DNA from: a virus
Direction: 5' to 3' (one strand)
Virus record (IMG/VR): IMGVR_UViG_3300042115_000064
Coordinates: 1-41,491 of that record
Length of the DNA stretch: 41,491 bases
This document shows positions 1 to 41,491 of this stretch, piece by piece (position 1 is the first letter of the stretch; the number at the start of each line of letters is the position of its first letter). The translations under genes and the position numbers were made by a program. Below the pieces are notes generated by a model. That model had not been told where the DNA came from, did not search any database, and saw nothing but the letters and a program-made list of their open reading frames with translations.

Positions 1-1693
1 TGGCGAACTGGAACTGGCCCTCCAGCTCCACGCCCTTGGAACGGATCTGGCCGGTCTGGACCACGTTCAGAACGTTGTCCGGATCGTTGGTCTGGCGGTT
101 GGTCTCGGTGATGCGGTAGGCGGCCAGGGTCAACAGCATGTTGCGGGCCGGTTGCCACTTGATGCCACCTTCGGCCTGGCGTCCGCGCATCGGCTTGAAG
201 GCATTGCCGAACAGATCCTGGCCGGACACCGGCAGGAACGATTCGCTGTAGCTCAGGTAAGGCGATACGCCGCCGCCGACGTAGCCGATCAGTCCGGCAC
301 GGTAGGTAGTGGCATCGTCGGACTGGCTGGGCTGGCCTTCGGTCTTCGAACGAGCATGGTCGCGACGCGCACCCAGCACCAGCGACACGCGATCAGCCCA
401 GCGGATCTGGTCCTGCACATATACGCCCAGCTGGGAAGACTCCTGGTCCGGCTGGCGCTCCCAGCCACGTACCGTCGGGGCGGTCGATACCGGTGCGTAG
501 ACGTCGATGGGCGTGCCGGTGGCATCCAGCCGCTGCAGCTGCTCCTTGTACTGGCTGTAGTCCACGCCGGCCAGCAGCAGGTGCTGGAAGGCGCCCGTGG
601 CGAAGTCGAACTGCACCGCGTTGTCGGCGCTGATCACCTGGATGTCCGGCTGCGTGCCGTAGGCGGTGCGGTTGACCACGCGCCGGTCGGCATCGATGAA
701 GGGGTTTTCCGGGTTGCTGTAGCTGTCCACATACAACTGCTGCAGGGTGGTCTTGCCGTCGATGTAGCGCACCGCCGAGCGCAGGCTGACCGCATCGTTG
801 AAGCGATGATCGAACAGGGCGGTCAGGCTGTACACGCGCGAATCGATACGGTCAAAACCGGCATCGCCGATGAAGGTGGTCGGATCCAGGCGGCGACCGG
901 GCGCTGCGTGCAGGGTGGCAGCCAGCGGCAGGAACTGCTGGCTGGAGCCGGTCTTGTCGTGCTGGTAGCTGGCCAGCAGGGTCAACGTACTGCGTTCACC
1001 GCGCCAGCTGATCGTGGGTGCCAGATACACGCGGTCGTCCTTGAGGACATCGGTCTGCATGTTCGATTCGCGGACCAGACCGACCAAACGCCCGGCAACC
1101 GTGCCGTCGTCATTCAGCGCACCGCCGATGTCGCCCTGCAGCTGCCGTCGATCGAAGCTGCCCAGCTGCAGGCCGACCTCACCGCTGGCGGCGCCGAAGG
1201 TCGGGCGCTTGCTCATCGCGTTGATGATGCCGCCGGTGGCGCCCGCTCCGTACAGCACCGATGACGGGCCGCGCAGCACTTCCACCCGTTCCAGGCCGTA
1301 TACCTCCGGGCGTGCCAGCGGGCTGAAGCCGTAGCTGCGGCGCAGGCCATCCTGGTACTGCACCGGGTCCAGGCCGCGTACCGAACTGGCGTCATTGCGG
1401 GTGTCCAGGCCCCAGGCGTCAGCGGTGACACCGGCGCTGTAGCGCAGCACTTCCTGCAGGTTGTGTGCGCCGCGATCGGTGAACAGCTGCTGGGTGACCA
1501 CGCTGATCGCCTGCGGCGTCTCGGTCAGGGCGGTGTCGGTCTTGGTCGCGGTGCTGGCGCGCTCGGCCACCACGGTCACCTTGTCCAGGGTCCGGGCCGC
1601 AGTGCCGTCCTGGGCCTGGGCGATGGCCGACGCCAGCAGGGTGGGCAGGAACAGCGTGTACAGCAGCGGGCGGCGCGACGGCAGGGCGGGCAT
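1..1693 (-). CDS. TonB-dependent siderophore receptor (3' end outside window)
   Basis: Outer-membrane, TonB-driven receptor for ferric siderophores; host gene. The visible 564 codons start at ATG 1693 and remain open to the window edge. Residues 1-28 look like a signal peptide ending in AIAQAQ. A TonB-box-like segment (LDKVTVVA, about 36-43) precedes the plug domain, which carries the family hallmarks TPQAISVVT, RGLDPVQYQDGLR, VEVLRGPSSVLYG and GGIINAMSKRP. The rest is beta-barrel sequence with many aromatic and RxxY-type strands. This pattern fits the FhuA/FpvA/FhuE-type siderophore receptor family (TIGR01783-like); the actual siderophore cannot be inferred. No strong ribosome-binding site is visible at this start. 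A possible Fur site lies about 60 bp upstream. The original downstream end of the neighbouring histidine kinase lies 100 bp upstream in the same orientation. Confidence 0.93.
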   Translation of the reverse strand, partial: MPALPSRRPLLYTLFLPTLLASAIAQAQDGTAARTLDKVTVVAERASTATKTDTALTETPQAISVVTQQLFTDRGAHNLQEVLRYSAGVTADAWGLDTRNDASSVRGLDPVQYQDGLRRSYGFSPLARPEVYGLERVEVLRGPSSVLYGAGATGGIINAMSKRPTFGAASGEVGLQLGSFDRRQLQGDIGGALNDDGTVAGRLVGLVRESNMQTDVLKDDRVYLAPTISWRGERSTLTLLASYQHDKTGSSQQFLPLAATLHAAPGRRLDPTTFIGDAGFDRIDSRVYSLTALFDHRFNDAVSLRSAVRYIDGKTTLQQLYVDSYSNPENPFIDADRRVVNRTAYGTQPDIQVISADNAVQFDFATGAFQHLLLAGVDYSQYKEQLQRLDATGTPIDVYAPVSTAPTVRGWERQPDQESSQLGVYVQDQIRWADRVSLVLGARRDHARSKTEGQPSQSDDATTYRAGLIGYVGGGVSPYLSYSESFLPVSGQDLFGNAFKPMRGRQAEGGIKWQPARNMLLTLAAYRITETNRQTNDPDNVLNVVQTGQIRSKGVELEGQFQFA

Positions 1694-1745
1694 CGTGGGG
1701 AATCCGGGAAGGGCGGTGACGGCGGATTATCCGGATGCCCGCTTC

Positions 1746-1768
1746 CAAATACAAATGATTCCCAAATG
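1746..1768 (-). promoter_or_regulatory. Possible Fur box upstream of the siderophore receptor
   Basis: An AT-rich stretch in an otherwise GC-rich spacer contains the dyad AATGATT (1754-1760) with further partial matches to the 7-1-7 Fur pattern on each side (CAAATGATTCCCA). Its place about 60 bp upstream of a siderophore receptor start fits iron control. The match is imperfect, so this is an inference from context. Confidence 0.35.
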
Positions 1769-1792
1769 CACTTGCCGGTGATGAGTCCGGCT

Positions 1793-1820
1793 TCAGGGCA
1801 GGCCGTCTGCGGCGCCCCGG
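1793..1820 (-). pseudogene. Displaced 3' end of the host histidine kinase gene
   Basis: Read leftward from the target duplication, these bases encode GAADGLP and a TGA stop (1795-1793). Joined to the kinase across the excised prophage (codon ATC at 40975-40973, then CGG and on through the shared CCCGG), they continue the kinase frame without a break, giving SIRGAADGLP. This is therefore the original carboxyl terminus of the kinase at 40904-41491, cut off by the prophage. Confidence 0.88.
1816..1820. repeat. 5-bp target-site duplication, late-end copy
   Basis: CCCGG immediately precedes the TG that begins the prophage. The same five bases directly follow the CA at the other end (40969-40973). 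A 5-bp duplication is what Mu-type transposition produces. Confidence 0.9.
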
Positions 1821-1837
1821 TGTAGGCGGACGCGAGG
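1821..1837 (+). repeat. Prophage terminal inverted repeat, late (right) end
   Basis: TGTAGGCGGACGCGAGG matches the other end, read inward, at 13 of 17 positions, including the terminal TGT, the GGAC block and the GAGG block. Mu-family ends begin with TG. Confidence 0.85.
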
Positions 1838-1869
1838 TTTGCGAAACGCGGACACTTGGTTTGATACCG
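1834..1869 (+). promoter_or_regulatory. Subterminal transposase-binding-like sites R1 and R2
   Basis: Two related elements read inward: GAGGTTTGCGAAAC (1834-1847) and TTGGTTTGATACCG (1856-1869), 22 bp apart start to start. The first shares the 12-mer AGGTTTGCGAAA with a site near the opposite end (40834-40845) and begins exactly 13 bases from the terminus, as does the first such element at the other end. Spaced repeats near both ends are the usual layout of MuA binding sites; transposase binding is inferred. Confidence 0.6.
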
Positions 1870-1986
1870 GCTTAAACGGGCCAAACTGGGACTTAGAACG
1901 CCCTTCAACCCCCCATTGAACAGGGTTCGTAGGGGGCTTTCCTGGCCGCCCGCAGCCCGTGTCGCAGCCTTCGCGACGGCGAGCCG

Positions 1987-1992
1987 TATTCT
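1987..1992 (+). promoter_or_regulatory. Possible -10 box of a leaderless transcript
   Basis: TATTCT lies six bases before the ATG at 1999, so transcription would begin at or next to the start codon. No purine-rich ribosome-binding site is present between them (GACTCC). No convincing -35 is seen at the right distance. Confidence 0.3.
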
Positions 1993-1998
1993 GACTCC

Positions 1999-2343
1999 AT
2001 GCCGCTGCCCCCCGACTTCTACTGGACAAAACGCTATGTCAGCCGGACGGAGGACCCGCTGACGGTGATTGCCTGCGAAGGGGTGTGGGTCGTTTCCCTG
2101 GACCAGCGGGTGAACGACGACATCTGGATCGCCTCTCTAGACCGCCACCGGAACGGACCAGCCGGGCCCGCGCGGGTGTGCACCAGTTACGAACAGGGAC
2201 GGACAGGCGCTGAGCTGTGGGTGGCCAGGCACCAGGTGCGGCTACGCGAGGATGTGGCCAAGATCACCAAGTGGCGAGAGGCCGTGAGAGCCAACAGGCT
2301 GGCCAGGGCGTCGCTTCCTCCCCCTTTTGATTGGCTGGAGTAG
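1999..2343 (+). CDS. Unknown 114-residue protein, possible lysogenic-conversion gene
   Basis: I do not recognise this protein. It is the only rightward gene at the late end of the prophage, lying between the transposase-binding sites and the end of the late operon and convergent with the methyltransferase gene. It is soluble, with no signal peptide or membrane segment. It is rich in Trp and Arg; residues 20-50 look beta-rich (TVIACEGVWVVSL, DIWIASLDRH) and 75-105 helical and basic. Position, lone orientation and lack of a role in the phage programme suggest a cargo ('moron') gene expressed from the lysogen. There is no clear ribosome-binding site; a -10-like box six bases upstream suggests leaderless expression. 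Coding is supported by an uninterrupted frame and a plausible composition, but not by homology. Confidence 0.6.
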   Translation: MPLPPDFYWTKRYVSRTEDPLTVIACEGVWVVSLDQRVNDDIWIASLDRHRNGPAGPARVCTSYEQGRTGAELWVARHQVRLREDVAKITKWREAVRANRLARASLPPPFDWLE

Positions 2344-2367
2344 TCCCACCAGCCGCGCGGCGATTGC

Positions 2368-2398
2368 GGCAGGGGCGCCGGCATCCGGCGCCCCTGCC
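2368..2398. terminator. Perfect 14-bp hairpin between convergent genes
   Basis: GGCAGGGGCGCCGG (2368-2381) pairs perfectly with 2385-2398 around the three-base loop CAT. It lies between the rightward 1999-2343 gene and the end of the leftward late operon, so it probably stops transcripts from both sides. There is no long T run on either strand. Confidence 0.65.
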
Positions 2399-2403
2399 TC
2401 TGA

Positions 2404-3198
2404 CTACAGGAGCGAGGCCTGCCTGTCGTCCCAGCTCTTGATGATCAGCTCGCCGAATGCCTTGTCCCGACCATTGCCACCGCCGATGGTGTAGTTCAGC
2501 TGCAGCGGCACCAGATCGAACCCAGCGAACGCCTGTCGTATATCCGGGTGGTCGTTGATCGAAACCACCACCTTGCCCTTGATCGAGCGCATCAGCTCCG
2601 CCATGGCAACGTACTGATCGAACGGGAAGTCCACCCCGTAGCCCTCGGTCTCCCAGTACGGCGGGTCGAGATAGAACAGAGTCTCCGGCCGGTCGTATCG
2701 CAGGATGCACTCCTGCCAGGGCAGCCGCTCGATGACCACATTGGCAAGGCGCAGGTGCACTGCGCTCAGCTCTTCCTCAATCCGTAGCAGATTGAGACGG
2801 GGACCCTGGCCGGACGCCACCAGCCCGAAAGACTGTCCTTCGACCTTCCCGCCGAAGGACAGCTTCTGTAGGTAGTAGAACCGGGCGGCCCGCTGGATAT
2901 CGGTCAGCGTCTCGGGGCGCTCCATCGTTGCCCACTCAAACATCTGGCGGCTCACCAGGGACCAGCGGAACATACGGACGAACTCTTCCAGGTGATGCCG
3001 CACGCAACGGTAGAGGGTGACCAGGTCACTGTTGATGTCGTTGAGGACCTCCAGGCGAGCGGGCACCGGCCGCATCAGCAGCGCCGCTGCGCCGCCTGCA
3101 AAGGCCTCGACGTAGGTGTCGTGATTCGGGAAATGGGGATACAGATGCTTGATCAGGCGGCGCTTGCCGCCGGGCCAAGGGAAAATCGGTAGTGGCAT
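2404..3198 (-). CDS. D12-class DNA N6-adenine methyltransferase
   Basis: Transfers a methyl group from S-adenosylmethionine to adenine in a short DNA target. The 264-residue protein has the Dam-family order of motifs: FPWPGGK (6-12, SAM binding), EAFAGGAA (31-38, FxGxx motif I), NDIN (53-56), and the catalytic DPPY (178-181). The length is normal for the family. It is the last gene of the tail operon and sits where Mu carries its DNA-modification gene mom, so a role in protecting phage DNA from host restriction is likely; the recognition site cannot be read from the sequence. Start ATG 3198 follows a short upstream frame whose stop lies three bases before it. The late position implies methylation during packaging rather than in the lysogen, unless there is read-through. 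Confidence 0.93.
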   Translation of the reverse strand: MPLPIFPWPGGKRRLIKHLYPHFPNHDTYVEAFAGGAAALLMRPVPARLEVLNDINSDLVTLYRCVRHHLEEFVRMFRWSLVSRQMFEWATMERPETLTDIQRAARFYYLQKLSFGGKVEGQSFGLVASGQGPRLNLLRIEEELSAVHLRLANVVIERLPWQECILRYDRPETLFYLDPPYWETEGYGVDFPFDQYVAMAELMRSIKGKVVVSINDHPDIRQAFAGFDLVPLQLNYTIGGGNGRDKAFGELIIKSWDDRQASLL

Positions 3199-3201
3199 GT
3201 C

Positions 3202-3261
3202 TCACTCTGTGCGATAGGTGTTGACCACAATGGCCCGGTCCTCGCGAGGGCGCAGGGCCAT
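3202..3261 (-). CDS. Possible 19-residue coupled leader peptide
   Basis: A short frame (MALRPREDRAIVVNTYRTE) ends three bases before the methyltransferase start and could be translated ahead of it. A GTG further upstream would lengthen it to 32 residues. There is no other support; it could be chance. Confidence 0.25.
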   Translation of the reverse strand: MALRPREDRAIVVNTYRTE

Positions 3262-3297
3262 GGTCAGTTGCACGCGGCACAACGCGTGTGGATTGAC

Positions 3298-3331
3298 GAC
3301 GGGGAGCTGCCTGCAAGCGGCTCCCCGTCGC
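3298..3331 (-). terminator. Hairpin after the last tail gene
   Basis: GACGGGGAGC and GCTCCCCGTC form a 10-bp stem around a roughly 12-base loop, just after the stop at 3338. There is no T run on the leftward transcript, so it may attenuate or protect mRNA rather than fully terminate; the methyltransferase would otherwise lack a promoter. Confidence 0.5.
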
Positions 3332-3337
3332 CCTGTT

Positions 3338-4126
3338 TCAAAGCGGCGGAACTTCCTCGAACACCCAAGCCGTGCCGTAGTAGTCGCCGCCCAAGTGGTT
3401 GATGGCGCCAGGCGCTGCCTGACCGTAGACCGCCGTCCGATGGATCTCATTGGTATGGAGCGCCCCGCCTGCCTGCTGCCACCGGGGGATCACCGCGACG
3501 CGAGCCGAGCCGCTGACGCGCGCAGCCAGGGCGTCCCAGTCCAGGCCATTGGCCAAGCCCTTGGCCCTGGCCTCTGCCAGATCGGCGCGTCGAAAGGCGA
3601 CCCTCACACGCTGGTAGGTACGGCGCTTCACCACATTCAGCCCGGCGCCGAGGGTTCGCTCCACGACGCTGGGATCGACGCGTTCCGAGGACCACTGCGG
3701 TTCAATGGGTGTTTCCACTGCCGGCGTAATGACCAGCTCGCCCACGTCGACCTGGTCGGTCTGGAGCTGAATCGTGACGCCCGACAGGACCAGGCCTTCG
3801 GCGAGGACGAACCACGCCGCCACGCTCCCGTCCGCCAAGGCGACGGCTGGCTGCCCTGCTGCATTTCCCCCCAGGACGATGGGGTCACCCTGCGCGTCTA
3901 CCCCTGTCACGGAAACCACCGTGCCGGGCGCGCAGCTCAGGCCCAGTAGGCTGACGATCCGCACAGGCGCCGGCGCAAGCGGCGTGCAGCGGAGCTGACA
4001 GGTACCGCCCGCATTGCGCAGCCGGCAAACGCTGCTGGGTCGCCCATCAGTCAGTGCGGCCGCGTTGAAGATGCTGCCCTCCAACAAGGCGATATTCATG
4101 GCGATCTGTTCGTATCCGATCAGCAT
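3338..4126 (-). CDS. Tail-associated protein of unknown function
   Basis: A 262-residue protein, the final structural gene of the tail operon. I do not recognise the family. The central part is beta-rich with Gly and Val (about 60-130), and the carboxyl part is basic and helical and ends in a Gly-Tyr-Trp segment (GGDYYGTAWVFEEVPPL). Cys residues cluster near the amino end (CRLRNAGGTCQLRC). The start is taken as ATG 4126, which overlaps the previous stop as TGATG and has GGGGA five bases upstream; a TTG at 4138 is in frame but less likely. Position after the hub-like protein suggests a tail-tip or host-recognition accessory. Confidence 0.8.
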   Translation of the reverse strand: MLIGYEQIAMNIALLEGSIFNAAALTDGRPSSVCRLRNAGGTCQLRCTPLAPAPVRIVSLLGLSCAPGTVVSVTGVDAQGDPIVLGGNAAGQPAVALADGSVAAWFVLAEGLVLSGVTIQLQTDQVDVGELVITPAVETPIEPQWSSERVDPSVVERTLGAGLNVVKRRTYQRVRVAFRRADLAEARAKGLANGLDWDALAARVSGSARVAVIPRWQQAGGALHTNEIHRTAVYGQAAPGAINHLGGDYYGTAWVFEEVPPL

Positions 4127-6108
4127 CACATTCCCCAAAACTTGATGGTGTGCGTGCCCGTCACCGGGTTGCTCATGACCCCCGTAACCAGGACCTTGCG
4201 CCCGGCCTGCAGCCCATAACGGCTGTAGGTAAGTCGCCCCACCTGGCCGACCTGCAGGCGCAGATCCGGCCTGGCGGCAAACTTGCCGGCGTAGAAGTTG
4301 CGAGGCACGGCGTAGATCGCAACCACGCGGTCAATCTCCGCCTGTGCATCCTCGCGCCGGTCGAACCACGACAGCATTGGGGCTGCGGCATCGGCGTGGG
4401 CATATCGCCTCGCCAGCTCGCCCGCCGCGTAAACCTGCCCTCGCTGGGGAGATGTCAGTTCCTGCCGGCGCTGCGGCGGCAGCTGCACCAGGTCGGTGAT
4501 CAGGTCGGCGCTGGAGAGCGGCTGCGCGTTCAATTGGAAGGCCATTCGCCGGGACAGGTTGGGAGCCAGATCGGGCAGGACGATCAGATCCGCACCCAGC
4601 TCGCGCCAATCAATGTCAAAGGCGATCTGATCGTCCGGGGTGTCTTCGGGCGCGGTCAATCGAGCAATGCGCAACACCCCGGCCGCATCCTGCCACCAGT
4701 CAGCGCCATAGCTCGGCAGAACTGATTGCAACGCCGTGCGCGCGGTGGCGCCTTCGCCCGCGTAGTAACCGATGCCGGCATAGCCAGTAACAGCATCGAT
4801 CTGAGCGGCGTCGGCAGCGTCCCAAGCTGATTTGCCAAGTCGGCCGAACACGTTCTCCAGGAACTGCTGCAGGGTTGCCGGAGCCATCGCCTCCTGTGTC
4901 GACACGTCCGCGATTACGGGCCCCAGCGGGGGCGACTTCAGGGCGATCTGCTGCCCATCCGTGGAAAGGCCATAGCCATCGCCGGCATCGAGGGCCGCGC
5001 CGCGATCCAGTACCGCGCCCAGGCTGCGGAGCGGCGCATCACTCACCCAGCGCACGCTGCCATCGCTGTTGATTCCCGTAGTAGGAACGCTGCGCACGGA
5101 GCCGATCACCACCGGTTGAGGCGCCCAGGCCAGGCTATCGCTCACCGAGGGCAGGAACACCGCCTGATGCAGCGAACGGTCGAGGTCATCATGTGCGTCA
5201 CGCAGGACCAGCGATCTGACGCCGTCGCTTTCGATATCCACCCGGTCCAACACATAGCGTCCGACCGGCTCTGCCGAACTGAGGGGAGCGCCCTGCTGCA
5301 CCTGGCTGATACGCACGGGGACGTTGCGCATGGCACCCAGCGCCATGCCATCCAAACGCCCCTCCGCGTCCAGGATGCGCACCGCCGCCGTTCCCCCGCG
5401 TGAGGCGTTATCCCAAGGCCAGAAAGAGACGCTGGCCACAGTGTTCAGGCCATCGGCCTGCAGCAGACCGTGGAACGGAGTATCTGCCGGATCGTCGGTG
5501 GCATCGGTGAAGTAGTCTTCGCTGCCGAGACGCAGAGGCTCGACCGCTTCGGCTGGAAGCCCCCACTGAAGCCCATCAGATACAGCGCCGCGACCGCGCC
5601 ACTGCCCCGCATTGACGATGCACCGCAGCTCGCGCTTTTCCTCGCTGGCCAGTGACACGGCAAAGAAGACGCGCGGCCCTGCCGCACGGTGCGCCTGCGC
5701 AACCACCTGGGTGTCGCGGTAGAACGTAGCATCCACGCCTTGGTCGGTGATCGAAACGCGTAGGCCCACGATCACGGCAGTGGTCACCACGGGGATACCC
5801 GAAGTCACCAGGACACCATCGACGAAGACCTCACCTGTGTGCAGGCGCCAGCCGATGCCGGCAGAGAATCCGACCTCTGCATTGGTCGCGGCACCCTCGC
5901 TCACTACGCCCACCGTTGCAGTCGCAGTGGCCTCGCCCCAGAACACGAACTCAACCCCGTGCATGCCCCCGGACTGACCGATGTCAGCGCGAGCCATGCG
6001 GTTCAGTCCTGCAGCGGGGCCGACAGCCAGAAGGCTGCGACCACCATCGAGCACCAGCAGATCGGGACCGAGCGGCGCCTCGGCGAATTTCGCAACGGCT
6101 TCCGTCAT
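4126..6108 (-). CDS. Large tail-tip / baseplate-hub-like protein
   Basis: A 660-residue structural protein of the tail tip. The first 170 residues form a beta-rich domain resembling a SPRY/lectin-like sandwich (GVEFVFWGE, GWRLHTGEVFVDG). The carboxyl half contains helices followed by a compact beta domain ending DLRLQVGQVGRLTYSRYGL, which resembles the closing domain of phage hub proteins that anchor tail fibres. It starts at ATG 6108, overlapping the previous stop as ATGA, so the two are translationally coupled. With the tip-fibre protein at 9574-11031 it probably covers functions joined in lambda gpJ. Specific assignment is tentative; the virion role is well supported by position and size. 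Confidence 0.8.
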   Translation of the reverse strand: MTEAVAKFAEAPLGPDLLVLDGGRSLLAVGPAAGLNRMARADIGQSGGMHGVEFVFWGEATATATVGVVSEGAATNAEVGFSAGIGWRLHTGEVFVDGVLVTSGIPVVTTAVIVGLRVSITDQGVDATFYRDTQVVAQAHRAAGPRVFFAVSLASEEKRELRCIVNAGQWRGRGAVSDGLQWGLPAEAVEPLRLGSEDYFTDATDDPADTPFHGLLQADGLNTVASVSFWPWDNASRGGTAAVRILDAEGRLDGMALGAMRNVPVRISQVQQGAPLSSAEPVGRYVLDRVDIESDGVRSLVLRDAHDDLDRSLHQAVFLPSVSDSLAWAPQPVVIGSVRSVPTTGINSDGSVRWVSDAPLRSLGAVLDRGAALDAGDGYGLSTDGQQIALKSPPLGPVIADVSTQEAMAPATLQQFLENVFGRLGKSAWDAADAAQIDAVTGYAGIGYYAGEGATARTALQSVLPSYGADWWQDAAGVLRIARLTAPEDTPDDQIAFDIDWRELGADLIVLPDLAPNLSRRMAFQLNAQPLSSADLITDLVQLPPQRRQELTSPQRGQVYAAGELARRYAHADAAAPMLSWFDRREDAQAEIDRVVAIYAVPRNFYAGKFAARPDLRLQVGQVGRLTYSRYGLQAGRKVLVTGVMSNPVTGTHTIKFWGM

Positions 6109-8993
6109 GCGGACATCCTCGGCAGGTAGGTCAGATAGAGGCCGATGGCTCGCAGGATCTCGCCTGCCCAGAAGCCGAAGAACATGCCGTTATCGGAGGA
6201 CGCGCGCACGGCCGGCGACCAGCAGCCGTTCATGACGTGGCCAGCCGACACCACCTTGTAGTTGTCCTGAAGCTCCTTCATAGAGTTGTTGATGACCGTG
6301 TGAGCCGGCGCCGCATCGGCACCGGCAAGGGCGGCGTAACAGGCGCCGGCCAACCAGAGGCCGGTCATGTGACCGGTGAAGTCGTCTGCAGGCACGCGCG
6401 GCAGCGCATCGGAGGGAAACTCGGTGGGGTTCAACCCATCGTGATCCGCCTGGAACTGCGCCAGCCAGCGCAGCCAGTTGTTGACGTAGTCGCGCAGGTG
6501 AATCGGCACTACTCGGTTGCGCTGTTTAAGCGTGTACCAGGCCAGCGCAGCGCCCAGGAAGGCGCGCGGTTGATAGCCCGACCACGGCTCGCCGTTGCCC
6601 CAGTGCGTGAAAGCAAAGGTGTCTGCCGGGCCATAGCTCAGGCTGTCCCAGCGGTTCCAGTAGTACGCAGCTGCGCCAGGGCCCAGCACGCCGAAGCGGC
6701 GCTTGTAGGCCTGCTGCGAGTCGTAGAGGAACTCCACCATGTTGTTCAAGGGTGCATCGTCGTCGGTGATGGCCCAGATCCACGGGTACTGATAGCCGGG
6801 GTACGGCATGCCATGCCAGCCGTCGAACTGCTGGGAAAACGGGTCCAGGTTGTTGGAGAACGGGATCACGCCTGGCGTGTAAGCAAGGTTGTCGTCGCGG
6901 TACTTCTCGATCCGGCAGTCACCGAGCAGCGCGCTGTAGGCTTCTTCGCCTGAGAACGTCACGCTGAACATCATGGTGTAAGCGCTGTCGGAGTCGAAGC
7001 GCGGCGGCACGTCGTTGATGCAGTACCACTCCAGCCAGCCGGTAGCGCCGACAGGCGTGTCATCGAGCAACAGGGTGAACTCCGATGAACCGGTGTAGTC
7101 CGGGCCAGCCGGTCGCGGGCGGCCGTCCTGGTTTGGCTGGTAACCGGAGAATCGCAGGTCCGACACCGGCAGGTCGATCGTTCGCCACTCTCCGTTGGTG
7201 GCTGGGACCATCCACCACCAACGCCATCCCGCCGAGTCTTCGATGCGGATGTTGAAGGCGTCGGCACCAGACCGGTAAGTGATTCGCTTCACCTCGGCCC
7301 GCTCGTTGGGCAGCAGCCAGAAGCCCACGCTGGCGCCGCCATCCTCGTTCATCTCCAGCCGGCACGTGGTGCCGGCGCGATCACCGAGGATGTCCAGGAC
7401 ATAGCGGGTCTCCAAGGCGGCACCGCCATAAGGGGCAATCATGCGGGGGTCGGCCACGATGTAGGGCATGCCGTCGGGCGATGCTTCTCGGATGAACTGG
7501 CCCAGCTGGATCGTGTACGTTTTCACCGACATATCGGCCGTGTCGGGAATCGGCGCCACGTATTCAACGGCCGCTGGGTGGTCCTCAGCCTTTACCGGCG
7601 ACAGCTGCAGCTTGCAGCGAACGCGCAGCGGCGTACCGCTGTCGCCACAGCCGCCCAGTTCAATGTGGAGCTGACTGGCCGTCGTGACGCGCATCCAGAT
7701 GGCCTGCTGTTCGAGCGTCTGCTGCGCAGCCTGGGCCTGCCGAATCGTGATCAGGCCCGACGCATCGCGGCCAAACTCGGGCACGGCGGAAGACGGATAG
7801 GCGTAGTCGTAGCTGATGCCATCTGTCCATGGCGTGCTGGCGGCGGTCGAGCGGCGGAAGAATTGGTCGAAACGGTCGATGTCGGCATAGAGGCGGCACG
7901 TCTCCATGACGCACTCGAAGGCCTGGCGATATCGCGCCTCCCCAGTGATCTCCCACAACAAGTGGCTGGCCTCGCCAAACCACTGCTCCGCATCGGCAGC
8001 ATTGGACATGGCACGGGTGGGCACCGGTACGTTGATGGGACGGTTGTGCCAGGGCTTGTTGCGCGGGATCAGTGTGCCGCCGTCCGCTACGGGCAGCTTC
8101 ACGGCGAAGTTGAGCAGATAGCAGCCGTTGAGCCCCGCATCCTGCAGCTGCACTGTGCCGAACTCGTTGGGCTGGTGTCCGGTGCTGATCACGTTGCCAT
8201 CCCAGTCCACCTTCTCGCCCGACCAGGTGATGATCCAGTCCAGGGCGTACTCGACACCTCGACCTTCCGAGCCCCACACAGGCGTGTACTCATCGCCAAG
8301 GTAGCCCTGCCAATCGATCCACGCCCTGGGGTCCCAGGGAGCCTCGGTGCTGAGCCTGCGCCAGTTGCTGTAGATGGCCGCCCAGTCCACCTCCTCGGCG
8401 ATCTTCTGCACGTTGGCGTTGATCGCCGGCCATGCCAGATGCCCACGGTGGGCGAAGCTGGCCACGTCGAGCCACTCGCCCCAGAACGGAGCGCCGTGGG
8501 GGATCTGCGTGCGGCCCTGGGTGAACATCAGCGGCACGCTCTTGAAACCGCCCTGGGTCGGGTAGTCGGGATGCAGCGGGTAGTGCGCGACCATCGGTTC
8601 CTTGCCGTTGACGATCCAGTTGCAGTACCAGGGTGCGGCGGGCACAGGGATGGCCTGGCCGTCATAGAAGTGATTGACGTATGCCTCCCAGTAGTGGACC
8701 GCGCCCTGCAGCCAGACCGGGTCCTTGGTTGCCTGGTACATGTGGGCATAGCCGGTGATCAGCAGCGCCTGGCCCTCGGTCGTCGCATCGCCATTGGGCT
8801 GGTACTCCTGGCGGGTGTAGCCAATGAAATGCCGGTTGTTGGCGAGCACACCCTCGGGGTTCAGCACGTAGTGCTGGACGTCGCCGGCAAGCGTCGTGCC
8901 GGTATTCCGCTGCAGGAACCTGGCATGGCCGTAGGCAAGGCTCAGGGCGTTGGCGCGGAGCGATGCCTCATGACTCAGAAAGCCTGCCTTCAC
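6105..8993 (-). CDS. 962-residue tail protein with glycan-enzyme-like helical fold
   Basis: A large tail protein. Residues roughly 1-420 are mainly helical with aromatic-rich repeats typical of alpha/alpha toroid glycosidases and lyases (LLITGYAHMYQATKDPVW, AVHYWEAYVNHFYDG). Residues 425-730 are beta-rich, like carbohydrate-binding modules. The remaining 230 residues return to toroid-like helices (AYYWNRWDS, GHMTGLWLAGACYAALAG). Trp, Tyr and Asp content is very high, fitting sugar binding. I infer a surface-glycan depolymerase or receptor-binding protein; no catalytic residue can be named. The start is GTG 8993: it overlaps the preceding stop as GTGA and has GGGAGG nine bases upstream. The in-frame ATG at 9029 lies inside the upstream gene and lacks such a site. 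Confidence 0.85.
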   Translation of the reverse strand: MKAGFLSHEASLRANALSLAYGHARFLQRNTGTTLAGDVQHYVLNPEGVLANNRHFIGYTRQEYQPNGDATTEGQALLITGYAHMYQATKDPVWLQGAVHYWEAYVNHFYDGQAIPVPAAPWYCNWIVNGKEPMVAHYPLHPDYPTQGGFKSVPLMFTQGRTQIPHGAPFWGEWLDVASFAHRGHLAWPAINANVQKIAEEVDWAAIYSNWRRLSTEAPWDPRAWIDWQGYLGDEYTPVWGSEGRGVEYALDWIITWSGEKVDWDGNVISTGHQPNEFGTVQLQDAGLNGCYLLNFAVKLPVADGGTLIPRNKPWHNRPINVPVPTRAMSNAADAEQWFGEASHLLWEITGEARYRQAFECVMETCRLYADIDRFDQFFRRSTAASTPWTDGISYDYAYPSSAVPEFGRDASGLITIRQAQAAQQTLEQQAIWMRVTTASQLHIELGGCGDSGTPLRVRCKLQLSPVKAEDHPAAVEYVAPIPDTADMSVKTYTIQLGQFIREASPDGMPYIVADPRMIAPYGGAALETRYVLDILGDRAGTTCRLEMNEDGGASVGFWLLPNERAEVKRITYRSGADAFNIRIEDSAGWRWWWMVPATNGEWRTIDLPVSDLRFSGYQPNQDGRPRPAGPDYTGSSEFTLLLDDTPVGATGWLEWYCINDVPPRFDSDSAYTMMFSVTFSGEEAYSALLGDCRIEKYRDDNLAYTPGVIPFSNNLDPFSQQFDGWHGMPYPGYQYPWIWAITDDDAPLNNMVEFLYDSQQAYKRRFGVLGPGAAAYYWNRWDSLSYGPADTFAFTHWGNGEPWSGYQPRAFLGAALAWYTLKQRNRVVPIHLRDYVNNWLRWLAQFQADHDGLNPTEFPSDALPRVPADDFTGHMTGLWLAGACYAALAGADAAPAHTVINNSMKELQDNYKVVSAGHVMNGCWSPAVRASSDNGMFFGFWAGEILRAIGLYLTYLPRMSA

Positions 8994-9568
8994 GATGCGA
9001 ATCCTCCCGCAGCGAAGAACCCCAGCCATTGATCGCCGCCGTTGAACAGCAGCGTGACCAGGTCGAACTGGCCGGCCTCGTAGGACAGCACCGGCTTCTG
9101 CCCGAACGGCCAGACCACGTTGGGTGGCCAGGCGACCTGGTTGGCGCCGCTACCCTGGCGCAGCAGCAGGGTGACTTGTTTCATGCGGGTGGCTTCGATA
9201 GCGGGCGTCTGCAGGGTCAGCGCGCAGCTGGGCTGCGACAGCTGAATCTGCCAGAAGCTGGCGCCGCTGCCGGTTGCGAGCTGAAGCGCACTGCCAGCGT
9301 CGGCAATGACCACCTTGTTGTAGATCGACGCCGCCGCCAGGTCGGCGTTGGCGCCGGCTTCGCTGCCGGCACTCTGCACCGCCCGCCAAGACGGAATGAT
9401 CTTGGCGTTGCCCTCGCCATCGGTCACCGAGGCGATCAGCTCGGCGGTGCCGTACAGATTGACCTGCTGGTCCTGGAACAGTCGCACCTGCGCGACCAGC
9501 GCCTGAACCGCCTGCGCCAGTGCCGCAAGGTCGGGCACCGCTACTGCCTGGGGGATAACGTCGACCAT
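8990..9568 (-). CDS. Tail-fibre-like structural protein
   Basis: A 192-residue protein between the tip-fibre protein and the 962-residue protein. Residues 10-40 are a heptad-like helix (AALAQAVQALVAQVRLFQDQ), suitable for a trimeric coiled coil. The carboxyl part (QVAWPPNVVWPFGQKPVL to the end) resembles the terminal beta segment found in many short tail fibres, which ends in an aromatic phrase such as GDQWLGFF. It most likely forms a fibre or links the fibre to the enzyme-like protein. ATG 9568 lies five bases after the previous stop. Confidence 0.75.
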   Translation of the reverse strand: MVDVIPQAVAVPDLAALAQAVQALVAQVRLFQDQQVNLYGTAELIASVTDGEGNAKIIPSWRAVQSAGSEAGANADLAAASIYNKVVIADAGSALQLATGSGASFWQIQLSQPSCALTLQTPAIEATRMKQVTLLLRQGSGANQVAWPPNVVWPFGQKPVLSYEAGQFDLVTLLFNGGDQWLGFFAAGGFAS

Positions 9569-9573
9569 ATCGA

Positions 9574-11031
9574 TTACCTCATTCCTGTGATCTGGGCGGT
9601 GACGCCTGTCAGGCGCCAGCTGCCCCAGCTGTTGGTTCCGCGGCTGACGCGGATGCGATACCGGCGTGCGGTCGACACGTAGCTGTCGGGCACGATCATC
9701 ACGTTGGTGGGCTGCGTGGACGCGGCCAGGGTGAATGTCTTGGTGCGCAGATCCACCCAGTTGCCATTGATCAGGTACTGGATGGTGATCACGCCATCGC
9801 GGGAGTGGTCGCCATCGTTCTCCATCGACAGCTCGATCATCAGCACGGGCTGGTGGCTGTCGCCGTATCGGATGGGCGCGTCCAGGACAAACTCGGTTGT
9901 GAAGCCTGTGAAGTCGGCACTGAGGACGCCGGACCAGGTGAAGACCTGGGTCCGCTGGAATCGCCCGGAGATTGCCTCGGCAATCACGGTGCCACGCACC
10001 AGCACGTCGCCCGCGAACCGGGCCTGGCCAGTCTTCAGGATCTGCCAGCCACGATAGATGCCGGCACCTTCATCCCAGAGGAAGTTATCCGACTGGATCG
10101 TGTTGCCGATCATGGCGTTGTTGATCCAGCCGTCACCAATGAAGGCTTGGTTGATGTAGACCTTGCCGTTGTTGATGATGAACGGCGAATACACCGTGCC
10201 GTCGGAAGCCGTGGACAGCACGCCAAACGTGTCGGCCAGCGCCAGCACTTCACGCTGCACCAGGTCACCATCGGAGTAGACGCCCACCACGATGCCGGCC
10301 ATGTAGTGCTTGCCGTTGATGTTCAGCTGTGTGCGGATCGAGTGGGACGCTTCCGATTTCCCATTGAGATCCGCTATCGCCTTCGTCGTCTCCTGTGCGA
10401 TTGCTCGAATGGGCCCGGTTTCGGCAGCAACCGTGTCCTGGACCATGGCGCGCGCCTGGTCGACAGTCACCGAGGTTTCCTCCACGTGGGCGATGTACGC
10501 GCGGTTCTGCCGCGTGCCGTTGGCCAGTTCGTACTGCTCCAGGGCCTGCTTAACGATCGTTTCCGAGTTGACATCAATGCCGTCGATCGCGGTAACGAGC
10601 TGCTGCCCGATTTCCGACTGTTTGATGTGGTCGACAATCTCCTGCATCCCCGGCACGTCCTTGGACTGGCCGTTTGCGATGCCGCCCAGCCCCGGCCGGC
10701 CATTCACGCTGGCCGTTACACGGAAGTACCACAGCCCATCGCGCGGACCGGTGTACAGGTAGCGAGTCGCCGAGGTGCGGGCAATCTCTGCCCACGGCCC
10801 GGTAGCTGCACGCGATCGCTCGATGATGTACTGGACGTAGCCCACACGGACGGGCTCCCATTCCAGGAGGATGCCATCAGCCACTGGCGTGGGCGTGACT
10901 TCCGGGATCGGGGGCACCACTGCAGGCGGGGTGTAGACCGCCTGCGACCAGTTGCCCGCAGGAGCGACTGCCGGTGTCACCACCGGCAGAGGAATGTCGC
11001 CGATTTCCAACAGCAGTACAGGACGCGTCAT
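9574..11031 (-). CDS. Tail-tip protein with FN3 and gpJ carboxyl-terminal (DUF1983-like) regions
   Basis: A 485-residue protein encoded directly after the tape measure. Residues about 40-125 form a fibronectin-III-like unit (GILLEWEPVRVGYVQYIIE, GLWYFRVTASVNG). A helical linker (about 130-230) precedes a segment very like the central-fibre domain of lambda gpJ (INGKHYMAGIVVGVYSDG, then repeated I-GDGWI/I-S--F phrases). The final 130 residues are a beta sandwich, probably receptor-facing. The first two-thirds of a normal gpJ are absent and may be supplied by the 660-residue hub-like protein. It starts at ATG 11031, overlapping the tape-measure stop as ATGA. Confidence 0.85.
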   Translation of the reverse strand: MTRPVLLLEIGDIPLPVVTPAVAPAGNWSQAVYTPPAVVPPIPEVTPTPVADGILLEWEPVRVGYVQYIIERSRAATGPWAEIARTSATRYLYTGPRDGLWYFRVTASVNGRPGLGGIANGQSKDVPGMQEIVDHIKQSEIGQQLVTAIDGIDVNSETIVKQALEQYELANGTRQNRAYIAHVEETSVTVDQARAMVQDTVAAETGPIRAIAQETTKAIADLNGKSEASHSIRTQLNINGKHYMAGIVVGVYSDGDLVQREVLALADTFGVLSTASDGTVYSPFIINNGKVYINQAFIGDGWINNAMIGNTIQSDNFLWDEGAGIYRGWQILKTGQARFAGDVLVRGTVIAEAISGRFQRTQVFTWSGVLSADFTGFTTEFVLDAPIRYGDSHQPVLMIELSMENDGDHSRDGVITIQYLINGNWVDLRTKTFTLAASTQPTNVMIVPDSYVSTARRYRIRVSRGTNSWGSWRLTGVTAQITGMR

Positions 11032-14000
11032 AGTTCGTTCAAAGCCCGTTGTTCCGTGCTGCGGCCCAGTGCCCGGATGCCGTCACGGATCTCGACCAGG
11101 AGCGGCTCCGAAGGACCGTAGCCGGGTGAGGTCATCTCGCCAGGGGCGCTGGAGCTGCGGCTACTGAAGGAGGCGGTGGGCAGCGCCTCGCCACGCAGCG
11201 CGGCAACCATCGCCTGGGCAATGCGAGTGGGCAGATCGTTGAGGATCTCGGCCAGGTCACTGAGGTCGGTGTTCTGCGCGGTGAGGTACTCCGACAGTTC
11301 GGCGATCGACAGGCCCAGATCCTTGGCCAGGTCTTCCGGGGTCATGCCCGTGGTGTTGCGCAGGATCTCCAGCGGATCACCGCCCTTGACGCCGGCAAGG
11401 TCGGCCACGCCCTGGGCGATACGCTGCGCACGATCCAGTCGCGCTGCGGCCTCCTGCTGCGCCTGCAGGGCCTCGCGCTGGGCATACAGCTGCTCCAGGG
11501 AGTTGGCGCTGCCATCGGCTCCGAACTGTTGCGCCATCCGCATCACCTCGGCGTAGTCGGCCTGGTAGCGAGAGCCGGATGCGTTCATGGCGCGGCTAAC
11601 TTCCAGGAATCGCTGGGCGTAGGTGATGAAGCTGTCCACATTGCCGCTGGCAGCGGCGCTGCTCATCAGATCCGAAGCGGTGGAGCGCTTCTGCGCATCG
11701 GTGTTGACCGAAAGCGTGTCGCTCAGGCGCAGGGAGTTGAGGAAGTCGCCCAGCTTGTCGCTCGCGCCCTCTGCCGAGCCACCCAAGCGCTGGATCTGAT
11801 CGTTGACGCGATTCAGCGCCAAGTCGACCAGCTCGGACTGCAGCGACTTCACCAGGTCGTTAGCCTTCTGTTCGGCTGCCTGGCGCACGGCCATCAAATC
11901 AGACTCGCGTGCCGACAGGCCGCCGAGTGCCTTGGCCTGTTCCTTCAGCGTCGCAATGCGCTGCTGCTCTTCGCGGCGGATGGACAGCATGGATTTGGCA
12001 AACGAGCTGAGCCCTGCGGTGGCCACGTCCTCCTGGGCCGATGCAGCCACCTCGGCGTAGCTCTTGGCTGCGCTGGCCATCGCCTCGGTCTGCTCGGTGA
12101 GCGTCCGGCCCGATTCCTTCGCCATGCGCTGGAACACGTCCAGGGTGGCGGACAGCTCTTCTACAGATCCATTGGTCAAACCAACCGCGCCTGCGGCGGC
12201 GCCCATGATGTCGGTTGCCTCGAAGCCCTTGTCCATCAGGCTCGACAACCCCAGCGCCTTGACTGCCTCGCCCGACAGGTTTGCCACCATCTTGTTGACG
12301 GCATCTTCGAGCTGGGCCTTTGCCTTCTCCGGGTCTGCATCCAGCTGCAGCTTGCCGATATCCACGCGCACGTTGGCCAGGTGGCCGCTGACGTCCATCC
12401 CGAGCTGCTTGGCCAGCTCGGAAACGCCGCTCTTCACCTGGGCCGCCGCCGAGCTGAAGAGCTGACTGATGCCTGGATCGACGTCGCCGTACTGGGTCCA
12501 CTTCTTATCGCTGCGGAACCAGCCGCCCTTTTGCTTGATGTCGGCGTAGCTCCGGCCGGAGAACCCATCAAACCCATACGAGCCCTCAATGCCCTGGCCA
12601 GTGACCTTGGGCGCCTGGCGACCGAAGGCGCGCGACCACAGGGCGCTGCCCGAGATCAGCGACGCGGCCGAGCTGCCCAGGCCAATGCCCTTCAACAGGC
12701 GATCAACCGCGCCGATGCCGGCCGTCATGGTGCCCAGGACGGGGCCGAGGAAGTTGCCCTTGGCAGTCGACTTGAACAGGGTCTCGGTCATGTCGGTGGT
12801 CTGACCGTCCATGTTCCAGCCCTGCTTGTAGAAGCTGCTGTTGAGCATCATGCCGGCCGCAATCCACCCAGCGATCGGGATCGCGGTCAGTCCCGCCAGT
12901 GCGCCCGAGCCGGCGCCAGCACCCGCGCCTGCAGCGCTGCTTGCTGCGCCGGCACCGGTCAGGATGCCGCTGTTGGCGCCTGCAATCCCGGCCAGGTTGC
13001 CCACGTTGCCAAAGCCCATCATCGAGCCTGCCCAGCTGTTGGCGGCAGTGCCGGCACCGCTGGCCACGCCGCCACCCTTGCCGAACAGACCGGCGATGCT
13101 GCTCAGCCAGTTGCCGCCGCCATTACCACCACTGAACAGGCTGGAGGTGCCCTTGCTCAGCATCTGGTTGAACATGTCCTGCATCGGGCGGACGAAATTT
13201 TGCTCCATGACCGTCCTGGCCAAGTCGCGCCAACCGCGCTTGAAGATGTCCTTCAGCTGGTCGAAAAAGCTCTTGGATTCATCCAGGCCATCGGAGAACG
13301 CATCCACCAGCAGATCGGAGATGCCGCCGACGGTGTCGCCGCCGACCCGCGCCAGCTCTTCCAGGTAGCCCGCATTGCGCTCGACCTGGATGGACAGATC
13401 GGCGTAGGCGGCCGCTTGGTTGACCAGGCTCTGAGTCATCTCCGCATTGATGCCCGCGCCGGCCTCGTTGGCCTCGTTGATGGCCTGGCGCATGTCGTGC
13501 TCGGCGCGCATCTGGCGCTGCGCTCGCTCCCGCGCGTCGCCCAGCAGACCCAGAACCTGCAACTCGGTCGACATGTCGCCCAGCAGCGCCTGCGGCGCCT
13601 GCTGCCGGCGATTCAGCTCCTGCGTTTGCTTGGCCAGCTCTGCGGCTGACGCCTTGACCAAGTCGTTGCGGGCGGCCTGGGTGATGTTGCCCTTGGCAAG
13701 CTCTTTGTCCAGCTCGGCCTCGCGCTGCTTCTGGCGTTCCTGGGCAGCGGCAAGGGGGCCGCGCAGCTCGGCAGCAGTGAGCGCCGCCTCTGCGGTGTAC
13801 CGGGCCTGCGTTTCGATCAGCTGGTCGCGCTTGCGCTTGGCTTCTTCCGCCTTGCGCTCGCTGTCCGTATCAGCCTTGGTGGCTGCCTGGGTGGCCTTGG
13901 TCTGGCGCTCGATGGACAGCGTCAGCGCGATGGCCTGCTCGTTCTTGGCCCGCAGCTTCTGATAGTCGGCGCTGGTCGGGTCGAGGCCCTGAGCTGCGGC

Positions 14001-15974
14001 GTTGGTGATGAACTCGGCGCGCATACGAGCTGCCTTGCCCTGGGTCTGTTCGATCAGCTGCAGCTGCAGCGTGTTGATCTGCTTGTCCAGACCCTCGTTG
14101 ACCGACTGCAGCGCGGCCTTGATCGCCGCACCCGACGCCTGCGCGGCGCTGGCCACCTTGTCGAAGCTGGCGCTGGCCAGGCGGTTGGCGGTGTCCACGT
14201 TGAACTGCTCAGTCGCCCACTTGGTCAGCAGCGGCATGTTCTGCTGCAGCGTCTGGCCAGAGGTGGCCTGGCGCTTCAACAGCTCTTCCAGGGACGCTCG
14301 CTGGGTGTTGGTGGCATTGGTAATGCCGGCGGACTTCAGCACCAGGTCAGCGGCAACGTCGATCGACCGCTCGTAGCCGGCCGTCAGCTGCTCCTGGCGC
14401 ACGCGGGCAGAGTCGAGTGCATTGGCGGCGGACTGCAAATCCTTGTCGAAGCCTGGCGGGGTGTTGCCCGTGCGGGCCATCCACATGTTCTTAGCGCTCA
14501 CCAGGTCGGCGTACCGCCCGCGCAGCTTGTCCACTTCCTCGCCAGCCTTATCGAGCGTCTCGATGGACCCGGCCAGGTTGGCGAAGGAAGCGTTGGCGGT
14601 TTCCTGGTTGAAACCTTGCAGCGTGCCAATCGCTGCCTGGAACCCCGCCGTCACGGTTTTGGACAGCTCCTTGGCTTCCTTATCGCTGTTGCGCAGCCAC
14701 AGGACGAACAGCGACAAGGCGGTGATGGCCAGGCCGACCGGCCCACCGAATGCGCCCATGGCCACGTTGAGACCGCGCATCGCCGCTGCCTTGGCAGTCA
14801 ACGCGACCGAGGCGCCCTGGGCAGCGGCGGCGGTACGCAACTGCGCCGCCGCGAGCGCCTGCTCGGCGGCGACCGTGCCACCGGCCGCGCTCATGCCGGC
14901 GCGCGCCAGGGAGAGCTGGCCAGCGGCCTGCACCTCGGCAGCACGGGCGGCCACCAGCTCCTGCCGGGCCAGCTCGCGACTGGCGGCGGCGGATGCGATC
15001 TTCGCCGCCGTTGCCTGCAGCACGTTGGCCACCAGCTTGCCGCCGAAGGCGACCGCCAGCACGTTGGCTGCCTGGCCCACCGCTTCCATGTTCTGGGCGA
15101 GGAAGGCCACGCCCTGAGCCAGGCCGCTGCCCGCGCCCAGCTCCTGGGACGCTTCGCCGATATAGCGGGTGACGCTGTTGCGCAGCTGCACCATGGCCCG
15201 CTCGACCGTCAGCGGGATCTGATTGAACTCTGCCTGGATCGTGGCCGATTGGTTCTCCAGGGCGCCGACGATCTTGTCGATCGATACCGCACCGTCGTTG
15301 ACCATCTTGCGTAGCTCGCCCGCCGAGACGCCGAGGCCATCGGCCAGCGCCTGGGCCAGTCGCGGGGAATTCTCGATGACCGAGTTGTACTCTTCGGCCC
15401 GCAGCACACCACCGGCAAGCGCCTGGGTGAACTGAGTGATCGTGTTGGACGCGGCGACCGTACTGGCGCCGGAAATGGCGAAGGTGCGATTGATCGACTC
15501 AGTCAGGGCCAACTGGCGCTGCTGGCTGATGCCGTACTCCTTCGTAGACTGCGAAAGTCGCGCGTACAGGGTCGCGGTACTCTCCAGCGCGGTCGAGGTG
15601 CGCTGGGACACGTTGAACACCTCTGACTGCGCCAACGCGAATGCCTTGTGGCCATCCGTGGCCAGCTTCAAACGGCCGCTGATGTTGCTGTATTCATCCG
15701 ACAGCTTGACCACCGACGCAAGCGCCTGTGCGCCCACAACGCCCGCCACGGCGGTGCGGGCAACGTTCACCACCGCACCCATGGCCGACACCTTGCGGGT
15801 GGCCTGGTCCGATGCGTTGCCCAAGGAAGTAACGCCTGCAGCGCCAGCGCGGGCCTGTTGCCCCATGGCGGCCGTGGCTTTCCCCAGCTGCGCTACTTCC
15901 TCCCTGGATTGGCGCGTGACAGGCACCAGCCTGCTGTTGTCGGCGGTCAATCGGAGAGTGACGGTGGGGTTCAC
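11028..15974 (-). CDS. Tail tape measure protein
   Basis: Sets tail length and travels into the host envelope at ejection. 1648 residues, rich in Ala, Gln and long helices. The amino-terminal quarter carries the lambda-type tape-measure domain (VVKLSDEYSNISGRLKLAT; QFTQALAGGVLRAEEYNSVI). A hydrophobic helix lies near residue 410 (GLAITALSLFVLWL), and a Gly/Ala-rich hydrophobic stretch near 965-1040 could act in membrane passage. The start is GTG 15974, eight bases after the stop of the chaperone extension and preceded by AGGTG; codons further upstream in this frame lie in the overlapping chaperone gene and are basic, low-quality sequence. At about 0.15 nm per residue the tail would be near 250 nm; this is a family rule of thumb, not a measurement. 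Confidence 0.95.
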   Translation of the reverse strand: MNPTVTLRLTADNSRLVPVTRQSREEVAQLGKATAAMGQQARAGAAGVTSLGNASDQATRKVSAMGAVVNVARTAVAGVVGAQALASVVKLSDEYSNISGRLKLATDGHKAFALAQSEVFNVSQRTSTALESTATLYARLSQSTKEYGISQQRQLALTESINRTFAISGASTVAASNTITQFTQALAGGVLRAEEYNSVIENSPRLAQALADGLGVSAGELRKMVNDGAVSIDKIVGALENQSATIQAEFNQIPLTVERAMVQLRNSVTRYIGEASQELGAGSGLAQGVAFLAQNMEAVGQAANVLAVAFGGKLVANVLQATAAKIASAAASRELARQELVAARAAEVQAAGQLSLARAGMSAAGGTVAAEQALAAAQLRTAAAAQGASVALTAKAAAMRGLNVAMGAFGGPVGLAITALSLFVLWLRNSDKEAKELSKTVTAGFQAAIGTLQGFNQETANASFANLAGSIETLDKAGEEVDKLRGRYADLVSAKNMWMARTGNTPPGFDKDLQSAANALDSARVRQEQLTAGYERSIDVAADLVLKSAGITNATNTQRASLEELLKRQATSGQTLQQNMPLLTKWATEQFNVDTANRLASASFDKVASAAQASGAAIKAALQSVNEGLDKQINTLQLQLIEQTQGKAARMRAEFITNAAAQGLDPTSADYQKLRAKNEQAIALTLSIERQTKATQAATKADTDSERKAEEAKRKRDQLIETQARYTAEAALTAAELRGPLAAAQERQKQREAELDKELAKGNITQAARNDLVKASAAELAKQTQELNRRQQAPQALLGDMSTELQVLGLLGDARERAQRQMRAEHDMRQAINEANEAGAGINAEMTQSLVNQAAAYADLSIQVERNAGYLEELARVGGDTVGGISDLLVDAFSDGLDESKSFFDQLKDIFKRGWRDLARTVMEQNFVRPMQDMFNQMLSKGTSSLFSGGNGGGNWLSSIAGLFGKGGGVASGAGTAANSWAGSMMGFGNVGNLAGIAGANSGILTGAGAASSAAGAGAGAGSGALAGLTAIPIAGWIAAGMMLNSSFYKQGWNMDGQTTDMTETLFKSTAKGNFLGPVLGTMTAGIGAVDRLLKGIGLGSSAASLISGSALWSRAFGRQAPKVTGQGIEGSYGFDGFSGRSYADIKQKGGWFRSDKKWTQYGDVDPGISQLFSSAAAQVKSGVSELAKQLGMDVSGHLANVRVDIGKLQLDADPEKAKAQLEDAVNKMVANLSGEAVKALGLSSLMDKGFEATDIMGAAAGAVGLTNGSVEELSATLDVFQRMAKESGRTLTEQTEAMASAAKSYAEVAASAQEDVATAGLSSFAKSMLSIRREEQQRIATLKEQAKALGGLSARESDLMAVRQAAEQKANDLVKSLQSELVDLALNRVNDQIQRLGGSAEGASDKLGDFLNSLRLSDTLSVNTDAQKRSTASDLMSSAAASGNVDSFITYAQRFLEVSRAMNASGSRYQADYAEVMRMAQQFGADGSANSLEQLYAQREALQAQQEAAARLDRAQRIAQGVADLAGVKGGDPLEILRNTTGMTPEDLAKDLGLSIAELSEYLTAQNTDLSDLAEILNDLPTRIAQAMVAALRGEALPTASFSSRSSSAPGEMTSPGYGPSEPLLVEIRDGIRALGRSTEQRALNEL

Positions 15975-15982
15975 TGGGGCAC

Positions 15983-16680
15983 CTATGCGGCCTCGGAGCG
16001 GGCCTCGCGGGTTGCCTGGATCAACACGTCCAGGCAGAACAGCAAATCTGGGTATTCCTCGCGCTCCACACCGATCAGGTATGCAGCGGCGCGAATTTCT
16101 GTGGCGCTGATGCCGTCGTAGACGGGGGCATGCATGCCGGTGATCCACTGAGGCCTGCAGCGTTGGAACACCGCAACGGCCGTCCAGTTGGAATGCAGGA
16201 CTTCGATTTCCTCTGTCGCGGCTTCCGCGTTGCCCCCGTCGCGCAGGAAGTCCGTCGCACTGACGGCAGAATCGGGTTCATGGTTCCGATCGCTGCCGCC
16301 AGTGCGGGGACCCTTCCCAACTAGCGCCCGCGCGACGGCTTGGAGTTTTTTACGCGGACGTCGCCGTAGTGCTCCCAGTAGTCCTGGAGGATGGCGTTCT
16401 GCAGGTAGGTCGACCACGGGCCGGTGTAGACCTCGGCCAGCGCTGCGTCGCCCTCGATCGGATTGCCGTTTTCATCGCCGAGGCCGGACACGGACACCAG
16501 GATCTGGCGCAGGTACTCGGTATCGTGGATTTCGGCGTCAGCCAGGTCTTTCAGCTGTTCCTTGGTCAGGATCTTGACGCCGACTGTGATGGTGCCTTCG
16601 TTGAAGGTGTCCGGGTTGTCGGTCGGCAGCCGCAGCTTCACCGGACGAGAAACAGTGGCGGTCTTCTTGAGTTTCAGCAT
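15983..16680 (-). CDS. Tail assembly chaperone, -1 frameshift product (G-T fusion)
   Basis: Predicted fusion of the 119-residue chaperone frame with a downstream frame. Ribosomes reading gtA AAA AAC (heptamer at 16351-16345) would slip back one base and continue as LQAVARALVGKG to the stop at 15983, giving about 232 residues. The downstream frame is in -1 phase exactly at this point and has no good start of its own. The two-gene layout just before the tape measure matches lambda gpG/gpGT, where the longer product recruits tape measure and tube subunits. The extension is acidic and helical with a final LLFCLDVLIQATREARSEAA. Confidence 0.82.
16321..16680 (-). CDS. Tail assembly chaperone, unshifted product (gpG-like)
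   Basis: A 119-residue cytoplasmic assembly factor, not expected in the finished virion. It begins MLKLKKTATVSRPVKLRLP and has a mixed alpha/beta composition like other siphophage chaperones. First gene of the third late operon: it follows a terminator and a late-promoter motif 83 bp upstream. ATG 16680 is preceded by AAAGGA. Near its 3' end it carries the heptamer AAAAAAC, which allows the longer fusion product. Confidence 0.88.
   Translation of the reverse strand: MLKLKKTATVSRPVKLRLPTDNPDTFNEGTITVGVKILTKEQLKDLADAEIHDTEYLRQILVSVSGLGDENGNPIEGDAALAEVYTGPWSTYLQNAILQDYWEHYGDVRVKNSKPSRGR
16345..16351 (-). promoter_or_regulatory. Slippery heptamer AAAAAAC for programmed -1 frameshifting
   Basis: On the coding strand the zero-frame codons are GTA AAA AAC, so the heptamer A AAA AAC is in the correct phase for tandem slippage. 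The -1 frame continues open for 120 codons up to the tape-measure gene. A run of six A in this GC-rich gene is itself unusual. Confidence 0.85.
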
Positions 16681-16762
16681 GGGGTTGAATCCTTTAGGGA
16701 AGGTTGTTCAATGCCCGTTTGAACGGGACAGGAACACTTTGCCTGCGCGTCTTGCGCGATCG

Positions 16763-16784
16763 GGATTAACAACCGTTGGTGCAA
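16763..16784 (-). promoter_or_regulatory. Late promoter motif, PP-like
   Basis: Third copy of the shared late motif; on the plus strand the core is GGGATTAACAACC (16763-16775), followed by GTTGGTGCA. It begins at the T run of the preceding terminator and lies 83 bp before the chaperone start, so it should drive the tail operon. The core is a dyad around TAAC, fitting a dimeric Mor/C-type activator. Confidence 0.7.
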
Positions 16785-16812
16785 AAAAGAAGCCCCGCAC
16801 GTGGCGGGGCTA
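16785..16812 (-). terminator. Rho-independent terminator after the tail tube gene
   Basis: On the leftward strand AGCCCCGC and GCGGGGCT (16812-16805 and 16799-16792) form an 8-bp GC stem around CACGT, followed by CTTCTTTTTTG. It closes the head and tail-tube operon 21 bp after the tube stop codon and immediately before a late promoter motif. Confidence 0.88.
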
Positions 16813-16832
16813 ATGGGCAGAGTGTAGCTCGC

Positions 16833-17813
16833 TTACGGGGTGGAATCGCCGAATTCGATGTACAGCTCGTCGCCGCCAGCGTCGCTGGCCACGCACGGGC
16901 CTGACAGCTCCCAGCCGTAGTCGCCGTCAATCTCCACCTCGTTGATGGTGTCGATCTGGCCGCGAATGCCCAGCTCGCTGTACAGCTTGCTCTGTTCGGT
17001 CAGGCGCAGCGAGATGGCCAGCGGCGTTGCCGCATCGCGCAGGGTCCAGGGGTTGAAGTCCGCCAGGGCGGTCTTGGCCAGGCGCAACGTAAAGGTTGGC
17101 GCGCGATCGGTGATGCCCGTTTCCTTGTGCGAGGTGTATTCCTTGGGGGTGATGGTGTTGCCCAGGTCCACCGAGAGCGACTTGGCCCACACCGTCAACG
17201 CCGCGCCACCTGGCAGCACGGTGATTTTGGTCACGGTGTTGTCTGCCCTGGCGACCGTGGGGACCGTGGTCGGCAGGACGATCTCCGGCAGGGCCTCCTC
17301 GGCGATGTTTTCATAGTCGCCCTGGACGCGAACGTTGCCCTTGAAGCGATCGCCGACAGTGATGGCCAGGCTGGTCAGGTTGTGACGGGCCGCCTGCACA
17401 TGCTTCAGGGTGCCGGCGTGCCAGAACTTCGCATCGCTCAGCGCCATGTTGGTGCTGATAGGGTTGTAGCGAGTGGTTTTCTCCGTGGCGTCCTTGACCA
17501 CGGTCATGCCGGCCGGCAGCAGCAGCACACCGCAGTCGGGGTCGCTGTCGGCCGCGCCGCCAGGCGAGGTCGGCGGGTACAGCTCAAACTCGCCCTCAAT
17601 GTAGGCGCGCCGCGCGCCGACAGCGAAAGGCTGGCCGGTCAGGAAGGGGCGGTCGATAGGACGTTCGATCTTGTCGAACTCGGTGCCGCTGGTGCCGTTG
17701 AAGAGCAGGACGCCATTGGTTGCCGGCGCCGGCACGACAGGACTGCCAGCAGCGACGCGCACGGCCAGCGCCAGGCCGCGACGCTTGAAGGGTTCGAGTT
17801 GGGGCTGTGCCAT
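16833..17813 (-). CDS. Major tail tube protein
   Basis: A 326-residue protein forming the stacked rings of the tail tube. It lies just before the chaperone and tape-measure genes, the fixed place for the tube gene in siphophages. The sequence is beta-rich with several VxGxxxxIxLxxxxP-like strands and a carboxyl segment IRGQIDTINEVEIDGDYGW. The size fits a tube subunit with a small added domain. Start ATG 17813 is preceded by GAGGA eight bases away; an in-frame ATG at 17945 would add basic, low-complexity residues that overlap the upstream 58-residue gene. Its transcript ends at the terminator at 16785-16812. Confidence 0.85.
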   Translation of the reverse strand: MAQPQLEPFKRRGLALAVRVAAGSPVVPAPATNGVLLFNGTSGTEFDKIERPIDRPFLTGQPFAVGARRAYIEGEFELYPPTSPGGAADSDPDCGVLLLPAGMTVVKDATEKTTRYNPISTNMALSDAKFWHAGTLKHVQAARHNLTSLAITVGDRFKGNVRVQGDYENIAEEALPEIVLPTTVPTVARADNTVTKITVLPGGAALTVWAKSLSVDLGNTITPKEYTSHKETGITDRAPTFTLRLAKTALADFNPWTLRDAATPLAISLRLTEQSKLYSELGIRGQIDTINEVEIDGDYGWELSGPCVASDAGGDELYIEFGDSTP

Positions 17814-17817
17814 GGGG

Positions 17818-17994
17818 CTATTCCTCGGTGGGAGACGTGGTGGTGTTGGTCCGCTGGCGCGGAGGCTTCGCCGGGTCGGCGGTGACCTTCGGCGTGACCT
17901 GGGGCGGCGTGGGATTTGCCTTGGCCTCATCGACCAGGACGCCATCGATCACGCGCCAAGCGCCGCCGCTGGTCGGGGTGGGTTTGTTGGTCAT
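17818..17994 (-). CDS. Small Pro/Thr-rich protein, 58 residues
   Basis: Begins MTNKPTPTSGGAWRVIDGVL and ends in a Pro/Thr-rich tail. ATG 17994 overlaps the previous stop as ATGA, and its own stop lies four bases before the tube start, so it fills the gap between the tail terminator-like and tube genes exactly. The GGAWRVIDGVLVDE portion looks like a real short domain. It may be a minor tail or head-tail protein; function unknown. Confidence 0.65.
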   Translation of the reverse strand: MTNKPTPTSGGAWRVIDGVLVDEAKANPTPPQVTPKVTADPAKPPRQRTNTTTSPTEE

Positions 17995-18440
17995 CGGGAT
18001 ACCTGCATGCGGTAGTTGGTGGTAAGCACCTGCTGGCTGACCAGCCAGCCGGCCTTGAAGGCTTCGTCGCGGCCCGCCTGGAAGGAGAGTGCATCGAAGG
18101 CGTCAACCGGGGTCCAGCCGATCAGCGCCTGGCGCACGGCGGGGATCACTTCAGTGTCCATCTGCTGGCGGGCGCCAGTGCCCGCCGCTTCCCCCGCATA
18201 GTTGCGGACGAACAGCACCACGCGAATCGTGACGTCGACGTTCTGAATGTGCGGGCCGCCCGTGGAGTATTTCGAGCGCTGCCCCAGCTCGGCGGCAGTC
18301 ACGAACGCGGCCACGGTCGTCTTGGGCTGCTGCTCCAATGCGGTGCTGAGGTCTGCAGCGCTGCCGACTTCGAGCAGCACCGTGGCCTGCTCCTGGAGAC
18401 GGGCAATGATCGCCCCGACCGGGAAGGGGCCAACCGTCAC
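17991..18440 (-). CDS. Tail terminator / Gp37-like head-tail joining protein
   Basis: A 149-residue protein located between the gp36-like joining gene and the tube gene, where siphophages encode the tail terminator. An amino helix (GAIIARLQEQATVLLEVG) is followed by alternating strands (TIRVVLFVRNYAG) and a helical carboxyl end, like small tail-completion proteins. It starts at ATG 18440, overlapping the upstream stop as ATGA. The exact family is not certain. Confidence 0.7.
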   Translation of the reverse strand: MTVGPFPVGAIIARLQEQATVLLEVGSAADLSTALEQQPKTTVAAFVTAAELGQRSKYSTGGPHIQNVDVTIRVVLFVRNYAGEAAGTGARQQMDTEVIPAVRQALIGWTPVDAFDALSFQAGRDEAFKAGWLVSQQVLTTNYRMQVSR

Positions 18441-18943
18441 GGCCGACCATCCCTGCCGAACACCTTGTTTCCTGGATGGATGAGGAAGTCGCCCAGGCCG
18501 GTGGTGCCGGTGGTCGGGTCGGCGCCTCCCAGGTGGAACTCGCCCTTGGCGATCAGCCGTAGAAAATTCATCGCGTCTCGGTAGTCCCGCACGATAGGGT
18601 CGGTGCGCTCATCTGACATGCGATCACCGTGGAGCTGGTAGCGAACGATGCTCCGGGCCCACGTGGGCAGCATGGTGTCCATCTGCGCCAGGGGCAGCTG
18701 ATAGCGCTTCGCCAGGTATCCGTCGATAAGTGCGCCGGCTTGGGCGATCGCTTCCTGGATTCGCACCACGCACGCGTCGGCGCGGACGATTTCGGCGGGA
18801 TCGAAGGCACTACGATCACCCCCGCGCAGCGTGGCGTCCATCAATGCGGCCGACACGGGACGCTGGTCCTTTGCCGTGGCCACCTGCGCCAGTTCCAGGG
18901 CGCCGGGGATCTCGGCCAGCTGCGTGAGGGTGATGTAGCTCAT
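18437..18943 (-). CDS. Mu gp36-like head-tail joining protein (DUF1320)
   Basis: A 168-residue protein with the recognisable start MSYITLTQLAEIPGALELAQ, and the helical middle (IQEAIAQAGALIDGYLAKRY) followed by WARSIVRYQLHG and RDYRDAMNFLRLIAKGE. This pattern is typical of DUF1320 / Mu gp36 proteins, which act as head-completion adaptors. It sits directly after a gp35-like gene, as in Mu. A separate ribosome-binding site is weak, and it starts three bases after the upstream gene. Confidence 0.88.
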   Translation of the reverse strand: MSYITLTQLAEIPGALELAQVATAKDQRPVSAALMDATLRGGDRSAFDPAEIVRADACVVRIQEAIAQAGALIDGYLAKRYQLPLAQMDTMLPTWARSIVRYQLHGDRMSDERTDPIVRDYRDAMNFLRLIAKGEFHLGGADPTTGTTGLGDFLIHPGNKVFGRDGRP

Positions 18944-18946
18944 GGG

Positions 18947-19315
18947 TCAGACGTCCTTGCCCAGGTGCGCCTCGATCTGCGGCACGCGCTCGGCCGGCGC
19001 CAGCGCTTCCCAGGCTGCGGCATCCAGACCGGCCGCTGCCTGCGCCTTGACCTCGGCTTCGCCCCAGGCCTTCTTGCCGCCCGCGTTCTTGGTGGCCGCC
19101 TTCTCGCGAGCGATCGCCGCTTCGTCAGCGCTCGGCTCACCCTTGGCCTTGGTCTCCACGTCCTGGACGATCAGCTCCGGGTCACTCTTGATGGCGTCGA
19201 GCTGGCCTTTCTTCAGGCCGGCCACTTCGATGGTTTCACCCTGGCGGGTGAAGTGGCGGCCTGCGCGCCAACGGCCGCGCTCATGCCTGGATTTCACGAT
19301 GATCTGATTGGCCAT
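18947..19315 (-). CDS. Mu gp35-like protein with FluMu amino-terminal domain
   Basis: A 122-residue protein. Residues 1-50 (IIVKSRHERGRWRAGRHFT, then KKGQLDAIKSDPELIV) match the short FluMu/gp35 domain found between the major head protein and gp36 in Mu-like prophages. The rest is Ala/Glu/Lys-rich and helical. Function unknown, presumably in head completion. The capsid hairpin lies just upstream. Confidence 0.8.
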   Translation of the reverse strand: MANQIIVKSRHERGRWRAGRHFTRQGETIEVAGLKKGQLDAIKSDPELIVQDVETKAKGEPSADEAAIAREKAATKNAGGKKAWGEAEVKAQAAAGLDAAAWEALAPAERVPQIEAHLGKDV

Positions 19316-19347
19316 TGGCCGGTCCTTTCCTTGCTTAGTTGATTGAT

Positions 19348-19374
19348 GGGGCCAGCGCCGCTGGCGCTGGCCCC
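19348..19374 (-). terminator. Strong hairpin after the major capsid gene
   Basis: GGGGCCAGCGCC (19348-19359) and GGCGCTGGCCCC (19363-19374) form a perfect 12-bp stem with loop GCT, 13 bp after the capsid stop. There is no T run and no new promoter motif downstream, so partial termination or protection of an abundant capsid mRNA is more likely than full termination. Confidence 0.6.
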
Positions 19375-19386
19375 GCTCGGATGGCC

Positions 19387-20280
19387 TTACTGAATCCAGG
19401 GCGAGTCGAGGGCCTCGACAACGCCCTTCATCACGTTGTCGGTGCCGGAGATCTGGTTCGCGGTCAGGATCTCCGCCGCCTTGAACTTCAGGTTCGGCGT
19501 GACGACCAGCAGATCCGGGACCAGGCCAAGCGGCCGGCCGTGATCACCGGTACGGCTGGTGAAGGCGGTATAGGCGGCCTGCAGGTTTTCCGCCGTCAGC
19601 GGCTTGTTGCTCGCGTAGCCCATCTGCCAGAAGCCGAAGCCCACGTTGCGGCGGCAATCGGTGCCGTAGCGGAACTCCTTCTTGGTGAACACCGCTTCGT
19701 CGGTTTCGGTGTCCATGGACACGAAGTTCGGGTCCTGGCGGTTCTGGAAGATCAGCGGCTTCAAGGCGCGCTTGGTGCACAGCAGGTACCAGTAGGGGCC
19801 GGTGCCGCCGGAATCGATGTTGCTCTGGGTGACCGTCTTGCCGTCCTTGTCGATGACCGGGTGGTCGGTATCGAAGAAGTTCTGGCCGTCGTAGCACGCC
19901 GTGTTGATGCCGTTCTTCAGCAGCCCAAAGGTCAGTTCATCGGGTTGCGCGCCGACCGCTTCGCCCATGTTCTGCATCATCGGTGTATAGATGCCGACGT
20001 TGTCATCCTGGATGTCGTTCTTGTCGACACCGACCGTCAGCTCGAAGTCCTTGTTCCTGATGGCGTAGCCATGTGCAGCAACCCCGTGGATGACGCGATC
20101 GCCAATCCATTCGCGCATGCCGGGCATCTTGCCCAGCCAGCCGTACTCGTTGGACTTGGTGCTGGACGGCACCACGGTGGCGATACGCTGATAGAGAGAC
20201 GGCGCCTGGCCGAGGCCCTGCTTGAATGCGGCGTTGAACGCTACTTCCAGCGCCTGGAGATTTCCGCGAGTGACTTGCAT
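19387..20280 (-). CDS. T: Major capsid protein (Mu gpT-like)
   Basis: The 297-residue head shell subunit. Its opening, with FNAAFKQGLGQAPSLYQRIA and EYGWLGKMPGMREWIGDR, is characteristic of Mu gpT major head proteins, as are YGYAIRN-like and NDIQDDNVGIYTPMMQNMGE phrases in the spine-helix region. The closing half has WYLLCTKRALKPLIFQ and PDLLVVTPNLKFKAAEIL. Start ATG 20280 has AGGT upstream; a longer in-frame reading overlaps the decoration gene and is Pro/Ser-rich antisense-like sequence. It follows protease/scaffold and decoration genes, the usual head order. Confidence 0.95.
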   Translation of the reverse strand: MQVTRGNLQALEVAFNAAFKQGLGQAPSLYQRIATVVPSSTKSNEYGWLGKMPGMREWIGDRVIHGVAAHGYAIRNKDFELTVGVDKNDIQDDNVGIYTPMMQNMGEAVGAQPDELTFGLLKNGINTACYDGQNFFDTDHPVIDKDGKTVTQSNIDSGGTGPYWYLLCTKRALKPLIFQNRQDPNFVSMDTETDEAVFTKKEFRYGTDCRRNVGFGFWQMGYASNKPLTAENLQAAYTAFTSRTGDHGRPLGLVPDLLVVTPNLKFKAAEILTANQISGTDNVMKGVVEALDSPWIQ

Positions 20281-20314
20281 GTGAGTTACCTGTCGAAGTG
20301 TTGGAGAGGCGGGA

Positions 20315-20719
20315 TCAACCGACCAGGACCCAGACGCCAGCGGCGTCCACGTCGATGATCTTTCCGGCGACCTTGCGAGCGGCGCTGTTGTCGGTCTTGG
20401 CCACGGTCTGGTCATCGACCACAAAGGCGTTGGCGCCGATGTCGGCGCGGGTGACCTGGTCGGCCGCAGCACTGTTGGCGAAGTGGAACGCGTGGCCACG
20501 CCAGGCGTCGGCCTGGACAGTGCCATCGCCGAGCCCATCGCTCTGAGCGACGCCAACGGCATCACCCGACCCAGCGGTGCCGGCTGGCACGGCGTTGCCG
20601 TTGGTGGTCAGGAGGGCAATCATCGTGCCAGCCCAGATCTGGGTGCCGGGATTGATGAGGTGGCCAACGCGCTGAGCGTCGCGGCGATTGGTGTTGCGGC
20701 CCTGGGTGGCTGCAGTCAT
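20315..20719 (-). CDS. Capsid decoration-like protein
   Basis: A 134-residue protein between the protease/scaffold and major capsid genes. It is small, Ala/Gly/Val-rich and beta-prone (GTMIALLTTNGNAV, AVGVAQSDGLGDGTV), like head decoration proteins that bind the outside of phage shells. ATG 20719 is preceded by AAGGA, and just before that lies an AT-rich TATATATA unlike the surrounding sequence. The role is inferred from position and composition. Confidence 0.65.
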   Translation of the reverse strand: MTAATQGRNTNRRDAQRVGHLINPGTQIWAGTMIALLTTNGNAVPAGTAGSGDAVGVAQSDGLGDGTVQADAWRGHAFHFANSAAADQVTRADIGANAFVVDDQTVAKTDNSAARKVAGKIIDVDAAGVWVLVG

Positions 20720-20726
20720 GGCAGAG

Positions 20727-20740
20727 TCCTTATATATAGG
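20727..20740 (-). promoter_or_regulatory. AT-rich leader of the decoration gene
   Basis: CCTATATATAAGGA on the leftward strand is an isolated AT block in a GC-rich operon. It includes the AAGGA ribosome-binding site. It may keep the translation start unpaired for high output, or hold a -10 element; no good -35 is seen. Confidence 0.35.
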
Positions 20741-20759
20741 CGTGATTGACGCGTTGCCG

Positions 20760-21320
20760 TCAGGCGGACGGCTTGGCGGCGGCGTAGTCCTTCGGGCTGA
20801 TGCCGGTCATCGAGCAGACGGCCAGCTCGCTGGCATCCAGGCCGTGCGCATCCTTGGCTTCGTCACCGCCTGGCTTCCTGCCGTGGGTTTGGGTCTGGCT
20901 GAGTGCGGCGATTGCCGGGGCGCCGGCCAGGTACTTGCTCAGCGCGGCAATGTCGGACTTGCCCAGGTCGGTGGCCCAGTCCTTCAGGGCGGGGAGGATG
21001 CGACCATCGGCCAGACCCTGCTCGACCAATGCGGTGACCTTCTCGTTGGTGCGCTCTGCACTGAGCGCGGCCAACTGGCCACGGATCTCTTCCACCGCGC
21101 TCAGCGGCACGAACTTGGTTGGGTCCGGCTTGGTGGACGCCGCCTTCAGGGCCGAGCAGGCAGCCAGCGCGCCGCCTTCATCAGCACCCAGTTCGGCAGT
21201 CAGGCTTTCCAGCGTGGCCAACTTCGGGCCCAGCTTGCTGCAGGCGGCAATGGCCTGCTCTTCGGTGGTGGTTGCGGGCAGTTTCAGTGCAGCCAGCAAG
21301 GCTACGAGCAAGGGATTCAT
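20760..21320 (-). CDS. Z: Internal-start scaffold protein (Mu gpZ-like)
   Basis: Within the I gene an in-frame ATG (21320) is preceded by GAGGA seven bases away and would give the 186-residue carboxyl half beginning MNPLLVALLAALKLP. In Mu the scaffold Z is produced from the 3' half of I in the same frame. The product is Ala/Leu/Glu-rich and helical, as expected for a scaffold. The site is visible in the sequence; independent production is an inference from Mu. Confidence 0.65.
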   Translation of the reverse strand: MNPLLVALLAALKLPATTTEEQAIAACSKLGPKLATLESLTAELGADEGGALAACSALKAASTKPDPTKFVPLSAVEEIRGQLAALSAERTNEKVTALVEQGLADGRILPALKDWATDLGKSDIAALSKYLAGAPAIAALSQTQTHGRKPGGDEAKDAHGLDASELAVCSMTGISPKDYAAAKPSA

Positions 21321-21872
21321 CGGGTGGTCCTCGGTGTCGGTGTGGAACGCGAACGTGGCAGCCGCACGCAGGGACAGCGCCTGCATGTCATCGATCGCGG
21401 GGGTGTTGGTGATGGCGGCCATTTCGATCGTCAGCACCTCGCCGGTCTTCTCATCGAAGCGGAAGACCGGCGATACGTAGCGGTACTCCTCGGCGTCGAT
21501 CGCAGCGAGCGCGCGAGCCGTTGGGCGGGCAATAGCCCAGAGGCCGGAACCTTCGCGCCATTGCAGCGCACGCATCCAGGCAGCGGCCGGCGCAGGCTGC
21601 CCGTTGGTTTCCTTGTTGAGGGTCTGATGCTCGTAATCGACAACGAGCGGCTTGTTCTTCGCGTTGAAGCGGGCGATGACGCGTTCAGCCACCGCCGCAT
21701 CGATGTACCAGGCCGGCACAGGCAGTTCGCGGCCATCGTTGGGCCGGAACTCGCCTGCAGGCGTCAGCTGCATTTCGATGGTTCCGTCATCGGCAAGGCT
21801 CAACGGCAGCTTGAAGCTGCACGCGGCGATCGCGACGTTCGAGGGGATAGGGGTCTGGGCTGGTTTGGTCAT
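20760..21872 (-). CDS. I: Head maturation protease with scaffold (Mu gpI-like)
   Basis: A 370-residue protein. The amino half has the Mu I protein signature: VAIAACSFKLPL, DGREVPV-like GRELPVPAWYID, KPLVVDYEHQTLNKE, WMRALQWREG and YRYVSPVFRFDEKTGEV, followed by AITNTPAIDDM. The carboxyl half is helical and acidic like a scaffold, and can also be made alone from an internal start. The protease cuts scaffold and itself during prohead maturation. First gene of the second late operon, with a late motif 34 bp upstream. Confidence 0.92.
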   Translation of the reverse strand: MTKPAQTPIPSNVAIAACSFKLPLSLADDGTIEMQLTPAGEFRPNDGRELPVPAWYIDAAVAERVIARFNAKNKPLVVDYEHQTLNKETNGQPAPAAAWMRALQWREGSGLWAIARPTARALAAIDAEEYRYVSPVFRFDEKTGEVLTIEMAAITNTPAIDDMQALSLRAAATFAFHTDTEDHPMNPLLVALLAALKLPATTTEEQAIAACSKLGPKLATLESLTAELGADEGGALAACSALKAASTKPDPTKFVPLSAVEEIRGQLAALSAERTNEKVTALVEQGLADGRILPALKDWATDLGKSDIAALSKYLAGAPAIAALSQTQTHGRKPGGDEAKDAHGLDASELAVCSMTGISPKDYAAAKPSA

Positions 21873-21905
21873 CCCAGCCAGATTGGCCGGTCGACTGAGC
21901 GGATC

Positions 21906-21927
21906 GGGATTAACATCCGCTAGTGCA
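21906..21927 (-). promoter_or_regulatory. Late promoter motif, PI-like
   Basis: The core, GGGATTAACATCC (21906-21918, plus strand), then GCTAGTGCA, is nearly identical to the copies at 16763 and 30541. It lies 34 bp before the I protease start, the place of the C-dependent PI promoter in Mu. The closeness leaves room only for a very short leader. Confidence 0.68.
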
Positions 21928-22127
21928 GATGGGGGGCAACAGCCCTCGCGCCATCGAGCCCAAACTGTACACGTTCTGCGAAAAATCGGCCGTTCACCGC
22001 AACGCGACCTTCACTGCCGACCGCAACAGCGTTTGAAAGGCGTTTAAATCGCCCCTGGGCGCCTCGGACGGGGCGGCCTCGGACGGTGGCTGCGCCCAGG
22101 GGGGCTCAGGGGGCCTGCGGGGCCGTT
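21928..22127. other. Non-coding gap between gpG and I; candidate central gyrase site
   Basis: No frame with a credible start fills this gap on either strand. It lies about 600 bp from the prophage midpoint (21,395), between the same two genes that flank the strong gyrase site of Mu. It contains a large inverted repeat: CCCCTGGGCGC (22052-22062) and GCGCCCAGGGG (22092-22102), whose loop holds two copies of GCCTCGGACGG (22061-22071 and 22076-22086). The hairpin could also end the gpG transcript. Gyrase-site function is inferred from position only. Confidence 0.45.
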
Positions 22128-22679
22128 TTAGGCGGGGGCCAGATTTCCGCCTTCGGCGTCCAATTCCAGCCAGGCAACAGCAAGCTGCTCGATGGCCTCA
22201 GCATCGGCCTCACTGACGCCCAGGAAAGGGCGCGCTGGCAGGCCCGGATGGTTGACCTTTCTAACGAACCCCGGTGACTCCTTCCCGTCCTTGCCGGTGC
22301 GCATCTGCATTCCTGGCCAGAACAGCGCTTTGCCCGGCTTGGCTTGGATGACATACGGGTCTGTGCCCTCCTGGTGCCACCTGGCCTGCTTTGAATCGGC
22401 GCGGATCTCCACCCAATCCACGCCCGATAGGGGATGGATGCCATCCCTGGTGCGGTGCGTCGCGTTCAGCGGCGTGCGGCCAGATCCGTCTGCCAGTGGT
22501 TGCCAGGCGACGCCATCAGGGCCGATGCCCGTGTCGAACCGCGCCTGGGTGCTCTCGGTCAGGTCCTCGCCGATCTGGGCCATCAGGCCACCGAGGTCGG
22601 CGCTGCGGCGGTGCAGTTCGCCGAACCAACGCTCCGCCAGGTCGGCATCTACCTGGAGAATCAGGGGTTCGTCAGCCAT
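22128..22679 (-). CDS. G: Virion morphogenesis protein (Mu gpG-like)
   Basis: A 183-residue protein of the phage virion morphogenesis family, which in Mu acts in head-tail completion. Diagnostic phrases are DLGGLMAQIGEDLTESTQAR, GPDGVAWQPLA, HQEGTDPYVIQAKPGKAL and GLPARPFLGVSEADAEAIEQ near the end. It follows gpF as in Mu and is the last gene of the first late operon. Start ATG 22679 overlaps the end of a 50-residue frame that bridges from gpF. Confidence 0.9.
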   Translation of the reverse strand: MADEPLILQVDADLAERWFGELHRRSADLGGLMAQIGEDLTESTQARFDTGIGPDGVAWQPLADGSGRTPLNATHRTRDGIHPLSGVDWVEIRADSKQARWHQEGTDPYVIQAKPGKALFWPGMQMRTGKDGKESPGFVRKVNHPGLPARPFLGVSEADAEAIEQLAVAWLELDAEGGNLAPA

Positions 22680-22824
22680 GGTATTCTCCGGCCACGGACC
22701 AGGGACCAGCCGCCCCTGGTGTAGCGGCCCCAGGGCCGCAATCCTTCCACAGGGTGGGCCAGCCCCCGAGGCCCTGCAGGAAGCGCCGCAGAGCGAGCTG
22801 GCGCGTCTGTGAGCAAAGGCTCAT
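22672..22824 (-). CDS. Possible small protein between gpF and gpG, 50 residues
   Basis: Starts MSLCSQTRQLALRRF. Its ATG (22824) overlaps the gpF stop as ATGA and its stop overlaps the gpG start by 8 bp, so it exactly bridges the only gap in this part of the operon; AAGG lies eight bases upstream. It is basic at the amino end and Gly/Pro-rich at the carboxyl end. I do not recognise it, and it may be chance in GC-rich DNA. Confidence 0.4.
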   Translation of the reverse strand: MSLCSQTRQLALRRFLQGLGGWPTLWKDCGPGAATPGAAGPWSVAGEYHG

Positions 22825-24023
22825 TCTTCCGACCTTCCCCATACCAACACTCCTTGCCGCGATCGCGGCTGTGGCTTGTTGCCCCGGAAGAAGTCGAACG
22901 AGCCCCATACGCCACCTGGCAGCACTTCGGCGATGACGGTCAACGCATAGCGCTTCGCCGCCGCGCCTTCACCGTCGGTCACTTCAACCCGCTTGACGTA
23001 GTAGCGGCGCAGGCCGACCTTGCCGGCGTCGTTCTGGGCGAAGTTGGCCCAGATCTCGAACGGTGCCTGGATGGTCTCGGCCAGGAGCGGCAGGTACTTC
23101 TCCCGACCATCCAGGCGCGAGGGCTTCTCCAGCCAGTGCTCGATCACCTGGTCGGTCAACAGCACCGGGTCGCCTGCGGGATCGCGCAGCGTGGAGGTCT
23201 CGCCGTACAGCTCCCGCCAAACCTGGCGCACGCGCTGCGGGTCGCGGATGCCGCTGGCCAGGGGCTGAGCTGCGGCAGCATCAAGCGGAACCTGCGCCGG
23301 TCGCCCGTACTCCGCTGCGGTCTTGCCCGGCAGCTCGGACCACTTCGCCGCTGCATCCTTGGCTAGGGCGGCGTCGGCGATCTGGCGACCGTTGGCTGCA
23401 TGCCCCACGTGATAGGCCCACTCCGGTGGCGGGTCACCGAGGACGGCGGCAGGTCGTTCGCTGACCTTCCAGCGCATCGCGCGCATCTTGGCCTCGGACA
23501 CGCCGATCACCGTGCAGTGGCAGCCCCAGCCGTTCGGCGTGTAGTGCGTTTCCCACCATGGATCGGTCGACGGCAGGATGATTCCGTCCCACGCCTTGTG
23601 CTGCTCGCGGGGATTGCGCACGGTGTTGTGCTTGTAGCGCAGGTAGGGGAAGTGGCGCAGCGTCTCCCAGCGGCCCGCCTGGTAGGCGGTCCGAATGTTG
23701 GTGTTGTAGATGACTGCCGTGCGCCAGGCCTGGCCGCCAGGACTGCCTTCGCCGGTCCAGCCAACCCAGCCGTTGCGCTTGACGATTTCACGGAACCTGG
23801 CGCGGAAGTCTTCCAGGGTCTCGCCTTTCGTGATGGCAGCGTCGACTGCCTCGCGCAGGTCCGTCAGCAGGGCGTCACGGGTGGCGCCGGCAACGACGAA
23901 TGCCCGCGCGTGCTGTCCCTGCCAGAGATCGTTCCAGCGCCTGGTCGGCAGATTGACCTTGTCGCGGAAGTAACGCTCTGCCTCGGGCAGGCTTCCGAAG
24001 TTGCCCCGGATCTCAGCCACGGC
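22821..24023 (-). CDS. F: Minor head protein (Mu gpF / SPP1 gp7-like)
   Basis: A 400-residue protein needed for head assembly near the portal and for DNA ejection. The phage Mu F-like domain is clear: VIYNTNIRTAYQAGRWETLR, then RNPREQHKAWDGIILPSTDPWW and the family hallmark TPNGWGCHCTVIGVSEAKM. The carboxyl part (about 290-390) adds an alpha/beta domain with AVLLTDQVIEHWLEK-like and PLLAETIQAPFEIWANF phrases, seen in the longer Mu-like F proteins. GTG 24023 has GGAAGA five bases upstream and overlaps the portal gene; ATG 24038 is an alternative. Confidence 0.92.
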   Translation of the reverse strand, partial: AVAEIRGNFGSLPEAERYFRDKVNLPTRRWNDLWQGQHARAFVVAGATRDALLTDLREAVDAAITKGETLEDFRARFREIVKRNGWVGWTGEGSPGGQAWRTAVIYNTNIRTAYQAGRWETLRHFPYLRYKHNTVRNPREQHKAWDGIILPSTDPWWETHYTPNGWGCHCTVIGVSEAKMRAMRWKVSERPAAVLGDPPPEWAYHVGHAANGRQIADAALAKDAAAKWSELPGKTAAEYGRPAQVPLDAAAAQPLASGIRDPQRVRQVWRELYGETSTLRDPAGDPVLLTDQVIEHWLEKPSRLDGREKYLPLLAETIQAPFEIWANFAQNDAGKVGLRRYYVKRVEVTDGEGAAAKRYALTVIAEVLPGGVWGSFDFFRGNKPQPRSRQGVLVWGRSEE

Positions 24024-25596
24024 TGTCTTCCAGCGCATCGAACATGCCAGCAGCGCCGCCGATCGCCAGCGCGTGCTGCATGGCACGGGTGAACTGATCG
24101 GCGCTCATCGATGGCAGCAGATCGAGCAGACCCTGTCGGATGTGTTCCAGGTCCGGGGCGGTATCGACCAGCTGCTGGATCTTCTCGACCCAGTCGGAAA
24201 TCAACGGATCGATCTCGCCGCCCACCAAGGCAGCAAGCTGGTCCTCCCGGTCCCGGCCACGGCCGCCCTGCACGGTCGCCACCGCCAGGCCGGCCTGGGT
24301 GAGCGCGGCCACGCCTGCAGGAGGCGAGACAGCGCCGTCGATCAGCACAGGCTCATTGGGGCCGGCCTCTGGAATGCCCAGCTCGGTGTGGACCCAGGCC
24401 GGATTGATCCGCATGCCCAGTTTGACCAGCGGAGGCAGCGCCGTGGCGTATGCGCCGATGTCCTTGGTCTCTGCCAGGTCGAAGGTGAAGCGCGGGCAGC
24501 GCCGGCGATCGCCCTGCGGAATGAGGCCGTTCAACATCGCCAGCGGATAGATCAGGTCGCGCGTCAGCGTGGTGGCCACCTGCTTGGCGTCGGCATCCTT
24601 CAGCTCCTTGCGTACCTCGTTGTGCACCTCGCCCAGGGCGTTGGTGCTGCTCTTGCCATCAGCCTGGCTGGTCAGCGTACCGCCCAGAATGGCCTTGCTC
24701 TGGCTGCGTTCGCACCAGCTGATCATCAGCTCGAATGCCTTGGGGTCACCTTCGGCAACGGCGGGGAAGTCCATGGTCATCCCTTCGGGGATGATGCCGG
24801 CCGCGTTGTGGCCGATCTGCATCAGCGCCCGGAGCAGCGTCAGCTTCTCCTTCTCGGATGCACCAGGCGGATACTTACCGATGCGCATCGGGATGCCGTA
24901 AATCTCCAGGAACTCGGCCAGGTCGCCGACGCTGTAGTTCTTGAACAGGTACGGCCACACCAGCACACGGAACAATGCGGAGCGCTCCAGATAGCCACTC
25001 TTCGCAGCGTGCGTATGGGTGATCCAGCCATAGGGCTGCAGCGCTTCGCCATCGCCGCCACCCACCCGCAGACGGATTTCCTGCTGATAGCCGCGCTTGA
25101 ACTGGAACCAGCTCTGCGGCCGGTGCAGGATCGACTTGGGCTGCCACTCGGCGCCCAAGCGCTGCCACTCGATCTCCTGGCAAGCAAAGCCCTTGCCGAT
25201 CGCGTCGGTGGTGTCGAAGAAGATGCCTTCCAGGTTGTCCATCGACTCCAGCACTTCCTGCAGCTGCTCGGCATTCTTCTTCTCGACCGCGCTGGCGTTC
25301 TTGGGTGGTGCGATCTTCCAGGACAGACTGGCCACGGCGCGGCGTCGCTTGGACATCTCGGAATAGATGTGGGCGTCGCGCTCTTCCATGTCCTCGAACA
25401 GCTCGTACTGTCGGATGACGTCGCCTTGCTCGGCGGCCAGCATGATCGCGGCCAGGCGCGAGGGCGTCAGGCCGCGCGAAGGGTGCCCTTGGAACTCACG
25501 CTGCAGCTGGAGCGCGTGGGCAGTTTGCGGCTCGGCCAGCTCGGTGATGCGGAAGGGCTGGCCATCGGGGCCGAGGATGCGGGAGTTGTTCACCAT
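24013..25596 (-). CDS. Portal protein (Mu gp29-like, DUF935)
   Basis: A 527-residue protein that forms the dodecameric DNA channel at the head vertex. Family phrases include GLTPSRLAAIMLAAEQGD, ELFEDMEERDAHIYSEMSKR, KGFACQEIEWQRLG, LVWPYLFKNYSVGDLAEFLE, YGIPMRIGKYPPGASEKEK and GGTLTSQADGKSSTNALGEV. All are characteristic of DUF935/Mu gp29. The length is typical. It starts at ATG 25596, overlapping the terminase end by 7 bp, and is followed by gpF. Confidence 0.95.
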   Translation of the reverse strand: MVNNSRILGPDGQPFRITELAEPQTAHALQLQREFQGHPSRGLTPSRLAAIMLAAEQGDVIRQYELFEDMEERDAHIYSEMSKRRRAVASLSWKIAPPKNASAVEKKNAEQLQEVLESMDNLEGIFFDTTDAIGKGFACQEIEWQRLGAEWQPKSILHRPQSWFQFKRGYQQEIRLRVGGGDGEALQPYGWITHTHAAKSGYLERSALFRVLVWPYLFKNYSVGDLAEFLEIYGIPMRIGKYPPGASEKEKLTLLRALMQIGHNAAGIIPEGMTMDFPAVAEGDPKAFELMISWCERSQSKAILGGTLTSQADGKSSTNALGEVHNEVRKELKDADAKQVATTLTRDLIYPLAMLNGLIPQGDRRRCPRFTFDLAETKDIGAYATALPPLVKLGMRINPAWVHTELGIPEAGPNEPVLIDGAVSPPAGVAALTQAGLAVATVQGGRGRDREDQLAALVGGEIDPLISDWVEKIQQLVDTAPDLEHIRQGLLDLLPSMSADQFTRAMQHALAIGGAAGMFDALEDSRG

Positions 25597-27236
25597 GCTT
25601 CAGGTTCCGGAATAGAGAGGTCGTAGCCGTCATGTGAGACGGTGTCGTAGCCGCGGCTGCTACGCGGCATGGGCGTCCATGCCATTTCCGCACCTGGGTG
25701 CCGGCTTGCGTAGTACATGAGGGCAATGGCGATGCCGGCATCGCCGTGGCGCTGCCCACCGTCCTTGCCGGTGGAGCGCTCAGGCACGCGGGCAACGCCC
25801 TTGATCATCTTGATGGCGCGCAGGTCGCCCAGAACGTCCTTGTCGCGCGGGACGGCGATGGTGTCGTCCTCGAATGCCTGCTTCAGTGGAGGCATGTTCT
25901 CGCGGTACCAGGTCTCCGTTGCCATGACGAGGGCGACACGGCTGTACCCGAACTCCTGGGCGAGGAACTCGGCCACGGCGTTGCCGTTGCCGCGCGCATC
26001 CACCGCTGCCTTGACGAAGCGCGGCAGGCGCTTGATGACGTACTGGGCCACCTGGTCCTGCTGCTTGTGCGGCATGTTCCGCAACTCCAGCAGGAACGGG
26101 ATGCGGCGACGCAGGTTCTGCTCGATCTGCGCTGGCACCATGACGGTCAGATCGCCCGAACGGCCGAAGTCCTGCCCGAACACGCTCTGCAGCTCCGGGT
26201 CCAGTGCGTCCAGTAGCGGGCCGACTTCTAGATCCAGCCATTCCTGGACGGCAGTGCGGCGCGCGTTATCTGACTGCTGCTCGAAGCCCTTGGGGCAGGT
26301 GTAGCGCAGGACCGGTGCGCCGTACATGCGCTGTTCGACCAGGGCTGTGGTCAGCCACGCGCCCGAGCCTTGACTTGGCACAACGTCCAGCTCTTCCTCG
26401 GCTGCCGAGCCGTAGAAGGCATAGACGCTGGCAACCCAAACGGCCTGGGCATCCACGTTCCATACCGCGCCCTTGCGCATGCAGACGCGGCCGTACAAAC
26501 CCTGCTCGACAGCTTCCATAAACGTGATGCGGTGGACGCTGCCCTTTCGGCCACCCGCCCGGATCTCGTTCACCAGCTCGTTGAACGGATTTTGATCGCC
26601 GTCATGGGTGCTGATAACACGGACCTTGCCGCCCCAGATCAGCAGCGCCAGGGCGGCCTTCAGCAGTTCACCCAGGGCGCCGTGGAATGCGGCCTCATCG
26701 ATGACCACCACGCCCTGCTTGCCGCGCAGGTTGGCCGGACGCGAGGACAGGGCCACGATGCGGAAGCCGCTGGCAAAGCGGATGGTGTAGGTCTTGATCG
26801 ACTTTTCATCGTCGCCATCCTTGAAGACTTCTTCGCCTTCCTCGACGTCTTCGGCCACCTGGTTGAACACGCGCGCCCACATGGCGCAGGCCTCGATGTA
26901 CTCGATGGCCATGTCCATGTTGTAGCCGATGTAGTACACGTTCATCCCGCCGCCCTGGCGGGACTTGGCGGCGGTCAGCACGTTGTCTGATGCTTCGGCC
27001 CAAGTGAGGCCTACGCGTCGGCTCTTCTCGGCCACCTTCAGGTCGCTGTCATCGGCAACCCAGTCCTGCTGGTACTTCAGCAGCACAGCGTCGATCGCGC
27101 TGTTGACCTCGACGGCGAGCGATGCCGGCAGTTCGTCCCGCAGCAGATCCTTGGCACGATCAGCCCGGTGGACGGCTTCCGCCAGCGGGGTCTTGGTTGG
27201 CGCAGCCTTCGGGCGCGCGGCGCTTGCGATGACCAT
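25590..27236 (-). CDS. Terminase large subunit (Mu gp28-like)
   Basis: Packaging motor ATPase and nuclease, 548 residues. The Walker A region is the atypical Mu-type KSRRVGLTW (71-79) and Walker B is VVVIDEAAF (176-184); PANLRGKQG and ISTHDGDQNPFNE follow. The nuclease half has GQDFGRSGDLTV (Asp 356), AVDARGNGNAVAEF and GDAGIAIALMYYA, with spaced acidic residues of the RNase H fold. Mu-type terminases package by headful from the replicated prophage into host DNA. It starts at ATG 27236, overlapping the small-subunit stop as TGATG. Confidence 0.95.
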   Translation of the reverse strand: MVIASAARPKAAPTKTPLAEAVHRADRAKDLLRDELPASLAVEVNSAIDAVLLKYQQDWVADDSDLKVAEKSRRVGLTWAEASDNVLTAAKSRQGGGMNVYYIGYNMDMAIEYIEACAMWARVFNQVAEDVEEGEEVFKDGDDEKSIKTYTIRFASGFRIVALSSRPANLRGKQGVVVIDEAAFHGALGELLKAALALLIWGGKVRVISTHDGDQNPFNELVNEIRAGGRKGSVHRITFMEAVEQGLYGRVCMRKGAVWNVDAQAVWVASVYAFYGSAAEEELDVVPSQGSGAWLTTALVEQRMYGAPVLRYTCPKGFEQQSDNARRTAVQEWLDLEVGPLLDALDPELQSVFGQDFGRSGDLTVMVPAQIEQNLRRRIPFLLELRNMPHKQQDQVAQYVIKRLPRFVKAAVDARGNGNAVAEFLAQEFGYSRVALVMATETWYRENMPPLKQAFEDDTIAVPRDKDVLGDLRAIKMIKGVARVPERSTGKDGGQRHGDAGIAIALMYYASRHPGAEMAWTPMPRSSRGYDTVSHDGYDLSIPEPEAW

Positions 27237-27802
27237 CAGCCGATTCCCAGGATCTTCTTGCGGAACTCGTTGGCCCGCTCTTCGGACAGGCCGCCCGACT
27301 TGACGACGTTGTCCAGCTTCGCGGCCTGCTCGCGCTGCAGGGCCTCGCGGGCCTCCTGCGCGACCGCGCGGCGGACGTTGACGCTCATCCGCTGGGTGTT
27401 CATCGCGTCGTTGGCAGCACGCGCCAACTTGCGGATGTCCTCGATGCTGGTTTCGTCGCTTTCGTGCGCTTTCAGCGCCGCGTTGGTTGCCAGAGTGGTG
27501 ATGGCGTGACCCAACAGTGCGCCGGCCTTCTCGCCGACACCTTCGCCCAGCTCGCCCACCACCGCCTGGGCGGCAGCCTCGATGTCCCGCATGCGGGCGG
27601 TCATGGCTGAGATGCCCTGGTGATAGCGATGCAGCGCCGATTTCGATACTTCCGCTGCCGGCTCACCTGGAAACGTCTGTTGCAGCTCGGCGATCATCTC
27701 CGCCAACGTCAGGCGGTCCTCGCGGAGCAGGCGCTCCACATGGGCGCGCTGCTCGGGCGGCAGACGCTGGATGCTGGACTTTCCGCGACGTGGGGCAGTC
27801 AT
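27236..27802 (-). CDS. Terminase small subunit (Mu gp27-like, DUF3486)
   Basis: A 188-residue DNA-recognition subunit of the packaging complex. Its opening RRGKSSIQRLPPEQRAHVER and helix-turn-helix-like LTLAEMIAELQQTFPGE, followed by VSKSALHRYHQG, match DUF3486/Mu gp27. The rest is helical with a central GEKAGALLGHAITTLATNAA. It precedes and overlaps the large subunit, as in Mu. Confidence 0.92.
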   Translation of the reverse strand: MTAPRRGKSSIQRLPPEQRAHVERLLREDRLTLAEMIAELQQTFPGEPAAEVSKSALHRYHQGISAMTARMRDIEAAAQAVVGELGEGVGEKAGALLGHAITTLATNAALKAHESDETSIEDIRKLARAANDAMNTQRMSVNVRRAVAQEAREALQREQAAKLDNVVKSGGLSEERANEFRKKILGIG

Positions 27803-27806
27803 GACG

Positions 27807-28112
27807 TTACCGCGCGCTCGGGCGGCGGACGCCGGGCACGAACGTCATGCCAGTGGCAACGTCCTGGCCGCGCTGGGTCAGTTCGGCCACCAGGACACCG
27901 GGGACCGCCTCGCTGACCCGCAGCAGGCCCTGCTCACCGAGCCAGGTCAGGTCCGTCAGGACATCGTCCCGGCTGCCCGCCACAGCCATGTGGTGCAGCC
28001 CCGCGTGCAGCGTGGAGCTGTTGGCGCGGTAGCCATTCTGTTCTGCCAGCAGGCGCAGCAGCACCAGGCGGCGGTCCTCGCGCATGCGCTCGGCAAAGGT
28101 CTTCTGGGTCAT
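27807..28112 (-). CDS. Winged-helix protein (Mu gp26 / VpaChn25_0724-like)
   Basis: A 101-residue protein with the recognisable pattern FAERMREDRRLVLLRLLAEQ, then GYRANSSTLHAGLHHMAVAG, SRDDVLTDLTWLGEQGLL and ELTQRGQDVATG, which is the winged-helix fold of Mu gp26-like proteins encoded just before the terminase. ATG 28112 overlaps the upstream stop as TGATG; upstream codons in the same frame are antisense-like and were not included. Possibly involved in packaging or late regulation; role unproven. Confidence 0.88.
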   Translation of the reverse strand: MTQKTFAERMREDRRLVLLRLLAEQNGYRANSSTLHAGLHHMAVAGSRDDVLTDLTWLGEQGLLRVSEAVPGVLVAELTQRGQDVATGMTFVPGVRRPSAR

Positions 28113-28387
28113 CAATCTTTCTCCAACAGATGGGTTTGGACGGTCATCAGCATTTCGTTCGTCGTTTCGAGCTGGACCTCCAGCGTCACCAGGCGCTCGA
28201 ACACTCGCTGGACTTCTTGGCGGGAAAGGTGGTGCTGGTAGTTCACCTCCAGTTTTGTGACGCGGTCGGCCAGGCCTGAGTGGCGCCACCACAGAACGAT
28301 CCCCACCAGGAGGTTGATCGACACCAGGCCTGCGACCAGCACCAGGAGCCCCACCACCATCGGCCCGGCCATGACGGGGTCGCTCAT
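28112..28387 (-). CDS. Membrane-anchored coiled-coil protein (Mu gp25-like, DUF2730)
   Basis: A 91-residue protein. Residues 6-30 form one hydrophobic membrane span (PMVVGLLVLVAGLVSINLLV) and the remainder is a charged coiled coil (LETTNEMLMTVQTHLLEKD). This is the DUF2730/Mu gp25 pattern, found between lysis and terminase genes. ATG 28387 overlaps the upstream stop as ATGA. Role unknown, maybe linked to lysis. Confidence 0.82.
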   Translation of the reverse strand: MSDPVMAGPMVVGLLVLVAGLVSINLLVGIVLWWRHSGLADRVTKLEVNYQHHLSRQEVQRVFERLVTLEVQLETTNEMLMTVQTHLLEKD

Positions 28388-28605
28388 CGGGTCTCCAGCG
28401 CGCCAGCGCATGTCACGCAGCGGCGGGTCCGAGGCACGGCGCGCTGTCGGGCTTCTGGGATGCTGGTACCGCAGTCCACGCAATCCATCGGCGTCAGGAT
28501 TGCGGGCGGTCCGGCCAGGTACGCGTCACGCGCGAGCCGGTTGCGTTCGTGTTCTTCCCAGGCTCTTGCGTCGACCTCACCGGCCATATCAGCGTCGTCT
28601 TGCAC
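28384..28605 (-). CDS. DksA/TraR-type C4 zinc-finger protein
   Basis: A 73-residue protein with the TraR/DksA zinc finger CVDCGTSIPEARQRA and RRCVTC; the four Cys are residues 42, 45, 63 and 66. The amino helix carries acidic residues (VQDDADMAGEVDARAWEE) as in TraR, which enters the RNA polymerase secondary channel. The start is taken as GTG 28605, with GAAGGA nine bases upstream; ATG 28623 and ATG 28587 are in frame but have weaker sites. A role in tuning polymerase during late growth is inferred from the family. Confidence 0.82.
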   Translation of the reverse strand: MQDDADMAGEVDARAWEEHERNRLARDAYLAGPPAILTPMDCVDCGTSIPEARQRAVPRTRRCVTCAGALETR

Positions 28606-28795
28606 TCGGGTGTTTCCTTCCATTGATCAGGTCGAAGAGATCAGCGGCGCAGCCCGCGTAGGCGCGCGCCTGGCCCTCCAGAGCGGCGGCGCGGTCGCCG
28701 CGCAGCTTCTTGGCTTCAGTTCTGCACCGCAGTGTCAGGTCGAGGTACTCGTTGCGCAGGGTTGCCAGGTCCTTCTCGGTTGCGCCCGCCATCAC
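28589..28795 (-). CDS. Small helical phage protein
   Basis: A 68-residue helical, charged protein (LATLRNEYLDLTLRCRTEAK). ATG 28795 overlaps the Rz stop as ATGA. It shares 80 bp with the 3' end of the Rz1-like gene in another frame. Not recognised; it fits the row of small Mu-like genes between lysis and terminase. Confidence 0.68.
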   Translation of the reverse strand: MMAGATEKDLATLRNEYLDLTLRCRTEAKKLRGDRAAALEGQARAYAGCAADLFDLINGRKHPSARRR

Positions 28796-29174
28796 CGCAG
28801 CCCGCCGCTCGAACCTGCGACTGCTCCAGCGCCCGGCAGTACCACTGCCATGCCGTTGCCTCCCAGTCGTCCGTGGCCAGGATCAACGCCCGGCCCCGTG
28901 CGCTGCAGTCGTGATACAGGGAGGCCACCAGGTCGTGGTTGCCCAGCAGGGTCGCCAGAAGGTCGTTGGGTGCCATCGGCAGCGTCGGGCATTCCTGCTT
29001 CAGGCTGGCCTGGATCGCGGGCGGGGGTGGCGGCGGCGGGCTTGCCTTGGTTGCTTTGGTTCCAGTGCTGCAGGACGTCAGCGCCAACGCGAGCAGCACG
29101 CAGCTCAGGGCGACGTTCAAGCAACGATTCCAGCGCCACCCGCTGGTCTTCGGTGAACCTGCGGTTCTCTTCAC
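28716..29174 (-). CDS. Rz1: Outer-membrane spanin lipoprotein (Rz1-like), nested in Rz
   Basis: A frame lying mostly inside the Rz gene. It encodes a signal peptide ending in the lipobox LTSC (VALSCVLLALALTSC), then a Lys-rich spacer and a run of seven Pro (SPPPPPPP), a classic Rz1 feature. The mature part has QECPTLPMAPNDLLATLLGN and LVASLYHDCSARGRAL. GTG 29174 has GGAG seven bases upstream. It acts with Rz to fuse inner and outer membranes at lysis. At 152 residues it is longer than the Rz1 of lambda, because it continues past the Rz stop. Confidence 0.85.
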   Translation of the reverse strand: MKRTAGSPKTSGWRWNRCLNVALSCVLLALALTSCSTGTKATKASPPPPPPPAIQASLKQECPTLPMAPNDLLATLLGNHDLVASLYHDCSARGRALILATDDWEATAWQWYCRALEQSQVRAAGCGDGGRNREGPGNPAQRVPRPDTAVQN

Positions 29175-29442
29175 GGTTGTGCTCCAGGGATTCGGCAATG
29201 GTGTTCATGCGGTCGATCGCCTGGGCGTAGGCGATGGCCGTATCAGCGGCCCGCGTGTGCAGGTGGGTGAGCTGCTGCTCCAGGTCCTTGATGTACGCCT
29301 GGTGTTCCGCGCGATCCTTGATCGCCCGGCCACCCTCGGCCCAGCGGTTGCCTGCCCACAGGCCAGCGGCGATCGCCGTGGCCAGCAGCAGCGCGATGGC
29401 CAGGAGCTTTCCTGCCGTGGACTCAATCCGGCTCACTGACAT
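28792..29442 (-). CDS. Rz: Inner-membrane spanin (Rz-like)
   Basis: A 216-residue protein. One amino-terminal membrane span (LLAIALLLATAIAAGLWAG) is followed by a long periplasmic coiled coil (KDLEQQLTHLHTRAADTA; NREENRRFTEDQRVALESLL). Beyond residue 130 the frame is open but Pro/Gly-rich, because selection there is on the overlapping Rz1 frame. ATG 29442 overlaps the transglycosylase stop by 10 bp. It pairs with the nested lipoprotein to span the cell wall after endolysin action. Confidence 0.82.
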   Translation of the reverse strand: MSVSRIESTAGKLLAIALLLATAIAAGLWAGNRWAEGGRAIKDRAEHQAYIKDLEQQLTHLHTRAADTAIAYAQAIDRMNTIAESLEHNREENRRFTEDQRVALESLLERRPELRAARVGADVLQHWNQSNQGKPAAATPARDPGQPEAGMPDAADGTQRPSGDPAGQPRPGGLPVSRLQRTGPGVDPGHGRLGGNGMAVVLPGAGAVAGSSGGLR

Positions 29443-30125
29443 GGGGAACTCCCCGGCCACCCGGCCGCGATGTAGGCCGGTTCCAGCACCAGCAAGATGC
29501 GTCGCGGATAGCCGATGTTCTCGCGGTGCGCCCAGTCGGCGCGCGCGCGGAACTTGGCGACCTGGTGCCAGTCGTTGGAATCGGCGCCGGCCGCATACGC
29601 CAGGCTGCGCTCGCGGTTCAGGGCCTTCTCGCCGCCGTTGTAGGCGCGGAAGGTGAAGGCCCAGCGGCTGCACTCGGACATCGTCCCGCCGCCGTACACC
29701 GCAACGCGGTCGAGCAGCCAGCGGTCGTACAGCGCCGCTGCCAGGATGGCCTGCTGTGCGTTCCAGGGATCGAACGCCGCCAGATCCTTGGGGAACACCG
29801 TCGCGATCCACGTTGCGGTCTTGGGCATGAACTGCGCGATGCCCTGGGCACCGACCGGTGAACGGGCGTCAGCGCGAAAGCCCGACTCCTGGTGCAACTG
29901 CGCGGCCAGGCGCGCCGGACTGCCGTGCACGCCCCAGGCTCGCGCGGCGGCCTGTTCGACACGATGGCGGTACAAGGCCGATGCAGGAGCGACACGGACT
30001 GCCGTCCGCTTCGGCTCCGCAGCCTGGGCGGCACGACAGCTGCCGATTGCCAGGACTGCAAGCACCGTCAGGACCGCCGCCGCCAGCAGCCGCAGCGCCC
30101 GGTCGGGGTAGCCGCGCCGACTCAT
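29433..30125 (-). CDS. Lytic transglycosylase endolysin (SLT domain)
   Basis: A 230-residue enzyme that cleaves peptidoglycan between MurNAc and GlcNAc. The SLT fold is shown by LAAQLHQESGFRADARSPVG (catalytic Glu 80) and AQGIAQFMPKTA, then NAQQAILAAALYDRWLL and AFRAYNGGEKALNR. Residues 9-36 form a hydrophobic Ala/Leu-rich segment (ALRLLAAAVLTVLAVLAIGS), followed by a possible cleavage site AQA-AE. It is therefore exported either as a Sec-cleaved enzyme or as a signal-anchor-release endolysin. It sits between holin and Rz, overlapping both. Confidence 0.92.
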   Translation of the reverse strand: MSRRGYPDRALRLLAAAVLTVLAVLAIGSCRAAQAAEPKRTAVRVAPASALYRHRVEQAAARAWGVHGSPARLAAQLHQESGFRADARSPVGAQGIAQFMPKTATWIATVFPKDLAAFDPWNAQQAILAAALYDRWLLDRVAVYGGGTMSECSRWAFTFRAYNGGEKALNRERSLAYAAGADSNDWHQVAKFRARADWAHRENIGYPRRILLVLEPAYIAAGWPGSSPCQ

Positions 30126-30445
30126 CCGATCAACCCTGCCGCGATCATGGCTGCAGCGATCAGGGTCACCCTGCGCGTCTGCGCCATCGACTTCTCCAGC
30201 CCGTCCTGAAGGTGCCGGGGATCAGCGCCACGGAAGACGGTCAGGTCCACGCCGAAACCGATGGCCGCAGCCAGAGTCAGCTTGGAAGCGGCCCAGATAT
30301 AGGAGGCCACCAGCACGGGATTGATCAGGGCGACCACCGCCAGCAGGACCAGGCTGATTGCAAACCACAGCCAGATGTAGCCAATGCGGTCGAGCAGCGA
30401 CCCGATGGCCGAGGTGAGTCGCAGGATGGGGTTGTTGGGTTGCAT
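30122..30445 (-). CDS. Putative holin
   Basis: A 107-residue membrane protein with hydrophobic segments at about 24-42 (YIWLWFAISLVLLAVVALI), 47-67 (VASYIWAASKLTLAAAIGFG) and 95-107 (LIAAAMIAAGLIG). It is the first gene of the first late operon, upstream of the endolysin, where holins lie. Start ATG 30445 has GGAG five bases upstream; an in-frame GTG at 30451 overlaps that site and is unlikely. Confidence 0.78.
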   Translation of the reverse strand: MQPNNPILRLTSAIGSLLDRIGYIWLWFAISLVLLAVVALINPVLVASYIWAASKLTLAAAIGFGVDLTVFRGADPRHLQDGLEKSMAQTRRVTLIAAAMIAAGLIG

Positions 30446-30540
30446 GTGCACTCCGCTGTTGTGGGTAGCGGGGTGCTTTGCTGTAGTTACGCCAAGCCAT
30501 CCCCCGGTCTACACAGAATCCGCGCGCGTGCGATGTGACT

Positions 30541-30562
30541 GGGAATAACATCCATCAATGAA
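30541..30562 (-). promoter_or_regulatory. Late promoter motif, Plys-like
   Basis: The core, GGGAATAACATCC (30541-30553, plus strand), then ATCAATGAA, matches the motifs at 16763 and 21906; 14 of 22 positions are the same in all three. It begins right after a terminator and lies 96 bp before the holin, where Plys is in Mu. Confidence 0.7.
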
Positions 30563-30586
30563 AAAGCCCCGCAGTTGCGGGGCTTT
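30563..30586 (-). terminator. Rho-independent terminator ending the early/middle operon
   Basis: AAAGCCCCGC (30563-30572) and GCGGGGCTTT (30577-30586) form a perfect 10-bp stem with a four-base loop, followed on the leftward strand by TTTTTCATT. It lies 21 bp after the lipoprotein stop. Confidence 0.9.
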
Positions 30587-30606
30587 CTGTTGTGAACCGT
30601 CGAGGG

Positions 30607-30966
30607 TCAGACTTCTGGCATCTTGCCTGCGCAGAGAGCGCTGATCCCCTGCTGCACTACCTCTACCCCATCAGGGTACAGGGCCTTTGCAAGCAGCTTT
30701 CCATCTGGGTGCCACGCAAACGCCTCAAAACCCGAGTAGCCGCCAAAGCCATTCTTTGCGTTGAACTCACCGCATACGATCGGAGACAGGCCCGAGCCGG
30801 TATCGAGCTGAACAACCCTCACCTCCCGAAAAATCACTGAATCCGGATCTTTGGCGATATGTCTAACCGCATCCTCTGCCTTTCCGACCAGATCGCTCTG
30901 CGCCGATCCACAGCCGGCCAAACACAGCGCGACCACAAGTGAGAGAGCTACCTTGCACATGTTCAT
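30607..30966 (-). CDS. Lipoprotein, candidate accessory (moron) gene
   Basis: A 119-residue protein with signal peptide and lipobox LAGC (Cys 19). The mature part has DPDSVIFREVRVVQ and CGEFNAKNGFGGYSGFEAF, a pattern I know from small bacterial envelope proteins of unknown function. It is translationally coupled to the activator (ATGA overlap) and lies last before the operon terminator. Base composition is visibly lower in GC than its neighbours, which suggests recent gain. Envelope lipoproteins in this kind of position often exclude superinfecting phages or mask receptors; that is an inference here. Ribosome-binding site GGAGAAG precedes the start. Confidence 0.82.
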   Translation of the reverse strand: MNMCKVALSLVVALCLAGCGSAQSDLVGKAEDAVRHIAKDPDSVIFREVRVVQLDTGSGLSPIVCGEFNAKNGFGGYSGFEAFAWHPDGKLLAKALYPDGVEVVQQGISALCAGKMPEV

Positions 30967-31394
30967 CGTCCAACTTCTCCAAGATCGAGTCTTCCTTGCA
31001 CCCTCGACAGGTGCAGCTCCCGCTGCTCGCGGATGATCCGGTAGACGCTAACCTCCGTCAGACCATGCCTCTGCGCCAGCTCGGTGATGTTACCGCGCTT
31101 GGCCTGCCTGTAGATTTCTGCGTCCCGGAGGGCGTTCCGCAATCGAACGCCCCTCGGGATGTAGATCTGGCGTCCGCCTGCATAGTCGCCCTGAGCCAGT
31201 ACAGCGGCAATGGCGAGGCGGGTGGCCTGAGCCTCATCTATCCCCAATCGGCGGAATGCAGCCTCAAGCACAGCGACCAAAGCGACAAGCATGCCCTCCC
31301 ACTGGGTGTCGGGAAGCTCGTAGCCCCCGCGCTCGATCAGATCGAGTGCGCCTTCACCGTCTGGCATTTCTAGCAAGTCGCGTTGGTCAACCAT
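30963..31394 (-). CDS. Mor/C-family late transcription activator
   Basis: A 143-residue DNA-binding activator. Family features are AATRLAIAAVLAQ-like helices, the conserved beta-strand phrase GGRQIYIP (73-80), and the helix-turn-helix NITELAQRHGLTEVSVYRII (about 102-121). In Mu, Mor and C bind dyad sites as dimers to turn on middle and late promoters. Only one such gene is present here, so it probably serves the three late promoters. ATG 31394 overlaps the previous stop as TGATG, with GGAGA upstream; GTG 31397 is an alternative. It sits at the end of the early operon, as expected. Confidence 0.92.
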   Translation of the reverse strand: MVDQRDLLEMPDGEGALDLIERGGYELPDTQWEGMLVALVAVLEAAFRRLGIDEAQATRLAIAAVLAQGDYAGGRQIYIPRGVRLRNALRDAEIYRQAKRGNITELAQRHGLTEVSVYRIIREQRELHLSRVQGRLDLGEVGR

Positions 31395-31999
31395 CACAAC
31401 TCTCCGAATTTCTCATGGGCCTTGCGGCGTTCTTCCTCAGCTTCATCTGGGCTGAACTGCTCGAATTCCTCCATCTGAGCAATCCACGCCAACTGGCGCT
31501 GCAGCTTTGTTTCTGCGTTAGGCGATGGGTCGATACCAACGGTTCCTGTCGTGCGCGCCAGGTGCCTGCCCGATCGCGCATCGTCTTCGCGCTTGCGCTC
31601 CGCCGCTGCGTCCTGCTTGTCCGCCAATCCATAGACCACGGCGCGCAGGTAGCCGTGTGAATCCAGCGGCAGCGAGATAGCCGACCGCTGAGCGAGCATC
31701 TGCTCAATGCCCGCCGTCCAGACTGCTGGGCCTGCAGGGCGGCGGGCGCCCGTGCGTTCGTCCTTGCAGACGTCACCCGTTGCGACCAGCTCCGCCACGT
31801 CCTGGGCGATCTTTACCGCCCGCTGCAGTCGAAGTGAACTCTTCGGTGGCTTGAACAGCCCGAGATAGCCCAGGACTGCCTTCGCCAGCTCCTTGGTGGG
31901 CATCTCGGCCATGGTCATTGCCAGGCGCTTGCCGTCCTCTTCGACAAAGAAGGTGGCGATGTGACCTTGGCAGCCACATTCGGGGCATGTCGCTTTCAT
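31394..31999 (-). CDS. Early protein with amino-terminal zinc ribbon
   Basis: A 201-residue protein. It begins MKATCPECGCQGHIATFF, a CPxC-type metal site. The middle is helical (LQRAVKIAQDVAELVATG), and the carboxyl end is highly charged. Tightly coupled to neighbours on both sides (ATGA and TGATG). I do not recognise a named family; a role in early transcription or DNA metabolism is plausible from the ribbon and position. Confidence 0.78.
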   Translation of the reverse strand: MKATCPECGCQGHIATFFVEEDGKRLAMTMAEMPTKELAKAVLGYLGLFKPPKSSLRLQRAVKIAQDVAELVATGDVCKDERTGARRPAGPAVWTAGIEQMLAQRSAISLPLDSHGYLRAVVYGLADKQDAAAERKREDDARSGRHLARTTGTVGIDPSPNAETKLQRQLAWIAQMEEFEQFSPDEAEEERRKAHEKFGEL

Positions 32000-32274
32000 C
32001 CTTCATGCCCCAGTAGACGCGGCTTCCGAGTCCGGGCAGTGGGTGCGGGCGTCTCTACTGATGCCCGGACGTTGCGCGGGGAGACCATCTGCATCTCGCA
32101 GCGCGGCCGCTCGCCGGCAACCCAGTTTCCATAGCCCCGCTCCATGTCGTGCTCGACCTCGACGGCATTGCGCAAGAGCGCCATCGCTTTGAGCCCGTCG
32201 GTGGCAGGCATCAGCACCTGCACGAACCCAATGGTTACGATGCAGCAATCCTTCATTTCCCGCTTTGCGCTCAT
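31996..32274 (-). CDS. Early phage protein of unknown function
   Basis: A 92-residue protein. The first 45 residues could fold as a small alpha/beta unit (CCIVTIGFVQVLMPATDGLK), and the tail is basic (ARTRKPRLLGHEG). A G-rich ribosome-binding site precedes ATG 32274. It is separated from the upstream gene by 52 bp, one of the few gaps in the early operon. Confidence 0.65.
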   Translation of the reverse strand: MSAKREMKDCCIVTIGFVQVLMPATDGLKAMALLRNAVEVEHDMERGYGNWVAGERPRCEMQMVSPRNVRASVETPAPTARTRKPRLLGHEG

Positions 32275-32326
32275 CGCGCGCCCCCTTCCATATTCGTTTC
32301 AGTCCAGGTATTCAGCATGGTCTTCG

Positions 32327-32581
32327 TCAGTTGACCCGCAGGTCCTTCATCGTGAGGAACGGCGGGCTGTCCAGGCTGCGGATCGCCTCAGCCAGGAACT
32401 CCCGCACAAACGTGTCTTGCTGGCCACCCGCTCGCAGCAGCTCAACCGCGATCAGGGTCATCTGCGTCAGGTATGGGATGACCTGCGGCGGGGGCAGCTG
32501 GGCAACCCGTTCAAACGTCGTTTGCAGCGCTTCCTTGGTGGCGCCCTTCATCGCTTCTTCAAACAACTGTTGGTTGGTCAC
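32327..32581 (-). CDS. Small helical early protein
   Basis: An 84-residue protein from GTG 32581, which overlaps the GemA stop as GTGA. It is mainly helical (NQQLFEEAMKGATKEALQTT; VREFLAEAIRSLDSPPF). Upstream codons in the same frame lie inside GemA and were left out. Not recognised. Confidence 0.7.
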   Translation of the reverse strand: MTNQQLFEEAMKGATKEALQTTFERVAQLPPPQVIPYLTQMTLIAVELLRAGGQQDTFVREFLAEAIRSLDSPPFLTMKDLRVN

Positions 32582-33006
32582 GTCTTCTTCCCTCGGTTCG
32601 CGTCGATCTGCAGGGCAGCGATTAGGCGGTGCAACTGGTCCCCTTTGAGCCACTCCAGGCGATCCACCTTGAACATGCGATTGGCCATGGCCAGCGCGTA
32701 GCTCCAGGGACGGCCGGCGTCAGCCAGGAGCGCCTCGATCTTCTGCAGCATCGGGGTGTCATCGACCGTCTCCGGCCGGCCCGGAAAGGCAGCGCTGCCG
32801 TCCGCCTTCTTGGCGCCAGTGAAGCCCAGGCGTCGCAGCTCGCTAATGACCTGGTCGCGCTCACCGACCGACATGCGAGCGGTCGAATCCTTGCCGGTCA
32901 CGCGGCGCAGCAGGTCCCGGTAAGTGACATCGTCCAGCCCGAGCTGCGTAGCGGCCAGATGGATCTTGGCGATCTGCGCCCTGCGCGGGTCCTTCTTAGC
33001 CGTCAC
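32578..33006 (-). CDS. gemA: GemA-like regulatory protein (Mu gp16)
   Basis: A 142-residue protein with the gp16/GemA pattern: RRAQIAKIHLAATQLGLDD, YRDLLRRVTGKDSTARMS, ERDQVISELRRLGF, then PMLQKIEALLADAGRPWSYA and LKGDQLHRLIAALQIDANR. In Mu, GemA affects host gene expression and supercoiling in the early phase. ATG 33006 overlaps the upstream stop as ATGA. Length is normal. Confidence 0.92.
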   Translation of the reverse strand: MTAKKDPRRAQIAKIHLAATQLGLDDVTYRDLLRRVTGKDSTARMSVGERDQVISELRRLGFTGAKKADGSAAFPGRPETVDDTPMLQKIEALLADAGRPWSYALAMANRMFKVDRLEWLKGDQLHRLIAALQIDANRGKKT

Positions 33007-33725
33007 GGGATCACCTCCAACTGGCGTGCGCCCATGCCCAGGCCTTGATTGAGCCGGGCCTGTTCGCCTGCCTTGAAGCCCGCCCAGCGGTCGTTGTCGC
33101 TGGCCCGGCCCTTGGTGATCGACTTGCCCGCTGTGGTGCCGAGCTGGCCATGCCGCAGCGTGATCGCCGCGTCGATCGCGGCGCGGCGTTCCTGGCTCAT
33201 CTCCTGCTGGGAGAACAGACGTCGGAGCGCCGCCACGAAGCCGCGAGCGAATTCCTCACCGCGCCGATCACGGTTCGCCTGCTTACGGATGCGCCGGGTG
33301 TGCGCGGCCTTGCCGCGCTGCAGCTGGCGACGCAGCACCGCGAAGGCGTATGCGGCCACTTCAGGGTCGGAGCCCGTGCCATAGAACTCCACTACTGTCG
33401 TTCCCATGACCGTCACCGAGCCGGAGCGGACGCCCAGGCAGCGGCGGCGCTGGATGACCAGCGAGCAGCGATAGCCCTCCGCGACCAAGCCCGCCAGGGC
33501 AACCAGGGACTGCGGGATTTCGCCGCCACGGTATCCGGTCGCCGCCTGCGAGGAGCCGACCTCAGCAGATGCAGCATCTGCCTCGCTCAGGCCGTGCTGT
33601 TCCATCAGGGCACGGGCCTGCCGCAGCGCTGTCGCCGCTTCGGTCGGGTTGTCGGAGGCCGCCAGGCGCAGACACGCCTGGATCTTGCGGAGCGCGCTGG
33701 CCCGCGAGACGTTAGGTGCAGTCAT
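33003..33725 (-). CDS. DUF2786-family protein
   Basis: A 240-residue early protein. Residues 8-48 are the DUF2786 helical unit (ALRKIQACLRLAASDNPTEA, then RQARALMEQHGLSEAD). The middle has strands (VTVMGTTVVEFYGT), and the end is a basic helical region with RRIRKQANRDRRGEEFARGF. Similar genes occur in early operons of Mu-like phages of proteobacteria. Function unknown; nucleic-acid binding is plausible from the charge. ATGA overlap upstream. Confidence 0.85.
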   Translation of the reverse strand: MTAPNVSRASALRKIQACLRLAASDNPTEAATALRQARALMEQHGLSEADAASAEVGSSQAATGYRGGEIPQSLVALAGLVAEGYRCSLVIQRRRCLGVRSGSVTVMGTTVVEFYGTGSDPEVAAYAFAVLRRQLQRGKAAHTRRIRKQANRDRRGEEFARGFVAALRRLFSQQEMSQERRAAIDAAITLRHGQLGTTAGKSITKGRASDNDRWAGFKAGEQARLNQGLGMGARQLEVIP

Positions 33726-34006
33726 GCGCCCACCGCCCGGTCTTCAAACCGCACCAGATTGGGATGCTGCGGGTGGCGGCGCATCACCCACGGGAAGACG
33801 CCTTCGCCCCGCATGCTGATGTACTCCATCGCGTCCCGGACCATCGACACGTCTTCGTCGTAGAGCCTCGGCGCATCCAAGTCGTAGTGCTGGACCCCGT
33901 CGATATAGACGTCCTTGGCAAACAGCTCGATGTCGCTGCGGACGGTCTTGTCGGCAATCTCCGCAGCGAGCTGCACGAACTCCTGATAGGAATGCTGCTC
34001 GGCCAT
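33722..34006 (-). CDS. Small acidic early protein
   Basis: A 94-residue acidic, largely helical protein (QEFVQLAAEIADKTVRSDIE; DVSMVRDAMEYISM) ending in WVMRRHPQHPNLVRFED. It fits between DUF3164 and DUF2786 genes with a one-base gap and a 4-bp overlap. Not recognised; the acidic nature might suit a DNA mimic or an inhibitor, but nothing shows this. Confidence 0.7.
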   Translation of the reverse strand: MAEQHSYQEFVQLAAEIADKTVRSDIELFAKDVYIDGVQHYDLDAPRLYDEDVSMVRDAMEYISMRGEGVFPWVMRRHPQHPNLVRFEDRAVGA

Positions 34007-34007
34007 G

Positions 34008-34622
34008 TCACACCCCCGCCATGTCGAGGGTGATGGGCTGATACTTGCCCTTGTCGTCGCGCTCGTAAACGCGCACGTAGGACTTGCTTCCCACCACCTG
34101 GACGGCTTGACCGATTGCTTCCATCGCTCGCTGCCAGCGGTCGTCCTCGATTTTCAGGCGGCGCAATGACAGAACCTGACCGGTCCGGATGTTGCCCTGG
34201 TTGTCGAGGCGGAAGGCGTCATTGATGATCGCCCGGATTTCAGGGCTTGCATCCTCGGTCCACTCGGTCAGGCAATCATCGATCAGCGCTTTGGCGGCCT
34301 GCAGACGCTCATCGAACCGGATGCTCTCCTGGATCTGGCGGATGATCTTGTAGCGCCCGTCGAACGTCATCAGGGTCACGTTGCCCTTCTTGCCGCCGAT
34401 CACGACGCGGTACTGCTCGGCGCTCAGCTGGACGAACGCAGCAATGTCAGCATGCGCGCGCAGCTTGAACGCAGCCAGTGCCGCATGCAGGCGCTTGGCC
34501 TCGGTAACTAACTCTTCGACCAGGTCATCGCGTGCCTGGTCGATGGGGCGGATGTTCCGCTCCGGCACCAGGTTGCCCCTGGCGTCCTGCCTGTAGCCGA
34601 CTGGAATGGTGGCGGCTTGCAT
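34008..34622 (-). CDS. DUF3164-family early protein
   Basis: A 204-residue protein with the DUF3164 signature: IPVGYRQDARGNLVPERNIR, PIDQARDDLVEELVTEAKRL, KGNVTLMTFDGRYKIIRQIQ and KALIDDCLTEWTEDA. Common in Mu-like early operons; function unknown. The start is taken as ATG 34622, with GGAG nine bases upstream; ATG 34637 is possible, while codons further upstream overlap the next gene in another frame. Confidence 0.88.
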   Translation of the reverse strand: MQAATIPVGYRQDARGNLVPERNIRPIDQARDDLVEELVTEAKRLHAALAAFKLRAHADIAAFVQLSAEQYRVVIGGKKGNVTLMTFDGRYKIIRQIQESIRFDERLQAAKALIDDCLTEWTEDASPEIRAIINDAFRLDNQGNIRTGQVLSLRRLKIEDDRWQRAMEAIGQAVQVVGSKSYVRVYERDDKGKYQPITLDMAGV

Positions 34623-34644
34623 CGTATTGGTCTCCATTTCGTGA

Positions 34645-35136
34645 TCAGCGGGCAACGGTGTCGGCTGCCGCGCGGGCGGCGCGATTGGCGTCCAGTAGGT
34701 GCTGGATCGCCTTGTGAGGCAGTTCTTTGCTGCAGGCATCGGCCAGCACGTCGTCCAAGTCCTGGGTGATGGCATTGATGCGGTTGCGCAATCCAATCGG
34801 GTCATCCTGACGGGCTGGGCTCGGGGACAACGGCGCAGGCACGTTGATCGTTACTCTTCCCTGGTCGAGGTCGAACGGGGGCACGCGTGCGACAGCTGTC
34901 GCGACCTGGCTGAGGCGCACCAGGGAGTGGATCGCCGCGCTGCCTACGCCCTTGGTCTCCAGCTCGCCCTGTCGCTGCAGCTCCAGCACTGCAGCGACAC
35001 GTTCTGCTGCGGGCACGTCCTCCAGGGCATCCCGCAGTTGGGCTGCGGTGAGCATGCCGCCCGTATCCCTGGCGGTGGCGACGACGCGGCGCCGCACCTC
35101 TGCTTGCTGTTCGTCGGTGAAGGGGGTGTTGTTCAT
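34645..35136 (-). CDS. Early phage protein of unknown function
   Basis: A 163-residue, mostly helical protein. The first 65 residues resemble a winged-helix fold (TGGMLTAAQLRDALEDVPAA, then AAVLELQRQGELETKG). A Pro-rich linker leads to a second helical section (RINAITQDLDDVLADACSKE). ATG 35136 has AGGA upstream. Not recognised; a DNA-binding role is only suggested by the winged-helix-like segment. Confidence 0.75.
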   Translation of the reverse strand: MNNTPFTDEQQAEVRRRVVATARDTGGMLTAAQLRDALEDVPAAERVAAVLELQRQGELETKGVGSAAIHSLVRLSQVATAVARVPPFDLDQGRVTINVPAPLSPSPARQDDPIGLRNRINAITQDLDDVLADACSKELPHKAIQHLLDANRAARAAADTVAR

Positions 35137-35160
35137 TTCCTATCTCGGTTCGCTGTGGAC

Positions 35161-35451
35161 TCAGTGGCGGGTCTGGATGGCCAGGGAACAGACTTCCCAT
35201 TCGATCTGGCACCCGAAGAAGGGCGCGGCCATCACAGCTCGCTGGACCATCTGGCCCGCACCCTTGCGGACGTGCTGCACGCCAGCCAGGAAAGCGTGGT
35301 CACGCGGCGGGTCGATCACGATCAGCGGCTTTCCGCCAGTGATTGAGATGGACCGGGGGACGCAGCCATGGCCGGCGAGCTGGGAAACGGCGCCCTGGGC
35401 GGTCTTCAACAGGTCATCGAAGGTGGGCATTGCCTTGGTCGAGCTGTTCAT
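35161..35451 (-). CDS. Early phage protein of unknown function
   Basis: A 96-residue protein with alternating strands in the middle (SISITGGKPLIVIDPP) and an aromatic, Cys-containing end (APFFGCQIEWEVCSLAI). ATG 35451 overlaps the previous stop as ATGA. Not recognised. Confidence 0.7.
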   Translation of the reverse strand: MNSSTKAMPTFDDLLKTAQGAVSQLAGHGCVPRSISITGGKPLIVIDPPRDHAFLAGVQHVRKGAGQMVQRAVMAAPFFGCQIEWEVCSLAIQTRH

Positions 35452-35666
35452 GCGGGAAACCCTCTCTGTACGGTGGCGTGGGCTTTGGATTGGTTGGCGA
35501 GCTGGAGCAGCTCGCCGACCGTGAGGGCGTCAACCTGGGCGCCGCGTTCGGCGATTGCCTGGATGACGTGGCAGCGCTGGGGCAGTGCTTCCTTGCGTTC
35601 GAGCTGGCTGATGCCTGCAAGGGCACTGATCAGGTCGGCGGTGATTCGGGGAATCTGCGCGCTCAC
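35448..35666 (-). CDS. Small early protein after transposition ATPase
   Basis: A 72-residue helical protein (ITADLISALAGISQLERKEA; LTVGELLQLANQSKAHA). GTG 35666 overlaps the stop of the MuB-like gene as GTGA, so it is coupled to it. Not recognised. Confidence 0.68.
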   Translation of the reverse strand: MSAQIPRITADLISALAGISQLERKEALPQRCHVIQAIAERGAQVDALTVGELLQLANQSKAHATVQRGFPA

Positions 35667-36637
35667 GCGGTGATAGCCCCCAGCTCATTCGCCGCGTAGC
35701 GGATCGACTCGCAGCACATGCGCTTGTTGTTCGCCTTGGCGTAGACCGCTGCCAGCCGTAGCACCTTGTTCAGCACGCGCAAGGCGCCGGGGCGGTCCGC
35801 AATCTTCCGAACTTCCTCGCGGCAGCTGGTGTCGGTGATGTTCCAGGCGTCGATGATTGCGTCCGCATCGCCCTTGACGGCCTTGTGGACAATCAGGCGC
35901 TTGCCAACGCGGCTGTAAAGGCGATCGAGGAACGGAGCGCGGTTGCCGCCAGTCATCTGGGAAATCACCCTCTCGTTGCCCACCAGCACCAGGCCGATGC
36001 CGGTCTGGTCGTTGATCGCGCGGACCTGGTCCAGAGCCTGCACGGTCAGGTGCTGTGCTTCGTCCAGGATCAGCAGGCCGTTGGTGTTGCGGACCTTCTG
36101 GAAGATGGCGCGTTGGATGTAGGCGGCGGTGTTGACCAGGTCGCGCAGACCCATGACGCCGGCAATCTCCTGCAGGCAAGTCAGCACGCCACCGGTAGCC
36201 GGAGTCAGTTCAACGTGCCAGACGTTCGGGTTGACGGCGGCATAGCGCTTGTTCGTGACCGTCTTACCGAGGCCTGCGCCGCCCGCGATGACGGCGATGT
36301 CGCCGGCCATGTGGGCGTACTGCAGCACGGCACGTAGCTTTTCGCTGGTCGGGGTGCGTACATAGTCTGGGCCTTCGGGGAGGGCGCCGTTGCTGATGCG
36401 CTCATCGCGGGACGCGAGCCAGCCAGAGAGCTTGCGGGCCACGTTCTGCTGGTTGCCGCCGTAGGTGCCGCCCAGGAACTGGGAGAGCGTGGCGCTACTC
36501 AGGTCCGACTCGCGCGCCAGACGGGCCTGACTGAGGTTGGTGTCTTCCTGCAACGTGATGCGCAGCCGTTCCCGCAGGTCGGCAAGCTGTTCGGGATTCA
36601 GTTCTTCGGGAGTGATAGAGGTGACGGCCAGGTTCAT
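35663..36637 (-). CDS. B: Transposition target-selection ATPase (MuB-like)
   Basis: AAA+ ATPase that binds target DNA and stimulates the transposase. 324 residues from ATG 36637. Residues 30-75 are a helix-turn-helix (NLSQARLARESDLSSATLSQ); Walker A is GGAGLGKT (119-126), Walker B LLILDEAQ (188-195), and NDQTGIGLVLVGNERV holds sensor 1. The carboxyl end is a helical DNA-binding lid. AAGGA lies ten bases before the start. The same frame is open for a further 85 codons up to an ATG overlapping the transposase stop, with a stronger ribosome-binding site, so a longer product is possible. Confidence 0.92.
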   Translation of the reverse strand: MNLAVTSITPEELNPEQLADLRERLRITLQEDTNLSQARLARESDLSSATLSQFLGGTYGGNQQNVARKLSGWLASRDERISNGALPEGPDYVRTPTSEKLRAVLQYAHMAGDIAVIAGGAGLGKTVTNKRYAAVNPNVWHVELTPATGGVLTCLQEIAGVMGLRDLVNTAAYIQRAIFQKVRNTNGLLILDEAQHLTVQALDQVRAINDQTGIGLVLVGNERVISQMTGGNRAPFLDRLYSRVGKRLIVHKAVKGDADAIIDAWNITDTSCREEVRKIADRPGALRVLNKVLRLAAVYAKANNKRMCCESIRYAANELGAITA

Positions 36638-36892
36638 CGTGAGCGGTTCCTTGGATTGGTGCGGGTGCAGCGGGGAGACAGGTGGAAGGGGCGGACGTTT
36701 CAGCGAGGCCAGTCTCGATTTGCGGCGGATGACACCGCCGCCAGCCTCTGTGGCCTTGGGCCGTATTCGGTTATCGACACCGGAGCGCAGCCGCAGCTGC
36801 GCTTGGTGCCTGGGCGGGTGTGATCCCTCGTTACGGATGCGCTGCAGGTACGCTTGGCGCCGCTGGTAGCCGGTGGCGAGGCTCGTTTTCAT
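36638..36892 (-). CDS. Possible 85-residue amino-terminal extension of the MuB-like ATPase
   Basis: ATG 36892 overlaps the transposase stop as TGATG and has GGGAGG four to five bases upstream, the best ribosome-binding site in the area. The frame (MKTSLATGYQRRQAYLQRI and on) is very basic and Pro/Arg-rich, and runs without a stop into the MuB start at 36637. It could be an extra DNA-binding arm of MuB. It would not be a separate gene, since there is no stop. Confidence 0.4.
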
Positions 36893-38886
36893 CAGGCCTC
36901 CCCATCGGTTGCGCTCCAGAGGCTGTTGCGCTGCTGCTCGGACTGCATGCGGTCCATCAGCGACACAAAGGCCGTCTGGTTGTCGTCGGTGCCGGTGCGC
37001 TGCTGCACGATGCGTTCGGCTTCCTCGGTACGCGGTGTCTTGCGGCGGCCGAACATCGGCGCGATAACGCCCGCCTGCGGCAGTTCTTCGGGCATCGGTG
37101 AGGGCAACTGAGCGGCGACCTTGGACACTTCCATCCGACGCTCGGCGTCCAACTGCTTGCGAGTGGCCGTGCGATAGTTCTTCTTGGCGCGGGCGTGTTC
37201 GCGGGCTGCGCCGGTATCAGCGAACCCGACAGCCGCGATGCACTCGGCCTGGCCGATATACACGTTGGCCAGGGTGTAGGCCTGCACCGCCTGGTGCAGC
37301 TGTTCGGGGTCAAATCGGAGCATCAGCTTCTGGCCCGCGTAAGGTGCGATTGCTTCGCTCCAGTACCGATTGCCGGACAGGCGCACCGAGCCGTCGCGGC
37401 GGTCGCCGATCACGACGTCGGTCGACAGCAGCAGCTCGCGCAGCTGTTCGGGCGTGGCCTTGCGGATCGGCGCCTTGGAATAGCTCTCATGGAACGCGGC
37501 GTCGAAGCTGCGGCCAGCAGCGGTACGGGTGCGCCGACCTTCGCGGGCGTTGTGCGCGGCGATTTCCTCGTTGACCACCCTGACAAATTCGTCCAGGGCG
37601 ATCGCCTTGCTGCCGTAGTTCTCCGGCTTGGCGTCAGGCTTGTTGCCGGTGTAGGCACCCGCGAACGCGGGGTGCTTGGCGATGCGGTCGCAGAGGTCAC
37701 GCCATGCGCGCTCGATCGGCTTGGCCTGGCCGTGGTACGGCGTTGCCCAGTGAATCTCACAGCCCATCGCGGTCAGGACGCCGGTCGGATCATCCTCGCG
37801 GACCTTGAAGCGGAATCGATTCTTGGTGCCGCCCGTGAGCATCTTCGAGGCGAAGCCGCGACCGTTGTCCAGCCAGACCTTCGACGGGATGCCGTAACGC
37901 TCCATCACGTCACGGAACGCGAAGCGCGCCAAGTCGGCCGACTCGGTCTCAGCGATGCGGTAGCCCAGCAGCTTGCCGCTGTAGAGGTCCTGCACGCCGA
38001 CCATGATCGGCCGCGCCACCGTGCCATCGGGCCACTTGGCGAACACGTCGAACTTGTGGCCGTCGCTGTTGACCGCCTCCAGGGCATGAAACACAGAACG
38101 GTCACGCTCCTGGGTCGGGAAGGTCTGATCGAACTTCTCCTGGCCCTGGCGGGCCAGCACCAGCACTGCACGCGGCAGTTCCGCGTCGATACGGCGCTGG
38201 AACGTCTTCAAGCACGGCAGTGCCGGCCATTCCGACTTGATGGCGGCGATGCGCTTCAGGCGGTCGTAGCAGCTGCTGGCAGTGGGTGCTTCAACGCGGA
38301 GATAGTCCGCCTTGAACAGATCCCATGCCTCGGTCGGGATCTCGACCCGCGCAGTGCGGCCGGTGTAGGCCGGCACCAGCATGGCCAGGCGGTGGTGCTT
38401 CTCGACCTTGGCTACCAGTGCCGCCCAGCGGCCAAGGCTGGCCACGCTGGCACCGCCAACGTTCTCGCGCTGCAGTTGTGCAGCGACCAGGGCGCGCGCA
38501 TCCATGACTGACCGGCCATCGGCGACCAGCTGATCTACCGCTTGCAGAGCACGCAGGCGGCGGTGCGCTTCGTCTTTGAGGTGCTGGGGCACGGCTTCGT
38601 ATCGCTTCCAGGCAGAGGCGATGGCGTCCGCGCTGGACTGCCGGGGTGTGGTCGGGGCAACTACGGGTGCAGTGGCCTGCGTCGCCAGAGCTACCGCCGC
38701 CTGCATTTCGAGCGGGAGGCTGGAGACGGCAAAGATGCGCTGTTGGCCACCACGGACGGTGCGGGACTCAAACGGCCACTTTTCGCGGTTGGCACGGATT
38801 TCGATCGCGCGCTTGGACTTGCCGAGGGCACTGGCCAGCGAAGCCAGATCGATGCTGCCCCGATTCGGCACGGAACCGTCAGCCAT
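36892..38886 (-). CDS. A: DDE transposase (MuA-like)
   Basis: Catalyses strand transfer for integration and replicative transposition. 664 residues, as in MuA. Residues 10-60 are the amino winged-helix that binds the enhancer/operator (SLASALGKSKRAIEIRANRE). The catalytic core has Asp 275 (NSDGHKFDVF), Asp 340 (KVWLDNGRGFASK) and Glu 392 (GQAKPIERAWRDL), the full DDE triad. A beta-barrel and a basic helical tail that contacts MuB follow (AREHARAKKNYRTATRKQLD). ATG 38886 overlaps the previous stop as TAATG. It should act on the ends at 1821 and 40968. No defects seen. Confidence 0.97.
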   Translation of the reverse strand: MADGSVPNRGSIDLASLASALGKSKRAIEIRANREKWPFESRTVRGGQQRIFAVSSLPLEMQAAVALATQATAPVVAPTTPRQSSADAIASAWKRYEAVPQHLKDEAHRRLRALQAVDQLVADGRSVMDARALVAAQLQRENVGGASVASLGRWAALVAKVEKHHRLAMLVPAYTGRTARVEIPTEAWDLFKADYLRVEAPTASSCYDRLKRIAAIKSEWPALPCLKTFQRRIDAELPRAVLVLARQGQEKFDQTFPTQERDRSVFHALEAVNSDGHKFDVFAKWPDGTVARPIMVGVQDLYSGKLLGYRIAETESADLARFAFRDVMERYGIPSKVWLDNGRGFASKMLTGGTKNRFRFKVREDDPTGVLTAMGCEIHWATPYHGQAKPIERAWRDLCDRIAKHPAFAGAYTGNKPDAKPENYGSKAIALDEFVRVVNEEIAAHNAREGRRTRTAAGRSFDAAFHESYSKAPIRKATPEQLRELLLSTDVVIGDRRDGSVRLSGNRYWSEAIAPYAGQKLMLRFDPEQLHQAVQAYTLANVYIGQAECIAAVGFADTGAAREHARAKKNYRTATRKQLDAERRMEVSKVAAQLPSPMPEELPQAGVIAPMFGRRKTPRTEEAERIVQQRTGTDDNQTAFVSLMDRMQSEQQRNSLWSATDGEA

Positions 38887-39341
38887 TACCCGCCGCTCCT
38901 TTCGCTCAGGGTGCGGAGGGCGCGAATCCGCTTCATCGAGCTGGCGCGCTGCCGTTCCAGGCGCCCGATTTCGGCATCGAGCGTGTCAGCGCCCAGCAGC
39001 AGCTGGCCGCCGATGGTGTCCGCCTGCCAGCCAGCCAGGTCGGCGCTGTTGCACACGACTTCCAGCACCGGGGCGAGCCACAGGGGGATGTTGAAGGTCT
39101 GCCGGCTCGGGGCGGTGTAGCCGTCGAGCATCGCCTTCGAGACATGCTGGCCGGTTAGCCGGCTGGCGCGGGCAGCCACTTCGTACCGGTCCAGCCCAGC
39201 GGCATGGGCGGTTTCGAGCATCTGGCCGACCATCACGCTGACGGCCTCGCGGAAGTCCATGGTTCCGGGAACCTGGGCCACCGGCTGAGGGGTCAAAAAG
39301 AAGTCTTGCGGGCGGAAGGCCTGGCGGGGGTGACGATTCAT
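38886..39341 (-). CDS. Early phage protein between Ner and transposase
   Basis: A 151-residue protein from ATG 39341 (GGAG eight bases upstream). After a short disordered start (RQAFRPQDFFLTPQPVAQ), it is helical, with a helix-turn-helix-like region (YEVAARASRLTGQHVSKAML) and FNIPLWLAPVLEVVCNSADL. Proteins of this type occur next to transposase A in B3-like phages; the role is unknown, perhaps regulatory. Overlaps the transposase start by 1 bp. Confidence 0.8.
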   Translation of the reverse strand: MNRHPRQAFRPQDFFLTPQPVAQVPGTMDFREAVSVMVGQMLETAHAAGLDRYEVAARASRLTGQHVSKAMLDGYTAPSRQTFNIPLWLAPVLEVVCNSADLAGWQADTIGGQLLLGADTLDAEIGRLERQRASSMKRIRALRTLSERSGG

Positions 39342-39406
39342 CCTTGCGTCTCCTGCAGGTGGGCGGCGCGAGTGCGCCTGGGGGAAGCTGTAGATAGATG
39401 CACCCT

Positions 39407-39757
39407 TCATTGGGAGGCACCCATTTGTGGATTGCGGCCTACGCGGAGGCTGCTAGGCTTTGCACCAGGGGGTAGCAGCGGCTTGCGCCCTCCCTGGCCA
39501 CGGTTCGGTTTGCCGTCGGCGTCATACCGGGTGGGCCAGATGGCCTGGGGCGGCTTCCCAAGCGCTTCAGCGATCAGGGCCTCGGCCTGCGGGTATGGCC
39601 GGCGAAGAGCGGTATTGAGGCTGGTAGCGTTGGTGTAGCCATTCAGTAGTGCGAGCTGGCGCAGGGAGATTCTTCTGCGATGCAGCGCCGCTACGATGTC
39701 GGCGGGATGCCAGTCCGTAGCAGGACTGGCTTTTCTCGGGGCATTCGTTGCTGACAC
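39407..39757 (-). CDS. ner: Ner-like DNA-binding regulator
   Basis: A 116-residue protein. Residues 14-80 (DWHPADIVAALHRRRISLRQ, then LALLNGYTNATSLNTALRRP and EALGKPPQAIWPTRYDADG) are the Ner/Nlp fold, a lambda-repressor-like helix-turn-helix. In Mu, Ner lowers early transcription and opposes the repressor. First gene of the early operon; GTG 39757 has AGG six bases upstream. The 35-residue basic tail is longer than in Mu Ner. One of the operator-like repeats lies inside its 3' end (39418-39430). Confidence 0.9.
   Translation of the reverse strand: MSATNAPRKASPATDWHPADIVAALHRRRISLRQLALLNGYTNATSLNTALRRPYPQAEALIAEALGKPPQAIWPTRYDADGKPNRGQGGRKPLLPPGAKPSSLRVGRNPQMGASQ
39418..39430 (+). promoter_or_regulatory. 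Operator-like repeat A1
   Basis: CACCCATTTGTGG, the perfect inverse of the site at 39855-39867, 437 bp away on the other side of the early promoter. The core ACCCATTTG also occurs at 39801. Confidence 0.55.
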
Positions 39758-39793
39758 TTCGTACCTGTCCGTTGAGTGATGTCTACGGGGCAG

Positions 39794-39821
39794 ATGCTAA
39801 ACCCATTTGGGTGCTTGTCAA
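39794..39821 (-). promoter_or_regulatory. Early promoter (leftward, for ner and transposition genes)
   Basis: On the leftward strand TTGACA (39821-39816), a perfect -35, is followed after 16 bases by TAGCAT (39799-39794), a 4-of-6 match to the -10. The spacer is filled by the palindrome ACCCAAATGGGT, so a bound repressor would block polymerase. The start would fall near 39787, about 30 bp before the Ner start codon. Confidence 0.68.
39801..39812. promoter_or_regulatory. Operator-like palindrome A2 within the early promoter
   Basis: ACCCATTTGGGT is a 5+2+5 dyad exactly between the -35 and -10 of the early promoter. It shares ACCCATTTG with the two other A sites. Confidence 0.65.
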
Positions 39822-39832
39822 CAACCGTTTGT

Positions 39833-39844
39833 GTTTCGCACTTC
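39833..39844 (+). promoter_or_regulatory. Operator-like repeat B1
   Basis: GTTTCGCACTTC; its perfect inverse is at 39906-39917, and ten of its bases recur at 39941-39950. This second repeat family differs from family A and probably binds the other of the two regulators. Confidence 0.6.
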
Positions 39845-39854
39845 GCTATTCGCA

Positions 39855-39867
39855 CCACAAATGGGTG
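39855..39867 (-). promoter_or_regulatory. Operator-like repeat A3
   Basis: CCACAAATGGGTG, the perfect 13-bp inverse of A1 (39418-39430), located upstream of the early promoter -35 and between B1 and B2. Confidence 0.6.
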
Positions 39868-39905
39868 TCAAAGAGAATTTGCCTTGATGAAACAATTACT
39901 TACAG

Positions 39906-39917
39906 GAAGTGCGAAAC
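39906..39917 (-). promoter_or_regulatory. Operator-like repeat B2 over the repressor ribosome-binding site
   Basis: GAAGTGCGAAAC, the inverse of B1, overlaps the AGGAA ribosome-binding site and ends one base before the repressor ATG. Binding here would suit autoregulation. Confidence 0.6.
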
Positions 39918-39918
39918 G

Positions 39919-40455
39919 ATGAGCGCCCGCGAAAATTCGGTTCGCACTTCCGAGGAAGAAAGCGCGAAACCCGTTTGGCTGTCGATCGGCGCGCGATTGG
40001 CAACCGTTCGGGGGTCGCGCACGCAGGGGGAGATGGCCGCACTGATGGGGGTTGCAAAGAACACCTACGGGCGGTTTGAGCGGGGCCTGCGCGAGATTGG
40101 CGCTGAATGCCTGGCTGTCCTGGTCAAAGAGGGATGGAACGGCAACTGGCTTCTCACCGGAGAGGGCCCGGAGCGCCTGGATTCCGGCCCGATCCAGCGT
40201 CAAAACAATGACTTGCCGCAGTCTCAGGTGGTGCGCCACGCGTCTGTGAAGATCGCCGCGCAGTTGCTTCAGGAGGCGCTTGATGACGCAAATGCCGCCC
40301 TGGCCCCGGCCCAGTACGGCGAGGCGCTTGTTCTCCTGGCGCAGCTGCTGGAAAAAGGACTGCCGGAGGCCGAGGTTCGGCCATTTGCCCGGCAGACAGT
40401 CGGGATGATCACCACAGGGGCACCGAATGGAGCAACAGCGTCAACTGGTAGGTAA
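39919..40455 (+). CDS. Phage repressor (Cro/cI-type helix-turn-helix)
   Basis: A 178-residue regulator expected to keep the prophage silent. Residues 22-82 are the HTH_3 fold (IGARLATVRGSRTQGEMAAL, MGVAKNTYGRFERGLREIGA, then GWNGNWLLTGEGP). The remainder is helical (ALDDANAALAPAQYGEALVL) and lacks the S24 peptidase motifs of LexA-like repressors, so RecA-driven self-cleavage is not expected. Start ATG 39919 is preceded by AGGAA; in-frame codons back to 39748 cross the operator region and are not coding. A B-type repeat lies within its first codons (39941-39950). It is divergent from ner, as in Mu. Confidence 0.9.
   Translation: MSARENSVRTSEEESAKPVWLSIGARLATVRGSRTQGEMAALMGVAKNTYGRFERGLREIGAECLAVLVKEGWNGNWLLTGEGPERLDSGPIQRQNNDLPQSQVVRHASVKIAAQLLQEALDDANAALAPAQYGEALVLLAQLLEKGLPEAEVRPFARQTVGMITTGAPNGATASTGR
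39941..39950 (+). promoter_or_regulatory. Operator-like repeat B3 inside the repressor gene
   Basis: TTCGCACTTC, a 10-base match to B1 in the same orientation, 23 bases after the start codon. Confidence 0.5.
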
Positions 40456-40747
40456 GTTGAGGGCAATCTTGGGGGACGCGATCCCCCGACATCCTCGGAA
40501 CGAAAGGAATCTGGAGCCGGTGACAGCGGCTCACCTCAGACGCGCGCGCACCAGGTTCGAGATCCGCGACATTGCGACGCGGTACGGCTGGCAGGGCGAA
40601 GTGGAGCGCGCTCTAGTGCGCTTTGAAGCCCCTTCGCTCAAATACCTGGGCAGTGATCAGCTCGACCAGGTGTTGGCACAGCTGCGGACCCTGGAAGAGT
40701 GCCTGCAGACCCCCTGCGATCCGCCCGACTCGCCACCGGCCCGTTAA
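40427..40747 (+). CDS. Small protein downstream of the repressor, unknown function
   Basis: A 106-residue protein overlapping the repressor 3' end by 29 bp, so co-transcribed with it and probably expressed in the lysogen. AGGGG lies seven bases before ATG 40427. Basic helices (AAHLRRARTRFEIRDIATRY) are followed by SLKYLGSDQLDQVLAQLRTL, with a Pro-rich end. Not a known repressor partner as far as I can tell. It could be a co-regulator, an immunity or exclusion factor, or cargo. Its stop falls in an inverted repeat shared with the opposite phage end. Confidence 0.68.
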   Translation: MEQQRQLVGKLRAILGDAIPRHPRNERNLEPVTAAHLRRARTRFEIRDIATRYGWQGEVERALVRFEAPSLKYLGSDQLDQVLAQLRTLEECLQTPCDPPDSPPAR

Positions 40748-40766
40748 AGCCCCCTTCAAACGCCAA
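40738..40766 (-). repeat. Inner inverted repeat shared with the late end
   Basis: Read inward from this end, GGCTTTAACGGGCC (40751-40738) matches GGCTTAAACGGGCC at 1869-1882 in 13 of 14 bases, and TTTGA precedes both at the same spacing. It may be a further transposase-binding site. Confidence 0.45.
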
Positions 40767-40771
40767 TGAAA

Positions 40772-40797
40772 CGGCCGCCATCGCTGGCGGCCGTTTT
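40772..40797 (+). terminator. Rho-independent terminator of the repressor operon
   Basis: CGGCCGCCA and TGGCGGCCG form a perfect 9-bp stem with loop TCGC, followed by TTTT. It lies 24 bp after the stop of the 106-residue gene. Confidence 0.92.
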
Positions 40798-40832
40798 GCA
40801 TTTCATGTGTCTCTGGCGATCAATCCGGGACC

Positions 40833-40888
40833 ATTTCGCAAACCTACCGATATCTATCGATAGAGGTCACTCAGAACGGGCAAACCTC
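40833..40888 (-). promoter_or_regulatory. Subterminal transposase-binding-like sites L2 and L3
   Basis: Read inward, GAGGTTTGCCCGTT (40888-40875) and TAGGTTTGCGAAAT (40846-40833) repeat the core of R1 at the other end. Between them lies the palindrome CTATCGATAG. The first site of this end (L1) is at 40955-40942. Three left sites and two right sites resemble the Mu layout; binding is inferred. Confidence 0.6.
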
Positions 40889-40904
40889 GCAACGGCGGGG
40901 TTTT
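40883..40904 (+). terminator. Weak hairpin at the early phage end
   Basis: AACCTCGC and GCGGGGTT pair (one G-T) around AACG, followed by TT. It would stop residual rightward transcription before it runs antisense into the host kinase. It overlaps site L2, so it may be incidental. Confidence 0.4.
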
Positions 40905-41491
40905 CATCCCATTTCGTCCCGTTTTTTCCCGCTCTTTCCCCTGTAATCAATCCTCAAGTCCCCCCACACCCGGATGCTCATCCAGGCGCCGCCGCCGGGC
41001 GCGCTGCCGGCGCGGACACGGAAGCCGTGCAGCCCGGCAATGGCGGCCACGATCGACAGCCCCAGGCCAAAGCCGGGCCCTTGCCCGGCACTGCTGCTGC
41101 CGCGGAAGAAGCGCTGGTAGATCAAGGTGCGGTCCTGCGGCGGGATGCCCGGCCCGTTGTCGATCACATCGATCCGGGGCGCGCCGTGGTCGTCCACCGC
41201 GCGCAGCAGGATGCGCCCGTGCGCAGGCGTGAACTGCAGGGCGTTGGACAGGAGGTTGGCCACCGCTTCGAACAGCAGTTCGCGGTCGCCGCGCAGCATG
41301 CCGATCTGCGGCGCCACCTGCAGCTGCAGATCCTGTTGCTTCTCTTCGGCCAACGGCAGGTAGAACTGGTGCAGCTCCTGCAGCAGGTCGGCGATGTCGA
41401 CCTCGTCGAAGGCCGAACGGCGCTGGTGGCTTTCCAGCTCGGACACGCGCAGCAGGGCGGCGAAGCGCGCCATCAGCATGTCGGTCTCCGC
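40904..41491 (-). CDS. Sensor histidine kinase, 5' part outside window; 3' end replaced by phage sequence
   Basis: Host two-component kinase; 195 residues visible. The end of the dimerisation domain (ARFAALLRVSELESHQRR) is followed by the ATP-binding domain: N box ANLLSNALQFTP, G1 VIDNGPGIP, F box YQRFFRG and G2 GFGLGLSIVAAIAG. All catalytic boxes are present. The reading frame crosses into the prophage at 40968, and the last 21 residues (VWGDLRIDYRGKSGKKRDEM and G) are phage-encoded. The native end, GAADGLP, lies at 1793-1820. Because the loss follows the last strand of the ATPase fold, the kinase may still work. The signal sensed and partner regulator are outside the window. Confidence 0.93.
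   Translation of the reverse strand, partial: AETDMLMARFAALLRVSELESHQRRSAFDEVDIADLLQELHQFYLPLAEEKQQDLQLQVAPQIGMLRGDRELLFEAVANLLSNALQFTPAHGRILLRAVDDHGAPRIDVIDNGPGIPPQDRTLIYQRFFRGSSSAGQGPGFGLGLSIVAAIAGLHGFRVRAGSAPGGGAWMSIRVWGDLRIDYRGKSGKKRDEMG
40942..40955 (-). promoter_or_regulatory. Subterminal transposase-binding-like site L1
   Basis: GAGGATTGATTACA read inward begins 13 bases from the end, exactly as R1 does at the other end, and shares GAGGNTTG with it. Confidence 0.5.
40952..40968 (-). repeat. Prophage terminal inverted repeat, early (left) end
   Basis: TGTGGGGGGACTTGAGG, read inward, matches the late end at 13 of 17 positions. It also encodes the first phage-derived residues of the altered kinase. 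Confidence 0.85.
40969..40973. repeat. 5-bp target-site duplication, early-end copy
   Basis: CCCGG directly after the terminal CA; identical to 1816-1820. Joining the flanks through one copy restores the kinase gene. Confidence 0.9.

Follow-up and report, generated by a model that had tools for sequence, protein, structure and literature searches.

Late promoter-like sites in a Mu-like phage resemble Mu C-dependent promoters and change in step with the recognition helix of the resident Mor/C-family protein

The DNA considered here, termed the window, is the whole 41,491-nucleotide stretch of IMG/VR virus record IMGVR_UViG_3300042115_000064. It contains minus-strand operons for lysis, head and tail functions together with a gene of the Mor/C activator family, and the features of interest are the following.

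30963–31397, minus strand: Mor/C-family activator gene (PF08765, E 1.7e-24, 86.3 bits against a cut-off of 24.9), with the recognition helix around T114–Q125 (TEVSVYRIIREQ)
30565–30584, minus strand: terminator hairpin AGCCCCGC-AACT-GCGGGGCT with a T run, immediately ahead of the lysis promoter; read from the sequence and conserved in the sister-phage alignment
30546–30557, minus strand: putative late operator of the lysis operon, dyad TGATGGATGTTA, then TTCCC at 30545–30541; syntenic in G001, with another shared sequence in G002–G004
30515–30520, minus strand: lysis -10-like hexamer GATTCT, 20 bp past CCC; predicted start near 30508
30122–30451, minus strand: holin-like gene, first of the lysis operon (phrog_1528, E 3e-7; PF13272, weak)
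21911–21922, minus strand: putative late operator of the head operon, dyad TAGCGGATGTTA, then ATCCC at 21910–21906
21880–21885, minus strand: head -10-like hexamer CAATCT; the I-gene ATG starts 7 nt past it and the mRNA is predicted to be leaderless
20760–21872, minus strand: Mu-like I protease gene, first of the head operon (PF10123, E 3e-104)
16791–16811, minus strand: terminator hairpin directly before the tail promoter
16767–16778, minus strand: putative late operator of the tail operon, dyad CAACGGTTGTTA, then ATCCC at 16766–16762
16736–16741, minus strand: tail -10-like hexamer CAAAGT; predicted start near 16729; CAAAGTG unchanged in G001–G004
16321–16680, minus strand: first gene of the tail operon, tail-assembly-chaperone-like by position only; no Pfam or PHROG match
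11028–16148: tape measure gene (phrog_339)

The product of the 30963–31397 gene lies above the curated PF08765 cut-off and has a C-terminal helix-turn-helix, as expected of the Mor/C family. It is the only PF08765 match in the whole record, in agreement with the original prediction of a single Mor/C gene at 30963, and in having one activator gene the window differs from Mu, which possesses both Mor and C and uses them in a two-step cascade (Mor, then C). The PDB matches of the window Mor are 9l0x, 9vw8 and 1rr7 (Mu C and Mor). An AlphaFold model of moderate confidence (mean pLDDT 69), used only for placing the last helix, puts this helix at residues 115–140. GemA is encoded at 32578–33006, upstream of mor, as is also the case in Mu and DMS3. 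A scan of genome contigs with the window Mor found no relative.

The sequence GGGAWTAACAWCC is present exactly three times in the window, on the plus strand and facing the minus-strand operons, at 16762–16774, 21906–21918 and 30541–30553; read on the minus (coding) strand these are CAACGGTTGTTAATCCC, TAGCGGATGTTAATCCC and TGATGGATGTTATTCCC, respectively. Three copies had been noted originally, with no other seen, and this was borne out by the exact search, as were the positions 21906 and 30541; the third copy, placed at 16763, in fact lies at 16762. A fourth copy is absent from the whole 41,491-base record, a control pattern gave no match, and allowing one or two mismatches added no copy in the window. 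Each copy precedes the start of a late operon, as proposed, namely those beginning with the holin gene, the I protease gene and the small gene before the tape measure (a chaperone by position). With three mismatches there are 20 matches in all against 12.3 expected, which is near background, and the abundance of such loose matches is what might recommend chance similarity in a GC-rich genome as the explanation. However, a matrix of 24 positions, comprising the 17-bp operator and the -10, scored 34.5–37.1 bits at the three sites against 14.6 bits at the next-best place in the window, a gap of more than 19 bits, and in each round of a leave-one-out analysis the left-out site ranked right behind the two training sites. 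In view of this gap and this recovery, the objection that many further copies might lie inside genes does not hold; none such were found. The likeness among the three upstream regions was equalled by only 2 of 2000 random triples. Moreover, the three sites are syntenic in four related phages, and this synteny, together with the concerted change described below, already refutes chance, to which we assign a negligible probability.

Exactly 20 bases past the operator lie CAAAGTG (16762 site), CAATCTG (21906) and GATTCTG (30541), and among offsets of 5–59 only 20 gives all three hexamers an A as second and a T as sixth base. With the hexamer set at -12 to -7, the axis of the dyad TAAC-N4-GTTA falls at -43.5. 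The dyads of the window itself are imperfect (TAGC/GTTA, CAAC/GTTA and TGAT/GTTA). The original prediction had misplaced the symmetry in centring a dyad on TAAC. This dyad, GGAT-GTTA-ATCC, was rejected as the main symmetry, being complete at 21906 alone, with the conserved axis in relatives further upstream (TAGC-GGAT-GTTA). The TG-A remarked upon earlier matches a CA that is conserved immediately upstream of the latter dyad. No sigma-70 promoter was found in 16000–31500, and the dyads stand upstream of weak -10 elements at the spacing known from Mu, lacking a sigma-70 -35.

The C-dependent promoters of Mu, as annotated in its record, are at lys CATAATCCC-N20-TAGACTG, at I CATAACCCC-N20-CAAACTG and at P CATAACCCC-N20-TATCCTT, with CATAAnCCC, N20 and a hexamer in common; mom, for which the printed sequence was inspected by eye, has ATAACCAC-N20-TAAGAT. 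The window sites share with lys, I and P the succession of right half, n, CCC, N20 and a hexamer with A2 and T6, which supports the Mor/C regulon originally proposed. As with Plys, PI, PP and Pmom, the operon set includes lysis and head genes and the activator belongs to the same Pfam family; one operator precedes the lysis and head (I) operons and a further late operon, which in the window begins before the tail chaperone and tape measure and in Mu before gene P. The half-site differs, being GTTA in the window and CATA in the Mu late promoters, and no mom promoter was seen in the window. The lys and I promoters of Mu follow terminators, and in the window terminators directly precede the 16762 copy (16811–16791) and the 30541 copy (30584–30565), as had been noted originally. 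A dyad centre of about -43.5 is also shared with the Mu middle promoter Pm, for which the published centre of the site of Mor, a homologue of the window protein, is -43.5 (PMC4287176); however, Pm is a single promoter driving the middle operon with C, and its site sequence and spacing are different.

We consider it very likely that all three are late promoters of the Mu C/Mor type, dependent on an activator and controlled by the single Mor/C protein. We hypothesize that this protein, encoded downstream of GemA, would bind as a dimer, or possibly as two dimers, to TAAC-N4-GTTA, with the bound dyad centred about 43.5 bp upstream of the predicted start and next to the -35 position, and would recruit host RNA polymerase to the poor -10 elements, thereby turning on the three operons (lysis, head and tail) at once. 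The proposed placement next to -35 and the recruitment of polymerase rest on the homologous proteins C and Mor of Mu, for which structures in complex with Escherichia coli RNA polymerase are available (PDB 9l0x and 9l0y). Since four C chains are listed for 9l0x and four for 9vw8, two dimers per promoter would be possible and could, by analogy, explain the conserved CA upstream and CCC downstream of the dyad.

Four sister phages were aligned with the window in the absence of any spacing constraint. G001, with a Mor 97% identical, has the same three sites, whereas G002–G004, with the same synteny and a Mor 65% identical, have another motif, GAAGSRCTTTAGTCCC, common to the same three places, with N20 kept and the hexamers GAAGCTG, GAATCTG and CAAAGTG. 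Since two of the window copies directly follow terminators, and intergenic recombination could homogenize sequences, the motif might be regarded as a piece of terminator or intergenic spacer kept by descent or recombination and owing nothing to protein recognition; but no terminator was seen directly before the 21906 copy, from one clade to another the two half-sites of the dyad change symmetrically, with the flanking CCC and the -10 left as they are, and homogenization would not produce a correlation with a protein helix. We therefore regard this explanation as highly improbable. Other clades have operators of their own, among them TGACGCGCGTCATTCCC at all three sites of L024, TGACGYGCGTCAGTSCC in L029–L031 and TAGCGCGCGYTAATCCC in L028, and so have many more distant phages, such as L099 with TTCGGCTAGCCGAAAAG and L120 with TTGCCCTCGTTCAAAAG, found in a scan in which the spacing was imposed. 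L024 and L030 have one operator type in common. In a distant group the axis was placed 1 bp closer to the -10, a choice made from symmetry. When the regions upstream of gene I were scanned de novo for repeats, 26 of 50 phages scored 5 or more, compared with 1.6% of random regions. Some Mor-bearing relatives showed no clear operator set, and in many contigs only one or two sites could be seen. In contigs such as G014, G024, G025 and G028 (L094, L113, L114 and L117) mor is at the far end, on the other strand and some 20 kb away from the I operator, yet the operator sets are intact.

A natural exchange is provided by L028 and L029–L031, which are about 95–97% identical across 11.8 kb of late genes and differ in their Mor genes, the mor-bearing block failing to align. 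Their operators differ at both visible sites, 8.6 kb apart (the L028 contig stops before the tail operator). At gene I there are at most two differences from the CCC of the operator to the start codon, yet the dyads are TAGCGCGCGCTA in L028 and TGACGTGCGTCA in L029–L031, and the holin operator has been switched in the same way. The swapped operators were probably brought in by recombination of adjacent intergenic DNA; either way, the operators of each genome fit its own Mor. These comparisons bear on the view that the sites are operators of some other regulator, for example a repressor silencing the late operons in the prophage, with only a secondary resemblance to Mu. A dyad overlapping the -35 region could also serve a repressor, and the phage encodes other DNA-binding proteins, such as the phrog_2345 regulator at 38886–39410. 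Against this, the layout equals that of Mu C-dependent promoters, operators differ between near-identical late regions with different Mor genes, and operator sequence tracks the Mor helix, as detailed below; we consider a different regulator unlikely, with only a small chance of being correct.

Across 13 phages having both genes, the distance between operators correlated with the distance between recognition helices (r 0.66) and not with that between I proteins (r 0.10). The partial Mantel r for operator and helix was 0.66, with 0 of 5000 permutations as high, a figure that overstates independence because helix/half-site types are related by descent. The operator tracks the recognition helix of the resident Mor, not genome relatedness: L027 and L028, whose I proteins differ at 68% of positions, have the helix core IHVYRIC in common and both have TAGC..GCTA, whereas L028 and L030, whose I proteins differ at 1% of positions, have different helices and different operators. 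L027 was inspected after its helix had suggested TAGC..GCTA, and TAGCGCGCGCTA was present at both sites; in L063 the operator predicted from the helix was not found in the short stretch covered. Among 25 helix/half-site types the strongest pair was helix position 7 (h7) with the third base from the axis (r3), for which the mutual information had a z of 10.3 (0 of 1000), and the counts, which common descent again makes not fully independent, were Arg with G in 12 of 12, Lys with T in 6 of 6, Ser with C in 3 of 3, Gln with T in two, Gln with C in one and Glu with T in one. One helix residue thus predicts one operator base across 25 types. The counterpart in the window is Arg120 and the G of GTTA, and Arg120 is a candidate specificity residue; in the mechanism proposed here, the helix would set the half-site bases, with Arg120 paired to this G.

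A regulon of this kind is itself known; what is new is an operator code extending across the family and the prediction that the head-protease mRNA is leaderless. It seems probable, with less assurance than for the three promoters themselves, that in Mu-like phages the activator and its operators form interchangeable lock-and-key sets that are private to each clade, are switched together when the activator is exchanged and obey a helix-to-base code in which h7 reads r3, and that most of these phages have a head-protease mRNA whose start coincides with its own AUG. Operators would be private to each clade because activator and operators evolve as lock and key. In Mu, C and Mor are close relatives and each is inactive on the promoters of the other (PMC4287176). 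The 25 natural types and the near-isogenic natural swap make the basis of Mor/C specificity directly testable, and late promoters of Mu-like phages become open to simple prediction from sequence. Among the papers searched there was no report of such operators outside Mu, an absence that is not proof. At the DNA level, the late region matched none of the annotated phages searched.

The I-gene ATG lies 6–9 bases past the hexamer, almost always 6 or 7, in 29 of 30 phages including the window (all but L043), a set overlapping with close relatives, and from this distance the transcript is predicted to begin at or next to the AUG. By contrast, gene I of Mu does have a leader, and a ribosome-binding site is annotated for it. 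In 22 of 27 phages a GC-rich inverted repeat surrounds the -10 and runs up to the I start codon (21870–21895 in the window); its sequence varies with pairing kept, and it is absent in L020–L022 (L077). Inverted-repeat scores averaged 15.1 at I ATGs and 3.8 at random ATGs of the same phages (0 of 5000 resamples). Considered as RNA, the hairpin has 5 G-U to 2 A-C mismatches, counts that are few, and the repeat may act either as DNA or as RNA in read-through transcripts.

The D3112/DMS3-like Pseudomonas phages (Casadabanvirus) resemble the window in GemA–Mor order, in having a PF08765 activator and in GTTGAACCCCTTC, an element shared at the same offset ahead of both the lysis and the I genes; they differ in having other half-sites and a weaker dyad, and no third copy was found. 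At the late-promoter offset GTTGAACCCCTTC occurs at 3155 and 11930 in DMS3 (L151) and at 1201 and 10245 in D3112 (L186), and both stretches are present in 122 phage records; they are candidate late operators of these laboratory phages. The site following Mor is altered in JBD88a and JBD16C, neither of which showed a clear operator at that place.

Beyond the left-end genes of the phage, an ORF at 40904–41479 encodes a histidine-kinase-type ATPase (PF02518) and probably belongs to host DNA adjoining the prophage. In the F-like minor head protein (22821–24086), residues 293–416 form a C-terminal PBECR2 nuclease-like domain (PF18810). Just before the I operator lies a fast-evolving ORF with no family matches (22106–22444), which overlaps a G-like gene (22128–22679) in another frame and occupies the place at which the anti-CRISPR gene of DMS3 is located.
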